NCBI GenBank assembly: GCA_948567375.1
Contig: OX419757.1
Coordinates: forward strand, 47,923,665-47,987,664
Direction of reading: 5' to 3'
Length of the DNA stretch: 64,000 nt
Origin: Lunularia cruciata
Lineage: Eukaryota; Streptophyta; Marchantiopsida; Lunulariales; Lunulariaceae
In this document: piece by piece, positions 1-64,000 of the stretch
Numbering within the stretch: position 1 is the first letter of the stretch
How the letters are laid out: every line of letters starts with the position of its first letter
Position numbers and translations under genes: made by a program
Notes under the pieces: model-generated
Told to the model about the DNA's origin: nothing
Seen by the model: the letters and a program-made list of their open reading frames with translations, nothing else
Databases searched by the model: none

Positions 1-599
1 TGTTCCACTCCTCCACTAAAGGCACAACTTCCTTAATCAAAATTGCTTCACATCAAGTCAGTGTTGCACTCACAAATGCAAAATACTTCCAACACTACAA
101 TTCCTTTCAGATCTGTCAAGGCATTGCTCTGATTGCACTTCACTCAAGATCAAACACACCAAATGAAGATCAAGGCTACGGAATCCAACATCCAACAAGC
201 ACATTGACTTGCACTTCAAAATTCTCTCAACACTCACAAACACACACACATAGAGTTGATACTTGGAATCAAGTTTAAGCGACAAGCACTGAAACCAGCA
301 CTTCACTTTATCTATCTTCAAAATTGTGAATACTAAATAATATAAAATTGCAAATTCCTCCTTTAAATAGTCAAGCAATTGAAAGTTGCTTCCAACTATA
401 CCATGCTACAATAATTTTTCTAACATGTAGATCCAAAATGACAAGGCACCTTTTCATATCTGCCTCTTCATATCTCAATCTGTATCTAATCCGATTCGAT
501 GTCAACTTTGACTTCAACTTCCAAACCCAATGATCTTCCTTCAAGAATTTCCCCTTCTTCAGCTCTATCTTCAACTACAAAATCCTTCACTATTTCTAC

Positions 600-2658
600 T
601 TCTTCTTCACTATGAACTTCAATTGAGGTCATGGGTAACCTTTCCAACTCTTTATCTTCCGACCCATCGACTCTTCTCTAATATCTCACGTTACAACTCC
701 AAAGACACATGCACTCCTACTTCTACTACTTTGGACTTCTTATCTTCCTTCACACTACTATAAAATCTCTCTAACTCTGAATTCACCAAGTCTAATCTGA
801 GACTTACATTGTCTCCTACCTCCACATCTTCCTATCTACTCTTTCCCTTAAACGAATCAGAAGAGTGTTCATATCTACATCTTTTGCTCTACTCTTCCAA
901 GTTTCTTGCACAAGAAATTTCAATTTGTGCAGTCTTGCTTCCTCAAACTTTCCTTCAGCCTCCGTGCTCAGCATGGCTCACAATCTTCCAACAACTTCTC
1001 CTACTGATTTTGATGCATACCCCTAAGAGTGTTCTACCTTCAACTTTTCTTGGTACATCTTCAACTCTTCTTTATACTCAGTAGCAAGCATCTTCTCCTC
1101 CTCCACATGCTGAGAACTTTGCAGCTCAGCACTTCTTACCAATCCTTGCAATCTTTCTTCCTCTTGGTAATGGATCAATAACTCTGTCTGCCATGCTTGA
1201 TCTTTTCCTATTGCACTCTTCTTCAAGCACTCTAACAGCAATGCTCAAGCACTCTAGCAATGCTAACTCTGTAACTCATGCTCCATCATAGCTGCCATCA
1301 CTTTCACATAAATACTTTTGATGCAAACTTCACTGACCTCCTCTTTCATCTTTGCCAGCAACATCATTTGCTCCTTCAACTTTGCGTCTTGACTGTGCAT
1401 CTCTCTTCCCTCTTATCAAAACTCTCTTGCAAATTCTCTAAAGTCTTCTTCTTCATGATGGCATCCACCCAAAGCTCCTCAGCTTCTTCTTCTCTTTGGG
1501 TCACAGTCTCCCCTAATCCTTTCACTTCATCTAGCAGATACTTCATCTTCATATGATCTTGCAGAATTACCTTCTACTGCACCTTCAACAGCTCCAACAA
1601 TGGAGTCACAATTTGTGTTAAATATTGTACTCCCCCAAAGCTCCCTTCATTTTTGGCTTTGTCTTTGTACTTTGTTTATTTTGTCGTTGCCTTCTCCCAA
1701 AGTCTTGATCTTAGTACTTTGAGTGGTATTGCTTCCAAGCTTTCTTCTTCCTTATAGATTGAACTCGAACCTGCAGGGTCTTCCATTATTGACTTCTTGC
1801 CACTACCTCCCTTTTGGTCTTCCTTCTTTGGCTTTGCATCCATCTCCTCCATAGCCAATTTTAAACAAGGATTATCTCCTCCACCCATACGATCAATTGC
1901 CGCATGTAATGCTTCATCTTCTACTTCAATTGATTGTTGAACTTCCTCTTCACCATCACTCTCACTTCTGGATCCCCCACTTTGTAGTGTGAGCTCCGCT
2001 TCTTCTGAGTCTTCTCTTCTAGACTCTATCTCACTTTCAAACTCTATATTTTAGGTCTCCTACTTCACCGCCTTCTTACTCCACGGATTGAGTCTTTGGG
2101 TCTTCTCTTGTGGCTAAGGCAAGGCTACCTCTTTGTATTTAGTCCACTTCTTTGTCTTTGGACTTCTTCCTTCCTCCATCTCCCTTTGTCTTGTTCAGAT
2201 GAAGTGATCATTACTGGCTTGCAGTTGTATCATGTATTGCCGCTCTTCTTCATTCGCTTCTCGTCGTAGATCAAGATGGAAATGTGACACCATGCGATGC
2301 TTTGCTTCCGCTGTCAACAAATTCAATCTGAAGTAGAAGTGTGTTGCAAATAGTGCGAAGTAATGTAGAGGTGAATTGGTTCTCCAATTGATGATCATTT
2401 GCCTCATTCACTGGTGGAAGCACTTTGCCCAATTCACCTTCGCTCTTGCAACATCTAGGAGAAGAAGATTGCCTACTACATGTTCACGTATGTTGTTTGT
2501 TTGGGTTTGAACATGGCCATTATTGCTCCTACAATGCTTCATTTAATTGGGTCTTGATAGGACTCCACTTTGTAACCATTGTTAGTACGCAGGGTGAAGA
2601 ACAAATTTCTGATTTCCGCAGTCTCCTTTGTAGCATCACACTTCCAATAGAAGGTGAT
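600..2658 (-). pseudogene. LTR-borne coiled-coil protein, decayed reverse copy
   Basis: Reverse-strand relatives of the coding region at 3209-7048 can be followed in pieces. Examples are an acidic Ser/Glu stretch around 1920-2060, Glu/Lys-rich coiled-coil stretches at 1023-1241, and a segment near 2195-2407 like the conserved HYFALFATHFYFRLNLL block of the N-terminal domain. The frame is broken many times by stops and small indels. The upstream part continues across the inserted solo LTR at 7841-8330. Function is not recognised. It is listed because it shows that the coding block is a standing component of this LTR family and not a chance capture in one copy. Confidence 0.6.
2654..2658. repeat. 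Target-site duplication GTGAT, left copy (right copy 7841-7845)
   Basis: GTGAT lies directly before the TGTGG start at 2659 and again directly after the TCACA end at 7840. This 5-bp direct repeat is the usual size for Ty3/gypsy integration. It fixes both ends of the giant LTR independently of homology. Confidence 0.85.
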
Positions 2659-3043
2659 TGTGGTGCCCACATTTTTTGTTTTTTTTCAAAATAAAGGAGA
2701 AGTGTATAAAGAAGTCGGATTGCGCCTGTATGGCTGAAGAAGGCAAAGAAAATTGTCTTCGGGATGAAACCCAAAGTAAAGTGACTTCGGGTCATAAGGC
2801 GAAGTACTCAGAAATGCCGTGTCAGCACACAATACGAAGTAACTTGTCTTCAGATCGGGGGGGAGCTCAACCCGAGGCGAAGACAGTCTAACAACCTTTT
2901 GTCGGGGCGAGAAATTCAAGAAGGGGCCGTTTCAAAACTGGTGGCTCATACGCGTGAAGGTTGATTGACAGTGACAGGTGCATGCCGTAGGTGTGATTTC
3001 TTGGTAGAATTTCAAAGTGACGGAAGACGAAGAATTGCAACTC

Positions 3044-3051
3044 TATAAAAA
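3044..3051 (+). promoter_or_regulatory. TATA box upstream of the LTR-borne coding region
   Basis: TATAAAAA lies about 165 bp before the ATG at 3209. The reverse copy R1 keeps a CTATAAAA box at the matching place (minus strand, about 8301-8309), followed by the same gene start. Conservation in two copies supports a separate promoter for the gene within the LTR. No transcript evidence is available. Confidence 0.5.
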
Positions 3052-3208
3052 TCAAAACTGCAACGACAAAATGTCGAGCAATTTTCCTTTGCCGTTGAGG
3101 AGTCGTCTTGTAGGTGATCGGGGAAAGGGAAATAGAGTTGGACTCAAGTTAGTGCGCAAGGGAGAAGTTGCGAGTGAGAAATCGAGAGACAGTAAGAAAG
3201 CATAAGAG

Positions 3209-6200
3209 ATGGGAGGAGGGAAGAAGAACTCTGAATTTGCAGTGAGAAATCATGCAATTTGGAGATTAGATATAATAGTGAGGATCAAAGTCTTGAGCCG
3301 ACTTCGGATCACTTTTCTGGCATGGAACTGGAACGTAAGTCTTCTAGGATTCATGACAAAAATCATCAAGAGTAAATGTCTCGATGGTCCCGAGGAAGAA
3401 GGGAAGAGAGGAAATCCGGCTCGCTGGACAAAGTCGGATTGGAGACTCGTACTCGGGAAGGAGGCGGGTTTGGAGCAGGGAGCCACGTTCTTGGGGAAAG
3501 GAGAGATAGCCCAAGAAACGCAGGAGGTGAGAGATGCCTTCTCGTCAAAGAGAACAAAGAATGGGTACAAAGTGGAGAGCTACAAAGACCCTATGAGGAG
3601 AGGAATTGTGAGTGCACTAATGGTCATCCTGAAGCCGGAGAGAACCACTTATGTGATGAAACACCAAGCGGTGTTCTTTCACAAGTTATTTGTAGGAGAA
3701 CCGATCAACTGGGCAAGGTGTTTTCACGGGAGAACAAGGCAAATGGTGTGGAATCTGTGGGACAAGTTGCCTCCCCACTACATCGTACCATTTGCAGCAC
3801 ATTTCTACCTCGGGTTGAATTTGCTCAATTTGGCAGAGCGCAATAGAATGGTGTCTCATTTCCATCCTGACTTGAGAAGAGAAGTCAACGCGGAGGAGCA
3901 GCAATACATTCTCCAAATCCAGAGCACGGACAACTACTACACAAAGATAGGGAAAAACGTGGAGATCGTTGTAAGTACCCCGACAAAGAAGAGAACTCAG
4001 CAAGCAGAAGCCGAAGAAAACAAGAAACCCCAGAAGATGCAAAAAAATAACCCGAGGCGAGGAATGGTGGTGATTGAGTCAGAAGATGAAGACTCAAAAG
4101 GCGAAGCCGAGCTCAAGACGGAGGACTCGGAACGTGAGGAGGAACCTGAGCTGACACTGTAGAGTGGAGATACTAGCAGTGACAGTGAAGACGGTGGAGA
4201 AATGACCTCGGCACCAGTGGCTGAAGAATACAAAGAAGAAGTGCAAGCCGAAGTAGAAGCCGAAGACAATGTGGCGCTGGAAGACAAAGTACCGGTGCTC
4301 GAGGAGAAGAAGATCGCAGTACAGCGAGGAGTTCGCTCGAGACGTAAGGCAAAGTGTGAAGTGGGGCCGAGTAGAGTGAAAGAAGAGGTAGAATGAAGCT
4401 CGGGCAGTGAGGCGTCAATTCTGATACGAAGACTCCAGAGAAGAAGGCGGGTATCGGGAGAAAACGAAGAAAGAAGAGAGACCACTCCGTGGGAGGAAGA
4501 AGTTGCCAGTAATGGAGTAGATTACCTGCAAGAAGTAGTGTACCCGCTGTTGGTGAAGTTGGAATAGAAGAAGAAGGAGATGCAGTCTACTTGTCCAGAG
4601 GTAAAGACTGTTTTGCAGGTCTTATCAAGATTAGAAGAAGAGAACTCGGAGTTGAAGAAGCGTGTAACCCGAGGCGAGGAGGAGAGAGAAGTACTACGAG
4701 CGGAAGCAGTAGAGAGAAGTCAGGTAATCGAAGACCTAAAGAGAGAAGTGAGTTATCGAGAGGATCTTGCGAGGAAGAGTGACATCACAAGGGAGAGACA
4801 AGTAGCTGAATTTGAAATCTTGAAGCAATAGTTTGTTGATTCAAGAGTAGAGCTTATCCATGCTATGGCGAGGGTAGCATCGAAGGATCAAGAGCTCGAT
4901 CGAGTGATGGAAAGTATGGAGGAGAAGAAGCAACTCTAGCAAAGAGAGTTGTCTGTGCGGTATAGAGACAAAGAGAGATTATGAGAATTACTTAGTAATC
5001 AGGAAGAGAAAATTGTACAGAAGGAGAAAGAGAAGGAAGCGGTGAAGGCCGAGTTCGAAGAAGAGTTGGCGATGTACAGAGAGGAATGGCTTGCAGATTG
5101 GGAACTGATCAACTGGGCAAGGTGTTTTCACGAGAGAACGAGGCAGATGGTGTGGAATCTGTGGGACAAGTCGCCTCTCCACTACATTGTACCATTTGCA
5201 GCACATTTCTACCTCGGGTTGAATTTGCTCAATTTGGCGGAGCGCAATAGAATGGTGTCTCATTTCCATCCTGACTTGAGAAGAGAAGTCGACGCAGAAG
5301 AGCAGCAATACATTCTCCAAATCTGGAGCACAAACGACTACTACGCGAAGACAGGGAAAAACGTGGAGGTCATTGTAAGTACCCCAACGAAGAAGAGAAC
5401 TTGGCAAGCAGAAGCCGAAGAAAACAAGAAACCTCAGAAGATGCAGAAAAATAACCCGAGGCGAGGAATGGTGGTGATTGAGTCAGAAGATGAAGACTCA
5501 AAAGGCGAAGCCGAGCTCAAGACGGAGGACTCGGAACTTGAGGAGGAACCTGAGCTGACACTGCAGAGTGGAGATACTAGCAGTGACAGTGAAGACGGTG
5601 GAGAAATGACCTCGGCACCAACGGCTGAAGAATACGAAGAAGAAGTGCAAGCCGAAGTAGAAGCCGAAGACAATGTGGCGCTGGAAGACGAAGTACCGGT
5701 GCTCAAGGAGAAGAAGATTGCAGTACAGCGAGGAGTTTGCTCGAGATGTAAAGTGAAGTGTGAAGCAAGGCCGAGTAGAGTGAAGGAAGAGGTAGAAGAA
5801 AGCTCGGGCAGTGAGGCGTCAATTCCGATACGAAGACTCTAGAGAAGAAGGCGGGTATCGAGAGAACACAAAGAAAGAAGAGAGACCACTCCACGGGAGG
5901 AAGAAGTTGCCTGTAATGGAGTAGATTACCTGCAAGTAGTAGTGTGCCCGCTGTTGGTGAAGTTGGAACAGAAGAAGAAGGAGATGCAGTCTACTTGTCC
6001 AGAGGTAAAGATTGTTTTGCAAGTCTTATCAAGATTAGAAGAAGAGAACTCGGAGTTGAAGAAGCGTGTAACCCGAGGTGAGGAGGAGAGAGAAGTACTG
6101 CGAGCGGAAGCAGTAGAGAGAAGTCAGGTAATCGAAGACCTGAAGAGAGAAGTGAGTTATCGAGAGGATCTTGTGAGGAAGAGTGACATCGCAAGGGAGA

Positions 6201-7048
6201 GACAAGTAGCTGAATTTGAAATCTTGAAGCAGTAGTTTGCTGATTCAAGAGTAGAGCTTATCCATGCTATGGCGAGGGTAGCATCAAAGGATCAAGAGCT
6301 CGATCAAGTGATGGAGAGTATGGAGGAGAAGAAGCAACTCTGGCAAAGAGAGTTGTCTGTGCGGTATAGAGATGAAGAAAGATTACAAGAATTACTTCGT
6401 AATTAGGAAGAGAAAATCATACAGAAGGAGAAAGAGAAGGAAGCGGTGAAGGCCGAGTTTGAAGAAGAGTTGGCAATGTACAGAGAGGAATGGCTTGCAG
6501 ATCGGGAACAAGAAAGAAAGACAAGATTGGAGCCATTGAAGGAAATAGTCCTCAGAGTAAACGCAATGTTAAGTACAGAAGCCAGCGTTCGAATTGAAGA
6601 AGCACGACTGCACGAGTTGAAGTTGTTGGTGTAGGAGACGAGGCAAAGACAAGCAAAAGATACTGATTTGAATGCCTTGTTAATTAGTCTCAGAACTCGT
6701 GTAGACAGAAAGATTTTAGAGGTAGAGGATAACATTTCAATTAGATTAGACTTAGTGAGAATAGAGCTAGAAAAGCTTCGGCAGGATGTTAAGGCAAAAC
6801 CCGAAGTAGATAACATAGGAATCCAAATGTCTTTGGAGTTGGCCTCAGAGACATTAGGAAAGAGTGGGTCGAAAGATGAAGAGTTAGATAGACTACCCAC
6901 TAGTGCAATTTCAGATCAGGAAAGAGAATTGCTAGATCTGGTCGAAGAAGCAGGAGATGTGAAACCCGAGGAAAATGTAGTAGGAAGTAAGATTACTTCG
7001 GGTTCGGGTTTGAAAGCCGAGGAAGAAGTAGACATCGGATCGGATTAG
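3209..7048 (+). pseudogene. Long coiled-coil protein encoded inside the LTR
   Basis: One reading frame of 3840 nt (1279 codons plus terminal TAG) runs with no frameshift and is broken by ten in-frame stops (first bases 4160, 4394, 4565, 4829, 4937, 4982, 5840, 6233, 6404, 6632). Order: an N-terminal domain of about 250 residues with Trp/Tyr/His-rich blocks (NWARCF, MVWNLWDK, FAAHFYLGLNLLN, VSHFHPDLRRE); a Lys/Arg-rich basic stretch; a Ser/Asp/Glu acidic stretch; a long Glu/Lys/Arg coiled coil; then a C-terminal leucine-rich region ending in an acidic tail. Middle domains appear twice because of a 1404-bp duplication; a single-copy form would be about 811 residues. The ATG context is matched in the R1 copy, which reads MVKKAENA against MGGGKKNS here. 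No PR, RT or IN motif is present. The family is not recognised. A gag-like or chromatin-binding role would be speculation. Confidence 0.65.
3703..6510 (+). repeat. In-frame 1404-bp tandem duplication inside the LTR gene
   Basis: Copy 1 is 3703-5106 and copy 2 is 5107-6510. The offset is exactly 1404 at three separate landmarks: GATCAACTGGGCAAGG at 3703/5107, GGAATGGTGG at 4061/5465, and TTGCAGAT at 5091/6495. 1404 equals 468 codons, so the frame is kept. The junction fuses the end of the coiled coil (EEWLAD) to the start of the NWARCF block. The copies look about 95% alike by eye. They share one stop (4829 and 6233), which therefore predates the duplication; most other stops are in one copy only. 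Confidence 0.9.
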
Positions 7049-7840
7049 TAACCAATTTGAGATTTGAAGGGGCAGATATGAAAGGTTGCATTGTCATTTG
7101 GGGTCTACAGGTTAGAACAGTTGTTGCAAAATGGTATAGTTGTTAGAACTATCAATTGTTCACTACTTAAGAGTGGCATTTGCATGAAATTGTTGTTCAG
7201 TGCTCATTATTTATGAGAATAGATAAAGCAAAGTGCTATGAAGCAGTGCTTGTCGCTTGAGCTTGATTCCGAGTATCAACTTTGTAATTGTGTTTGTGAA
7301 TGTTTGGAGAAATTTGAAGTGCAAGTCAATGTGCTTGTTGGATGTTGGATTCCACAACCTTGATCTTCATTTTGTGTGTTTGATCCTGAGTGAAGTGCAA
7401 TCGAAGCAATGCCTTGACAGATCTGAGAGGAATTGTAGTGTTGGTAGTATTTTGCATTTGTGAGTACAATGCGAAGTTGATGTGAAGCAATTTTGATCGA
7501 GGAAGTTGTGCCTTCAATGGAGGGGTGGAACACAATTTTGAGGCAAAGTTGTTTTGCAGTGAAGTGCCATTTTTGGGATAGCCTGAATCATCACAATCAA
7601 GATTGTTTGGAAAGATTTGATGGAGTTGTGATTAAGGAGTGTGAATTTGTGACAAGACTGCGAGTCAGTGCTTGTTACTCTCTTCTGGGTGTGGTTTCTA
7701 CCTAAGAGACTAAAGAAGAACTCAAGAAGAACTGAAATTGTTACTTTGCTTCGTATTTGGACATTACTGACTCGTATCTCTGCGGGAACGAACTTTACTT
7801 ACCCGATTATTGCAAAAGTGATATTTGCCGGGTTGTCACA

Positions 7841-8687
7841 GTGATCCTAGTTGCCTCTCCTACTTCTTTCCCAATATTTACCTCCAATCCGACTCAGTCC
7901 ATCAAGCCGGATTTCCTCTCTTCCCCTTGACTTCAAGGCCTTCCTTGCAATTATTGGCAGATATCTCTGCCATGACTCTTGAGAAACTGAAATTCCAAAT
8001 CTATGCTAAAAATATAATTCAAAGTCTATTCAAGACCTCGATCCTTACTATAACATCTAACCTCCAAATTGCAAAACTCCTCATTGCAAGTGCATTCTCA
8101 GCCTTCTTCACCATGATTATCTCTCTAGTTCTTTGGCACTGAAAAACCATCTCCTCTCTTGGACATGACACTCTAACCCCTTCTGGACTTTGGAAAATTT
8201 CACTCTCAATTGGCTTCTTGACGTGCATTACTACAGGACAACTACTCAAAGGAACAAGATATCTATTTGACATATTCAATTTCTCCCTACGTAGTTGCAA
8301 TTTTATAGTACCCCAAAGTGTAGTCATTCTTCAGTCAATTTCAAAATTGACTCCCACTTCTTCTGCATGCTGGTTTCCTATCACTCTCAAGGCCTTCTTC
8401 TCCTACCTCTGCCATTTCTTGAAGCATACTTTCTTGCCTCATAGAAAGGTTTTTACACCGTCTTTATATTGGCCTTTGCTTCCCAATCCAAAGATGCCTT
8501 TCTTTGGATTTGTCTCTTTGTAACCCCATCCGAGTACTTCTGGTTCCCAACCCCAAGTTGAGTTCTTTGGGTTTACTACAAAGACACACCAATCCATTCT
8601 TCCTTCATAATTTGGCTTTCTTTACTCACTTCTTCTTCAAAACTTTAACAAAACAAAACAAAACAAAACAAAAATATGGGTACCACA
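7841..8687 (-). mobile_element. Reverse giant LTR (LTR-D copy R1), right part with LTR start
   Basis: Continuation of the reverse copy 1-2658 after the solo-LTR insertion. Read on the minus strand it starts at 8687 with TGTGGTACCCATATTTTTG, has the TATA box at about 8301-8309, and then the gene start (minus-strand frame from 8327 downward, including AIWRLDVIVRIEVLNRL, which matches the forward copy AIWRLDIIVRIKVLSRL). Next to its outer edge lies a short (AAAAC)n run. It abuts the older forward copy at 8688, so it probably inserted into that copy. The matching duplication would be off the window. Confidence 0.75.
8648..8675. repeat. (AAAAC)n microsatellite
   Basis: About five tandem AAAAC units close to the start of the reverse LTR-D copy. 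Other copies have a plain T/A-rich run at this place, so the array grew within the LTR. Confidence 0.85.
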
Positions 8688-10762
8688 CCCAGACTTGTAG
8701 AAGTGAAGGAATCAACTTTGGAGGAGGAATTGGAAGGAGAAAAAGAGTCAAAGGGAGAAGCCTTAGGAGCAAAAGAGAAATTTACACTATGGAGCAAAGA
8801 GTCTAGCAGTGAAAATGAAGGAGAGGCCAAAGTTCAGCAATCAAGAGAAGGGGTTGTTGGAGAAGAAGAGCTGGAGTTTCATGAGGCCGCATGGAAGGTG
8901 GAGATAAGTTGTGTTTGAAATTGCCAATAGACAAGCTAGAAATGAACCATCATCTAAAAGTGAGGGATGAGTTAGAAGTAGTAATAAAATGGAATGAGGA
9001 GACCTTGGAGTTGATGAGTAAGCTAACCGGAGGAGAGAAGGAAGCTGAAGAAATTCAAGTTGAAGTAGTTCTTTGGAAGAAAAGTTAAAATGCCTTGTAG
9101 GAGAACTTTGTGAACTGCAGCAAAGAACTGAAGGAGCAAAAGACATTAGTCAAGAAAATGAAACGTGAAGTTGCTGATGTTTGAGTAGAGGTCATACACT
9201 CAAAGGTAATTGCAGCAATAATGGAGCAAGAGCTAAAGAGTTTGAAGAAGAGCATAGTAGAGAAAAACCAAGCTTAGCAATGATAATTGATAGAATGTAA
9301 TTGGAGGGAGGAATGATTATGGGGAGTGTGCTGAGGAGTTGAAGATGAATTAGTCCAATATGGGCAAGAGAAGGAGGCACTGAAGGTTGAATTTGAGGAT
9401 GAATTCACTATGTATCAAAACTAATTGGAAGTGGAGAGAAGTAAGGAGAAGGTAGTTCCAAATGTAGAGTTAGACGTAGTAGGAGCAATCGTGAAGGAGT
9501 TGAAAGTGATGCTAAGTACTAAAAGTCAAGGTGAATTAGAAGAGGCAAGGCTGCACAAGTTGAAGTTGTTGGTGCAAGAGACAAGAAAGAGGAAAGCAAA
9601 AGATGCAGAATTGAACAATCTTTTGATTCACTTAAGAGATTGAGTGATAGGAAAGTATTAGAGGTAGGAGACAATGTCTATCTCAGATTAGATTTTGTTA
9701 GATAAACTTTGTAGTGAGATGAAGACAAATAAGAAGTCCAAAGTCATAGAAGTAGGAGTGCAAGTGTCTTTGGATGAGTTATCTAAGGCATTAGAGAAGA
9801 GTGAGTTAGCGGATAAAGAAGTAGATAGATTACCATGTATGCCATTAAAGTTCAAATTGAAGAGATAGTAGAAATAGAAGATGTAGTATGAGTAGTAGAG
9901 AGACTAGAAGAAGAAGTACTTATAGGAACATTGGGTTTGGAAGCCAAATTTGAGGTTGACATTGGATCAAAGTTGTAATAGATTTGAGATTTGAAGAGGC
10001 AGATATGAAGAAGTGATTTGTCATTTTGGATCTATAGGTTGGTAAAGTTGTTGTAGAATTGTATTTTAGCTAGTAACTATTGAAGTGCTCTACCTATTTA
10101 AAGGAAGCATTTGCAATGTGTTGTTGTTCAATATTTGTATTTTTGAAGTTGAGTAAAGTGAAGTGATGTAACTAAGTGCTTGTCATTTCAACTTAATTCT
10201 AGGTATCAATCTTGTATGTGTGTTTGTGAGTGTTTGGAGAATTTTGAAGTGCAAGTGAGTGTTGGATGTTGGATTCCACATTTCTGATTTCATTTTGTGT
10301 GTTTGATCTTGAGTGGGTAGCAATCAAACCAATGCCTTGACAAATTTGAGAGGAATTGTAGTGTCAGTAGTAATTTTCATTGGTGAGCGCAACATGGGGT
10401 TGATGTGAAGTAAGTTTGATTGAGGAAGTTGTGCGTTCAATGGGAGGGTGAAACACAATTTTGAGGTAAAATTATTTCATAGTGAAGTAGCCTTCTTTGG
10501 AAAAATGTGAATCATCACATTCAAGATTGTTTGGAAAGATTTGATGGTGTTGTGATCATGAGTGTTAATTTGTGATGAGATTGCGAGTCAGTGCTTGTTA
10601 CTCTCTTTTGGGTGTGGTTTCTACTTGAGAGACTAAAGAAGAACTAAAGAAGAATTTTTTGGTTTTTTTACTTCATATTTGATCATTTCTGAATTGTATC
10701 TCTATGGGAAAAAACTTTTACTTACTAATTATTGCAAAAGTGATACTTGCTTTGTTATCACA
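8688..10762 (+). mobile_element. Older forward LTR-D copy, 3' part
   Basis: Starts abruptly at the R1 edge inside the acidic region of the LTR gene and ends at 10762 with TTATCACA, the decayed family end. Coding relics include an acidic stretch (8676-8918), coiled coil (8891-9088) and a C-terminal block (9425-9643, with LHKLKLLVQETRKRKAKD, matching LHELKLLV and ETRQRQAKD of 2659-7840). The last 757 bp (10006-10762) match 7079-7840 and contain a TATTTAAAG TATA-like box near 10097. It is more diverged than 2659-7840. On its right it abuts the 5' untranslated part of a chromovirus. Confidence 0.75.
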
Positions 10763-12514
10763 CTTGGTACTTCTAATTGTAACTTATGGAGAATGGTGGA
10801 CGTTGTGCATCTATGTGTTAGTAAATTAGATAGGTTGTGAGCATTGTGATAGAGTAGTAGCTATGGGGGCAATGACTGAGGTTATCATTGCTACGCAACA
10901 ACAAATCAAGCACCTTACTCAATTATTGGATAAATGAGACCAACAACAACAAGAGCATGTAAAGAGAGCACCATTTTGAGAAGGAGAAGACCAAACCTGA
11001 TTCCAAAATTCAAGGCATTTGATGGTAAGAATCTTTGGGGCATAGTGGGGAATTTTGTATTTGATTATGAATATTATTTGAGGTTACCAATTTTCAAGAT
11101 GAACAGAAACAAATTCTCTTAGCTTCAAGCCAATTGAATGGAGTAGCAAAGCTATGGAGTAATGCAAGCTGAAAGGTAGTTTGTTGCACCAATCTTGATA
11201 TGGAAAGAATTCAAGGCTACAGTAATTGGGCAATTCTAAGCAATAAATGCCACACAAGTTGCACAAGATAAGTTGGCAAAGTTGAAGCAAATTGGTTCTT
11301 TAAGAAGCTACATCTTGCAATTCTAGAACACCATTATGAAAATTCTAGATATAATGGATGGTGAAGCTCTCGATCAATTTTGAGGAGCTTGAAGTTACAA
11401 ACCAAATTAGAAGTGACTATGCAATAGCCAAAATACTTGGAAGAAGCCATGCAACAAGTAGAGTGCTTTGATTCCTTGGTTGCAACAACTTGGTCTTGAC
11501 CTTGACCTTCACAAACCCAACTAGCACATTACACACATGTGGAAGAGCTAGCACCAATGGAGATTGATGCCATTCAATGGAGACCACTTGATATAGCAGA
11601 CCGGGAAAGATTACAACAAAATAGCAGTTGCTTTTATTGTCACCAGATTGGACATTGGATTGTTGAATGTCCACTCAAGAATGGGCAATCTTGACAAATT
11701 GCCCAAATGGAGGTTGTGTAGCAGAATGATCAAGAAAACAAGGAATCCTAGTAGGAGATTTTGAGTCCCCTATTGGGAACTTGATTAGTTCTATTAGGAT
11801 TGAAAGCTTGACCTAAGCAAGTTTGCTTCACTTGCAAGGTACAATATCTGATTGTGGTTGTAGGATTTTGGTTGTTCAGAAATTGCATGTCTATGCAATT
11901 AGCAAAGGAATTGAGTATTCCTATCAAGCCAATATTGGAAGTAGATTGATGATGATGGATGGTAGAGAAGGTTCTGCATTTTGTACCTTGCATCTTGTTA
12001 CCTTCAAGATTGGGAAGGAGTATTTGGAGTGTATGAGGTTTATAGTGGCACCTTTGTACTATGATGTCATTTTGGGTTTGCCTTGGCTTGAACATCATAA
12101 GGTTCAATTTGATTGGAACCGACGGTAAATTCAAGTACAATACCAAGGCAAGAATTTCCAATTAGGTTGTTTGCCACATTTGAGTAAGACACCTAAGAAT
12201 AGTCAATCCCAAGATGAGAAGTTTGTTAGGAAAGCAGCCATAAAGCAAGCTTTGAAGGAAGATAAGTCTTAACATGAGAAATTTGTAAGTGAAGTAGCCA
12301 TAAAGCAAACTTTGAAGGAAGATAAGTCCATAAATAGAAATTTTGTCAATGAAATAGCTATAGAGCAAGCTTTGGAGGAAGGTAAGTCTATTTTCATTAT
12401 ATGGATCAAGCCGGTTGTACAAGGAAAGTCTGAAGAGGGTCAAGAGCCTCATCAAGCAATGGTTGATCAAAAAATTCAAGAGTTTGCGGATGTATTTCTA
12501 GATTATCTACCGAT
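10763..12514 (+). pseudogene. Chromovirus gag-protease fragment
   Basis: Decayed 5' part of a chromovirus of the same family as 29065-45614. Gag relics start near 10870 (IIATQQQIKHLTQLLDK) and include PKFKAFDGKN. A zinc knuckle CFYCHQIGHWIVEC (C-x2-C-x4-H-x4-C) is encoded from 11629. A retropepsin-like segment at 11823-12128 has FIVAPLYYDVILGLPWLE, which is typical of chromovirus proteases; the catalytic Asp-Ser/Thr-Gly reads DCG, so it is inactive. Homology to the other copy stops near 12514, shortly before the RT. No LTR of its own is attached: the left flank is LTR-D. Confidence 0.75.
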
Positions 12515-12540
12515 GCAATTAAAAACAAAAATATGGGTAC

Positions 12541-14899
12541 CAAACATGTGTATGTCCATGATATGACTATCCAAAAATCATCAAATGAATAGGACCATGT
12601 CTCTCCAAATCCTTACTCCTAGCAAGGAAATATCTGCTTGTGTGATCTTCTAATAACCCTTGACAATTGACATTGGTAATAACTTTGGATACTGATAGGC
12701 CAAGTGTGCCACATGATGTAGAGAGACTTGCCTAACAATCTCATCTCTCTCCATGTACAAGTACCTCTATACTCGTATACTTGTCTGTAGTACCATGGCT
12801 AGTCCAATACTAATCCCACCAAACAACTCCAATTGACATACTCCCTCGACTGGATATTGCCAAGCAATGAGTGTGGTATCCAAAGGTGTCAAGGTAATTT
12901 ACTCTAGAGGCTCATCCTCACACTGGTCTCCAAATGGTACAAAGGCTCCATTCCAAGCCTATTGCACCAACTGATCTACATGTTGCTACAATGTCTCCTT
13001 TAAACTCTACAATGAAACATACAAGGTGGATAAAACAATCCCATTTTGAATCAAATTCCAAGTGATCTCCTTTGGTATTAGAGTATCCTTTGCATGAGCG
13101 GTTCCCTCCAATAAATCACCAGGCCGAGTAACAGACCACTGAAAGCTGATATTGATGTTGCCATGGTCTCAGACTGTAGTGAGCACAGATTGCCACTATT
13201 GAAACATACCAGTAGGCAACATACTTGTTCCTCACCTGACTGCCAGCCTGGTCTATAGGAGGTTGTCTCTTTCCAATAATCAATACTAAAACCGATGGGG
13301 TATAACACTCCTCTCCCAACTAACACATCATATGACTTAGCTATTGTTGCAATGGCTTGAGCTCTCACCACAAAGCTATTGGTCAGATGACCAAGCTAAA
13401 TCTGAACAACAAGCTCTCCATATGTGATATATTGTGTAGAACCACCCCTAAAGATGTCTAGATCTGAAATGGACACCTCTTCACATCGGTCTTTTGTAAC
13501 TCCTGACTGATAATTGCAACTTTCCCCAACATAAAGGGCTATGCACTAGAGTCTAGTAATACCTCTATGTTTTATAGACCTTCCTTGAAGGTCCTACCAA
13601 ACAAAAAATCCCCCTCTAGTTATCCAATAGGACAACTCCATGTGTAAACCACACTTGTTGAAAGGCCGGTCTAATTGGTAATTCTTCTAATCTAGCCACT
13701 ACTTCTTGCCATAAACCATTGGTTGCTAAGCGGATCCCATGCTCCTCAACCAAGTCAGCTCTAGTATCAACTACCTTTGCTCTAGTAGTAGGGACCACAT
13801 CATCCATACTCTCACAAAACATACCAGCCAACCAGAACCAGCGGCATAGCAGTCAACTCCCAAGGTAAACATGTCACTAGTTGAGAATAATGGAAAATGC
13901 ATAATCAGCTAAGCCACTCCCAACATCAAGCTAGACTCAATCTGTGTAGTACAAGTGGTTGACTAGTAGATAGTCCATCATGCACCTGATCACCACCTAC
14001 CACACCAACATTAGGACATCTAGGAGCTATGGATGTCATCTATTGTGCCTTGGAGAGTGTAAAAGATTGGGGAAGTTTGACCTGTCTACTAGCCTCTCCT
14101 CTCTATGGGTCCAACTCCACTGATGCTCTTTTAAGCTCTGGAGCATGTATTGCACTCCTAGTCACTATGGCAGATGCATTTACTTGTGTTGCTCCACACA
14201 TGAAGTCTAAGATGTCTCTATTACCCGCATATGAGGTAGAAGCCTTAGCACCCAAATCTGATCTCCTCTAAGTTATTACCATGCTAGCCAATCTCTGCTC
14301 CAATTGCTCAATTTGAGTAGCCATGGTTGTATCATAAGTAAAGGTAGGTGTGGATCTTCTACGACCACCTCTACCACCTTGCACTCCATGACCTAGAGCT
14401 CCTCTACCACTTGCCATAGCAGCTCTACCACTCTATAACTCTAGGTGTAGGTCAAAGCATCGGTCACTAGTGTGACCAAATCTGTGGCAATGCTTACATT
14501 GTCTCTTTGTTGACTATGATGCACCAGAGGTATTAGGTCCACGGCCCTTAGTGCACTCTCTCTTATGGTGGGGTCCACCACAAGCCAAACAAGCAACACC
14601 ACCACTCACTAGCTTATGTCAACCAAAAAATAAAGGTAAAGGTCTATCTACACTAGGCCCTCTACTTGTTCCATAGGATGTGGATTGTCCACCTTGTCCT
14701 TGAAAACCAACATAATGTGGTGCACTCTATTGCACTTTGTTGCATTCTTCAAGAAGTAACAATTGTGGATGAGGTCTCCCTACCAAATCTAGATGTCACC
14801 ACTCTCTCTTCCACCATGTTGAGCTCAATACACTCGACCAAACCAAAGCTATTGCCAAAGTAGCTTTTAACAACATAACATCATGGACTCTATGTCACA
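12541..14899 (-). pseudogene. Retroelement gag (two zinc knuckles) and protease-like remnant, downstream part
   Basis: Minus-strand coding relics. Around 14450-14600 two zinc knuckles are readable: CLACGGPHHKREC, then CKHCHRFGHTSDRC (C-x2-C-x4-H-x4-C). A Gly/Arg-rich linker follows. Further downstream (about 13050-13620) is a retropepsin-like region with VLLDSSAQPFMLGK, where the expected Asp-Ser-Gly reads DSS, and later YDVLVG. Many stops and indels are present and no RT was found before the break near 12540. The upstream half of the same gag is at 17795-18640, separated by the 14900-17789 insertion. The lineage is not identified. Confidence 0.6.
14895..14899. repeat. Target-site duplication CACAA, left copy (right copy 17790-17794)
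   Basis: CACAA precedes TGTGGTACC at 14900 and follows GTTGTCACA ending at 17789. This perfect 5-bp direct repeat delimits the element between them and confirms that the LTR-D family starts with TGTGG and ends with TCACA. Confidence 0.88.
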
Positions 14900-16772
14900 A
14901 TGTGGTACCAATATTTTTCATTTTGGATGAGTTTTGAAGAAGAAGTGCCTTGCTGAAACCAAATTGAAACCAAATGGAGAAGAAATGAGAGGAAATTTGT
15001 ATTTTGATCAAGCCCGAGGAAGTAGACTTTGTGTTAGATGAAGACAGACTCAGCCAAGATTGAAAGAGGGCAAACCCAAAGGAGGAATGGAAGTTATAGG
15101 TTGAGATTCTTGCGGGGGGCATATCTCAATGTCCACAAGTCCAAATCAAGCATGCTATATCTTGTAGGAAGCGTCTCATTTAGGGCTTTTTGTTGCCACC
15201 AAAATTGCAGCGTTTGGAGGTTTTTAGAAGAATTTAAAAGCATTTGAAGTTTTAGGAGTAGATGTACATAGTAAGTTAGTGTCTTCGGGTCTTCGGACTT
15301 GAGACTTTGGACTTTGGACTTGAGACTTGAGACTTTGGACTTCGGACTTCAAGTTTACACAACTTTGGGTTAGAAGCTTCTTTGCCTCAAGACAAAGATG
15401 ACCGTATCTGAGATAGTCGGACCCCGGAGTGCAATGAAGATGACTTTGAGAATCTTGCCAGAGGCATTAGAGAGAGTTAGGATAGAGAAAGAATAGATAG
15501 TTAGGATACCCATGACTTCAATTTCAGTTTTGATTGAAGATGGAATAGGAATTGAAGGAGAAGTAGGAGTGATGAATAAACCTACAGTGCAAGATCAAAC
15601 AATAAGTGTCTTTAGGTCAGTTACATGAGAGATTATGGGAAAGTGGGTTACAAATTGAAGGCGTAGATAGTGTACTCATGCTTTCAATTACAATTCTTGA
15701 TGAGGATATAGTAGAATTAGCAAAGGAATTGATAATAGTTAACTCCGATGTTACAGAAGTAGGAATTCATCAGACTTGCTATTTGACACATTAGAGACGA
15801 GTGGATCAGGAGATAAAGAGTTAGATAAATCACTCCTTAGTGTAATTGTAATTCCTAGTGTAGAAGTAGTAGAAGTAATGAAGGAATTGGTAGAACCAGA
15901 TATACGCAAAGAAGGAGAAGTGATAGGAAGATCATTGGGTTTGAAAGCTGATGATGAAGTAGACGTTGGATTGGGGTAGTAACAATTTTGAGATAGGAAG
16001 AGGCAGATATGAAAATATAGATTGTCAATTTGGATCTACAGGCAGGAAGAGATGTTAGGAAGGGTACAATAGGAAGAATTGTTGTTTGCTTCAGTATTTA
16101 AGGGGAGCATTTGCAGTATTATGTTGTTCAGTATTCAAATTTCTGAAGATAGATAAAGCAAAGTGTTGGTTTTTAGTGCTTGTCGCTTGAGCTTAATTCT
16201 GATTGTCAATTCTGTGTTTGTATTTGTGAGTGTGTGGAGAATTTTGAAGTGCAAGTCAGTGTGTCTAGGGATGTTGGATTTTGCAGCCTTGATCTTCATT
16301 CTATGTGTTTGATCTTGAGTGAAGTGCATCGGAGCAATGCCTTGACAGATCTGAGAGGAATTGTAGTGTTGGTAGTATTCTGCATTTGTGAGTGCAACAT
16401 GAAGTTGATATGAAGCAATTTTGATCAAAGAAGTTGTGCCTTCAATGGAGGAGTGGACCACAATTCCAAGGCAAAGTCGTCTTGCAGTGAAGTGCCGTCT
16501 TTGGGAGAATCTGAATCATCACAATCAAGATTTGTTTGGACAGAATTTGCTATGTTGTGATTATGGGTGTATGTATTCGTGACAAAATGTCAAGATTGTG
16601 AGCTTCTTACTCTCTTTTGGGTGTAGTTTCTACCTGAGAGATTAAAGATGCAACCAAGAAGAACTAAAATTGTTACTTTGCTTTGTATTTGACCAATTCT
16701 GAATTGTATCTCTGCTAGAATGAACTTTACTTACCCAATTACCGCAAAAGTGATATTTGTTGGGTTGTCACC
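14900..16772 (+). repeat. 5' LTR of the shrunken LTR-D element
   Basis: Begins TGTGGTACCAATATTTTTC and ends TTGTCACC (last base changed from A). It keeps about 380 bp of the LTR start, then the C-terminal coding tail at about 15400-15980, whose frame end LKADDEVDVGLG matches LKAEEEVDIGSD at 7048. It ends with the final 760-bp promoter-type segment from about 16010, with a TATTTAAGG box near 16097. The N-terminal and coiled-coil coding parts are deleted. Confidence 0.8.
15281..15352. repeat. Heptanucleotide minisatellite (GACTTNN)n
   Basis: About ten imperfect 7-bp units (GACTTTG, GACTTGA, GACTTCG and similar) in the LTR, located where the coding block is deleted. The array may mark or have helped the deletion. 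Confidence 0.8.
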
Positions 16773-16779
16773 TGATTTG

Positions 16780-16796
16780 TGGCACCGCTGCCAAGG
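16780..16796 (+). other. Primer-binding site, tRNA-Asp-like
   Basis: TGGCACCGCTGCCAAGG starts seven bases after the 5' LTR end. It begins with the TGG that pairs with a tRNA 3' CCA and resembles the plant tRNA-Asp PBS (TGGCGCCGTTGCCGGGG) with several mismatches. Position and sequence both support priming of minus-strand DNA. Confidence 0.65.
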
Positions 16797-16858
16797 TTAC
16801 AATCTTCAAAAGTGGAAGGATACAAAGTTTTGTTGTTATGTCGTAACAAAGGAGGAGA

Positions 16859-17242
16859 ATGAGGAGAATTTTCAACAATGTTCAAGAATTAAATCAAGAT
16901 TCAAAGGAATCTACTTCCTCTAAAGAGTTAGACAAGGAATCATGTTTTTGGAGTGAGTTGGAGCATATTGTGGCCACGAAATTGTGTGGATCACCAGCAA
17001 TTAACATATTTGAACTCCCATATCTTGAGAATGTGAATCCAAAGACACCTTTCCTTGAGTTCCAATTGTCACCTTTAGATTCTTGGCCACAGACGATGAA
17101 TTTAAATCTTGGAATGATTTGGAGTGGTCGTCGCCTTGTTTGGTTTGCAATTCTCCTTGTTTGGAAAAGAAAGAAAAAGAAAAAGAAAAAATTAGTTTAC
17201 AATAGAGGGAAGGAAGACTACAGATCTTTGAGCAAAACTTGA
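16859..17242 (+). CDS. Unrecognised ORF in the LTR-D internal domain
   Basis: A 127-residue frame starting MRRIFNNVQELNQ and ending in a lysine run (RKKKKKKKL) plus a short tail. It is the only sizeable frame in the 0.7-kb internal domain. No zinc knuckle, protease, RT or integrase motif is visible. It could be the remnant of a once larger gag-pol region or simply non-coding sequence that happens to be open. No second copy of the internal domain is present for comparison. Confidence 0.25.
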   Translation: MRRIFNNVQELNQDSKESTSSKELDKESCFWSELEHIVATKLCGSPAINIFELPYLENVNPKTPFLEFQLSPLDSWPQTMNLNLGMIWSGRRLVWFAILLVWKRKKKKKKKLVYNRGKEDYRSLSKT

Positions 17243-17466
17243 ATCAAAAGACAAAATCCTTGCTGGGCTACAATGATCCATTTGGAGGACTCAATTGAGC
17301 ATGTAGAGAATTGTCACTGCTTCATTATTGAAGCATTGACAAAGCCCACTTTAATTATTAATTTTGTGCATGATGTTGTTCAAAATTGAGCAAGAGAAAC
17401 AATGTCTTTGTCATTTTATTCATCTTGTTGAATCCTTGTTGTGTGTTTGCAGGGACGCTCACATTT

Positions 17467-17479
17467 GAGGGAGGGGGTA
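17467..17479 (+). other. Polypurine tract of the LTR-D element
   Basis: GAGGGAGGGGG followed by TA lies directly against the 3' LTR start at 17480. This is where a PPT must lie to prime plus-strand DNA. Confidence 0.8.
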
Positions 17480-17789
17480 TGTGGTACCCACATTTTTTAT
17501 TTTGGACAAGTTTGAAGAAGAAGTGCCTTGCTGAAACCAAATTGAAACCAAATGGAGAAGAAATGAGAGGAAATTTGTATTTTGATCAAGACCAAGGAAG
17601 TCGACTTTGTGTCAGATGAAGACGGACTCAGCCAAGATTGTAGTTTCTACCTGAGAGATTAAAGACGCAACCAAGAAGAATTGAAATTGTTACTTTGCTT
17701 TGTATTTGACCAATTCTGAATTGTTTTTCTGCGGGAACAAACTTTACTTACCAAATTACCGCAAAAGTGATATTTGTTGGGTTGTCACA
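17480..17789 (+). repeat. 3' LTR of the shrunken LTR-D element, internally deleted
   Basis: TGTGGTACCCACATTTTTT at the start and GTTGTCACA at the end in only 310 bp. The first 160 bp match 14900-15060 and 2659 onward; the last 150 bp match the final 150 bp of 7840 and 16772. One short repeat therefore holds both ends of the family, which is strong evidence that they are the two ends of a single LTR. Confidence 0.85.
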
Positions 17790-17794
17790 CACAA

Positions 17795-18930
17795 CTCCTT
17801 ATCCAATATCCCATACCAAAACTAGATTGCTTGGACCTCAATAACTCCCTGAGTAAAACTGATGAGTTGTCTGATGCAAGTATATGCCTTGCATAGGCTC
17901 TCTCCAGCCTTCTGTTGGAACTCCTGCAAGCTCCTCAGTTATGAATCCGTACTCTTTGGTAATTCTACCTTAAACATTGTAAGAACTCCACAATGAGATC
18001 AATCTCAGGTACTAACTCACCTCTTGTAGTAGTACCTCCACTCATAGTAGCACCATCTCCAAGAGATCCACCAATGTTACAAGAGCTAGAACTCGTGGGT
18101 ACAACGAATCTACCCCTAGAAACCAAGCTTGAAGTGATAGAAACATAGTTCAAAGACCAATAATATCTCCATAGCTCAATCTCCTCCAAATGAGCTCTCC
18201 TAAACTCATAGTAATCATACATCAAAGGACCCTCCAAGTGCTAAAATAACCCCTGCCATGCCATGAAGGGTGTGAACAAAGTCAGGTTTTGTATTTGCTA
18301 TAATTCACATCAACTATCAAACTATTGGATGAAGTCATCCAACTCAATGATACCCACTTTACTAGAGTAATGCTTGGGGCCCTTAGAGGCTCCACAAATC
18401 TCTACCATGTCCCACAACAATGGTGCGGACACACCAAGTGCACTATCAACTAAATCAGCTCCTGCGTCAAACTCCAATTCAAAATCAATCTCCTCCCTCA
18501 CTGGGCTCTGAGATACAAGCGGATACCAAGTGCCACTCCAAGTAAACCTACTATGTACTATAGTGTTTTCTCCTCTGGAATCCCCCAAGAATTTTGTTGT
18601 GAAAAAAGTAATCGGAAATTGCAACACTCAATAGTACTCCCACAAGTGCCAACACCACCAAGTGCCAATACCAACCATATCTCACCCACTAATGTAGCTC
18701 TAACTCCAACAACTATATTAGGGGAAAGTGCAACTTGTAACCTATCATCACAACAAGCACTCCCATGGTCTATAGATCATCACTTCTTGCCTCACTACCA
18801 AGAGCACACTAGAGCTCTTCAGTCAGAGCACCTCATACAAACATGGTGTACAAACAAGGAGCAGAGAATGGAGGTGGCCCAATCACAAGAAATCTAAACA
18901 AAAACTCTCCATCTCATAAATCAACATTGG
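17795..18930 (-). pseudogene. Retroelement gag, upstream part of the split remnant
   Basis: Minus-strand gag relics upstream of 14899. Visible pieces are 18322-18627 and 17965-18237, including PLMYDYYEFRRAHLEEIELWR-type capsid text and a Ser/Gly/Thr-rich linker, then LVPEIDLIVEFLQCLR. The frame has stops and small indels. Joined across the 14900-17789 insertion it leads into the zinc-knuckle part at 14600-14450, the expected capsid-to-nucleocapsid order. The family is not recognised. Confidence 0.5.
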
Positions 18931-20846
18931 ATTGACTCTTTGGCACCACTTGGCGCCATTTGGCATTTAACATAATATGAGTTATCCACTTCCTAAGCTG
19001 TTAGGATCACCAAGAATAGGATCAAATTGTCTTTCCTAGCCAAAGCTATAAGTGTATAGATAACAAATGGAACAACCACCAGGACAACAAGTGAAGGTGG
19101 ACCAATTGGCTAAGGGACCAGTCTAAGAACCAGAGATCTAGGGGTCAAACACTATTGCACATAATCTAGCAAGGTAGGCAAATTTTGCTAAACACTGACC
19201 AAAAGCTACTCTAAACTAGCTAGCCTCATGCCAACAAGCTATCTTGTTGGCCCTTCTAGGCCTTTGTAGCCTCCCACAACCCTATGCCTTGAAACACCAA
19301 AATTCAGCCAAATGAGTCCTTTCTTCTTGCCACTCCAAACCCTCTCCAAATTTGGCAAAACTCCTCCAAATCTGGCCAAAATCTAATGTAAACCTTAACA
19401 AAAATCTGATGTAAAACCTTACGTAAATCTCTAAAGTTGGCTTATTGCTAAATCCTCCGCTAACTCTCCACTTGAGCCAAATTGAAAGATAAGGTTCTCT
19501 AAATCACAAATTCAAGAGAATAGGTTTCCAATTTCACCTTCAATTTCACTTTCTAAGCTCAACTCTTACCAAATTGGTCCTAATTTCACCCCTTGAGCTC
19601 AAAATGATAATTATTGCTTGAAAATTGCTTCTCTTTGCTAAAAATTTGGCTAGCACTTTTGCACACCATCTGCTTCAATGCCAAATTTGCATCAATCAAA
19701 TGAGCTTCTACACACTAGAGAAAATCAGAACTTTGATTGAGCTACCAATGATCAACAAGTCTTGGAGATACCACCAACACTCTCAGTTCCTATACCTAAT
19801 TCCGCTTGACTTCACTTCTTTGATGTAATTGGTTTGTTCACACAACTCAAGTCACACTCAATCAAATTAATACTTGATCTGTCACTCAATAATCTACAAA
19901 CAACTATGCATTGATTAAAGTCAAGCCACACCCACTCTAGTTAAGAGAATCCAAGTGACACTCATCGGCCTTTGTCCACCATAGCTAGGAACTTGAAGGC
20001 TCAACATCAGAGAATTGAGCTCTCTAGAGCTACACTTCAAAAGTATACCCCTTGGACTCCAACCTTAAAAGTCCCATTGATGGCACATCCAATGGTGTGA
20101 ACTGTGCAAGTGACAGTGGGTCATACCATGTAGTAAGTACACTGAACACAAAATTTGACTGTCAACAAGTAGTCTTTAGGTAACTACCAAAATACTCCTA
20201 ACTACCAACACTCCTACTCCAAAGTCTGAGCAATCTAGGTGAGATTTTACAAATGGCATGACATGGTAGTCCATCTCCTGCCATATGATGTAGTATGCAT
20301 AAGGAAGAGATAGTCTTATCAATGGGGCTAGCCATAGATAAAAGATGTAGTGCTTGTGTTGCTCTACCAAACTCTCCTGCCTGACCCAATGTTTTAAACC
20401 ATCATAGCCAAGTGTACTTTGTGGTTTCCTTTGGTAAAGCTTGTCTCCTAAAACATGCAACCCTAACATACTCTTCTTGTAGTGCAGTCCAATCCCTTGC
20501 TTGAAATCAACAAAATCTAGTAGCCACTTCCTATGCCCTATACATCCTACTTTAACATAACAAATAACACCATCAAGGGAGTAAGAGGAATAAAAACTCT
20601 GCTAACTTGTCCAAGAGATCACGTGCCAAACAATCAAGTGGTAGGCAAAAAGCATGTTTAGCCTCATCATGGGATCTATGGGGTAGCCTATACAATAAAC
20701 ATGGATATTGGAAAACTAGTCTCCAATAACCCTAAATAAAATACAACCCGCTTGATATGCTAACCACTCCCACAACTTGATGGGTATCCTTGGAAAGGTC
20801 AACAAAGGATAGAGTAAATGTGCATAATCTTGAGTATCACCACTAT
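18931..20846. other. Unassigned retroelement-derived leader or LTR sequence, no gene
   Basis: About 1.9 kb without a supportable coding frame. It lies between the minus-strand gag (left) and an LTR (right), so it is probably untranslated leader or an old LTR. A TGTTAGGATCACC string at 18999 could be an LTR edge and TGGCGCC strings near 18950 could belong to a PBS, but neither is paired with a partner. Confidence 0.4.
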
Positions 20847-21329
20847 TGTAAAAGATAGAGGAGATAAATAGTAAAAGAGAAGACCAAAACAAAAGATCAC
20901 ATTGCGACTCTTGAATGAGGAAACTTCAAATTCTAGCATGAGCTTGGGCTTTGGTATTTATAAAAATATATATACAGCTCTTAAGAAGCTTCTCAAGAAG
21001 TTTCCTAAAATTTTCTTTCTTAGAATGCAAGCTAAGCTAATTGGGAAGTTTCCTTCTAAAAGCTATCTACTTGGCATGCAAGCTAAGCTAGCTGGGAAGC
21101 TTCCCAAGAAATTTCCTTCCAGAAACCACCTACTTGGCATGCAAGCTAAACTAGACAAGAAGCTTCCTTCTAGAAGTCATCTACTTGACGCACATGTTAC
21201 TCAATACTTGGAAGATATCAAGAACCTTCATAAATGCTTCTAGAATATTCTTATAATTCTTGGCTAAGTTGGTCTATTTGCTACTTCATTAGTCTTGACT
21301 AACTCATCTGTAAAATCCATATTGTTATA
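20847..21329 (-). repeat. LTR related to the chromovirus LTR, with HSE-like subrepeats
   Basis: Resembles the LTRs 29065-29476 and 45210-45614: same left edge (TGTAAAAG), same right-edge block (CCATATTGTTA), same TATA (TATTTATA on plus, TATAAATA on minus) near 20954, and the same chain of AAGCTT-centred subrepeats, here in about three units of roughly 63 bp. The PBS next to it is not a clear match to the initiator-Met PBS of the chromovirus, so it may be a sister family. No partner LTR was found. Confidence 0.55.
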
Positions 21330-21550
21330 GCTATTGATATGGTTGTTTGTCTTACATGAGTGGACCAATCATAGTCCTTGTGCATCCTTCCTGCATGGGT
21401 CTTTATGCCTTGTGAGGTAAAGCGTTGGTGACACATTGGCATGGTGTGTCCCAAGCTGCTTTGGGTGGCCTTACATAGTGAATTATAGCCATGCTTAGCA
21501 CAAGAATAATGATAGTAATACATGATGTTCCTCTTTGTATCTCCCTATAC

Positions 21551-22068
21551 ATGTAAAAACCACAACCCCTTACATCCAAAGTCACATGAGTAAATGCTAT
21601 TTCTCCAAACCCTAAAAAACATAAGCTTTCATACCTTTCAATTCATGTCTAAAAAAATTTCAAACTAAGTTCCCATGGAACTAGAGCATTTATACCCAAG
21701 AGGTTAGAGTTAAAAATTCATGACCCATCGCTTTAGATGTGAAATAATCACTCTAAATCCTAAAAATCTAAAAGTGCTCATAACTTTCTACTCAATTCTC
21801 CATAGCCTTCATGCAAAACCACAACCCCTCATATCCAAACTCACATGAGTAAATGCTATCTCTCGAAACCCTAAAGAAATATAAACTTTCATATCTTTCA
21901 ATTCACATCTCAAAAGTTTTCAAACTAAGTTCCCATGGAACTAGAGCATGAATTGAGATTAATATGAAAATTCACTACCCATTGCTCTAGATGTGAAATA
22001 ATCACTCTAAATCCTAAAAAAAGCTAAAAGAGCTCATAACTTTCTACTCAATTCTCCATAGCCTTCAA
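21551..22068. repeat. 259-bp tandem duplication
   Basis: Two diverged copies, about 21551-21809 and 21810-22068. The AAAACCACAACCCC landmark is at 21556 and 21815, an offset of 259. Both contain TTCCCATGGAACTAGAGCAT and GTGAAATAATCACTCTAAAT. No coding frame is maintained. The sequence is A+T-rich and has no recognised family. Confidence 0.85.
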
Positions 22069-23662
22069 TCTAGGTACCAATTTAACTAAAATTGAAAAAA
22101 AAAAACAAAATATACTATTCACTCATGTGATATATGATGGTGAGCTCTTTAAAAATCTGAAATATCTATTCTTCGCATCTCTCCTTCTTCCTCTCTTGTT
22201 TCCTCATGATGATAGAAATCATAGTTGCTTGAGTTAAAAAGGAATCAAAAGACAACACTAGATGAAAATAAGCCTCCCTAGATGTTTTAGTTTAACCAAA
22301 TTCCACAATTTCTCTTCCAAATTAGAGAAGAGTCTATTATTAAAAGGTGACAAGCCAATAGTGTGTCCAAACTTACATCATTTTTTCATGGTTTAAATTT
22401 AGATGGTGCTGTAGTTGTGCTATGGTTTAAATCTCTTGTTAAGCTCAAACCAATCAAGAGTTCTTGAGGATTAGCATTATCGCAATAGATAAGGAGAACT
22501 TAAAGACGACCTACTTATGTGAGTTGGATGATGTCTTCTCAAGCATCTAAAAAAAAGAGAAACTTATAGTGACCATACCTAAGTGCATTCCAACATCTTA
22601 TTATATCTGGCTTGGTGTGATACACTTTTTTGGTAGCCCATCAGGCATTTAATACTTGTTTTTTTGCTTCACATGGGTTAAAAGAAACACACACCAAATA
22701 TATATTCCAAAGGAAAGAGAAAAGGAGTACAAAGCATCAAGGCTGGGGAGAGTGAAACCACTTATAGCACCTAATGAAACACAAGGGTACACAAGCCGTA
22801 GCAAGACAAAGACACCCAAAACAGTCCCAAGGGGAGTCTATAAAGCAACCAGCTGAAAGTAACAAGGAAACTAATATGACTACTGGACTGTGTAATAAAG
22901 ATACTCTTATGGTATATCTTGAAAGTAAAGGCGGAGAGCCCTAACATGACATGCACTCCTACTATTGCTGCTTGTCTATGAAAACCCCATGCTTGAGAGT
23001 GTTGTAGTGTGAATGGGACTCTTTGTCTAAACTAAGAGGTGAGCATGGCTTGGAAGACCGCCATAGCTCCTCTCCTCTATGTGGAATCTTGTACTACTTC
23101 CCTAAGTAGTCCATCAGAATGGTGATGAAAGTGTCCAAAAATCTCTACCACCAAAGGAACAAAGGTATGGGAGGTGAGCCATGGTGCATAATAATTCTCC
23201 TTTCCTCAAGCTGCAATGGTTGCCATTGCTCTTACCTGAATGCGTGCTAGTACTAGTGTGTCTGCTTGTAGGGCATTCGCAACCCCCCATCATACAAAGT
23301 AAGCCAATCATACGTGAAGATGATGATATTTCCTCTCACCCGACATGGAGATTGTCTTGTTAAATCTAACTACTGCTTGCCCTGAACTTGGGACAGTGTA
23401 GATCAGAGGAGCTAAGCTAGTGTATCCCTAATGGCATCATGAACTTTGGTGTGCTCTCCTCCTATAACAAACCGTAGTAGATGTATGCCTTGTGTGTTGT
23501 ATGTGGAACCACATGTGCATTGGTTTGTATCTTACATTTAGGTGAGCTTGGCTCCATACCTTCTTAGGTGTGAAGCAAAAATACTCTTATCAAAAGAGAG
23601 AGGTATGGAACTAAGCTCCGGAGCCTTTCCTCCATAGAAAAGATTGATAGCTCGGTCAGATA
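22069..23662. other. No gene seen
   Basis: A+T-rich sequence with only short accidental frames. No LTR edge, zinc knuckle or transposase motif was found. It could be old decayed repeat or unique intergenic DNA. Confidence 0.5.
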
Positions 23663-23757
23663 ATGGTGCATCAATGAGGATGCTGGTGTATGCATACCAG
23701 CATACCATGCATGGTGCATCAATGAGGATGCTGGTATGCATACACGCTCACTGATAT
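23663..23757. repeat. 48-bp tandem duplication
   Basis: ATGGTGCATCAATGAGGATG occurs at 23663 and 23711, each followed by a TGCATAC-containing tail. This is a short direct duplication with few differences. Confidence 0.8.
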
Positions 23758-24990
23758 TTGTGTGAGTCTAATTGTGTTAACGTTGAGAGTGATGCGCGTA
23801 AATGGACTGTTAAAGGTTGCGAGCCTTAGATATATGCTGAATCCTTTGAAGTGCATAAATGTGAATCCTCCACAATGCATGAAACTTGAAACTTGCATGC
23901 AATATGTTTCTTTGTCCGCATGAGACAGGATTCAACAGTAGGTGGTTCCTTATTATCCGAAAGTTGTTTTAAGAACTCATCAAAAAAGGATAGAAGAGAA
24001 ATTGAGTTACTCATACCCACTAGATATTCTACCCTCACAAAATATGGTCCTCCATCTTCGAAGCAGATGTAGGCCATGGAAGAGCGCTTTCAAACAACAA
24101 AAGGGTCACTCTAACTTTGGGGTTACATGTGCTCCAGTAAGTGGGACGTTGAATTGAGGACGTACAAGTCCTACGGTATTGCACTTTATCTGCTGGAGTC
24201 ATTGGCCAATGCCAACCTATGGACCTTTCCGGAAAACAAGAGACAATATTTAAACGCGGAGAAATTAGCTGGACTTCCTATTTGTAGTTTAAGAGCTTTC
24301 CAAATTTTCAAACACTTTCAATGAAGGGTAAACTATGCACCTACTTTGCTTGTATGAGATTTACTTTTGAAACTAAGCTCCAATTTGATAGATATAGAAA
24401 TATACTTGAAGGTACTGTCTTTTCCCTTTAGGTGGTTGCAGAAGTAAAGAGACACACGTTTGCGAGGACCCATTTTGCATCGAGATCAAGCAACTTTAGA
24501 CATTTTAAGCAACGACAGCAAAGATATTGCCAAATTGGTTGCTTTGTTCACAATAACTTTGTCAGAAACTTACGTTGTCGATGAGCCTGAATTTCTAATT
24601 ATCTTACTTGTTTAGAGGTAATAAAACCATTGTAACTATTGTAACCAAAACCATAGTACCCTTGCTTGGTCAGTCATATCTTGTCCGGAAATGAGACGTG
24701 GATAAATTCTAAGGTTGAAAGCAGTCTTACTATAAATGTTTTGGGTTTGGGTGTTACATGAAGCTCAGAAGTCACTTACGCAACCACTTATAGCCGCATT
24801 CCTAACTTGGGTGAGGCATGCATCTGGCCAACAATGTATAGATTAACTCGTAATCGTATACTAAAGGTTACTCAAACTATATGCTAGAATGATTCCATAA
24901 CCGTCGAGGAACTACCTTGACTGAATCATGTGGTGTGCGACGTTTGTGTTTTGCATAAGAACTATCTTCATCCGCAAGAACAGTTTGGAT
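23758..24990. other. Low-copy-looking region, no gene supported
   Basis: Composition changes here: CG dinucleotides are more frequent than in the flanking elements. Around 24110-24330 a 65-codon frame is open, but its sequence matches nothing I recognise and it lacks conserved motifs. No second copy is in the window. Confidence 0.35.
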
Positions 24991-25310
24991 GAGAATATTG
25001 ACTCCATACGACCTTGAGCAACATGTCCGCACCTCGAGCAACATGTCGCGCACACACGCAGTATTTCACATTGCACATGATACTCGAGTCTCGATTCTGA
25101 ATCTGATCCGGGTAAACGCTGTCACAATTTCACTACTGAGGTATGTAGCAGCGCTTATGTGACTTAAGAGAGAATATTGACTCCTTATGATCTTGAGCAA
25201 CATGTCGCGCATACACACAGTAGTTCAACAATGCACCTGATACTCAAGTCTCGATTGTCAAGCTGATCCGGGTAAACGTTGTCACCATTCCACTACCGGG
25301 TACCAGCAGT
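24991..25310. repeat. 179-bp tandem duplication
   Basis: GAGAATATTGACTCC starts at 24991 and 25170. Both copies continue with a GAGCAACATGTC block, CGATACTC-type text and GATCCGGGTAAACG. Copy 1 also has an inner 17-bp duplication around GAGCAACATGTC. The copies are moderately diverged and non-coding. Confidence 0.85.
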
Positions 25311-26818
25311 AGCAAAATTTCGATGACTTAACAGGAAACCTGATTCTGAGAACTTCGCTGATGTATGCAAATTACGCTTACGTCAAGTGATGTGTTATAA
25401 CACCTGCCGTATTGGGTTGGAATCACTTGGGGTAAACAGAATAGAAAGCAAAGCAATGCAATGATGATTGCTGGTATTGGCAATATTTATATACTGCTTG
25501 AATAGGAACATTCTTGTAGCCTTTTAACTTACAATTAGCACCGACGGTGTGAATATTTATATATTCTATAGGAAGGACGTCAACTTTTTAACGAGAAGCC
25601 TGAGGCAGCTAAGAATAAGTTTGATATTTTTGGATAAATCTGGTAGGAGTCCAAACTCTAGCCCAACTACTTCCTTATTTTGCCAGGTCGAGTTGCAGCT
25701 ATGGTGTAGCCCGTAACCATGAGATCTAGAAGCGGTTATAGGCACATGTTCCTGGGAGATAGTTAGACACAAGTTACCTCATATTACTCCATTGACGTTC
25801 TCTCTCATTGCTCTCTCGATATATATAAATATTTTTTTACTCAGTATTTACGATAAGAACGTGAAAATAAAGTATGAAATATAAAGGCTAATTTGCAGAG
25901 CGCACTGGGCATAACACAACATGAGAACAGCTATTTTTGCTCAGAACAGCCGTGATGATGAAAAAGTGGTATTAATGAGAGCAAAATTGCATGGAAAGCG
26001 ACGTAGATCAGAAGGATGTAGGAACTTGATAACTCAAAAGAGACAGGATGATACGTGATTCTAGAGTTCGAGATAAAGTTTCGAACACTAAAATGACGTG
26101 ACATATTTTGAGGCAAATAGATTGCCATTTGGCTGTTACACATAATCACCAGCCTAACTAAAGCCACAAGCACTGAAATCATGATTATCACGCTACAGAT
26201 GTCTGAAGAGTCCTGTTCAAAACAGGCCGGTGCTTCCAAGAGATATTTTCATGTTCTCGTGGTTATTCAAATGTCATTTCTTGACATTCACATTCCGACT
26301 AAACCACTGCGCTTGTGAGAGACCCAACCCGTTGAAAACTGTGTGTAGGTATCTTATGTGTATAGGACAGTAATCGTGCTTTTGCTTGTGCGGATACAAG
26401 AGGGTTCCTTTCCTGCATGGATCTAGTGGCCATCATATATGCAGAGAAATCTTACACCATCTTCTTGGTGATGTGAATAAAGGGATATGAGTCCGAGTTG
26501 TAGGGAGCAAAAAGCAAGCTATGGTGGAAGTAAGGTACAGTATTTTGGTCGAAATTCTGTGCCCTCCTACAATTTTGGTGAGCTGCTAAAGTTGTGGTAC
26601 GTAGGAAATTGTGCATTAAATTTATTTTCCTAAATAATAAATTATCATTTATTTGTTTGCCAAGAAGCAGTGGATGGCACCCGCCTATTCTCGAGATCGG
26701 GAATAGGGGACAAGTGAAGATATTAAAGTTTTACACAGGTTAAGTAACTACTACATCTTTCCAAATATAAATACCTGGTAGCATCAATTTGGAGAATCAT
26801 AGTGATATCTTCGTGGTT
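25311..26818. other. No gene seen
   Basis: A 102-codon minus-strand frame (25931-26239) is open, but it has no recognisable motif and the surrounding sequence is A+T-rich. I do not support it as a gene. No retroelement ends were identified. Confidence 0.4.
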
Positions 26819-26964
26819 CAAGTGCACAGCTGAATACTGACTCAATAGGGCGTTTCAAAAATAGCTTTTTCACCTCCTGTCAAAATAAATACAAGTGCGA
26901 AGCTGAATGCAGACTCAATAAGGCTTTTCAAGAATAGCTTTTTTCCCCTCCTGTCAAAATAAAT
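26819..26964. repeat. 73-bp tandem duplication
   Basis: Copies 26819-26891 and 26892-26964, each starting CAAGTGC and ending CTGTCAAAATAAATA. They are about 90% alike by eye and lie in non-coding DNA. Confidence 0.85.
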
Positions 26965-27169
26965 ATGGGAAATTTGAAAATTTACTATACGGTCCCGGGT
27001 GAAAGATATTTGAGATCATTATGGGAAGAGTCCAGTCTCCGTAAACGATCGTCAGGGATCCAAAAGGTGACGTGTGGAGTTTTATGGCAGAATCATGTGA
27101 TCCCATTACTATTAATCATTTTCAATTAGTTTAATGGTTGTTAGAAATAGCTTGTGTGGCATGGTGATC

Positions 27170-27285
27170 TGTCATTGGGACGTTGACGACATGGGCAAAC
27201 AAGAGGAGTTTGGATTTGAAATGAGTTTGTCATTGGGACGTTGATGACCTTGGCAAACGAGAGGAGTTTGGATTTGAAATGAGTT
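27170..27285. repeat. 58-bp tandem duplication
   Basis: Copies start TGTCATTGGGACGTTGA at 27170 and 27228 and differ at only a few positions. The 121-codon minus-strand frame across them is explained by the duplication and is not called. Confidence 0.85.
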
Positions 27286-27729
27286 TGGCTCCCCATAGGG
27301 AATCCTCTTTCACATTTTACAAATTCCAGTCTTGAATCAGAACCAGAGAACTTGGGGTGGACAGCAGGTAGTTGTGTCAAGAGAACGAATAGATCTAGTA
27401 GCTTTAAGAGGGTTCTAATTAGATAAATGAATGCTATGTGACATGGAATGATTTGGAGCGGGAAGTCCCTTGTCTCGTATCTCTTAATGTAGCACGCGAG
27501 GAACAAAAGACAGAGCTAGTGATGTGAAGAAATCCAATTGGAGTGGAATGTGCACATTAGAGATGAGTAGTGAGTACAAAAAGAGAAGAGAAACTCGATT
27601 AGACAGGATCTGTGGATTGGTAGGGAAGTGGTAAAGAGATCCAATTACAAGAGGAGACTCCCAACTAAACTAAACCAAAAGAGAAAGATGATGAGTCTTG
27701 GGTCCAAGATAGAAGAGAGTGTTGTGTGA

Positions 27730-28010
27730 GGAAAAAATTATGAGGCACATTGCACATTGCCTTATGCAATTCCAAGTTGGAAGAGAGTGTGGAGTGAGAT
27801 TGAGATCAAGAGGCCTCGTGCAATTCCAAGCTAGAAGAGAGTGTGGAGGGAGGCACATTGCCTCATGCAACTCCAAGCGTGGAAGAGAGTGGTGCATGAG
27901 GCAGAGACAAGATCCTCCTCTCTCAAGCACATTGCCTCTTGTAACTCTTGCAAGCTTGAAGTGAGGCTTGAAGAGAATGTTGTTGTGAAGCAGATCCAAG
28001 ATCAGGAGAG
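27730..28010. repeat. Degenerate repeats of a GCACATTGCCTCATGCAA unit
   Basis: Three to four imperfect units of roughly 60-70 bp share GCACATTGCC, TGCAACTCCAAGC and GGAAGAGAGTG blocks. Order and spacing vary. No coding meaning was found. Confidence 0.65.
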
Positions 28011-28890
28011 CAAGAGAGAAAGATCACGAGGCAATGCAAAGAGATCCAAGTTTGAAAATCAAGTGATACTCTCCAAATTTAATAATTTCAATTTGAGTTT
28101 AATCTTTATTTGTAATCCAAGAAATCCATGGATTTTCCTCCTTGGTACATGTCCTTATGAATTTTATAAAAATATCAGTGTGGATGGAGTTGGTACATGT
28201 CCTTAGCAAGAGTCTAGCCTTGCTTGGGTCCATGTTTGATAGGATTAAGAGTTTAGTTTAGTGGATTTGATAGGAATAAGAGTTCATGTAGGTTAGTAGA
28301 GGGAGGTCAAGGAAAAAATAGAAATAAGAGTTCATGTGGTTTAGTAGGAGTCACATCGGAGTAGAGGTCAAGGAAAGAATACATGTAAAGGAAAATCAGA
28401 GGTCAAAACAAAACAATTTGTTTTGTCCTTAGAATTGATTTGACAATGAGAAATTATAAACAACATTGAGAGGAGTTAGAAATAAACTAGAAAGAAAATC
28501 ATGGGCTTTATTGTATTGTGTGTATATAGCTTTTATCATTAGCAAAGGGATGGAAAACAGAAATCAATTTTCAATAGGGGTAGAAAAGGAAAATCAATGT
28601 GTCCTCTATAGTCTCATATTAGTAAAAGTCACATAGAAGAATACATAGAACAAGGAAAAACACTCTTGGTAGTGGATAAGATGGATCTTTGATCTTTGTG
28701 GATGTTGCCAATGCACAAATATAGATGCATAGAGAAGAAAAAACATGTACATAGAATTTACACTTTGTAGAGGAGCTAAGAATCTACATAAAATTACGTG
28801 CTATAGGAGCAGAAAACCCACATAATAAGAGTACATGCTAGAGGATCTGAGAATCTACATAACAATACATGGTAGTAAAGGGTTTTAAGC
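28011..28890. other. No gene seen
   Basis: A+T-rich sequence with small local repeats (GGTACATGTCCTTA twice near 28145 and 28191; AATCTACATAA several times near 28790-28870). No coding frame and no element ends. Confidence 0.45.
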
Positions 28891-28979
28891 TTTTGTTGTG
28901 GAGTGTATAGAATGATTTTTAGAAGGTGGTGTTATAGATGCCATATTACTCAGTATGCCCCATATGAGCACAAGGTAGG

Positions 28980-29064
28980 AGTTGGAAAATGAGATCAAAA
29001 AGGTGATGCAAGCCTATTTAGCAATGTGGTAAAGTGAGGTTGAATTTGACATTGACATTAGGGA
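28980..29064 (+). pseudogene. PIF/Harbinger-like transposase, 5' fragment before the chromovirus
   Basis: The reading VEFDIDI at 29039-29059 continues into RDRFRDFDDMDEDD once the chromovirus 29065-45614 and one copy of AGGGA are removed. A TAA at 29030 and further stops show that the gene was already dead or has decayed since. The upstream limit is not defined. Confidence 0.5.
29060..29064. repeat. Target-site duplication AGGGA, left copy (right copy 45615-45619)
   Basis: AGGGA lies at 29060-29064 before TGTGAAAG and at 45615-45619 after the LTR end. This perfect 5-bp repeat unites the two distant LTRs into one insertion 16.5 kb wide. Confidence 0.88.
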
Positions 29065-29476
29065 TGTGAAAGAACAAGACCAAGGAGAGAAATAAGAGAA
29101 TGGAAGATCACATTGGGACACTTGAATGTGAGTAAACTCCAAATAGCTAGCATGAGCTTTGGTTTTGGTATTTAAAGAGAGCATACAAGGCTCTTGAGAA
29201 ACTTCCCAAGAAGCTTCCTTGAGCCACTTTCTTGGAGTGCAAGCCAAGTTAACCAAGAAGCTTCTCAAGAAGCTTCCTTCTAGAAGTTGCATACTTGGCT
29301 TGCTAGCTAAGCTAGTTGGAAGCTTCTAGAAGCTACTTACTTGGGGTGCAAGCTAAGTAGTCGGGAAGCTTCCCAAGAAGCTTCTTAGATACTTTTGGAC
29401 TATTCTAGGCTTATTTGGCCTATTCACTACTTTGTTAGCCCTAACTAACTTTGTTGCTAAACTTCATATTATTACA
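29065..29476 (-). repeat. 3' LTR of the chromovirus
   Basis: 412 bp; minus-strand start TGTAATAATATGAAG at 29476 and end CTTTCACA at 29065. It holds a TATA-like box (TATTTAAA on plus, 29169-29176) and eight GAAnnTTC-type motifs between 29198 and 29384. Relative to 45210-45614 there are many substitutions and small indels among the subrepeats. Confidence 0.8.
29198..29384. promoter_or_regulatory. Heat-shock-element-like cluster in the 3' LTR
   Basis: GAAACTTC 29198; GAAGCTTC at 29210, 29257, 29269, 29365 and 29377; TTCTAGAA 29278; and a perfect three-module GAAgcTTCtaGAA at 29319-29331. HSF-binding HSEs are built from nGAAn units in alternating orientation. The cluster is in U3, directly upstream (minus strand) of the TATA-like box. 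The motifs also belong to tandem AAGCTT subrepeats, so function is an inference. Confidence 0.5.
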
Positions 29477-29485
29477 TATTCCTTT
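29477..29485 (-). other. Polypurine tract of the chromovirus
   Basis: Minus-strand AAAGGAATA lies directly before the 3' LTR start TGTAATAATATG. It is short but correctly placed. Confidence 0.5.
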
Positions 29486-29521
29486 ACCACTAGTTGGTGA
29501 TGTCCTTGTTGCGATTGAAGC

Positions 29522-30660
29522 TTAAAACTCCTGGATGGCCATTTTTGCATTTTGGAGATGAGAAAGAGGTTCCCATGTGGCATCATGAAGAAGATACCCT
29601 TCCCAAAGGACCTTGTACTTTGTATGTTGTCGGTGGTCCCATTGAATGTGGCAACGTGCAAGGATACAATCAACTTCATATTCCTCATGATCATTGATAG
29701 AGATAGGAGGAGGAGGAGGTTGGATACAAGAGGGGGAAGAAGATAGATTATGGACAAAGGGTTTCAACTTGGAAATATGAAAGAATTGGTTGATGTGCAT
29801 ATGACAAGGCAAAGCAAGTTGATAAGCAACAAGAGAAATGAGGTGTGTGACTTCAAAGGGTCCCATCCAATTAGGAGCAAGTTTATGGACTTGGGTATCA
29901 AGTGGGAAGGATAGGTTACTAGATGAGAGCATGACTTTATCACCAACTTGAAAGGTGAGATCACGACGATGGTTGTCTGCATGTTGTTTTTGAAGGTTCA
30001 GGGCAACAAAGAGGTGAGATTTGGCTTGTTGGAGAGATTGGGATATGGTGGTCAAGGAGGCTAAATTATGAGAGACATGAGATGGAGGAGGAGCAAGAAA
30101 GGAATCTGGAACAAGTGGATCTTTGTCAAAATTGAGGAAGAAAGGAGAGAATCCGATGCTTGCCTATTTGGAATTATTGTATGCAAACTCCACAACTGCA
30201 AGACATTCATCCTAATTGGTATGATGAACATTGACAAAGGCACAAAGCATATCCTCCAAGGTGCAATTCATGCATTCAGTTTGCCCATCAGTTTGAGGAT
30301 AATAGGCCATGGACAAAGCAAGCTTGGTGCCAGGTATCTAGAGGAGTGCTTGTCAAAACTTTCCAATGAAGCAAGGATCACAGCCGGAGATGAGTACACA
30401 CGACATCCCATGATGCTTGAATATATTGTTGAAGTGGATCTATGCCAAGGTTGGAGCATCCATAGTATCAACGGTTGGTGCCAAATGAATTTTCTTACTA
30501 AGCTCATCCAAAAACACCACAATGGTTGTGTGACCTTACTTTGTCTTGGGCAAGGATGTGATGAGATTTAAGCTCACATGTTCCCAATGAGTAGATGGAA
30601 TGAGGAGTGGTTGAAGGAGTCCACTTGGTTTTTGTTTACTAGCCTTGTTACATTGGCAGC
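29522..30660 (-). pseudogene. Chromovirus integrase core remnant and C-terminal chromodomain
   Basis: The frame 29522-30055 is open: residues 36-41 QVGDKV, 58-69 with the GPF motif of the integrase C-terminal module (WMGPFEV), 95-98 SKLK, and residues 124-177 a chromodomain (YEVDCIL ... YKVLWEGY ... ATWEPLSHL). The aromatic and WEGY/WEP positions are kept. Upstream (30060-30660) is the catalytic core, readable only in pieces with stops. A chromodomain binds methylated histone tails in this lineage. The chromodomain part looks less damaged than the catalytic core. Confidence 0.75.
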
Positions 30661-30691
30661 TCTCACATGATTGGACAAACTCCCAAACATC

Positions 30692-31093
30692 TCATGCCAT
30701 ATTGGGCCACCACCATTTGCGTTGGAGGGTATCCAAGGTCTTTTCCACACCCATGTGACCAGCAATTGGTAAATCATGGGCTTCTTGAAGGCACACAAAT
30801 TGGAGATCACCTTTGGCTAGAACATAGATCCGGTCCTCATGGAATAGAAGGCCTTCCTTATAGGATACGTTATTGGTCTCCTTGTTGTATGCTACAAGAT
30901 GACCTTGTACCATCTGAAAGAAAGGATCTCGTTGTAGAGTTGTTTGAAACTCAATTTGGACTTTGGAGTCAATGGATACCATCATAATTGCCATTGTAAT
31001 GAGAGGAAGAGACTTAAAATCAGGTTTTTGTGATAGGGCATCAGGGATGACATGGAATTGACCGGGATTGTACTCAATTTTGATGTCAAACAA
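30692..31093 (-). pseudogene. Chromovirus RNase H end and integrase zinc-binding region
   Basis: A 133-codon frame begins with the RNase H tail (IEYNPGQFHVIPDALS, the usual PG...N/ADALSR motif) and continues through the tether into the integrase N-terminal region (HDLPIAGHMGVEKTLDTL, then RKWWWPNM). The first His of the HHCC finger is present (H in AGHMG). The Cys pair lies beyond the frame end. The order RNase H then integrase is the Ty3/gypsy order. Confidence 0.75.
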
Positions 31094-32328
31094 CTATAGT
31101 TGCTCCTCCCATTGATGAAGTTGACTTTTCATGTGTTTCAAATGTAATGTTGCAACAAGGGCTTGTGATTAGTTTGCATGACTACTTGTTTCCCCAAGAG
31201 AAAATGCCTCCATACCTTGGAGGCATATACCATTGCTAGTTGTTCCCAATCCTAAGCACAATAATTCCTTACCATTGTATATAGTCTACAAGATACAAAG
31301 GCAATGGGATGCAATCCATCTATGAATTCTTGTTGCAACACAGCTCCAATTGCAAAGTAAGAAGCATCAAAATCAACCACACATGATAGTTGAGGATTAT
31401 ATGGTTGAAGACTTGGTCTTGAAGACACCATACGTTTCAGCTTTTGAATGCTTCTTTGTGCTTACTAGTCCATTGAAAGCTTTGGTTCTTCTCCAAGAGA
31501 TCATTCAATGGTGCGGCCACATGAGCATAGCAGCAGATGAACCATTGGTAAAATCTAGCCAATCCATTAAATGCTCATAATTTTGTAGCATCCTTTAGAA
31601 TAGGCCAATCAATGATGGCCTTGATCTTCTCCTTTTCCATCTTGATCCCCTCCAATGAGATCTTGTGACCCAAGAAGGTAATTTCCTTTTGCCAAAAGGC
31701 ACATTGTGGCTTCTTGCAATAAAACTTCCATTGTTGTAGTCATCTTAGGACTTCTTGCATGTGATTCATATGTTCTGCCTCTGTCTTGCTATAAATTAAG
31801 ATATCATCCAAGAACACCACCACGTACCAATCCAACAATCCATCCAACACCTAATGCATCTAATCCATGAAGACTATTGGAGCATAAGTGAGCCCAAAAG
31901 GCATAACTCTCTACTCAAAATGTCATTTTCAATCCTCTCTATCAATAGAGATTTGCCAATAGCCACTACAAAGATCCAACATAGAGAAGTATCATGCTCC
32001 ACTCAATTGATCAAGCAAGTCATCAATTGAAGGCAAGGAGTATGCATTCTTCACTATTTTTTTTATTGAGCCCACAATAATCAATACAGAAACAAAGTCC
32101 TCCATCCTTCTTTGGAATGAATAGTATCAGTGTTCCCCAAGGAGATGTACTATGTTGTATGAAATCCTTCTCCAACAACTCCATGAGTGTTGTTTGCAAC
32201 TCCTCCAACTCCTTTGGTGAGAGCCAATAGATTGGTCTACTTACTTGAGTACTCCTTGGTAATAACTCAATCTTGAAGGGCATACCATGATTAGAATATA
32301 ATCCCTTTGGTAGATAATCTAGAAACAC
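31094..32328 (-). pseudogene. Chromovirus reverse transcriptase and RNase H remnant
   Basis: The start is readable at 32023-32328: FLDYLPKGL, then PRSTQVSRPIYWLSPKELEE and SPWGTLILFIPKKDGGL, the first RT motifs. The catalytic box FLDDILIYSK is encoded on the minus strand with its two Asp codons at 31808-31803. Several stops and indels split the frame between 32020 and 31100. It is inactive. Confidence 0.7.
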
Positions 32329-32340
32329 ATTTGCAAACCC

Positions 32341-32859
32341 CTATACTATTGAATCAACCATTGCTTGATGAGGCTCATGACTCTCTTCAAATTTTCCTAG
32401 TGCAATTGGCTTGATCCACACCACAAAAATAGATGTATCTTCTTCTAAAGTTTGCTCTATGCCTACTTTCCTTACAAACGTCCCATCTTGGGAACTCTCT
32501 TCCTCCAAAGCTTGCTCTATGGCTGCTTTCTTTACCAACTTCCCATCTTGAGACAAGTCACTGTTAGGTGTCTTACTCAAAGGTGCAAAACAACCTAATT
32601 GGAAATTACTACCTAGGTGTTGTAATTGAATTTGTCGTCTAGTCCAATTGAATCTACGTTCAAGCCAAGGTAGTCCTAGAATGACATCATAGTGTAGAGG
32701 TGCTACTATAAACCTCATATACTCCAAATAATCCTTCCCAATCTTGGAGGTAACATGATATAAGGTACGGAATGTAGAACTCTTTCTACCATCCACCATC
32801 ATCAATCTACTTCCAATTACTGGCTTGATAGGAATACTCAATTCCTTGGCTAATTGCAT
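32341..32859 (-). pseudogene. Chromovirus protease region
   Basis: A 172-codon frame whose N-terminal half (IGSRLMMVDGRKSS ... FIVAPLHYDVILGLPWLE) matches the protease of the 10763-12514 fragment. The catalytic loop just upstream reads CDRGCR where a DSG is expected. A pair of 60-bp repeats (SQDGKLVKKAAIEQALEE and SQDGTFVRKVGIEQTLEE) forms the linker to RT; the other copy has three such units. The LTR-D insertion point is at 32906/32907, upstream of this frame. Confidence 0.7.
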
Positions 32860-33706
32860 AGATATTCAATTCTTTGAACCAAAATCCTACAACCACGATC
32901 ACATATTGTGACAACCCAGCAAATATTAGTTTTGTGGTAATCAGGTAAGTAAAGTTTGTTCCTGTAGAGATACCGGTCAAAAATGTCCAAATACAAAGTC
33001 AAATATCACTAATGTGGTTCTTCTTAATTTCTTCTTTAGACTCTTGAGTAGAAACCACACCCAATAGATAGTAACAAGCATTGACTTGCAGTCTTGTCAT
33101 GAATAAGCACTCTTAATCACAAATCCATCAAATCTTTCCAAACAACCTTGATTGTGCTGATTCAATCTCTCCCAAAAATAGCTACTTCACTGCAAAACAA
33201 CTTTGCCTCAAAATTATATTCCACCCCTCCACTAAAGGCACAACTTCCTCCATTAGAAATTGCTTCACATCAACTCAATGCTGCACTCAACAATTGCAGA
33301 ATACTACCAACACTACAATTCCTTTTAGATATATCAAGGCATTGCTTTGATTGCACTTCACTCATGATCAAACACACAAAATGAAGATCATGGTTGTGGA
33401 ATCCAACATCCAACAAGCACATTGACTTGCACTTTGAAATTCTCCCAACACTCACAAACACAAACACATAGCTGATACCTAGAATTAAGCTCAAACAACG
33501 AGCACTGCTTCACAACACTTTGCTTTATCTGTTCTCACAATTATGAGCACTAAACAAAATGGTACTGCAAATGCTACCTTTAAATAGGCAAATCACTTGA
33601 TAGTTATCTAACTTCCTAAACTACTTCGTAACAACTTTACCAACTTGCAGATCCAAAATGACAATGCACCTCTTCATATTTGCCCTTCGAAATCTCAAAT
33701 CTGTTA

Positions 33707-35844
33707 CTACTCCAATCCCATGTCTACTTCTTCTTTGGCTTCCAAACCTGAAGTAAATTCACATATTACTCTATCCTTGGGTTTTACAACTACTAACTCT
33801 TTTACCAATTCTAACACCTCTTCCCCTTGATCTGCAATTACCATCATGGGTAACCTACATACATCTTCTTCTTGCAACCCATCCTTCTTTAATATCTCCA
33901 ATGGCAACTCCAAAGACATTTTTACTCCTACTTCCTCTACTTCAAGTTTCACTCTTACATCTTTCCGAAGTTTATCTACCCATAACTTAACTAGGTCTAA
34001 TCTAATCGTGATATTGTCTTCCACTTCCAATATCTTCCTATCTACAAGAGTCCTAAGACTAATCAGTAATGCATTCAAGTCCTTATCCTTTGCATTTCTT
34101 CTCCTCGTCTCCTGCACCAACAATCTAAACTTGTGCAACCTTGTTTCTGCAATTCTTATATTGGCTTTGGTAGTTAGCATTGCATTCATCTTCACTACTA
34201 TCTCCTTCAATGGCTCAAGTCTCATCCTTCTTTCATGTTCCCTATCCGATTGCCATTCTTCTCAGTACATTGCTAGTTCTGCCTCAAACTCGGCCTTCAC
34301 ATTTTCCTTCTCCTTCTCTTTCTACACTACCTTCTCTTATAGATTACAAATTAGTTCCCGCAATCTTTCTTCTTCTCTATACCACACTATTAACTCTATT
34401 TGCCAGAATTGCATCTTCTCTTCTACACTCTACATCACTTGGTTGAGTTCCTGCTCCTTCTCTGCTACCCTTGCCATGGCGTGGATGACTTCTATTTGAA
34501 AATCAACAAATTTTTGCTTCAAGATTTTGTACTCAACTAATTTTTTTTCCATGGCTATGACCTTTTGCTCTATTAGTCTATCTTTACTCCCCACTTCTCT
34601 CTTTAAATTTTCAATTATCTGATTCTGTACTATTGCATCTACTTGTAGTATTTCCCTTTGCTCCTCTCCTCGGGTTATACAGTCCTTCAAACTCCAAGTG
34701 TTCAACTTCTAACCGCTCCAGCACCTACAATGCAGTTGTTACCTTGGGATCCTCTGGTTGCATTTCTTTCTTCTTCTCCTCCAGCTTCATCAATGATGGG
34801 TAGACGAACCCCTATAAATACTCCACCCCTCCAGTCTGGTTCCCTTCTTCTTGTGGGCTTTTCTCATTCTTTGTCTCTTCTTTGCATGACATTCTCTTTT
34901 CAAAGGGAGTTGTCTGATCGGAATTGATCTCTTGCTCACCTAACTCTCACTTTCTATTTCGTTCCTCTAGCTTTTCCCCACCTCATGCATTGCATTTCTT
35001 CTTGATCTGATTCCTCCTAGATGATAACCTTCTTCTCCAACTTCTTTGGAACTTCCTCTTCTTCTTTCTAGTTATCTTTGTCTGCAATCTCCGGCTTTCC
35101 CTCTTCTTGCTCTGGTATTGGCTGCATCTCCTCTTTGTCCTCACTCTCACTACTCACTTCACCACTTTGCAATGTGAGTTTGGGTTCCTCTTCTCTCTTT
35201 GAGTCTTCTAACTTGTACTCGGCCTCACCTTCTGGTTCTTCCTTTGACGATGTTATTACCACCATGTCCTTCTTTGGGTTCACTTTCCTGGTCTTCGGTG
35301 GTCTCGCCGCCACCACTTCTTCTTTGGATTGACCCCTCTTCTTTGACTTTGGAGCAGTCACCACCAATCTCACACTTTGCTTTGTCTGTGCATAGTACTC
35401 ATCACAGCTTCTAATCTGAAGAATGTATTGCTGCTTGTCCACATCAACATCTCTCCTCAAGTTGGGATCGAAGTGCAACACCATCTTTTGTTGCTCTACT
35501 GCATTTAGTAGATTCAATCCCAAGTAAAAATGGGCTGCAAATGGTGCAATGTAGTGTGGAGGCGTCTTATCCCGTAAATTCCACACTATCTATCTCATGG
35601 GTTGATGAAAGGACTTTACCCAATTGATGGGTTCCCTTGCAAACATCTTATAGAAAAACACCATTTAGTGTTCATCATATAAGTAATTTGCTCCAGCTTG
35701 AAGATGGCCATCATTGCTCCTACGATGCCTCTCCTCACAGAGTCCTTATAACTCTTGACCTTATATCTATTCTTTGTGCATTTTGAAGAAAAGGTGTCTC
35801 TTACTTCTTGGGTTTCTTTAGCAACCTCTCCTTTCCCCAAGAAT
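33707..35844 (-). pseudogene. LTR-borne coiled-coil protein, R2 copy
   Basis: Third copy of the LTR-D coding region, best preserved apart from the duplicated one. Frames: 35616-35840 (N-terminal part), 35068-35586 (172 codons: TPPHYIAPFAAHFYLGLNLLN, basic and acidic parts), 34430-34705 (coiled coil) and 33707-34225 (C-terminal part, ending EAKEEVDMGLE). It has no internal 1404-bp duplication, so the single-copy arrangement is ancestral. At the site of the shared stop of the forward copy (4829/6233) it has a sense codon (LKQKFVD). At least one frameshift and several stops are present. Confidence 0.65.
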
Positions 35845-35944
35845 GGGGCTCCTTGCTCCTCACCAGCCTCTCTTCCGAGTACTCACCTCCAATATAACTC
35901 TATCCAATGAGCTGGATTTCCTCTCTTCCCTTTTGCCTCAGGTT

Positions 35945-36636
35945 TGTAACACCCATTTGTGCATGTGTGTGGTATTGTGATATTTAGCTTGGTATTACAA
36001 GTACTTAAGAGATATTATTTACATAGAGATAAAGGATGGTTCTATATTAGTCATGGTTAGCTAAAGTTAGTCATAGCTAAGATAGAAGGGACTTTACTTT
36101 AGAGGAAATAGAAAAGATGAGCATCACTATTTTGGATTTTAGTGTGTTAACTTGGTATTATTCCTAGGTGTTTGGCTTTGAGGAAAGAGTTGAGAACTCT
36201 TGAGCCCGCAAGCTTTTTTATTTTGGGTTCTTCTTTAGTCCAAGGATAGCCCATATGAAGGAATCCTTGACTTAGTGGTTGGGTCAAGATAAGACCACAT
36301 GCTTAGGGGAATATGTCCATGTGAATGGATATTCCTTTCTACTTTTTGACTTTACTTGACTTTTAGTCTAGTAACTTGAGTTACTATGGTAATTAGTTAC
36401 TTTGGTATGTAACTATTTCACAAGTATATAAACAAGGGGTGAGGAGGTACTCATCATCTTTTCATTTGCGACTATCTCTCTCTCATTGAGTTCTCTAGTG
36501 AGCAATGTCTTGAGTCTTGGAGTGTTAGCCTTGGAGGAGTATGATGGAGTTGGGGTTCCTTGCCTTCTTAGTCCATGGTGCGCTACCATAATAGCCATCA
36601 GAGGTTCATCCTGAGTGAGAGACAGGCCGGCTCACA
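35945..36636 (+). repeat. 5' LTR of E1
   Basis: Starts TGTAACACCCATTTG and ends GGCCGGCTCACA. TATATAAA at 36425-36432 is the likely promoter TATA box, preceding a GGGGTGAGGAGG stretch. Short TG...CA ends are present. Confidence 0.9.
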
Positions 36637-36640
36637 TTTT

Positions 36641-36658
36641 TGATTCCATTGCCGGGAC
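36641..36658 (+). other. Primer-binding site of E1
   Basis: TGATTCCATTGCCGGGAC. The sister elements read TGGTTCCGTTGCC, so G-to-A changes have altered the TGG. The acceptor part resembles tRNA-Asp (CCGTTGCCGGG). Confidence 0.6.
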
Positions 36659-36677
36659 CTCTCTAGAAGGCAAGATA

Positions 36678-36848
36678 ATGTTCCACGTTCAATTCTACAT
36701 TAGGCAGAAGGAGGCTATGAGAGCTCACTTGAAGAGAACATTAGGAGAGGAGAGGGTTGAACTTATGTTAGAGAACCAAGATCCATTTGTTTACCATGTA
36801 GTTCATTATGAGGTCTTTGATGTGATTTTGTACATCTTGTACACATGA
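36678..36848 (+). CDS. Leader ORF of E1 (56 codons)
   Basis: First ATG frame after the PBS. It begins MFHVQFYIRQKEAMR and ends in a Tyr/Val/Leu-rich tail (VILYILYT). Exactly 171 nt in E1, E2 and E3, with only substitutions. Not recognised. It may be a real accessory peptide, an upstream regulatory ORF or a first exon (a GT follows the VFE codons). Confidence 0.35.
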   Translation: MFHVQFYIRQKEAMRAHLKRTLGEERVELMLENQDPFVYHVVHYEVFDVILYILYT

Positions 36849-37494
36849 GAGGAATTGGAGAGATTGTGTGAGGTGGATTACAGATTTTGGGGATTAAGGT
36901 GATTTTTGGCAAAATCTCAAGTTTGAAATCAGAATTTGAAATTTCTAGAAAGGATAGCTTGGGTTATCTTTCAGTAAGCACACTTGAAATTATTATCAGA
37001 GCTACTATGCACACTGAGCTAGAATTTTTGAAAGTTGATAGGGTAAACTGCTCCCGCAACTGCATGCTCTTTGGAAAATTGTACAGAGTCTCCCATTTCT
37101 TCCATTTTCACGGAATTGTCCTGAAATTTTCCAAGAAAATTCAATGCATTGTATCCTACCTGCTGCCATAAAAATTAGAGAAAGATGAATTTTGCACAGG
37201 GCGTTATGAGTTTTTGAAGTGAGTAGGATGGTTTGAGACCAAATCTGAAATTTGTGCGCTAAATAGAAAGATGTCTAGGCCAAATGGCTGAATGAAAAAA
37301 TTTGAAATTTTTCAGGGAGGGACACCCTGGAGTTGTTATCAAGTGTGCAAAATTTCAGAGGACTGTGATATACTGGTTGGGAGATTTGAGTGACATTGTG
37401 AGGAAGGGTCAATTCTGCAGAGTGGAGATCTCATGCATGAGGAGTTGGAGATCAAAAAAAAGCATGTTTGAGTGTTTAGATTCATCTTGGGAAC

Positions 37495-37968
37495 ATGGAG
37501 GATCATCAAGAGTGGAAATTGAGATTATGCAAGGTTCCCCAAGGATTTGAGGTGATTGTAGGGGTGGATTTGAGGAAAGGAGAGTTAACAATAGAATTTG
37601 AAGAGAGTGTTGAGAGGATCCAAAAATCTACACCACTTGGAGGAAAGAGTGAGTCTAAGTGCTTTCTGTGTGGAGAGAAGGGACATAAAGCAAGTTCATG
37701 TCCATTGACCTTTGAGAGAAAGAGATTGAGTGAAAGGCGAGGCTTACTTGACTTGGGTTTGCATGTTGGGCCTTCTTCCCCAAGATTGGGAGGGAGAAGA
37801 TCTAAGACCAAGGAGTTGTGTGAGGTTTGTGGAGTGGAAGGACTTCCAAAAGGACATGAGTGTAGTGGAGTAAAAGCACTTTTGGAAAATTTGGTGAAGG
37901 ATCTTGGAGAGAGTCTTAGTACAGCTACAGAAATACTACCACCTTCATCAGCTAGTTCTCAAGATTAG
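37495..37968 (+). CDS. Zinc-finger ORF1 of E1, upstream of gag
   Basis: 157 codons starting MEDHQEWKLRLCKVPQ at the ATG conserved in all three elements. It holds a retroviral-type zinc knuckle CFLCGEKGHKASSC, a basic stretch, then a second Cys/His cluster (C-x2-C-x8-H-x-C). It stays open here although the gag-pol of E1 has many stops. Zinc knuckles bind nucleic acid. Extra ORFs before gag are known in the Ogre/Tat lineage, but similarity to those was not assessed. Confidence 0.6.
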   Translation: MEDHQEWKLRLCKVPQGFEVIVGVDLRKGELTIEFEESVERIQKSTPLGGKSESKCFLCGEKGHKASSCPLTFERKRLSERRGLLDLGLHVGPSSPRLGGRRSKTKELCEVCGVEGLPKGHECSGVKALLENLVKDLGESLSTATEILPPSSASSQD

Positions 37969-37970
37969 TG

Positions 37971-38135
37971 ATGGAGAGAATCTTTCAACTCATGGATAAA
38001 CTATCCATGAGAGTTAGATTAATATGCACTCTAGGATTTGATGTTGCTATAGAAATCATGGAGCAACCTGAACCTTTTGTGTTCACTAGAGTGGATTATT
38101 CTCAGATGATGTTAGGCATGTATATACTCTATTAG
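37971..38135 (+). CDS. Short ORF2 of E1 (54 codons)
   Basis: Starts two bases after the ORF1 stop (TAGTGATGG). The sequence begins MERIFQLMDKLSMRVR and ends MYILY. The same frame exists in E2 and E3. Not recognised. Confidence 0.4.
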   Translation: MERIFQLMDKLSMRVRLICTLGFDVAIEIMEQPEPFVFTRVDYSQMMLGMYILY

Positions 38136-38198
38136 TAATAGAGTGAGAGAAAAGAAAAGAAAAAAATTGAGAGAAAAGAAGGATAGTGAGGAGTTAAG

Positions 38199-41100
38199 AT
38201 GGGGAAACTTCCGGTTTTCTTTGGCAAGGATGGAGAAGATGTGGAGGCCTTTGTGAGAGACTTCAAGAGAGCTTGCATAGGAAAAAATGAGAGGAGGAAG
38301 AATGAGTGGGCATCATTATTACCAGATTTCTTTGAGGATGCAGCACTTACATGGTATGAGTCAGAATACCAAAAGAGAGAGAGGAGAGATGGGGAAGAGG
38401 AGTCTTGGGAGATTTGACTTCAGCACTCATTGAGAACTTTCTTCCTGATGAGAGTTATGAGAGATTGATGAGTGAGGTGACATTTCTCAAGCAAGGAGAT
38501 GGAGAGAAAGTGAGAGTCTATGTGGAAAGAGTGGAAAAGTTAGAGTCCAGATTTCGCATAGTGTTGAGGAAGGGTGGGGATGATGTGGAGACTACAATGA
38601 TTGGCATAGGGGCCATGCTCACCAAGAATTTTGTGGGAGGATTGAGACCACAAATTAGAAGCAAGGTGAGATATGAGAAACCTTCTTCCAAGGTTGAAGC
38701 TATCACGATCACAATTCGTATGGAGGAGAGTTTGGAAGGGGGTGAGAGTGATTTGGTGGTGAAGGAGGTTGTGCATCCTCCTCAAGGCTACAAGTATGGT
38801 GGAACTTCTGATACTTTGGTAACAAGGGTTGCACCACAAGTAGTAGTTGCTCCAGTTCTTGCACCTCCACCCAAAGATCCACTCCAAACCATCACAGAAC
38901 AACTTGCGGATCTCAAGATCAATGTGGTGCAACTATGGGAGAAGAGAGAGGTGGATCAAAATGTAGAGAGAGGGCCTAGGAGTTATAGAAACTATCCATA
39001 TAGAGGAGGCCAACTAGCCAACAATTTCAATGATAGAAATTGTTTTGGTTGTGGAGGAAGAGGCCATATCCAAAGGAATTGCCCAAATTCCACTTACCAT
39101 GGAGGAAGGGGTTACGAGGGAGCCAATAGAGGGAAAGAGGGAGGTAGTGAAACCCAAGTGGCTCCTAATCCCAACAAAGGTAAGGGGATAGCATCCATAG
39201 ATGTGGTTGAGAGTAAGTATGAGAAGGGAGAGTGCTCAAACTCCAAGGGTCTTAATTTGGAGCTTTTGGCACAAGAGAAGAAGAGAGCTCGTTTTGCAGA
39301 GGATGTTCACTCTTCTCAAGGATTTACTTCAAGCAAGGATAATCCTATGTCTACTAGGAGCACTTGCTTCTCAACACCATCAACAACAAAGACTCCAAGG
39401 AAGAAGTTGGGGATGGAGGACTTCTTGATCTCAAAGCAACAATGGAACTACAATGTGTTGGAGGATGTTGGTAGTCACAAGGCTAACATCATAGTGGGCC
39501 AATTAATTGCTTTGAACCCTACCTTGAGAAAAGAACTTAGAGGTGGTTTGAGTTCTACAAGGAGCAAGAAGAAGAAGAAGGCAAAAGTTCCAATATCAAT
39601 GGGGGTGGTGGATGCCAAGCCAGCACCATGGGAGGCTTGTGAATATGCCTCCAAGATTGATGTGAGAGTGAATGGTCACAACATCAAGGATGCATTGGTT
39701 GATGGAGGATCAGTAGTGAATCCCATGTCTGAAAGGTTGATGAAGAAGTTGGGTATGATACCGTCAAGACCTTCGACATTTGTGGTGAGCATGGCAAACA
39801 AGCAACAAGTTTGACCAGGAGGGGTGATGGATAAAGTGGTAGTTTCAGTTATGGGAGTTCAAAATCTCATGACTTTCCAAGTCTTGAAGGATTCAAGCTT
39901 TGACTTACTTCTTGGGAGGCCATGGTTGAGAGTAGCACACACAACTGATCGATGGCACAAAGGGTACTTGAGGATTGGGCCATCAAACCATAGAGTCACA
40001 GTTCCTGTGACTAACACCACCAACACCTCACATTCAAATACACCATCTTTTGATTATTGAGGATCAGATTCTGAAGAAGGAGCTTGAGGTGTGGACACAA
40101 GCATGGAGGAGGAGACTTCCACGGAGGAGGATGAATCTGAATCTGATTCAGATGTGTATCCCTTGTGTGCTATGGATTTTGCCCCTAAGCCAGAGGTTTT
40201 GAAGGACCATGACAAATCACCATTGACACTTGAGGAGGTAGAGAGAAGGTTAGCTACCCTCAAGTATGGCCCAAATGTTACCAAGGAGGAGAAGGTGAGA
40301 TTTGAGGAGATTTTCCGCAAGTTCATCCATGTGTTTGCTTTTAGTTACAAGGATTTGAAGGAAGTCACCTTGGAGGAGCACAAGATAGAGGTGGAGTCAC
40401 ATGCAAGACCAATCCGCCAAAAGCAACATCGCATTAGCCCACAAATATCTTTGGTTGTGAAGGAGGAGATTGATAAGCTCAAGGAGGCTGGATTTATCTT
40501 TGAGGTCGAAAATTCAGAATAGGTGTCTCCAATTGTCATTGTGAAGAAAAAGAATGGCAAGCTTTGGGTATGTGGGGATTACAAGAAGCTCAATGTTGTT
40601 ACCAAGAAGGACTACTACCCATTTCCATTCATTGATGAGATCTTGGAGGAGGTTGCAGGTCATGAGAGGTACAGTTTTGGAGATGGTTATAGTGGATACA
40701 ACCAAATCAAGATTGCACCAAAGCATCAATAACTCACCACGTTCACCACACCTTGGGGAACTTACGCTTTCAAGGTCATGCCTTTTGGGCTTTGCAATGC
40801 TCCAGCCACATTCCAATGGTTCATGAACAAGGTATTTGAACCTTTCATTGGGAAATTTGTGAGAGACTTCATTGATGACTTTTGTGTCTATGGGAGCAAG
40901 GATGAGCACTTTGAGCACCTAATCAAAGTCTTGCAACGCTTGGATGAGGAAAATGCATCACTCAACCCAGAGAAGTGCATTTTTGGATGTGAAGAAGGTC
41001 TACTTTTGGGTCACATCATCTCCAAGGATGGAATAGCAGTTGATCCTGAGAAGGTGAGGAAAATCTCAGACCTTCCATTCCCTTCAAGTTTGACAAAGTT

Positions 41101-43013
41101 ACACCAATTCTTGGGGATGGTTGGATACTATAGGAGTTTCATCTTCTCATTTTCCAACAAGGCTTATGCATTGACCATCTACATGAAGAAGGGTGTAGAT
41201 TACATGGTGATTTTGGAGGACAAGGAGGCTCTCAAAGCTTTTGAGGAGCTCAAGCAATCCCTTGTTGTAGCTCCAATTCTTGCTAAACCTGATTGGAGTA
41301 AGCCTTTCATCCTCTATACTGATGCTTCTAATGTAGCTATAGGATGCACTCTTAGTCAATTAGACCAAGATGGGCATGATCATCCAATAGCTTATGCTAG
41401 TAGGCAGATGGTTTCAGCAGAGAAGAACTACTCTGTCACGGAGAGAGAAGGATTGGTAGTGATCTTTGGTCTCAAGAAGTTTAGACACTACTTGATTGGA
41501 GGGAAATCCACCATTGTCACTAATCACAAGGCTTTAAAGTACATCTTCAACAAACCTAATGTTGAAGGGAGACTAGCAAGGTGGATGATACTCTTGTCTG
41601 AGTATGACTTCACCATTGAGGATAGGCCAGGAAAGAAACATGCAAATGCTGATTTGTTATCTAGAGCATATGATCATGATGGAGATGAGCCAGTGGATGA
41701 TTCCTTCCCGGATGAGGAGCTCATGACAATCTCAGTCACTCAAGAGGTTCCAATGGAGTACAAGGAGATTGTGGATTTTGTGACAAGAGGTAACTATCCA
41801 GAAGGGATGCATGCTAGGGAGAGGAAGGCCCTTGCAGCAAGATCTAGACCTTACACAATGGTGGAGGATACTCTTTTTCACCAAGGAGCAGATGATCTAC
41901 TTTGAAGAGCAGTGGGTAAGGAAGAGTCTATCCTACTCATAAAGGAGTTTCATGAAGGTTTAGTATGTGGAGGACACTTTGCAAGAAAGGTGACTGCTTT
42001 CAAGATTCTAGATGCAGGTTACCATTGGAGAGGGATTTTCAAGGATTGTCTTGATTATTGCAAAACTTGTCATGTTTGTCAAGCTTTTGCTAGAAAGTCT
42101 ACATCCACTCCACCACTTAGATCAATTCCATTGCTAGGACCTTTTGAGAAGTGGGGAATTGATTTTGTAGGTCCTCTCAATAGAACCCCAAGGAACAATT
42201 GGTACATTGTGGTAGTTACTTATAACCTTACCAAGTGGGTTGAGGCTAGACCATTGAGGGACAAGAATGAAGATGAAGTGGGTAGATTTCTTTATGAATG
42301 CATTATCACTAGGTTTGGATACCCTTTGGAGTTGGTTTCTGATAGAGGAGGAGAGTTTATAGGAAGCATTACTACAGCCATGCTATGACATTTCTCTATC
42401 ACACATAGAGTAACTACATCCTATAAGCCAAATTCCAATGGCTTGGCAAAGAAAACCAATTAGACCTTGTGCATGATGTTGGCCAAAGATGCAGAAATGG
42501 AGAGGGCTAAACATCATTGGGACAAGAGGATTCATGCAGTTTTGTGGGAGTATAGGACAACCATGAAGACTTCCATCGGATATTCTCCATTTCAATTGGT
42601 ATATGGTATTGAGTCTACCTTACCTATTCACTTTGATCTTCCAACCTTCCAAAGCATTCATAAGAGATTGAAGAAAGCACAAGGAGGTGATGCAAAGAAG
42701 TCAAGGAAAGATCAACTCATGGAGTTGGAAGAGACAAGAGCAGTTGCTATGGTTTGAGTAGAGCAAGCCCAAAGGAAGCTATGACAAGAGGCAAGGCAAG
42801 AAGAAGGTGGAGACTTTCAAAGAAGGTGATTGGGTAATGTTGTTTGATTCCATTCGATTCAAGAGAGTGCAAAACAAGTTTTTGCCTAACTACTTTGGAC
42901 CTTTCATAGTGGAGAAGGTGTGGGGCAATTACACCTATGATCTCAAGGAGTTGGGAGGAAGACACTTTGATTGGATTTACCATGATAAGTTGAAGATGTA
43001 CCATAGAAAGAAG
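38199..43013 (+). pseudogene. Gag-Pol of E1, inactivated
   Basis: Same protein as 53312-58138. Damage: a 1-bp deletion near 38413, stops at 39812 (CGA to TGA), 40058 (TGG to TGA), 40085, 40520 (TGG to TAG), 40730 (CAA to TAA), 41903 and 42386, further stops in the integrase, and a short deletion near 42774 that shifts the frame. The stop at the integrase finger of E2/E3 is absent; the codon is TGC here. RT box FIDDFCVYG and RNase H Asp (YTDAS) remain readable. The end is MYHRKKRD. Confidence 0.85.
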
Positions 43014-43061
43014 AGAGACCTTCACTTTGAGGACAAAGTGAAAACTTAGTCCGGGGGTAAA

Positions 43062-43753
43062 TGTAACACCCATTTGTGCATGTGTGTGGTATTGTGATAT
43101 TTAGCTTGGTATTACAAGTACTTAAGAGATATTATTTATATAGAGATAAAGGATGGTTCTATATTAGTCATGGTTAGGTAAAGTTAGTCATAGCTAAGAT
43201 AGAAGGGACCTTACTTTAGAGGAAGTAGAAAAGATGAGCACCACTATTTTGGATTTTAGTGTGTTGACTTGGTATTATTCCTAGGTGTTTGGCTTTGAGG
43301 AAAGAGTTGAGAACTCTTGGGCCCGCAAGCCTTTTTGTTTTGGATTCTTCTTTAGTCCAAGGATAGCCCATGTGAAGGAATCCTTGACTTAGTGGTTGGG
43401 TCAAGATAAGACCACATGCTTAGGGGAATATGTCCATGTGAATGGATATTCCTTTCTACTTTTTGACTTTACTTGACTTTTAGTCTAGTAACTTGAGTTA
43501 CTATGGTAATTAGTTACTTTGGTACGTAACTATTTCACAAGTATATAAACAAGGGGTGAGGAGGTACTCATCATCTTTTCATTTGCAACTATCTCTCTCT
43601 CATTGAGTTCTCTAGTGAGCAATGTCTTGAGTCTTGGAGTGTTAGCCTTGGAGGAGTATGATGGAGTTGGGGTTCCTTGCCTTCTTAGTCCATGGTGCGC
43701 TACCATAATAGCCATCAGAGGTTCATCCTGAGTGAGAGACATGCCGGCTCACA
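43062..43753 (+). repeat. 3' LTR of E1
   Basis: Same length as the 5' LTR; preceded by GGGGGTAAA. It ends GCCGGCTCACA and is followed by reverse LTR-D sequence that continues the strand broken at 35944. Confidence 0.9.
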
Positions 43754-43929
43754 GGTCTCTCTAGACACTTACTTTCTATTATCTTGGTCATGAATCTTGG
43801 AAAGCTAAGGTTCCAGTTCCATGCTAGAAATGTAATCCAAAGTCTGCTCAAGCTTTGATCTTGGCATTCACATGTAACCTCCAAATTGCATGATTTCTAA
43901 TTAAAAATTGTGAGGTGGAAAGACTTATA

Positions 43930-45000
43930 CAAGCTGGGAGGTGGAAAGACTTATACAAGCAAACTTGTAGAGGTTGAGCCTTCAATCCTATTGGAACTAA
44001 TCAAGTTCCCAACAGGTGGCTCAAAATCTCTTATTGAGATTTGTTGTTTCTCTGATCAATGTGTTCCGTAGACTCCATTTGGGAAATTTGTGAGGGTCGC
44101 TCATTCTTAAGTGGACATATAGCAATGTGATGTCCAACTTGGTGACAATAAAAACAACCAATATTTTGTTGCAATCTTTCTTTATCTATTGTACCAAGTG
44201 GTCTCTGTTGAATAGCATCAATCTTCATTGGTGCCGGTTCTTCCACTTGTATGTAGTGTATTGGTAGGTTCTATGTAGGTCAAGGTCAAGACCAAGTTGT
44301 TGCAACCAAGGAATCAAAGTACTCAACCAATTGCATGGCTTCTTCCACATTTTGTGGCTTCCGCATGGTCATCTCTAACTTGGTTTGTGCTTTCAAGCCC
44401 CTCAAAAATAGAACTAGAACTTCACCTTCTTGTATATCTAGAATCAACATGATGATATTCTAGAATTGCGTGATGTGGCTCCTTATAGAGCAAATCTGCT
44501 TCAACTTTGCCAACTTATCTCATACGGCTTGTGTAGCATTTATAGCTTGAAATTGACCAAGTATTGTATTCTTGAATTTTGCCCATGTCAAAATTGGTGC
44601 AACAATTTGTTGTTCAGCTCACTCTACTTGGAATTGCCACCAAAGTTTTGCCATGCCATGCCAAAGTGGCTAGAAGCCAAGAGAATCTATGTCCTTTCAT
44701 TTTGAAGATTGGTAGCTTCAAAGTAATGTTTGTAGTCAAATACAAAATTCTCCACTATGCCCAAGAGATTCTTGCCTTCAAACACTTTGGATTTTGGAAA
44801 TTGGATTTGATCTTCTTCATCTTGAACGGGTGCTCATTCTACATATTCTTGTTGTTGATGATCTTGTTCATCCAACAATTGAGTAAGATGCTTGATTTGT
44901 TGTTGCATAGCAATGATAATGTTGGGTATTATTGTCATGGCTACTACTCTATCCCACTACTCCCAATTTATTTAATTTATTAACACATAGATGCAACATG
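43930..45000 (-). pseudogene. Chromovirus gag
   Basis: Minus-strand gag of the 29065-45614 element. The clearest part is 44031-44246: PMKIDAIQQRPLG, then the zinc knuckle CFYCHQVGHHIAICP (C-x2-C-x4-H-x4-C). The capsid part upstream matches 10870-11580 of the forward fragment and has several stops. It starts about 210-280 bp after the PBS. Confidence 0.7.
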
Positions 45001-45187
45001 TTCACCTGTGTACATAAGTTACAACCAAAAGTATCACACGTTCCTCATACAAGGTGATTGCATGTAGAAAATCTTGCCCAAAGCATGGGGTGATGAATTG
45101 TGTGAAACAATGCTTTGGTAGTACTTGGACACAAAAATCCCAATGGTTTGGCGGAGGTGGATTTGGTGGTCCATAAATTCCATCTAT

Positions 45188-45209
45188 CCCATTCTTGCTC
45201 TAATACCAA
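45188..45209 (-). other. Primer-binding site of the chromovirus (initiator-Met type)
   Basis: On the minus strand TTGGTATTAGAGC follows directly after the 5' LTR end ...TTTTACA. It matches the common TGGTATCAGAGC initiator-Met PBS with one change. Confidence 0.8.
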
Positions 45210-45614
45210 TGTAAAAGGCCAAGACTAAGGAGAGAAATTAGAGAATGGAAGATCACATTAGGACATTTGAATGTGGATAAACTCCAAATGCCTAGCATGA
45301 GCTTTGGTTTTGGTATTTATAAGGAGCATACAAGGCTCTTGAGAAGCTTCTCAAGAAGCTTCCTTGAGCCACTTTCTTGGAGTGCAAGCCAAGTTAACCA
45401 AGAAGCTTCCTTCTATAAGTTGCCTACTTTGCTTGCAAGCTAAGCTAGTTAGAAGCTTCCTTCTAGAAGCTACTTACTTGGGGTACAAACTAAGTTAGTT
45501 AGGAAGCTTCCCAAAAAGCTTCCTAGATACTTCTAGAACTTTCTAGGTTAATTTGGCCTATTCACTATTTCATTAGCCCTAACTAACTTCATTGTTAAAC
45601 TCCATATTGTTTCA
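45210..45614 (-). repeat. 5' LTR of the chromovirus
   Basis: 405 bp; minus-strand start TGAAACAATATGGAG at 45614 and end CTTTTACA at 45210. The TATA box TATAAATA is on the minus strand at 45321-45314. It is followed on its right by AGGGA and the transposase pseudogene. Confidence 0.85.
45343..45543. promoter_or_regulatory. Heat-shock-element-like cluster in the 5' LTR
   Basis: GAAGCTTC at 45343, 45355, 45402, 45452 and 45503; TTCTAGAA at 45461; and a perfect three-module TTCtaGAActTTC at 45531-45543. The nearest motif is about 22 bp upstream of the minus-strand TATAAATA box, a spacing like that of heat-shock promoters. Plant precedent: the ONSEN copia element uses LTR HSEs for heat activation. 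Activity here is inferred only. Confidence 0.55.
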
Positions 45615-46946
45615 AGGGATAGGTTTAGAGATTTTGATGATATGGATGAAGATGACAATGGTGTTCACATTCAACAATGTGCCATATTGTTAAGATGGTA
45701 GGACTTTGCCCATACATCTTGCTATTTGGTGGATCAAACCATTGCAAATTACCCTAGCAAAGTTGTTACCATGCTTTTCTAGAATCTAGATCGAATTCCT
45801 TTTAGGCAATTGATTAGGATGGATGTAAATTCATTTTATATATTGCTTGCTCTAGTCAAAGATCATGAGGTGCTCAAAAAGAAAAAGGAAAGAAGTAGAC
45901 TCCCCTATGGATCCAACTTGTTGTTGCCTTGGATAGATTTGGTCATAGTGGGAATGGAGCCTACATAACTAAAGGCACCAACTTGTAGGGTATTAGTGTT
46001 GGGTCCACTACAAATTCATTGATAGAGTAATCACTGCTATTAGCAAATCTAGAAAAAGAGGTTATGTGGCCTAATATGGAGAAAAGAGAAAGGTTTTCAC
46101 AAGTATTTGGAGCAAAAGGACTTCCCAACTTTGTGGGATTGGTTGACAAAACCTTTTTCCCATTGTCTCAACGACCAAAAATTGATAGTGAAACTTATTT
46201 TAGTAGAAAAGGACCTTACTCCACAATGGGCAAGTAATCTGAAATTAAATTAGGAGAATAATATGCTTCTTTGGTGATAAGGATCTATTTGGTCAGGTAA
46301 ATTTTAGTGCGGATCTTGTCCTTGGTGTTCACTAGATTGCTAGGATTCTTGCATACTCCACAATGAGTCCCTTCACAAGTTCATGAGTTTGGTATTTTAT
46401 CTCATATTTGCATTTGGATCAAATATGCATGAATGCTTGGCTCTTGCCATGACATGACTTGTTTGAAAAGGTCAACTCTTTGAATTTTGAAGCAATTTTA
46501 ATACAAGAGGAGCTAATGAGTCCTTTAGTCCACATTAATTTCTTCTTGGTGATTCCGTGTATGTGCCCATGAGTCAGCTGGAACCTTCTTTCAAAGTGAA
46601 ATTCTCTCAAGAGCAAATAGACTTCAACAAATGTGTACCTTGCACTTGTGTGCTCAATAAGCACTACATAGGGATATTGAAAGGTAGATGGCATTCATTG
46701 CATGAATTGAGAGTTGAACTAAAGAGGAATAAAAGTAGAAATAGATATTTGTTAAGGTGGATTAGTGTGTGCTTTATTTTGCATAACTTATTGATAAATA
46801 AAAGAGACATGTGGGAGGATGAAGAAGAATGCATAGAGAGTTTAAAGGCAAACAGTCCCACTATAGCTCAAGATATATTGGAAGAAAATAAACAAAGTTT
46901 CAATAAAGAGGATACTAGATCACATGTTATGAGTTTGAACCCTTGA
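45615..46946 (+). pseudogene. PIF/Harbinger-like transposase, 3' part
   Basis: Continues the fragment ending at 29064. Readable pieces: a leader with RFRDFDDMDEDDNG; near 46140 GLVDKTFFPLSQRPKID, where the VD-x-T position is the usual first catalytic Asp region of the Harbinger DDE nuclease; near 46200 ETYFSRKGPYSTM; then the frame 46557-46946 with IGILKGRWHSL, a typical Harbinger signature, and CFILHNLLIN near the end. Several stops and frameshifts lie between. No terminal inverted repeats or 3-bp target duplication were found. It could be a domesticated transposase-like gene relic or a dead transposon. Confidence 0.65.
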
Positions 46947-47627
46947 GCCTTCATATTGAAAACTTCTAAAGAGTATTAGAGACTTTGACACAATTCAATG
47001 TATCATATTATTGGACATTCAATGTAAACATGGACTTGGACTTTGACAAGGTGACATAATTTGACAAGACTTTGACATAATGTATTATACCACTTTTGGT
47101 GAATTCATGAATTTTTCAAATTAGAGATGGAGTTTTGTGAATCTATCATTGGTCATGGAGTTCCTATGATTTTGAATGATATGGTTTTTGGTCATAAGGA
47201 GTTTCTAGGATATGGTTCTAAGGTTTGGTTTTGAATGTTCTTGATATTGTTTTGAATGATACTATGTGAATGATAATATGATACAAGTTCATGGTTTGTA
47301 TGATTAGGTTCTTTTTTGATATGGTTCTATATGATACACTCATTATTTGAAATCATCCAACTAGTGCACAAAACAATAACTCAACTAGATCTAGTGCACA
47401 AAACAATAAGCATGATTACATGATGAATATCTATTTCTCCATTATTGTAAGATATAGTTACATATATCTTATGTATACATCTATGGATGTTTAGGATGTG
47501 TATATGATGAGGAAATCACACAACAATCAACTTGTCAACAAAATTTAGCACATGCCGCAACTGTGCAAGCCAATTGCACAAACTATTGCAAATTGCAAAT
47601 GCTCCTACACAAACCAAAATGCCACAC

Positions 47628-47697
47628 AAACCACCTGCTAATGCCACATAAACCGTTTTCCCAAAGGCATATGGTTTACATGGCATTGAGCTGGTTT
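47628..47697. repeat. Imperfect inverted repeat (hairpin) at the E2 insertion site
   Basis: Left arm 47628-47654 (AAACC...AATGCCACATAAACC) and right arm 47673-47697 (GGTTTACATGGCATT...GGTTT) pair with a few mismatches around an 18-nt loop. The sequence right of E2 (63336 onward) repeats a related GGTTATATGGCATTGAG block. It could be a MITE fragment. Confidence 0.6.
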
Positions 47698-47704
47698 GCA
47701 TAGC

Positions 47705-47708
47705 GCAC
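47705..47708. repeat. Target-site duplication GCAC of E2, left copy (right copy 63326-63329)
   Basis: GCAC precedes TGTAAC at 47709 and follows CTCACA ending at 63325. This perfect 4-bp repeat unites LTRs 15 kb apart. Confidence 0.8.
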
Positions 47709-48400
47709 TGTAACACCCATTTGTGCATGTGTGTGGTATTTTGATATTTAGCTTGGTATTACAAGTACTTAAGAGATATTATTTATATAGAGATAAAGGA
47801 TGGTTCTATATTAGTCATGGTAAGCTAAAGTTAGTCATAGTTAAGATAGATGGGACCTTACTTTAGAGGAAGTAGAAAAGATGAGCACCACTATTTTGGA
47901 TTTTAGTGTGTTGACTTGGTATTATTCCTAGGTGTTTGGCTTTGAGGAAAGAGTTGAGAACTCTTGGGCCCGCAAGCCTTTTTGTTTTGGATTCTTCTTT
48001 AGTCCAAGGATAGCCCATGTGAAGGAATCCTTGACTTAGTGGTTGGGTCAAGATAAGACCACATGCTTAGGGGAATATGTCCATGTGAATGGATATTCCT
48101 TTCTACTTTTTGACTTTACTTGACTTTTAGTCTAGTAACTTGAGTTACTATGGTAATTAGTTACTTTGGTATGTAACTATTTCACAAGTTTATAAACAAG
48201 GGGTGAGGAGGTACTCATCATCTTTTCATTTGCAACTATCTCTCTCTCATTGAGTTCTCTAGTGAGCAATGTCTTGAGTCTTGGAGTGTTAGCCTTAGAG
48301 GAGTATGATGGAGTTGGGGTTCCTTGCCTTCTTAGTCCATGGTGCGCTACCATAATAACCATCAGAGGTTCATCCTGAGTGAGAGACAGGCCGGCTCACA
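47709..48400 (+). repeat. 5' LTR of E2
   Basis: TGTAACACCC start and GGCTCACA end; the TATA box appears as TATAAA at 48191-48196. It keeps the 13 bp that E3 LTRs lack. Confidence 0.9.
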
Positions 48401-48404
48401 TTTT

Positions 48405-48422
48405 TGGTTCCGTTGTCGGGAC
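48405..48422 (+). other. Primer-binding site of E2
   Basis: TGGTTCCGTTGTCGGGAC, four bases after the LTR end. It is tRNA-Asp-like, with TGG intact. Confidence 0.65.
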
Positions 48423-48441
48423 CTCTCTAGAAGGCAAGATA

Positions 48442-48612
48442 ATGTTCCGCGTCCAATTCTACATTAGGCAGAAGGAGGCTATGAGAGCTCACTTGGAGAG
48501 AACATTAGGAGAGGAGAGTGCTGAACTTATGTTAGAGATCCAAGATCCATTTGTATACCCTGTAGTTCATTATGATGTCTTTGAGGTGATTTTGTACATC
48601 TTGTACACATGA
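48442..48612 (+). CDS. Leader ORF of E2 (56 codons)
   Basis: Begins MFRVQFYIRQKEAMRAHLE and ends VILYILYT. Same length and frame as in E1 and E3. Not recognised. Confidence 0.35.
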   Translation: MFRVQFYIRQKEAMRAHLERTLGEESAELMLEIQDPFVYPVVHYDVFEVILYILYT

Positions 48613-49260
48613 GAGGAATTAGAGAGATTGTGTGAGGTGGATTGCAGATTTTGGGGATTAAGGTGATTTTGGGCAAAATCTCAAGTTTGAGATCTGGACT
48701 TGAGATTTATACACATGATAGCTTGGGTTATCTTTCAGTTATCACACTCGAAAATATTGTGAGAACTTCTATGCGCACTGGGCTAGAATTTTTGAAAGTT
48801 GATAGAGTAAAGTGCTCCCGCAACTGCATGCTCTCTGGAAAATTGTATAGAGTCTGCTATTTCTTCAATTTTCACGGAATTGTCTTAAAACTTTCCAAGA
48901 AAATTCAGTGCATTGTATCCTACCTGCTGCCACAAAAAATAGAGAGAGATCGTTTTTTCACAGGGCGTTATGAGTTTTTGAAGTGAGTGGGGTGGTTTTG
49001 AGACCAAATCTGAAATTTGTGCGCTAAATAGAAAGGTGTCTAGGCCAAATGGCTGAATGAAAAAATCTGAAATTTTTCAGGGAGGGACACCCTGGAGTTG
49101 TAATCAAGTGTGAAAAATTTCAGATGAGTGTGACATATTGGTTGGGAGATTTGAGTGACATTGTGAGGAAGGGTCAATTCTGCAGAGTGGAGATCTCATG
49201 CATGAGAAGTTTGAGATCAACAAAAAGCATGTTTGAGTGTTTAGATTCATCTTTGGGAAC

Positions 49261-49734
49261 ATGGAGGGTCATCAAGAGTGGAAATTGAGATTATGCAAGG
49301 TTCCCCAAGGGTTTGAGGTGATTGTAGAGGTTGATTTGAGGAAAAGAGAGTTTACAATAAAATTTAAAGAGAGTATTGAGAGGATCCAAAAACCTACACC
49401 ACATGGAGGAAAGAGTGAGTCTAAGTGCTTTCTATGTGGAGAGAAGGGACATAAGGCAAGTTCATGTCCATTGACCTTTGACAGCAAGAGATTGAGGGAA
49501 AGGAGAGGCTTACTTGACTTGGGTTTGCATGTTGGGTCTTCTTCACCAAGATTAGGAGGGAGAAGATCTAAGACCAAGGAGTTATGTGAGGTTTGTGGAG
49601 TGGAAGGACTTCCAAAAGGAAATGAGTGTAGTGGAGTAAAAGCACTTTTGGAGACTTTGGTGAAGGATCTTGGAGAGAGTCTTAGTACAGCTACAGAAAT
49701 ACTACCACCTTCATTAGCTAGTTCTCAAGATTAG
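49261..49734 (+). CDS. Zinc-finger ORF1 of E2
   Basis: Start at the conserved ATG (MEGHQEWKLRLC); an in-frame ATG at 49237 would add MFRFIFGN. Zinc knuckle CFLCGEKGHKASSC and the second C-x2-C...H-x-C cluster are intact, apart from a His-to-Asn change (PKGNEC) at the His of the second cluster. It is open although the gag-pol of E2 is not. Confidence 0.6.
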   Translation: MEGHQEWKLRLCKVPQGFEVIVEVDLRKREFTIKFKESIERIQKPTPHGGKSESKCFLCGEKGHKASSCPLTFDSKRLRERRGLLDLGLHVGSSSPRLGGRRSKTKELCEVCGVEGLPKGNECSGVKALLETLVKDLGESLSTATEILPPSLASSQD

Positions 49735-49736
49735 TG

Positions 49737-49904
49737 ATGGAGAGAATCTTTCAACTTATGGATAAACTATCCATGAGAGTTAGATTAATATGCACTCTAG
49801 GATTTGATGTTGCTATAGAAATCTTGGAGCAACCTGAACCTTTTGTTTTCCCTAGAGTGGATTATTCTCAAATGGTGTTAGTCATGTTTATACTCTATAA
49901 GTAA
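49737..49904 (+). CDS. Short ORF2 of E2 (55 codons)
   Basis: ATG two bases after the ORF1 stop. The frame matches E1 and E3, but the TAG stop has become AAG, so it runs one codon longer to TAA. Not recognised. Confidence 0.4.
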   Translation: MERIFQLMDKLSMRVRLICTLGFDVAIEILEQPEPFVFPRVDYSQMVLVMFILYK

Positions 49905-51059
49905 TAGAGTGAGAGAAAAAAAAAGAGAAAAAAAAATTGAGAGAAAAAAAAAAGATAGTGAGGGGTTAAGATGGGAAAACTTCCAGTTTTCTTTGGCAAG
50001 GTTGGAGAAGATGTGGAGGCCTTTGTGAGAGACTTCAAGAGAGCTTGCATAGGAAACAATGAGAGGAGGAAGAATGAGTGGGCCTCAGTATTTCCAGATT
50101 TCTTTGAGGATGCAGCACTTACATGGTATGAGTCAGAATACCAAAAGAGAGAGAGGAGAGAGGGGGAAGAGGAGTCTTGGGAGACTTTGACTTCAGCACT
50201 CATTGAGAACTTTCTTCCTGATGAGAGTTATGAGAGATTGATGAGTGACGTTACATTTCTCAAGCAAGGAGATGGAGAGAAAGTGAGAGTCTATTTGGAA
50301 AGAGTGGAAAAGTTGGAGTCCAGATTTCGCATAGTGTTGAGGAAGGGTAGGGATGATGTGGAGACTACAATGATTGGCATAGGGGCCATGCTTACCAAGA
50401 ATTTTGTGGGAGGATTGAGACCACAAATTAGAAGCAAGGTGAGATATGAGAAACCTTCTTCCAAGGTTGAAGCTATCAAGATCGCAATTCGTATGGAGGA
50501 GAGTGATTTGGTGGTGAAGGAGGTTGTGCATCCTCCTCAAGGCTACAAGTATGGTGGAACTTCTGATACTTTGGTGACAAGGGTTGCACCACAAGTAGTA
50601 GTTGCTCCAGTTCTTGCACCTCCACCCAAAGATCCACTCCAAACCATCATAGAATAACTTGCAGATCTCAAGATCAATGTGGTGCAACTATGGGAGAAGA
50701 GAGAGGTGGATCAGAATGTAGAGAGAGGGCCTAGGAGTTATAGAAACTATCCATATAGAGGAGGCCAACCAGCCAACAATTTCAATGATAGAAATTGTTT
50801 TGGTTGTGGAGGAAGAGGCCATATCCAAAGGAATTGCCCAAATTCCACTTACCATAGAGGAAAAGGTTATGAGGGAGCCAAAAGAGGGAAAGAGGGAGGT
50901 AGTGAAACCCAAGTGGCTCCTAATCCCAACAAAGGTAAGGGGATAGCATCCATAGATGTGGTTGAGAGCAAGTATGAGAAGGGAGAGTGCTCAAACTCCA
51001 AGGGTCTTAATTTGGAGCTTTTGGCACAAGAGAAGAAGAGAGCTTGTTTTGTAGAGGAT

Positions 51060-51063
51060 GTTC
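51060..51063. repeat. Target-site duplication GTTC of E3, left copy (right copy 58866-58869)
   Basis: GTTC occurs before TGTAAC at 51064 and after CTCACA at 58865. Sister elements show GATGTTCACTC uninterrupted at this place, so the 4-bp duplication is read against a known empty site. Confidence 0.92.
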
Positions 51064-51742
51064 TGTAACACCCATTTGTGCATGTGTGTGGTATTGTGAT
51101 ATTTAGCTTGGTATTACAAGTACTTAAGAGATATTATTTATATAGAGATAAAGGATGGTTCTATATTAGTCATGGTTAGCTAAAGTTAGTCATAGCTAAG
51201 ATAGATGGGACCTTACTTTAGAGGAAGTAGAAAAGATGAGCACCACTATTTTGGATTTTAGTGTGTTGACTTGGTATTATTCCTAGGTGTTTGGCTTTGG
51301 GGAAAGAGTTGAGAACTCTTGGGCCCGCAAGCCTTTTTGTTTTGGATTCTTCTTTAGTCCAAGGATAGCCCATGTGAAGGAATCCTTGCTTTAGTGGTTG
51401 GGTCAAGATAAGGGGAATATGCCCATGTGAATGGATATTCCTTTCTACTTTTTGACTTTACTTGACTTTTAGTCTAGTAACTTGAGTTACTACGGTAAAT
51501 AGTAACTTTGGTACCTAACTATTTCACAAGTATATAAACAAGGGGTGAGGAGGTACTCATCATCCTTTCATTTGCAACTATCTCTCTCTCATTGAGTTCT
51601 CTAGTGAGCAATGTCTTGAGTCTTGGAGTGTTAGCCTTGGAGGAGTATGATGGAGTTGGGGTTCCTTGCCTTCTTAGTCCATGGTGCGCTACCATAATAG
51701 CCATCAGAGGTTCATCCTGAGTGAGAGACATGCCGGCTCACA
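51064..51742 (+). repeat. 5' LTR of E3
   Basis: TATATAAA at 51531-51538. It lacks 13 bp (around 51413) found in E1 and E2 LTRs; the deletion lies between short AAG/TAGGGG-type repeats and is shared by the 3' LTR, so it marks a subfamily. Confidence 0.92.
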
Positions 51743-51746
51743 TTTT

Positions 51747-51764
51747 TGGTTCCGTTGCCAGGAC
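51747..51764 (+). other. Primer-binding site of E3
   Basis: TGGTTCCGTTGCCAGGAC, four bases after the LTR. It is similar to the plant tRNA-Asp PBS (TGGCGCCGTTGCCGGGG) with mismatches. Confidence 0.65.
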
Positions 51765-51783
51765 CTCTCTAGAAGGCAAGATA

Positions 51784-51954
51784 ATGTTCCGCGTCCAATT
51801 CTACATTAGGCAGAAGGAGGCTATGAGAGCTCACTTGGAGAGAACATTAGGAGAGGAGAGTGCTGAACTTATGTTAGAGAACCAAGATCCATTTGTATAC
51901 CCTGTAGTTCATTATGATGTCTTTGAGGTGATTTTGTACATCTTGTACACATGA
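51784..51954 (+). CDS. Leader ORF of E3 (56 codons)
   Basis: Begins MFRVQFYIRQKEAMRAHLER, ends VILYILYT, and is followed by TGA. It is the first ATG frame after the PBS. Identical length in three elements. No domain recognised; mildly basic front, hydrophobic end. Confidence 0.38.
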   Translation: MFRVQFYIRQKEAMRAHLERTLGEESAELMLENQDPFVYPVVHYDVFEVILYILYT

Positions 51955-52578
51955 GAGGAATTGGAGAGATTGTGTGAGGTGGATTGCAGATTTTGGGGAT
52001 TAAGGTGATTTTGGGCAAAATCTCAAGTTTGAGATCTGGACTTGAGATTTCTACACATGATAGCTTGGGTTATCTTTCAGTTAGCACACTTGAAATTATT
52101 GAGAGAGCTTCTATGCGCACTGGGCTAGAATTTTTGAAAGTTGATAGGGTAAAGTGCTCCCGCAACTGCATGCTCTCTGGAAAATTGTACAGAGTCTGCC
52201 ATTTCTTTAATTTTTAGTGAATTGTCCTGAACTTTTCCAAGAAAATTCAGTGCATTGTATCCTACCTGGTTCCACAAAAAATAGAGAGAGATCATTTTTG
52301 CGCAGTGCGTTATGAGTTTTTGAAGTGAGTGGGGTGGTTTTGAGACCAAATCTGAAATTTGTGCGCTAAATAGAAAGGTGTCTAGGCCAAATGGCTGAAT
52401 GAAAAAATCTGAAATTTTTCAGGGAGGGACACCCTGGAGTTGTAATCAAGTGTGAAAAATTTCAGATGAGTGTGACATATTGGTTGGGAGATTTGAGTGA
52501 CATTGTGAGGAAGGGTCAATTCTGCAGAGTGGAGATCTCATGCATGAGAAGTTTGAGATCAACAAAAAGCATGTTTGA
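51955..52578. other. Untranslated leader of E3
   Basis: About 620 bp without a conserved frame. It could be plain leader or an intron: GT follows the VFE codons near 51925, and T-rich stretches ending in AG occur before ORF1. No splice site can be proved from sequence alone. Confidence 0.4.
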
Positions 52579-52602
52579 GTGTTTAGATTCATCTTTGGGA
52601 AC

Positions 52603-53076
52603 ATGGAGGGTCATCAAGAGTGGAAATTGAGATTATGCAAGGTTCCCCAAGGGTTTGAGGTGATTGTAGGGGTGGATTTGAGGAAAAGAGAGTTTACAAT
52701 AGAATTTGAAGAGAGTGTTGAGAGGATCCAAAAACCTACACCACTTGGAGGAAAGAGTGAGTCTAAGTGCTTTCTATGTGGAGAGAAGGGACATAAGGCA
52801 AGTTCATGTCCATTAACCTTTGAGAGCAAGAGATTGAGGGAAAGGCGAGGCTTACTTGAGTTGGGTTTGCATGTTGGACCTTCTTCACCAAGATTGGGAG
52901 GGAGAAGATCTAAGACCAAGGAGTTGTGTGAGGTTTGTGGAGTTGAAGGACTTCCAAAAGGACATGAGTGTAGTGGAGTAAAAGCACTTTTGGAAACTTT
53001 GGTGAAGGATCTTGGAGAGAGTCTTAGTATAGCTACAGAAATACTACCACCTTCATCAGCTAGTTCTCAAGATTAG
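52603..53076 (+). CDS. Zinc-finger ORF1 of E3, upstream of gag
   Basis: Start chosen at MEGHQEWK because this ATG is conserved in all three elements; the in-frame ATG at 52579 adds eight residues. Counting from 52579: residues 64-77 form CFLCGEKGHKASSC (C-x2-C-x4-H-x4-C); residues 78-112 are Arg/Lys-rich; residues 117-131 hold a second cluster (C117, C120, H129, C131); the tail is Ser-rich. Probably a nucleic-acid-binding accessory protein distinct from the nucleocapsid knuckle inside Gag. It could also be an ancient duplicated gag fragment. Not matched to a named family. Confidence 0.65.
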   Translation: MEGHQEWKLRLCKVPQGFEVIVGVDLRKREFTIEFEESVERIQKPTPLGGKSESKCFLCGEKGHKASSCPLTFESKRLRERRGLLELGLHVGPSSPRLGGRRSKTKELCEVCGVEGLPKGHECSGVKALLETLVKDLGESLSIATEILPPSSASSQD

Positions 53077-53078
53077 TG

Positions 53079-53243
53079 ATGGAGATAATCTTTCAACTTA
53101 TGGATAAACTATCCATGAGAGTTAGATTAATATGCACTCTAGGATTTGATGTTGCTATAGAAATCATGGAGCAACCTGAACCTTTTGTGTTCCCTAGAGT
53201 GGATTATTCTCAGATGGTGTTAGTCATGTATATACTCTATTAG
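53079..53243 (+). CDS. Short ORF2 of E3 (54 codons)
   Basis: The ATG lies two bases after the ORF1 stop, so ribosome reinitiation is possible. The peptide starts MEIIFQLMDKLSMRVR, contains PEPFVFPRVDYSQM and ends MYILY. Conserved in frame in E1 and E2. Unrecognised. Confidence 0.42.
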   Translation: MEIIFQLMDKLSMRVRLICTLGFDVAIEIMEQPEPFVFPRVDYSQMVLVMYILY

Positions 53244-53249
53244 TAATAG

Positions 53250-53311
53250 AGTGAGAGAAAAGAAAAGAGAAAAAAAAAATTAAGAGAAAAGAAAGATAGT
53301 GAGGGGTTAAG
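53250..53311 (+). other. Purine-rich tract before gag
   Basis: An almost pure A/G run (GAGAGAAAAGAAAAGAG and A-runs) ends just before the gag ATG and is present in E1, E2 and E3. It could be leader sequence or a second plus-strand priming site. Confidence 0.4.
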
Positions 53312-56300
53312 ATGGGGAAACTTCCGGTTTTCTTTGGCAAGGATGGAGAAGATGTGGAGGCCTTTGTGAGAGACTTCAAGAGAGCTTGCATAGGAAACAA
53401 TGAGAGGAGGAAGAATGAGTGGGCCTCATTATTACCAGATTTCTTTGAGGATGCAGCACTTACATGGTATGAGTCAGAATACCAAAAGAGAGAGAGGAGA
53501 GAGGGGGAAGAGGAGTCTTGGGAGACTTTGACTTCAGCACTCATTGAGAACTTTCTTCCTGATGAGAGTTATGAGAGATTGATGAGTGAGGTTACATTTC
53601 TCAAGCAAGGAGATGGAGAGAAAGTGAGGGTCTATGTGGAAAGAGTGGAAAAGTTGGAGTCCAGATTTCGCATAGTGTTGAGGAAGGGTGGGGATGATGT
53701 GGAGACTACAATGATTGGCATAGGGGCTATGCTCACCAAGAATTTTGTGGGAGGATTGAGACCACAAATTAGAAGCAAGGTGAGATATGAGAAACCTTCT
53801 TCCAAGGTTGAAGCTATCAAGATCGCAATTCGTATGGAGGAGAGTTTGGAAGGGGATGAGAGTGATTTGGTGGTGAAGGAGGTTGTGCATCCTCCTCAAG
53901 GCTACAAGTATGGTGGAACTTCTGATACTTTGGTGACAAGGGTTGCACCACAAGTAGTAGTTGCTCCAGTTCTTGCACCTCCACCAAAAGATCCACTCCA
54001 AACCATCACAGAACAACTTGCGGATCTCAAGATCAATGTGGTGCAACTATGGGAGAAGAGAGAGGTGGATCAGAATGTAGGGAGAGGACCTAGGAGTTAT
54101 GGAAACTATCCATATAGAGGAGGCCAACCAGCCAACAATTTCAATGATAGAAATTGTTTTGGTTGTGGAGGAAGAGGCCATATCCAAAGGAATTGCCCAA
54201 ATTCCACTTACCATGGAGGAAGGGGTTATGAGGGAGCCAATAGAGGGAAAGAGGGAGGTAGTGAAACCCAAGTGGCTCCTAATCCCAACAAAGGTAAGGG
54301 GATAGCATCCATAGATGTGGTTGAGAGCAAGTATGAGAAGGGAGAGTGCTCAAACTCCAAGGGTCTTAATTTGGAGCTTTTGGCACAAGAGAAGAAGAGA
54401 GCTCGTTTTGCAGAGGATGTTCACTCTTCTCAAGGATTTACTTCAAGCAAGGATACTCCTATGTCTACTAGGAGCACTCGCACCTCAACACCATCAACAA
54501 CAAAGACTCCAAGGAAGAAGTTGGGGATGGAGGACTTCTTGATCTCAAAGCAACAATGGAACTACAATGTGTTGGAGGATGTTGGTAGTCACAAGGCTAA
54601 CATCACAGTGGGCCAATTAATTGCTTTGAACCCTACCTTGAGAAAGGAGCTTAGAGGTGGTTTGAGTTCTACAAGGAGCAAAAAGAAGAAGAAGGCAAAA
54701 GTTCCAATATCAATGGGGGTGGTGGATGCCAAGCCAGCACCATGGGAGGCTTGTGAATATGCCTCCAAGATTGATGTGAGAGTGAATGGTCACAACATCA
54801 AGGATGCATTGGTTGATGGAGGATCAGCAGTGAATGCCATGTCAGAAAGGTTGATGAAGAAGTTGGGTATGATACCCTCAAGACCTTCAACATTTGTGGT
54901 GAGCATGGCAAACAAGCAACAAGTTCGACCAGTAGGGGTGATGGATAAGGTGGTAGTTTCAGTTATGGGAGTTCAAAATCTCATGACTTTCCAAGTCTTG
55001 AAGGATTCAAGCTATGACTTACTTCTTGGGAGGCCATGGTTGAGAGCAGCACGCACAACTGATCGATGGCACAAAGGGTACTTGAGGATTGGGCCATCAA
55101 ACCATAGAGTCACTGTTCCTGTGACTAACACCACCAACACTTCACATTCAGATACCCCATCTTCTAATTATTGGGAATCAGATTCTGAAGAAGGAGCTTC
55201 AGGTGTGGACACAAGCATGGAAGAGGAGACTTCCACGGAGGAGGATGAATCTGAATCTGATTCAGATGTGTATCCCTTGTGTGCTATGGATTTTGCACCT
55301 AAGCCAGAGGTTTTGAAGGACCCAGATAAATCACCATTGACACTTGAGGAGGTAGAGAGAAGGTTATCTACCCTCAAGTATGGCCCAAATGTTACCAAGG
55401 AGGAGAAGGTGAGATTTGAGGAGATTTTCCGCAAGTTCATCCATGTGTTTGCTTTTAGTTACAAGGATTTGAAGGAAGTCACCTTGGAGGAGCACAAGAT
55501 AGAGGTGGAGTCACATGCAAGACCAATCCGCCAAAAGCAACGTCGCATTAGCCCACCAATATCTTTGGTTGTGAAGGAGGAGATTGATAAGCTCAAGGAG
55601 GCTGGATTTATCTTTGAGGTAGAGAATTCAGAATGGGTGTCTCCAATTGTCATTGTGAAGAAAAAGAATGGCAAGCTTCGGGTATGTGTGGATTACAAGA
55701 AGCTTAATGCTGTTACCAAGAAGGACTACTACCCATTGCCATTCATTGATGAGATCTTGGAGGAGGTTGCAGGTCATGAGAGGTACAGTTTTGGAGATGG
55801 TTATAGTGGATATAACCAAATCAAGATTGCACCAGAGCATCAACAACTCACCACATTCACCACACCTTGGGGAACTTACGCTTTCAAGGTCATGCCTTTT
55901 GGGCTTTGCAATGCTCCAGCCACATTCCAACGGTTCATGAACAAGGTATTTGAACCTTTCATTGGGAAATTTGTGAGAGATTTCATTGATGACTTTTGTG
56001 TCTATGGGAGCAAGGAGGAGCACTTTGAGCACCTAATCAAAGTCTTGCAACGCTTGGATGAGGCAAATGCATCACTCAACCCAGAGAAGTGCATTTTTGG
56101 ATGTGAAGAAGGTCTACTTTTGGGGCACATCATCTCCAAGGATGGAATAGCAGTTGATCCTGAGAAGGTGAGGAAAATCTCATACCTTCCATTCCCTTCA
56201 AGCTTGACAAAGTTACGCCAATTCTTGGGAATGGTTGGGTACTATAGGAGGTTCATCTTCTCATTTTCCAACAAGGCTTATGCATTGACCATCTACATGA

Positions 56301-58138
56301 AGAAGGGTGTAGATTACATGGTGATTTTGGAAGACAAGGAGGCTCTCAAAGCTTTTGAGGAGCTCAAGCAATCCCTTGTTGTAGCTCCAATTCTTGCTAA
56401 ACCTGATTGGAGTAAGCCTTTCATCCTCTACATTGATGCTTCTAATGTAGCTATAGGATGCACTCTTAGTCAATTAGACCAAGATGGGCATGATCATCCA
56501 ATAGCTTATGCTAGTAGGCAGATGGTTTCAGCAGAGAAGAACTACTCTGTCACAGAGAGAGAAGGGTTGGCAGTGATCTTTGGTCTCAAGAAGTTTAGAC
56601 ACTACTTGATTGGAGGGAAAGCCACAATTGTCACGGATCACAAGGCTTTGAAGTACATCTTCAACAAGCCTAATGTTGAAGGGAGACTAGCAAGGTGGAT
56701 GATACTCTTGTTTGAGTATGACTACACAATTGAGGATAGGCCAGGAAAGAAACATGCAAATGCTGATTTGTTATCTAGAGCCTATGATCATGATGGAGAT
56801 GAGCCAGTAGATGATTCCTTCCCGGATGAGGAGCTCATGACAATCTCAGTCACTCAAGAGATTCCAATGGAGTACAAGGAGATTGTGGATTTTGTGACAA
56901 GAGGTAACTATCCAGAAGGGATGCATGCTAGGGAGAGGAAGGCCCTTGCAGCAAGATCTAGACCTTACACAATGGTGGAGGATATTCTTTTTCACCAAGG
57001 AGCAAATGGTCTACTTCGAAGAGCAGTGGGTAAGGAAGAGTCTATCCTACTCATAAAGGAGTTTCATGAAGGTTTAGTATGTGGAGGACACTTTGCAGGA
57101 AAGGTGACTGCTTTCAAGATTCTAGATGCAGGTTACCATTGGAGAGGGATTTTCAAGGATTGTCTTGATTATTGAAAAACTTGTCATGTTTGTCAAGCTT
57201 TTGCTAGAAAGTCTACATCCACTCCACCACTTAGATCAATTCCATTGCTAGGACCTTTTAAGAAGTGGGGAATTGATTTTGTAGGACCTCTCAATAGAAC
57301 CCCAAGGAACAATCGGTACATTGTGGTAGTTACTAATTACCTTACCAAGTGGGTTGAGGCTAGACCATTGAGGGACAAGAATGAAGATGAAGTGGGTAGA
57401 TTTCTTTATGAACGCATTATCACTAGGTTTGGATGCCCTTTGGAGTTGGTTTCTGATAGAGGAGGAGAGTTTACAGGAAGCATTACTACAGCCATGCTAC
57501 GACATTTCTCTATCACACATAGAGTAACTACATCCTATAAGCCAAATTCCAATGGCTTGGCAGAGAGAACCAATCAGACCTTGTGCATGATGTTGGCCAA
57601 AGATGCAGAAATGGAGGGGGCTAAACATCATTGGGACAAGAGGATTCATGCAGTTTTGTGGGAGTATAGGACAACCATGAAGACTTCCATTGGATATTCT
57701 CCATTCCAATTGGTGTTTGGTATTGAGTCTACCTTACCTATTCACTTTGATCTTCCTACCTTCCAAAGCATTCATAGGAGATTGAAGAAAGCACAAGGAA
57801 GTGATGCAGGGAAGTCAAGGAAGGATCAACTCATGGAGTTGGAAGAGGCAAGAGCAGTTGCTATGGTTCGAGTGGAGCAAGCCCAAAGGAAACAAAAGGA
57901 GAGCTATGACAAGAGGCAAGGCAAGAAGAAGGTGGAGCCTTTCAAAGAAGGTGATTGGGTAATGTTGTTTGATTCCATTCGATTCAAGAGAGTGCAAAAG
58001 AAGTTTTTGCCTAAGTACTTTGGACCTTTCATAGTAGAGAAGGTGTGGGGCAATTACACCTATGATCTCAAGGAGTTGGGAGGAAGACACTTTGATAGGA
58101 TTAACCATGATAAGTTGAAGATGTACCATAGAAGGTAG
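53312..58138 (+). pseudogene. Gag-Pol polyprotein of E3, one in-frame stop
   Basis: One frame of 1608 codons interrupted only by TGA at 57173. Gag capsid residues about 1-200; zinc knuckle CFGCGGRGHIQRNC at 282-295; protease with Asp502 in ALVDGGSAVNAM (DGG instead of DSG/DTG); a Ser/Asp/Glu-rich linker; RT with MPFGLCNAPATFQRFM and catalytic Asp893-Asp894 in FIDDFCVYG; RNase H Asp1042 in LYIDAS, Glu in TEREGL, Asp in VTDHKAL; integrase finger. After the stop, the integrase core has Asp at 57275, Asp at 57455 and Glu at 57563 (D, D35E spacing) and a C-terminal YFGPFIV module. No chromodomain. The stop lies at DY-stop-KTCHVC, two codons before the finger cysteines, so without readthrough integrase would be lost. 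Confidence 0.92.
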
Positions 58139-58177
58139 AGAGACCTTCACTTTGAGGACAAAGTGAAAACTTAGTCC

Positions 58178-58186
58178 GGGGGTAAA
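58178..58186 (+). other. Polypurine tract of E3
   Basis: GGGGGTAAA directly before the 3' LTR. Identical in E1 and E2. It contains one T. Confidence 0.75.
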
Positions 58187-58865
58187 TGTAACACCCATTT
58201 GTGCATGTGTGTGGTATTGTGATATTTAGCTTGGTATTACAAGTACTTAAGAGATATTATTTATATAGAGATAAAGGATGGTTCTATATTAGTCATGGTT
58301 AGCTAAAGTTAGTCATAGCTAAGATAGATGGGACCTTACTTTAGAGGAAGTAGAAAAGATGAGCACCACTATTTTGGATTTTAGTGTGTTGACTTGGTAT
58401 TATTCCTAGGTGTTTGGCTTTGGGGAAAGAGTTGAGAACTCTTGGGCCCGCAAGCCTTTTTGTTTTGGATTCTTCTTTAGTCCAAGGATAGCCCATGTGA
58501 AGGAATCCTTGCTTTAGTGGTTGGGTCAAGATAAGGGGAATATGCCCATGTGAATGGATATTCCTTTCTTCTTTTTGACTTTACTTGACTTTTAGTCTAG
58601 TAACTTGAGTTACTACGGTAAATAGTAACTTTGGTACCTAACTATTTCACAAGTATATAAACAAGGGGTGAGGAGGTACTCATCATCCTTTCATTTGCAA
58701 CTATCTCTCTCTCATTGAGTTCTCTAGTGAGCAATGTCTTGAGTCTTGGAGTGTTAGCCTTGGAGGAGTATGATGGAGTTGGGGTTCCTTGCCTTCTTAG
58801 TCCATGGTGCGCTACCATAATAGCCATCAGAGGTTCATCCTGAGTGAGAGACAGGCCGGCTCACA
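58187..58865 (+). repeat. 3' LTR of E3
   Basis: 679 bp, nearly identical to the 5' LTR. Ends CAGGCCGGCTCACA and is followed by GTTC and the resumed gag linker of E2. Confidence 0.93.
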
Positions 58866-61800
58866 GTTCACTCTTCTCAAGGATTTACTTCAAGCAAGGA
58901 TACTCCTATGTCTACTAGGAGCACTTGCTTCTCAACACCATCAACAACAAAGACTCCAAGGAAGAAGTTGGGGATGGAGGACTTCTTGATCTCAAAGCAA
59001 CAATGGAACTACAATGTGTTGGAGGATGTTGGTAGTCACAAGGCTAACATCACAGTGGGCCAATTAATTGCTTTGAACCCTACCTTGAGAAAGGAGCTTA
59101 GAGGTGGTTTGAGTTCTACAAGGAGCAAGAAGAAGAAGAAGGCAAAAGTTCCAGTATCAATGGGGGTGGTGGATGCCAAGCGAGCACCATGGGGGGCTTG
59201 TGAATATGCCTCCAAGATTGATGTGAGAGTGAATGGTCACAACATCAAGGATGCATTGGTTGATGGAGGATCAGCAGTGAATGCCATGTCTTAAAGGTTG
59301 ATGAAGAAGTTGGGTATGATACCGTCAAGACCTTCAACATTTGTGGTGAGCATGGCAAACAAGCAACAAGTTTGACCAGTAGGGGTGATGGATAAGGTAG
59401 TAGTTTCAGTTATGGGAGTTCAAAATCTCATGACTTTCCAAGTCTTGAAGGATTCAAGCTATGACTTACTTCTTGGGAGGCCATGGTTGAGAGCAGCACG
59501 CACAACTGATCGATGGCACAAAGGGTACTTGAGGATTGGGCCATCAAACCATAGAGTCACTGTTCCTGTGACTAACACCACCAACACTTCACATTCAGAT
59601 ACCCCATCTTCTGATTATTGAGAATCAGATTCTGAAGAAGGAGCTTCAGGTGTGGACACAAGCATGGAAGAGGAGACTTCCACGGAGGAGGATGAATCTG
59701 AATCTGATTCAGATGTGTATCCCTTGTGTGCTATGGATTTTGCACCTAAGCCAGAGGTTTTGAAGGACCCAGACAAATCACCATTGACACTTGAGGAGGT
59801 AGAGAGAAGGTTAGCTACCCTCAAGTATGGCCCAAATGTTACCAAGGAGGAGAAGGTGAGATTTGAGGAGATCTTCCGCAAGTTCATCCATGTGTTTGCT
59901 TTTAGTTACAAGGATTTGAAGGAAGTCACCTTGGAGGAGCACAAGATAGAGGTGGAGTCACATGCAAGACCAATCCGCCAAAAGCAACGTCGCATCAGCC
60001 CACCAATATCTTTGGTTGTGAAGGAGGAGATTGATAAGCTCAAGGAGGCTGAATTTATCTTTGAGGTCAAAAATTCAGAATGGGTGTCTCCAATTGTCAT
60101 TGTGAAGAAAAAGAATGGCAAGCTTTGGGTATGTGTGGATTACAAGAAGCTCAATGCTGTTACCAAGAAGGACTACTACCCATTGCCATTCATTGATGAG
60201 ATCTTGGAGGAGGTTGCAGGTCATGAGAGGTACAGTTTTGGAGATGGTTATAGTGGATACAACCAAATCAAGATTGCACCAGAGCATCAATAACTCACCA
60301 TGTTCACCACACCTTGGGGAACTTACGCTTTCAAGGTCATGCCTTTTGGGCTTTGCAATGCTCCAGCCACATTCCAACGGTTCATGAACAAGGTATTTGA
60401 ACCTTTCATTGGGAAATTTGTGAGAGACTTCATTGATGACTTTTGTGTTTATGGGAGCAAGGAGGAGCACTTTGAACACCTAATTAAAGTCTTGCAATGC
60501 TTGGATGAGGCAAATGCATCACTCAACCCAGAAAAGTGCATTTTGGGATGTGAAGAAGGTCTACTTTTGGGGCACATCATCTCCAAGGATGGAATAGCAG
60601 TTGATCCTGAGAAGGTGAGGAAAATCTCATACCTTCCATTCCCTTCAAGCTTGACAAAGTTACGCCAATTCTTGGGGATGGTTGGATACTATAAGAGGTT
60701 CATCTTCTCATTTTCCAACAAGGCTTATGCATTGACCATCTACATGAAGAAGGGTGTAGATTACATGGTGATTTTGGAAGACAAGGAGGCTCTCAAAGCT
60801 TTTGAGGAGCTCAAGCAATCCCTTGTTGTAGCTCCAATTCTTGCTAAACCTGATTGGAGTAAGCCTTTCATCCTCTATACTGATGCTTCTAATGTAGCTA
60901 TAGGATGCACTCTTAGTCAATTAGACCAAGATAGGCATGATCATCCAATAGCTTATGCTAGTAGGCAGATGGTTTCAGCAGAGAAGAACTACTCTGTCAC
61001 GGAGAGAGAAGGGTTGGCAGTGATCTTTGGTCTCAAGAAGTTTAGACACTACTTGATTGGAGGGAAAGAGACCATTGTTGCGGATCACAAGGCTTTGAAG
61101 TACATCTTCAACAAGCCTTATGTTGAAGGGAGACTAGCAAGGTGGATGATACTCTTGTCTGAGTATGACTACACCATTGAAGATAGGCCAGGAAAGAAAC
61201 ATGCAAATGCTGATTTATTATCTAGAGCATATGATCATGATGGAGATGAGCCAGTGGATGATTCCTTCCCGGATGAGGAGCTCATGAAAATCTCAGTCAC
61301 TCAAGAGGTTCCAATGGAGTACAAGGAGATTGTGGATTTTGTGACAAAAGGTAACTATCCAGAAGGGATGCATGCTAGGGAGAGGAAGGCCCTTGCAGCA
61401 AGATCTAGACCTTACACAATGGTGGAGGATATTCTTTTTCACCAAGGAGCAAATGGTCTACTTCAAAGAGCAGTGGGTAAGGAAGAGTCTACCCTACTCA
61501 TAAAGGAGTTTCATGAAGGTTTAGTATGTGGAGGACACTTTGCAGGAAAGGTGATTGCTTTCAAGATTCTAGATGCAGGTTACCATTGGAGAGGGATTTT
61601 CAAGGATTGTCTTGATTATTGAAAAACTTGTCATGTTTGTCAAGCTTTTGCTAGAAATTCTACATCCACTCCACCACTTAGATCAATTCCATTGCTAGGA
61701 CCTTTTGAGAAGTGGGGAATTGATTTTGTAGGTCCTCTCAATAGAACCCCAAGGAACAATGGGTACATTGTGATAGTTATTGATTACCTTACTAAGTGGG

Positions 61801-62633
61801 TTGAGGCTAGACCATTGAGGGACAAGAATGAAGATGAAGTGGGTAGATTTCTTTATGAACGCATTATCACTAGGTTTGGATGCCCTTTGGAGTTGGTTTC
61901 TGATAGAGGAGGAGAGTTTACAGGAAGCATTAATACAGCCATGCTACAACATTTCTCTATCACACATAGAGTAACTACATCCTATAAGCCAAATTCCACT
62001 GGCTTGGCAGAGAGAACCAATCAGACCTTGTGCATGATGTTGGCCAAAGATGCAGAAATGGAGGGAGCTAAACATCATTGGGACAAGAGGATTCATGCAG
62101 TTTTGTGGGAGTATAGGACAACCATGAAAACTTCCACCGGATATTCTCCATTTCAATTGGTGTATGGTATTGAGTCTACCTTATCTATTCACTTTGATCT
62201 TCCTACCTTCCAAAGCATTCATAGGAGATTGAAAAAAGCACAAGGAGGTGATGTAGAGAAGTCAAGGAAGGATCAACTCATTGAGTTGGAAGAGGCAAGA
62301 GCAGTTGCTATGGTTCGAGTGGAGCAAGCCCAAAGGAAACAAAAGGAGAGCTATGACAAGAGGCAAGGCAAGAAGAAGGTGGAGACTTTCAAAGAAGGTG
62401 ATTGGGTAATGTTGTTTGATTCCATTCGATTCAAGAGAGTGCAAAACAAGTTTTTGCCTAACTACTTTGGACCTTTTGTAGTGGAGAAGGTATGGGGAAA
62501 TTACACCTATGATCTCAAGGAGTTGGGAAGAAGACACTTTGATAGGATTAACCATGATAAGTTGAAGATGTACCATAGAAGGTAGAGAGACCTTCACTTT
62601 GAGGACAAAGTGAAAACTTAGTCCGGGGGTAAA

Positions 62634-63325
62634 TGTAATACTCATTTGTGCATGTGTGTGGTATTGTGATATTTAGCTTGGTATTACAAGTACTTAAGAG
62701 ATATTATTTATATAGAGATAAAGGATGGTTCTATATTAGTCATGGTTAGCTAAAGTTAGTCATAGCTAAGATAGATGGGACCTTACTTTAGAGGAAGTAG
62801 AAAAGATGAGCACCACTATTTTGGATTTTAGTGTGTTGACTTGGTATTATTCCTAGGTGTTTGGCTTTGAGGAAAGAGTTGAGAACTCTTGGGCCCGCAA
62901 GCCTTTTTGTTTTGGGTTCTTCTTTAGTCCAAGGATAGCCCATGTGAAGGAATCCTTGACTTAGTGGTTGGGTCAAGATAAGACCACATGCTTAGGGGAA
63001 TATGTCCATGTGAATGGATATTCCTTTCTTCTTTTTGACTTTACTTGACTTTTAGTCTAGTAACTTGAGTTACTATGGTAATTAGTAACTTTGGTACGTA
63101 ACTATTTCACAAGTTTATAAACAAGGGGTGAGGAGGTACTCATCATCTTTTCATTTGCAACTATCTCTCTCTCATTGAGTTCTCTAGTGAGCAATGTCTT
63201 GAGTCTTGGAGTGTTAGCCTTGGAGGAGTATGATGGAGTTGGGATTCCTTGCCTTCTTAGTCCATGGTGCGCTACCATAATAGCCATCAGAGGTTCATCC
63301 TGAGTGAGAGACAGGCCGGCTCACA
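62634..63325 (+). repeat. 3' LTR of E2
   Basis: Starts TGTAATACTC, two C-to-T changes from the family TGTAACACCC. Ends GGCTCACA and is followed by GCAC. Confidence 0.9.
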
Positions 63326-63329
63326 GCAC

Positions 63330-63853
63330 AAATGGTGGGTTATATGGCATTGAGAGGCTCGGTCTGCATTGCATACAAGATGTCTACATGGATATTAGCA
63401 ATATTAATGACTTTAAATTTGGCACAAAGTATACATAGAAAAAAATGGCACCTGCAGATTATCTCAACAGATGTTGCAACACACTCATTAGCATTAGCAC
63501 TTAGCTTTGAGACATTTTTTGAAAATTCTTCATTATTCAGTTTAATAAATGGAAGGTCCTTTGGTAATCTCTTTTGTATTAATACATTGACTGGTTTTGT
63601 ATATGATGCTACCTGAATTTGCATGTTTTACTCTTAGTTCATGAATATTGATTGAATTGACAACTTCTCATCATAAACACTCATGATAGGAAGATTTAGA
63701 AAAGATAAAAATTGATGCATGAGAAAAAGATCAGCTAAAAAGTGGATGACATTTTCATTATTTAGTTGGTGAAACAACTATGTGAAACAAAGCAAAACTT
63801 GCCATCAACATCAACAAAACTCATCAAGAACAATACCAAATTGAATCTTGGTG
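63330..63853. other. Flank of E2, no gene
   Basis: The first 40 bp repeat the GGCATTGAG/TTTGCATAGC-type block left of E2. The rest is A+T-rich with overlapping 94-codon frames on both strands that lack recognisable motifs. Confidence 0.45.
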
Positions 63854-64000
63854 TGTTGTAATGTTATGAGGATAGGAAAAACCCCAAGAGAGACAAAAGA
63901 GAACAAACACAAGAGAAACACAAGGTTTCATTCCTCAATACTCCAATGCCCCAAAGGAGCACCTTGTCTTTATTATATAGCAAAAAGGATCTTTTCAAAG
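63854..64000 (-). repeat. Possible LTR edge running off the window
   Basis: TGTTGTAATGTTATGAGGAT could be the reverse complement of an LTR end in ...CATTACAACA. A TATATAATAAAG-type TATA box lies on the minus strand near 63975, and a TTTGGTATTG string that might be PBS-like lies on the inner side. No partner LTR is inside the window. Confidence 0.3.

What the first reader, a model, noticed from the sequence alone, without database searches (positions are those of the whole stretch)
2659..7840. A protein-coding region carried inside a giant LTR
The segment has LTR ends (TGTG...CACA) and a perfect GTGAT duplication, yet contains a long coiled-coil frame (3209-7048) with its own upstream TATA box. 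The same coding block lies inside three other LTR copies (1-2658 with 7841-8687; 8688-10762; 32907 to about 43899). The 14900-17789 element proves the LTR boundaries independently (PBS after one end, PPT before the other, CACAA duplication). LTRs normally carry only regulatory sequence; retroviral cases such as MMTV sag show that U3 genes are possible, but a plant retrotransposon with an ~800-codon gene in its LTR would be unusual. Every full element would carry two copies of the gene, and every solo LTR would keep one.
Basis: partly seen in the sequence, partly recalled or inferred. Interest (0 to 1): 0.87.

Follow-up and report, generated by a model that had tools for sequence, protein, structure and literature searches.

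The report
Retrotransposon gene housed inside its LTRs
In what is likely a liverwort genome, an abundant retrotransposon family carries a protein gene inside its long terminal repeats, so full copies hold two and leftover single repeats hold one; selection has kept the protein, which is predicted to help the element, and such repeats normally hold only control sequence.

Summary
Window 2659-7840 is a solo LTR (TGTGG...GTTGTCACA) with a perfect GTGAT duplication. In the same 566-Mb genome, four full-length relatives have ~3.8-kb LTRs, a tRNA-Asp-like PBS, a polypurine tract and a ~6.1-kb interior (gag-pol in the two interiors read), with perfect 5-bp duplications at the outer LTR edges; both LTRs of all four carry the frame. 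A fifth candidate pair was two separate insertions. The frame is about 858 codons, starting at window 3071 rather than 3209. The window copy is decayed (stops, a 1,404-bp in-frame tandem duplication). Between copies the frame evolves with dN/dS 0.14-0.35, while shifted frames give 0.62-1.41 and the R-U5 part shows no codon phase; the two LTRs of one element diverge without phase. So the gene was selected in active copies and decays after insertion. No relative of the protein was found; it has no transmembrane segment and a long predicted helix. Function and expression are inferred. By position it works like the U3 gene sag of MMTV but is not shown to be its relative. None of the papers my searches listed was seen to describe a plant precedent.

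The parts
2654..2658 (.). target-site duplication GTGAT, left copy
2659..7840 (+). solo LTR, 5182 bp (the other LTRs read with a full or nearly full gene are 3.2-3.8 kb)
   Evidence: TGTGG/CACA ends and perfect TSD; family edges proven in four full elements
3044..3049 (+). TATAAA, predicted promoter of the LTR gene; TATAA(A/G) at this place in 16 of 18 LTRs (not in B6, B7)
   Evidence: function inferred
   Evidence: frame and stops; ATG at this place in most A and 3 of 4 B LTRs
3698..5101 (+). first unit of in-frame 1404-bp tandem duplication inside the gene
5102..6509 (+). second unit of the duplication (94% identical)
7049..7840 (+). conserved non-coding end of the LTR, predicted to hold the genomic-RNA promoter, R and U5
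   Evidence: no codon-phase bias and higher conservation than the gene; R and U5 limits inferred
7163..7172 (+). second TATA-like box position (CTATTTAA or GTATTTAA in 15 of 18 LTRs; CTACTTAA here), predicted genomic-RNA promoter
   Evidence: function inferred
7841..7845 (.). target-site duplication GTGAT, right copy
7841..8687 (-). 5' part of an older LTR of the same family (TGTGG at 8687) into whose gene the 2659-7840 LTR inserted
1..2658 (-). rest of that older LTR; its end lies 303 bp left of the window
8688..10762 (+). 5'-truncated LTR of the family with the C-terminal half of the gene
14901..17789 (+). short non-autonomous element: 5' LTR 14901-16772, 707-bp interior, 3' LTR 17480-17789, TSD CACAA; gene mostly missing
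32907..35944 (-). 5'-truncated LTR with the gene, interrupted by a large repeat block; remainder about 43760-43920

Best explanation
Window 2659-7840 is a decayed solo LTR of a Ty3/gypsy retrotransposon family whose LTRs hold a gene of about 858 codons, found in both LTRs of the full-length copies read and kept by purifying selection between lineages, and this gene likely makes a helical accessory protein from its own TATA promoter. Shown: the LTR limits, the gene in both LTRs, gag-pol between them, and selection on the protein. Inferred: the genomic RNA starts at the second TATA-like box downstream of the gene, so the gene lies in U3; reverse transcription copies U3 from the 3' end of the RNA into both LTRs, so each new insertion carries two copies. 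The protein could be made from the U3 promoter in either LTR (and in a solo LTR), or from a spliced form of the genomic RNA in which it is the last frame. Because short elements that lack most of the gene but have perfect target duplications exist, the protein is probably supplied in trans or is not needed in cis. A role in particle assembly, RNA binding or counter-silencing is a guess.
For: Four full elements (C7+, C2+, C7-, C6+): outer TSDs CTGCA, GGGAT, GAGAT, AATAT, all perfect; PBS TGGCGCCG(C/T)TGCC after each 5' LTR; GAGGGAGGGGGTA or its last bases before each 3' LTR; LTR pairs 96.5-97.4% identical. The two LTRs of one element share 775-851 aligned codons of the gene. Interiors of two of them: gag, CCHC knuckle, protease-like stretch below Pfam's cut-off, RT, RNase H, integrase. 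39 of 40 scored places (of 7,874 candidates) join interior/PPT, LTR start and gene start; they include 3' LTRs of three of the four elements, and the query itself spans these parts, so this is a number of places, not a rate. 512 exact PPT|LTR 30-mers against 0 in the control. Selection: 17 between-copy pairs give dN/dS 0.14-0.35 (16 computable, one dS saturated), shifted frames 0.62-1.41, CDS phase p from 4e-3 to 1e-30, R-U5 phase p >= 0.15; four same-element LTR pairs show no phase bias (p 0.28-1.0). Ten solo-LTR candidates: TSD perfect in 5 (window, A1, A4, B6, B7), 4 of 5 bases in 4 (A3, B2, L040, the older window LTR), none in B1.
Against: No transcript or protein data. The TATAAA starts only 27 bp before the first ATG in the window copy, so a start at the usual distance would fall on or after that ATG; the second in-frame ATG (3209) may be the real start. 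Two of four B LTRs lack the TATA motif, and B6 also lacks the ATG. Coiled coil is weakly supported: one long helix is predicted with confidence, but heptad periodicity is not significant (best 84-residue stretch 61 of 1000 shuffles). The N-terminal fold could not be predicted (pLDDT 34). The four full elements were chosen because they had two gene hits about 9.9 kb apart. The between-copy pairs mostly share one member and are not independent.
Confidence: 0.8

Rival explanations
1. The true LTR is only the last ~760 bp, and the gene belongs to the internal domain (for instance an env-like third frame), so that 2659-7840 is a truncated element.
For: The last ~790 bp are the best conserved part between subfamilies, and a stretch just after the gene's stop resembles the PPT|LTR junction (14 of 20 bases, 2 of 200 local shuffles, chosen after the fact), so this may have been the ancestral state.
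Against: PPT and LTR start lie upstream of the gene, the gene is in both LTRs, and TSDs match at the outer edges of these long LTRs in 4 of 4 true pairs.
Confidence: 0.02
2. The frame is a passenger: a captured or chance open frame in U3 that is copied with the LTR but does nothing.
For: About 76 of 125 scored copies carry a stop in the first 317 codons after 3209 (hand count); short elements that lack most of the gene but have perfect target duplications exist (window 14901-17789; C1:104587-109319); no known domain or relative.
Against: Codon-phased divergence and dN/dS 0.14-0.35 between copies, absent in shifted frames, in the R-U5 part and in same-element LTR pairs.
Confidence: 0.05
3. The gene is real and selected, but is expressed only as the 3'-terminal frame of the genomic RNA (spliced, like env, nef or sag), and the U3 TATAAA is not a promoter, so solo LTRs are silent.
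For: By position the gene is the last frame of an RNA that would start at the second TATA-like box; TATA to ATG distance is short and two of four B LTRs lack the motif. Third frames of LTR retrotransposons are typically expressed from spliced messages (PMC5408684, passages).
Against: TATAA(A/G) sits just upstream of the start in 16 of 18 LTRs, in both subfamilies, although the U3 around it has diverged to 51-56% identity between A and B.
Confidence: 0.35
4. The protein is an envelope-like third frame moved into U3.
For: It sits between integrase and the 3' end of the RNA, where env-like frames of plant elements lie (recalled).
Against: No transmembrane segment (maximum 19-residue hydropathy 1.32, none above 1.6); charged and partly helical.
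Confidence: 0.03

Closest known systems
MMTV superantigen gene (sag) in the U3 of a betaretrovirus
   Same: Most of a protein gene lies within U3, hence in both LTRs, and several promoters for it are reported; LTRs are otherwise ordinarily non-coding (PMC4667437, passages).
   Different: Host probably a liverwort; protein about 858 codons, no transmembrane segment, no similarity found; the frame lies wholly inside the LTR; no env gene recognised in the two interiors read.
Wheat RLG_Wilma / WHAM / Sabrina complex (Ty3/gypsy)
   Same: tRNA-Asp PBS and non-autonomous partners that encode unusual short proteins (PMC9744471, passages).
   Different: There the unusual frames take the place of the GAG-Pro gene, and wheat LTRs are typically 0.5-2 kb; here the frame is in the LTR of an element with gag-pol.
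Bdelloid rotifer LTR retrotransposons with ORF3 (env-like, GDSL, DEDDy, coiled-coil, transmembrane)
   Same: An extra frame besides gag and pol, in one type with a coiled coil (PMC5408684, passages).
   Different: LTRs there are 159-551 bp, too short to hold such a frame; the passages do not place ORF3 in the LTR.
Cassandra elements
   Same: A functional unit is carried inside plant LTRs (PMC10853983, abstract in search listing).
   Different: The unit is 5S rDNA-related sequence giving a promoter, not a protein gene; the elements are non-autonomous.
Riccia sorocarpa and Calypogeia fissa Ty3/gypsy polyproteins
   Same: Closest named pol relatives, best 69% and 50-55% identity.
   Different: Whether their LTRs hold the gene is unknown; no relative of the LTR protein was found in the same database.

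Membership tests
Ty3/gypsy LTR retrotransposon | LTRs with TG...CA ends and 5-bp target duplication | tested here: met
   TSD perfect in 4 of 4 full elements; the first bases are mutated in one of them (P4 5' LTR)
Ty3/gypsy LTR retrotransposon | PBS after the 5' LTR and polypurine tract before the 3' LTR | tested here: met
Ty3/gypsy LTR retrotransposon | gag, protease, RT, RNase H, integrase in that order | tested here: met
   PF03732, PF19259, PF00098, PF00078, PF17917/PF17919, PF17921, PF00665 along L041/L042; the protease hits (PF13650, PF13975) lie below their cut-offs
Athila/Tat (OTA) lineage | tRNA-Asp primer binding site | tested here: inconclusive
   TGGCGCCG(C/T)TGCC fits the plant tRNA-Asp 3' end as recalled; the host tRNA was not fetched
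Athila/Tat (OTA) lineage | place in an RT tree; no chromodomain | not tested
   no tree built; one integrase-side piece gave no Pfam hit
Retrovirus-type U3 gene (MMTV sag-like arrangement) | selected protein-coding frame inside U3, present in both LTRs | tested here: met
   that this part of the LTR is U3 rests on the inferred start of the genomic RNA
Retrovirus-type U3 gene (MMTV sag-like arrangement) | homology to the Sag protein | tested here: not met
   no Pfam family at E <= 1 for the 778-residue frame; no solved-structure relative; no direct comparison with Sag was made
Retrovirus-type U3 gene (MMTV sag-like arrangement) | own transcript or promoter | not testable with these tools
   TATAA(A/G) in 16 of 18 LTRs; no RNA data
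LARD/TRIM non-autonomous elements | no coding capacity | tested here: not met
   the two interiors read have gag-pol; window 14901-17789 and C1:104587-109319 are short derivatives that come near this kind

The most novel reading that the evidence does not exclude
A plant Ty3/gypsy family has moved a selected accessory gene with its own promoter into U3, so the gene is amplified twice per insertion and survives when the element is deleted to a solo LTR; the many LTRs left in the genome would form a dispersed pool of helper genes that outlives the elements themselves. A PPT-like stretch just after the gene's stop codon would be the relic of the old LTR start, meaning that the LTR grew by a shift of the polypurine tract across a former third gene.
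Probability: 0.3. Interest if true: 0.9.

Novelty: new variant of a known kind. Interest (0 to 1): 0.8.

Why it matters
LTRs are ordinarily non-coding, and repeat masking discards them (general knowledge). Here about two thirds of the LTR is coding frame, and the two LTRs of one element give a built-in neutral control, so selection before insertion and decay after it can be separated copy by copy. It makes testable whether a retrotransposon can keep expressing a protein from solo LTRs, and how a gene comes to lie in U3.

Tried and rejected
Internal domain beside the window copies: the gag stretches at 10763-12540 and 43957-45036 were first taken for this family's interior but belong to another family (they match each other; the second lies behind a different LTR-like stretch with a TGGTATTAGAGC primer site, Met-type as recalled). 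The 32907 copy was examined as an insertion with an empty site; its 5' part is missing, so no TSD test was possible. The C11 pair (5.9 kb apart) was rejected as one element. Pfam, PDB and two searches of 5.8 billion proteins gave no relative of the LTR protein; those two scored only candidates sharing short words. Weak Pfam hits of one piece (coiled-coil families, one deaminase family at E 0.017) were not believed, all below cut-offs. The N-terminal structure model was too poor for a fold search, and no fold search was run. A heptad test was not significant. The PBS-side twin was asked nine times and never answered. Literature: (listings) and passages of four papers; in these I saw no description of a protein gene inside a plant LTR; most subscription journals are not held. 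Searches failed on argument form.

The window copy was left out of the LTR alignment used for codon counts, because its tandem duplication disturbs the alignment; codons with stops or gaps were dropped.
Full report
What is in the window. The segment 2659-7840 has TGTGG...GTTGTCACA ends and a perfect GTGAT duplication. It lies inside another LTR of the same family on the minus strand, which starts with TGTGG at 8687, resumes at 2658 and ends 303 bases left of the window, 3,808 bp in all, with CTGGG/ATGGG flanks, 4 of 5. The frame 3209-7048 is a decayed coding frame: 11 stops in 1,280 codons, none of them TAA, against 101 and 61 in the other forward frames and 33-39 in the reverse ones. It holds a 1,404-bp in-frame tandem duplication, 94% identical, so the ancestral frame is shorter than the window suggests.

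The family in the genome. The window lies on contig C6 of a 566-Mb assembly. A search with the 317-residue first piece gave 24,554 first-look candidates; only 125 were scored, and all 125 match at E <= 4e-191; by my hand count about 49 of those 125, the window itself among them, have no stop in the matched stretch. An exact 30-base PPT|LTR junction occurs 512 times, its reversed control 0 times. In 200 kb of C1, taken around the first listed TGTGGTACC sites after one search had shown LTR matches at some of them (so not a random sample), 25 LTR 3' parts were found, and 17 have at least 150 residues of the gene within 3.3 kb upstream; neighbouring nested copies are counted together in some cases, such as 107417.

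Full elements. Five pairs of same-strand hits were fetched as separate LTR stretches. Four are single elements: the 5' LTR ends in GTTGTCACA followed by TGATTTTTGGCGCCG(C/T)TGCC; the 3' LTR is preceded by the polypurine tract; the outer flanks repeat perfectly (CTGCA, GGGAT, GAGAT, AATAT). The TGTGG start is mutated in P2's 3' LTR, P3's 5' LTR and P4's 5' LTR. LTR pairs are 96.5-97.4% identical, with transitions far in excess (88:5, 106:7, 96:14, 116:17), as expected of methylated DNA (inference). The fifth pair was two different insertions. Interiors read for two elements (6,171 and 6,104 bp fetched) encode gag, a CCHC knuckle, a protease-like stretch, RT, RNase H and integrase. Solo LTRs: of 10 candidates, 5 have perfect duplications (window, A1, A4, B6, B7), 4 have 4 of 5 bases (A3, B2, L040, the older window LTR) and 1 has none (B1).

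The gene. In the four elements the frame starts at LTR base 415 (P1 numbering) and runs about 858 codons to a stop 0.8 kb before the LTR end; the first residues (MSSNFPSPL in P1, MSSRFPIPL in B2) are alike in A and B copies. An ATG stands at this place in 16 or 17 of 18 LTRs (B6 lacks it; A3 has an insertion there). In the window this ATG is at 3071. A 3' LTR with an open frame of 778 codons, shortened by an in-frame deletion, exists as found. TATAA(A/G) lies 27-34 bases before the ATG in the LTRs where both were seen, and is present in 16 of 18 (not B6, B7). A second box, CTATTTAA or GTATTTAA, lies about 115 bp after the stop in 15 of 18 LTRs; the window copy, A1 and A4 have one substitution. 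I infer that the second box starts the genomic RNA, which puts the gene in U3.

Selection. LTRs were aligned without the window copy. In 17 between-copy pairs the frame gives dN/dS 0.14-0.35 (one pair has saturated dS); the same codons read in shifted frames give 0.62-1.41. Substitutions fall on third positions (for example 158/127/350 for P1 against A1), while the R-U5 part shows no phase (p >= 0.15 in all 17). The four pairs of LTRs from the same element show no phase (19/19/19, 22/23/21, 18/18/27, 30/21/31), and their dN/dS of 0.38-0.60 is like that of their shifted frames, 0.44-0.78. The weakest between-copy case is P1 against S5 (p 0.004). Pairs share members, so the p-values are not independent. 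Reading: the protein was under purifying selection in the copies that transposed, and each inserted copy then decayed freely.

Against my reading. gag-PR-RT of P1 and P4 shows dS 0.056, dN/dS 0.47 and no phase bias, whereas their LTR genes show dS 0.134 and dN/dS 0.26: the LTR genes have diverged more than the interiors, which suggests exchange of LTRs or faster evolution and is unexplained. Short elements without most of the gene moved (window 14901-17789, CACAA/CACAA; C1:104587-109319, ATCAT/ATCAT with primer site and polypurine tract), so a full gene is not needed in cis. The generality count (39 of 40 scored places, of 7,874 candidates) uses a query that itself joins PPT and gene start, so it shows number, not frequency.

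The protein. No Pfam family, no PDB sequence and no relative among the scored candidates from 5.8 billion proteins, although the same database returned plant pol proteins. No transmembrane segment; charged; a central part is modelled as one long helix at mean pLDDT 82, from two nearly identical window rows. The coiled-coil label is therefore a prediction. The part INWARCFH...PHYIVPFAAHFYLGLNLLN is strongly conserved among the window pieces compared.

Host. The pol piece is 69% identical to a Riccia sorocarpa protein, and most of the named hits that follow closely are Calypogeia fissa; both are liverworts.

Comparison with the known. The nearest arrangement is the sag gene of MMTV, most of it in U3, with several promoters reported, in LTRs that are ordinarily non-coding (PMC4667437, passages). 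This element works like that by position, but no relationship of the proteins was found, so it is not filed as a member. In the paper searches nothing listed was seen to describe a protein gene inside a plant LTR. I therefore call it a new variant of a known kind.

Noticed in passing
window 35945-63326: Very large repeated blocks: 35945-43762 matches 51064-58874 (96%), and 54419-58866 matches 58866-63326 (97%), with shorter internal repeats; part of it interrupts the 32907 LTR copy.
   Followed up: no
window 3698-6509: 1,404-bp in-frame tandem duplication inside the LTR gene of this copy; the 17 other LTRs aligned are 3.2-3.8 kb and so carry no such second unit.
   Followed up: partly
window 10763-12540, 43957-45614, 32309-32906: gag and protease-like stretch of a second Ty3-like family behind a different LTR-like stretch and a Met-type primer site (recalled); copies of the studied LTR lie in or beside it.
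   Followed up: partly
window 12211-12390: Three 60-bp tandem units in that second family.
   Followed up: no
C1:145414-149221 (L023): One LTR has CCCTAAACCCTAAAC, a plant telomere-type repeat (as recalled), just downstream of its TATA box; the other aligned LTRs lack it.
   Followed up: no
L031/L041 versus L037/L042: Two elements with nearly the same gag-pol (dS 0.056) have LTR genes more than twice as diverged (dS 0.134), as if LTRs were exchanged between lineages.
   Followed up: partly
C2:31230822-31232117 and C2:31240768-31242063: Two LTR starts 9,946 bases apart on one strand both have the interior end and PPT upstream, as if elements lay in tandem with a shared LTR.
   Followed up: no
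window 7049-7080: Just after the gene's stop, ATTTGAAGGGGCAGATATG resembles the PPT|LTR junction ATTTGAGGGAGGGGGTATG; possible relic of an older LTR start.
   Followed up: partly
window 14901-17789; C1:104587-109319: Short non-autonomous members that lack gag-pol and most of the LTR gene, yet keep LTR ends, primer site, polypurine tract and perfect target duplications.
   Followed up: partly
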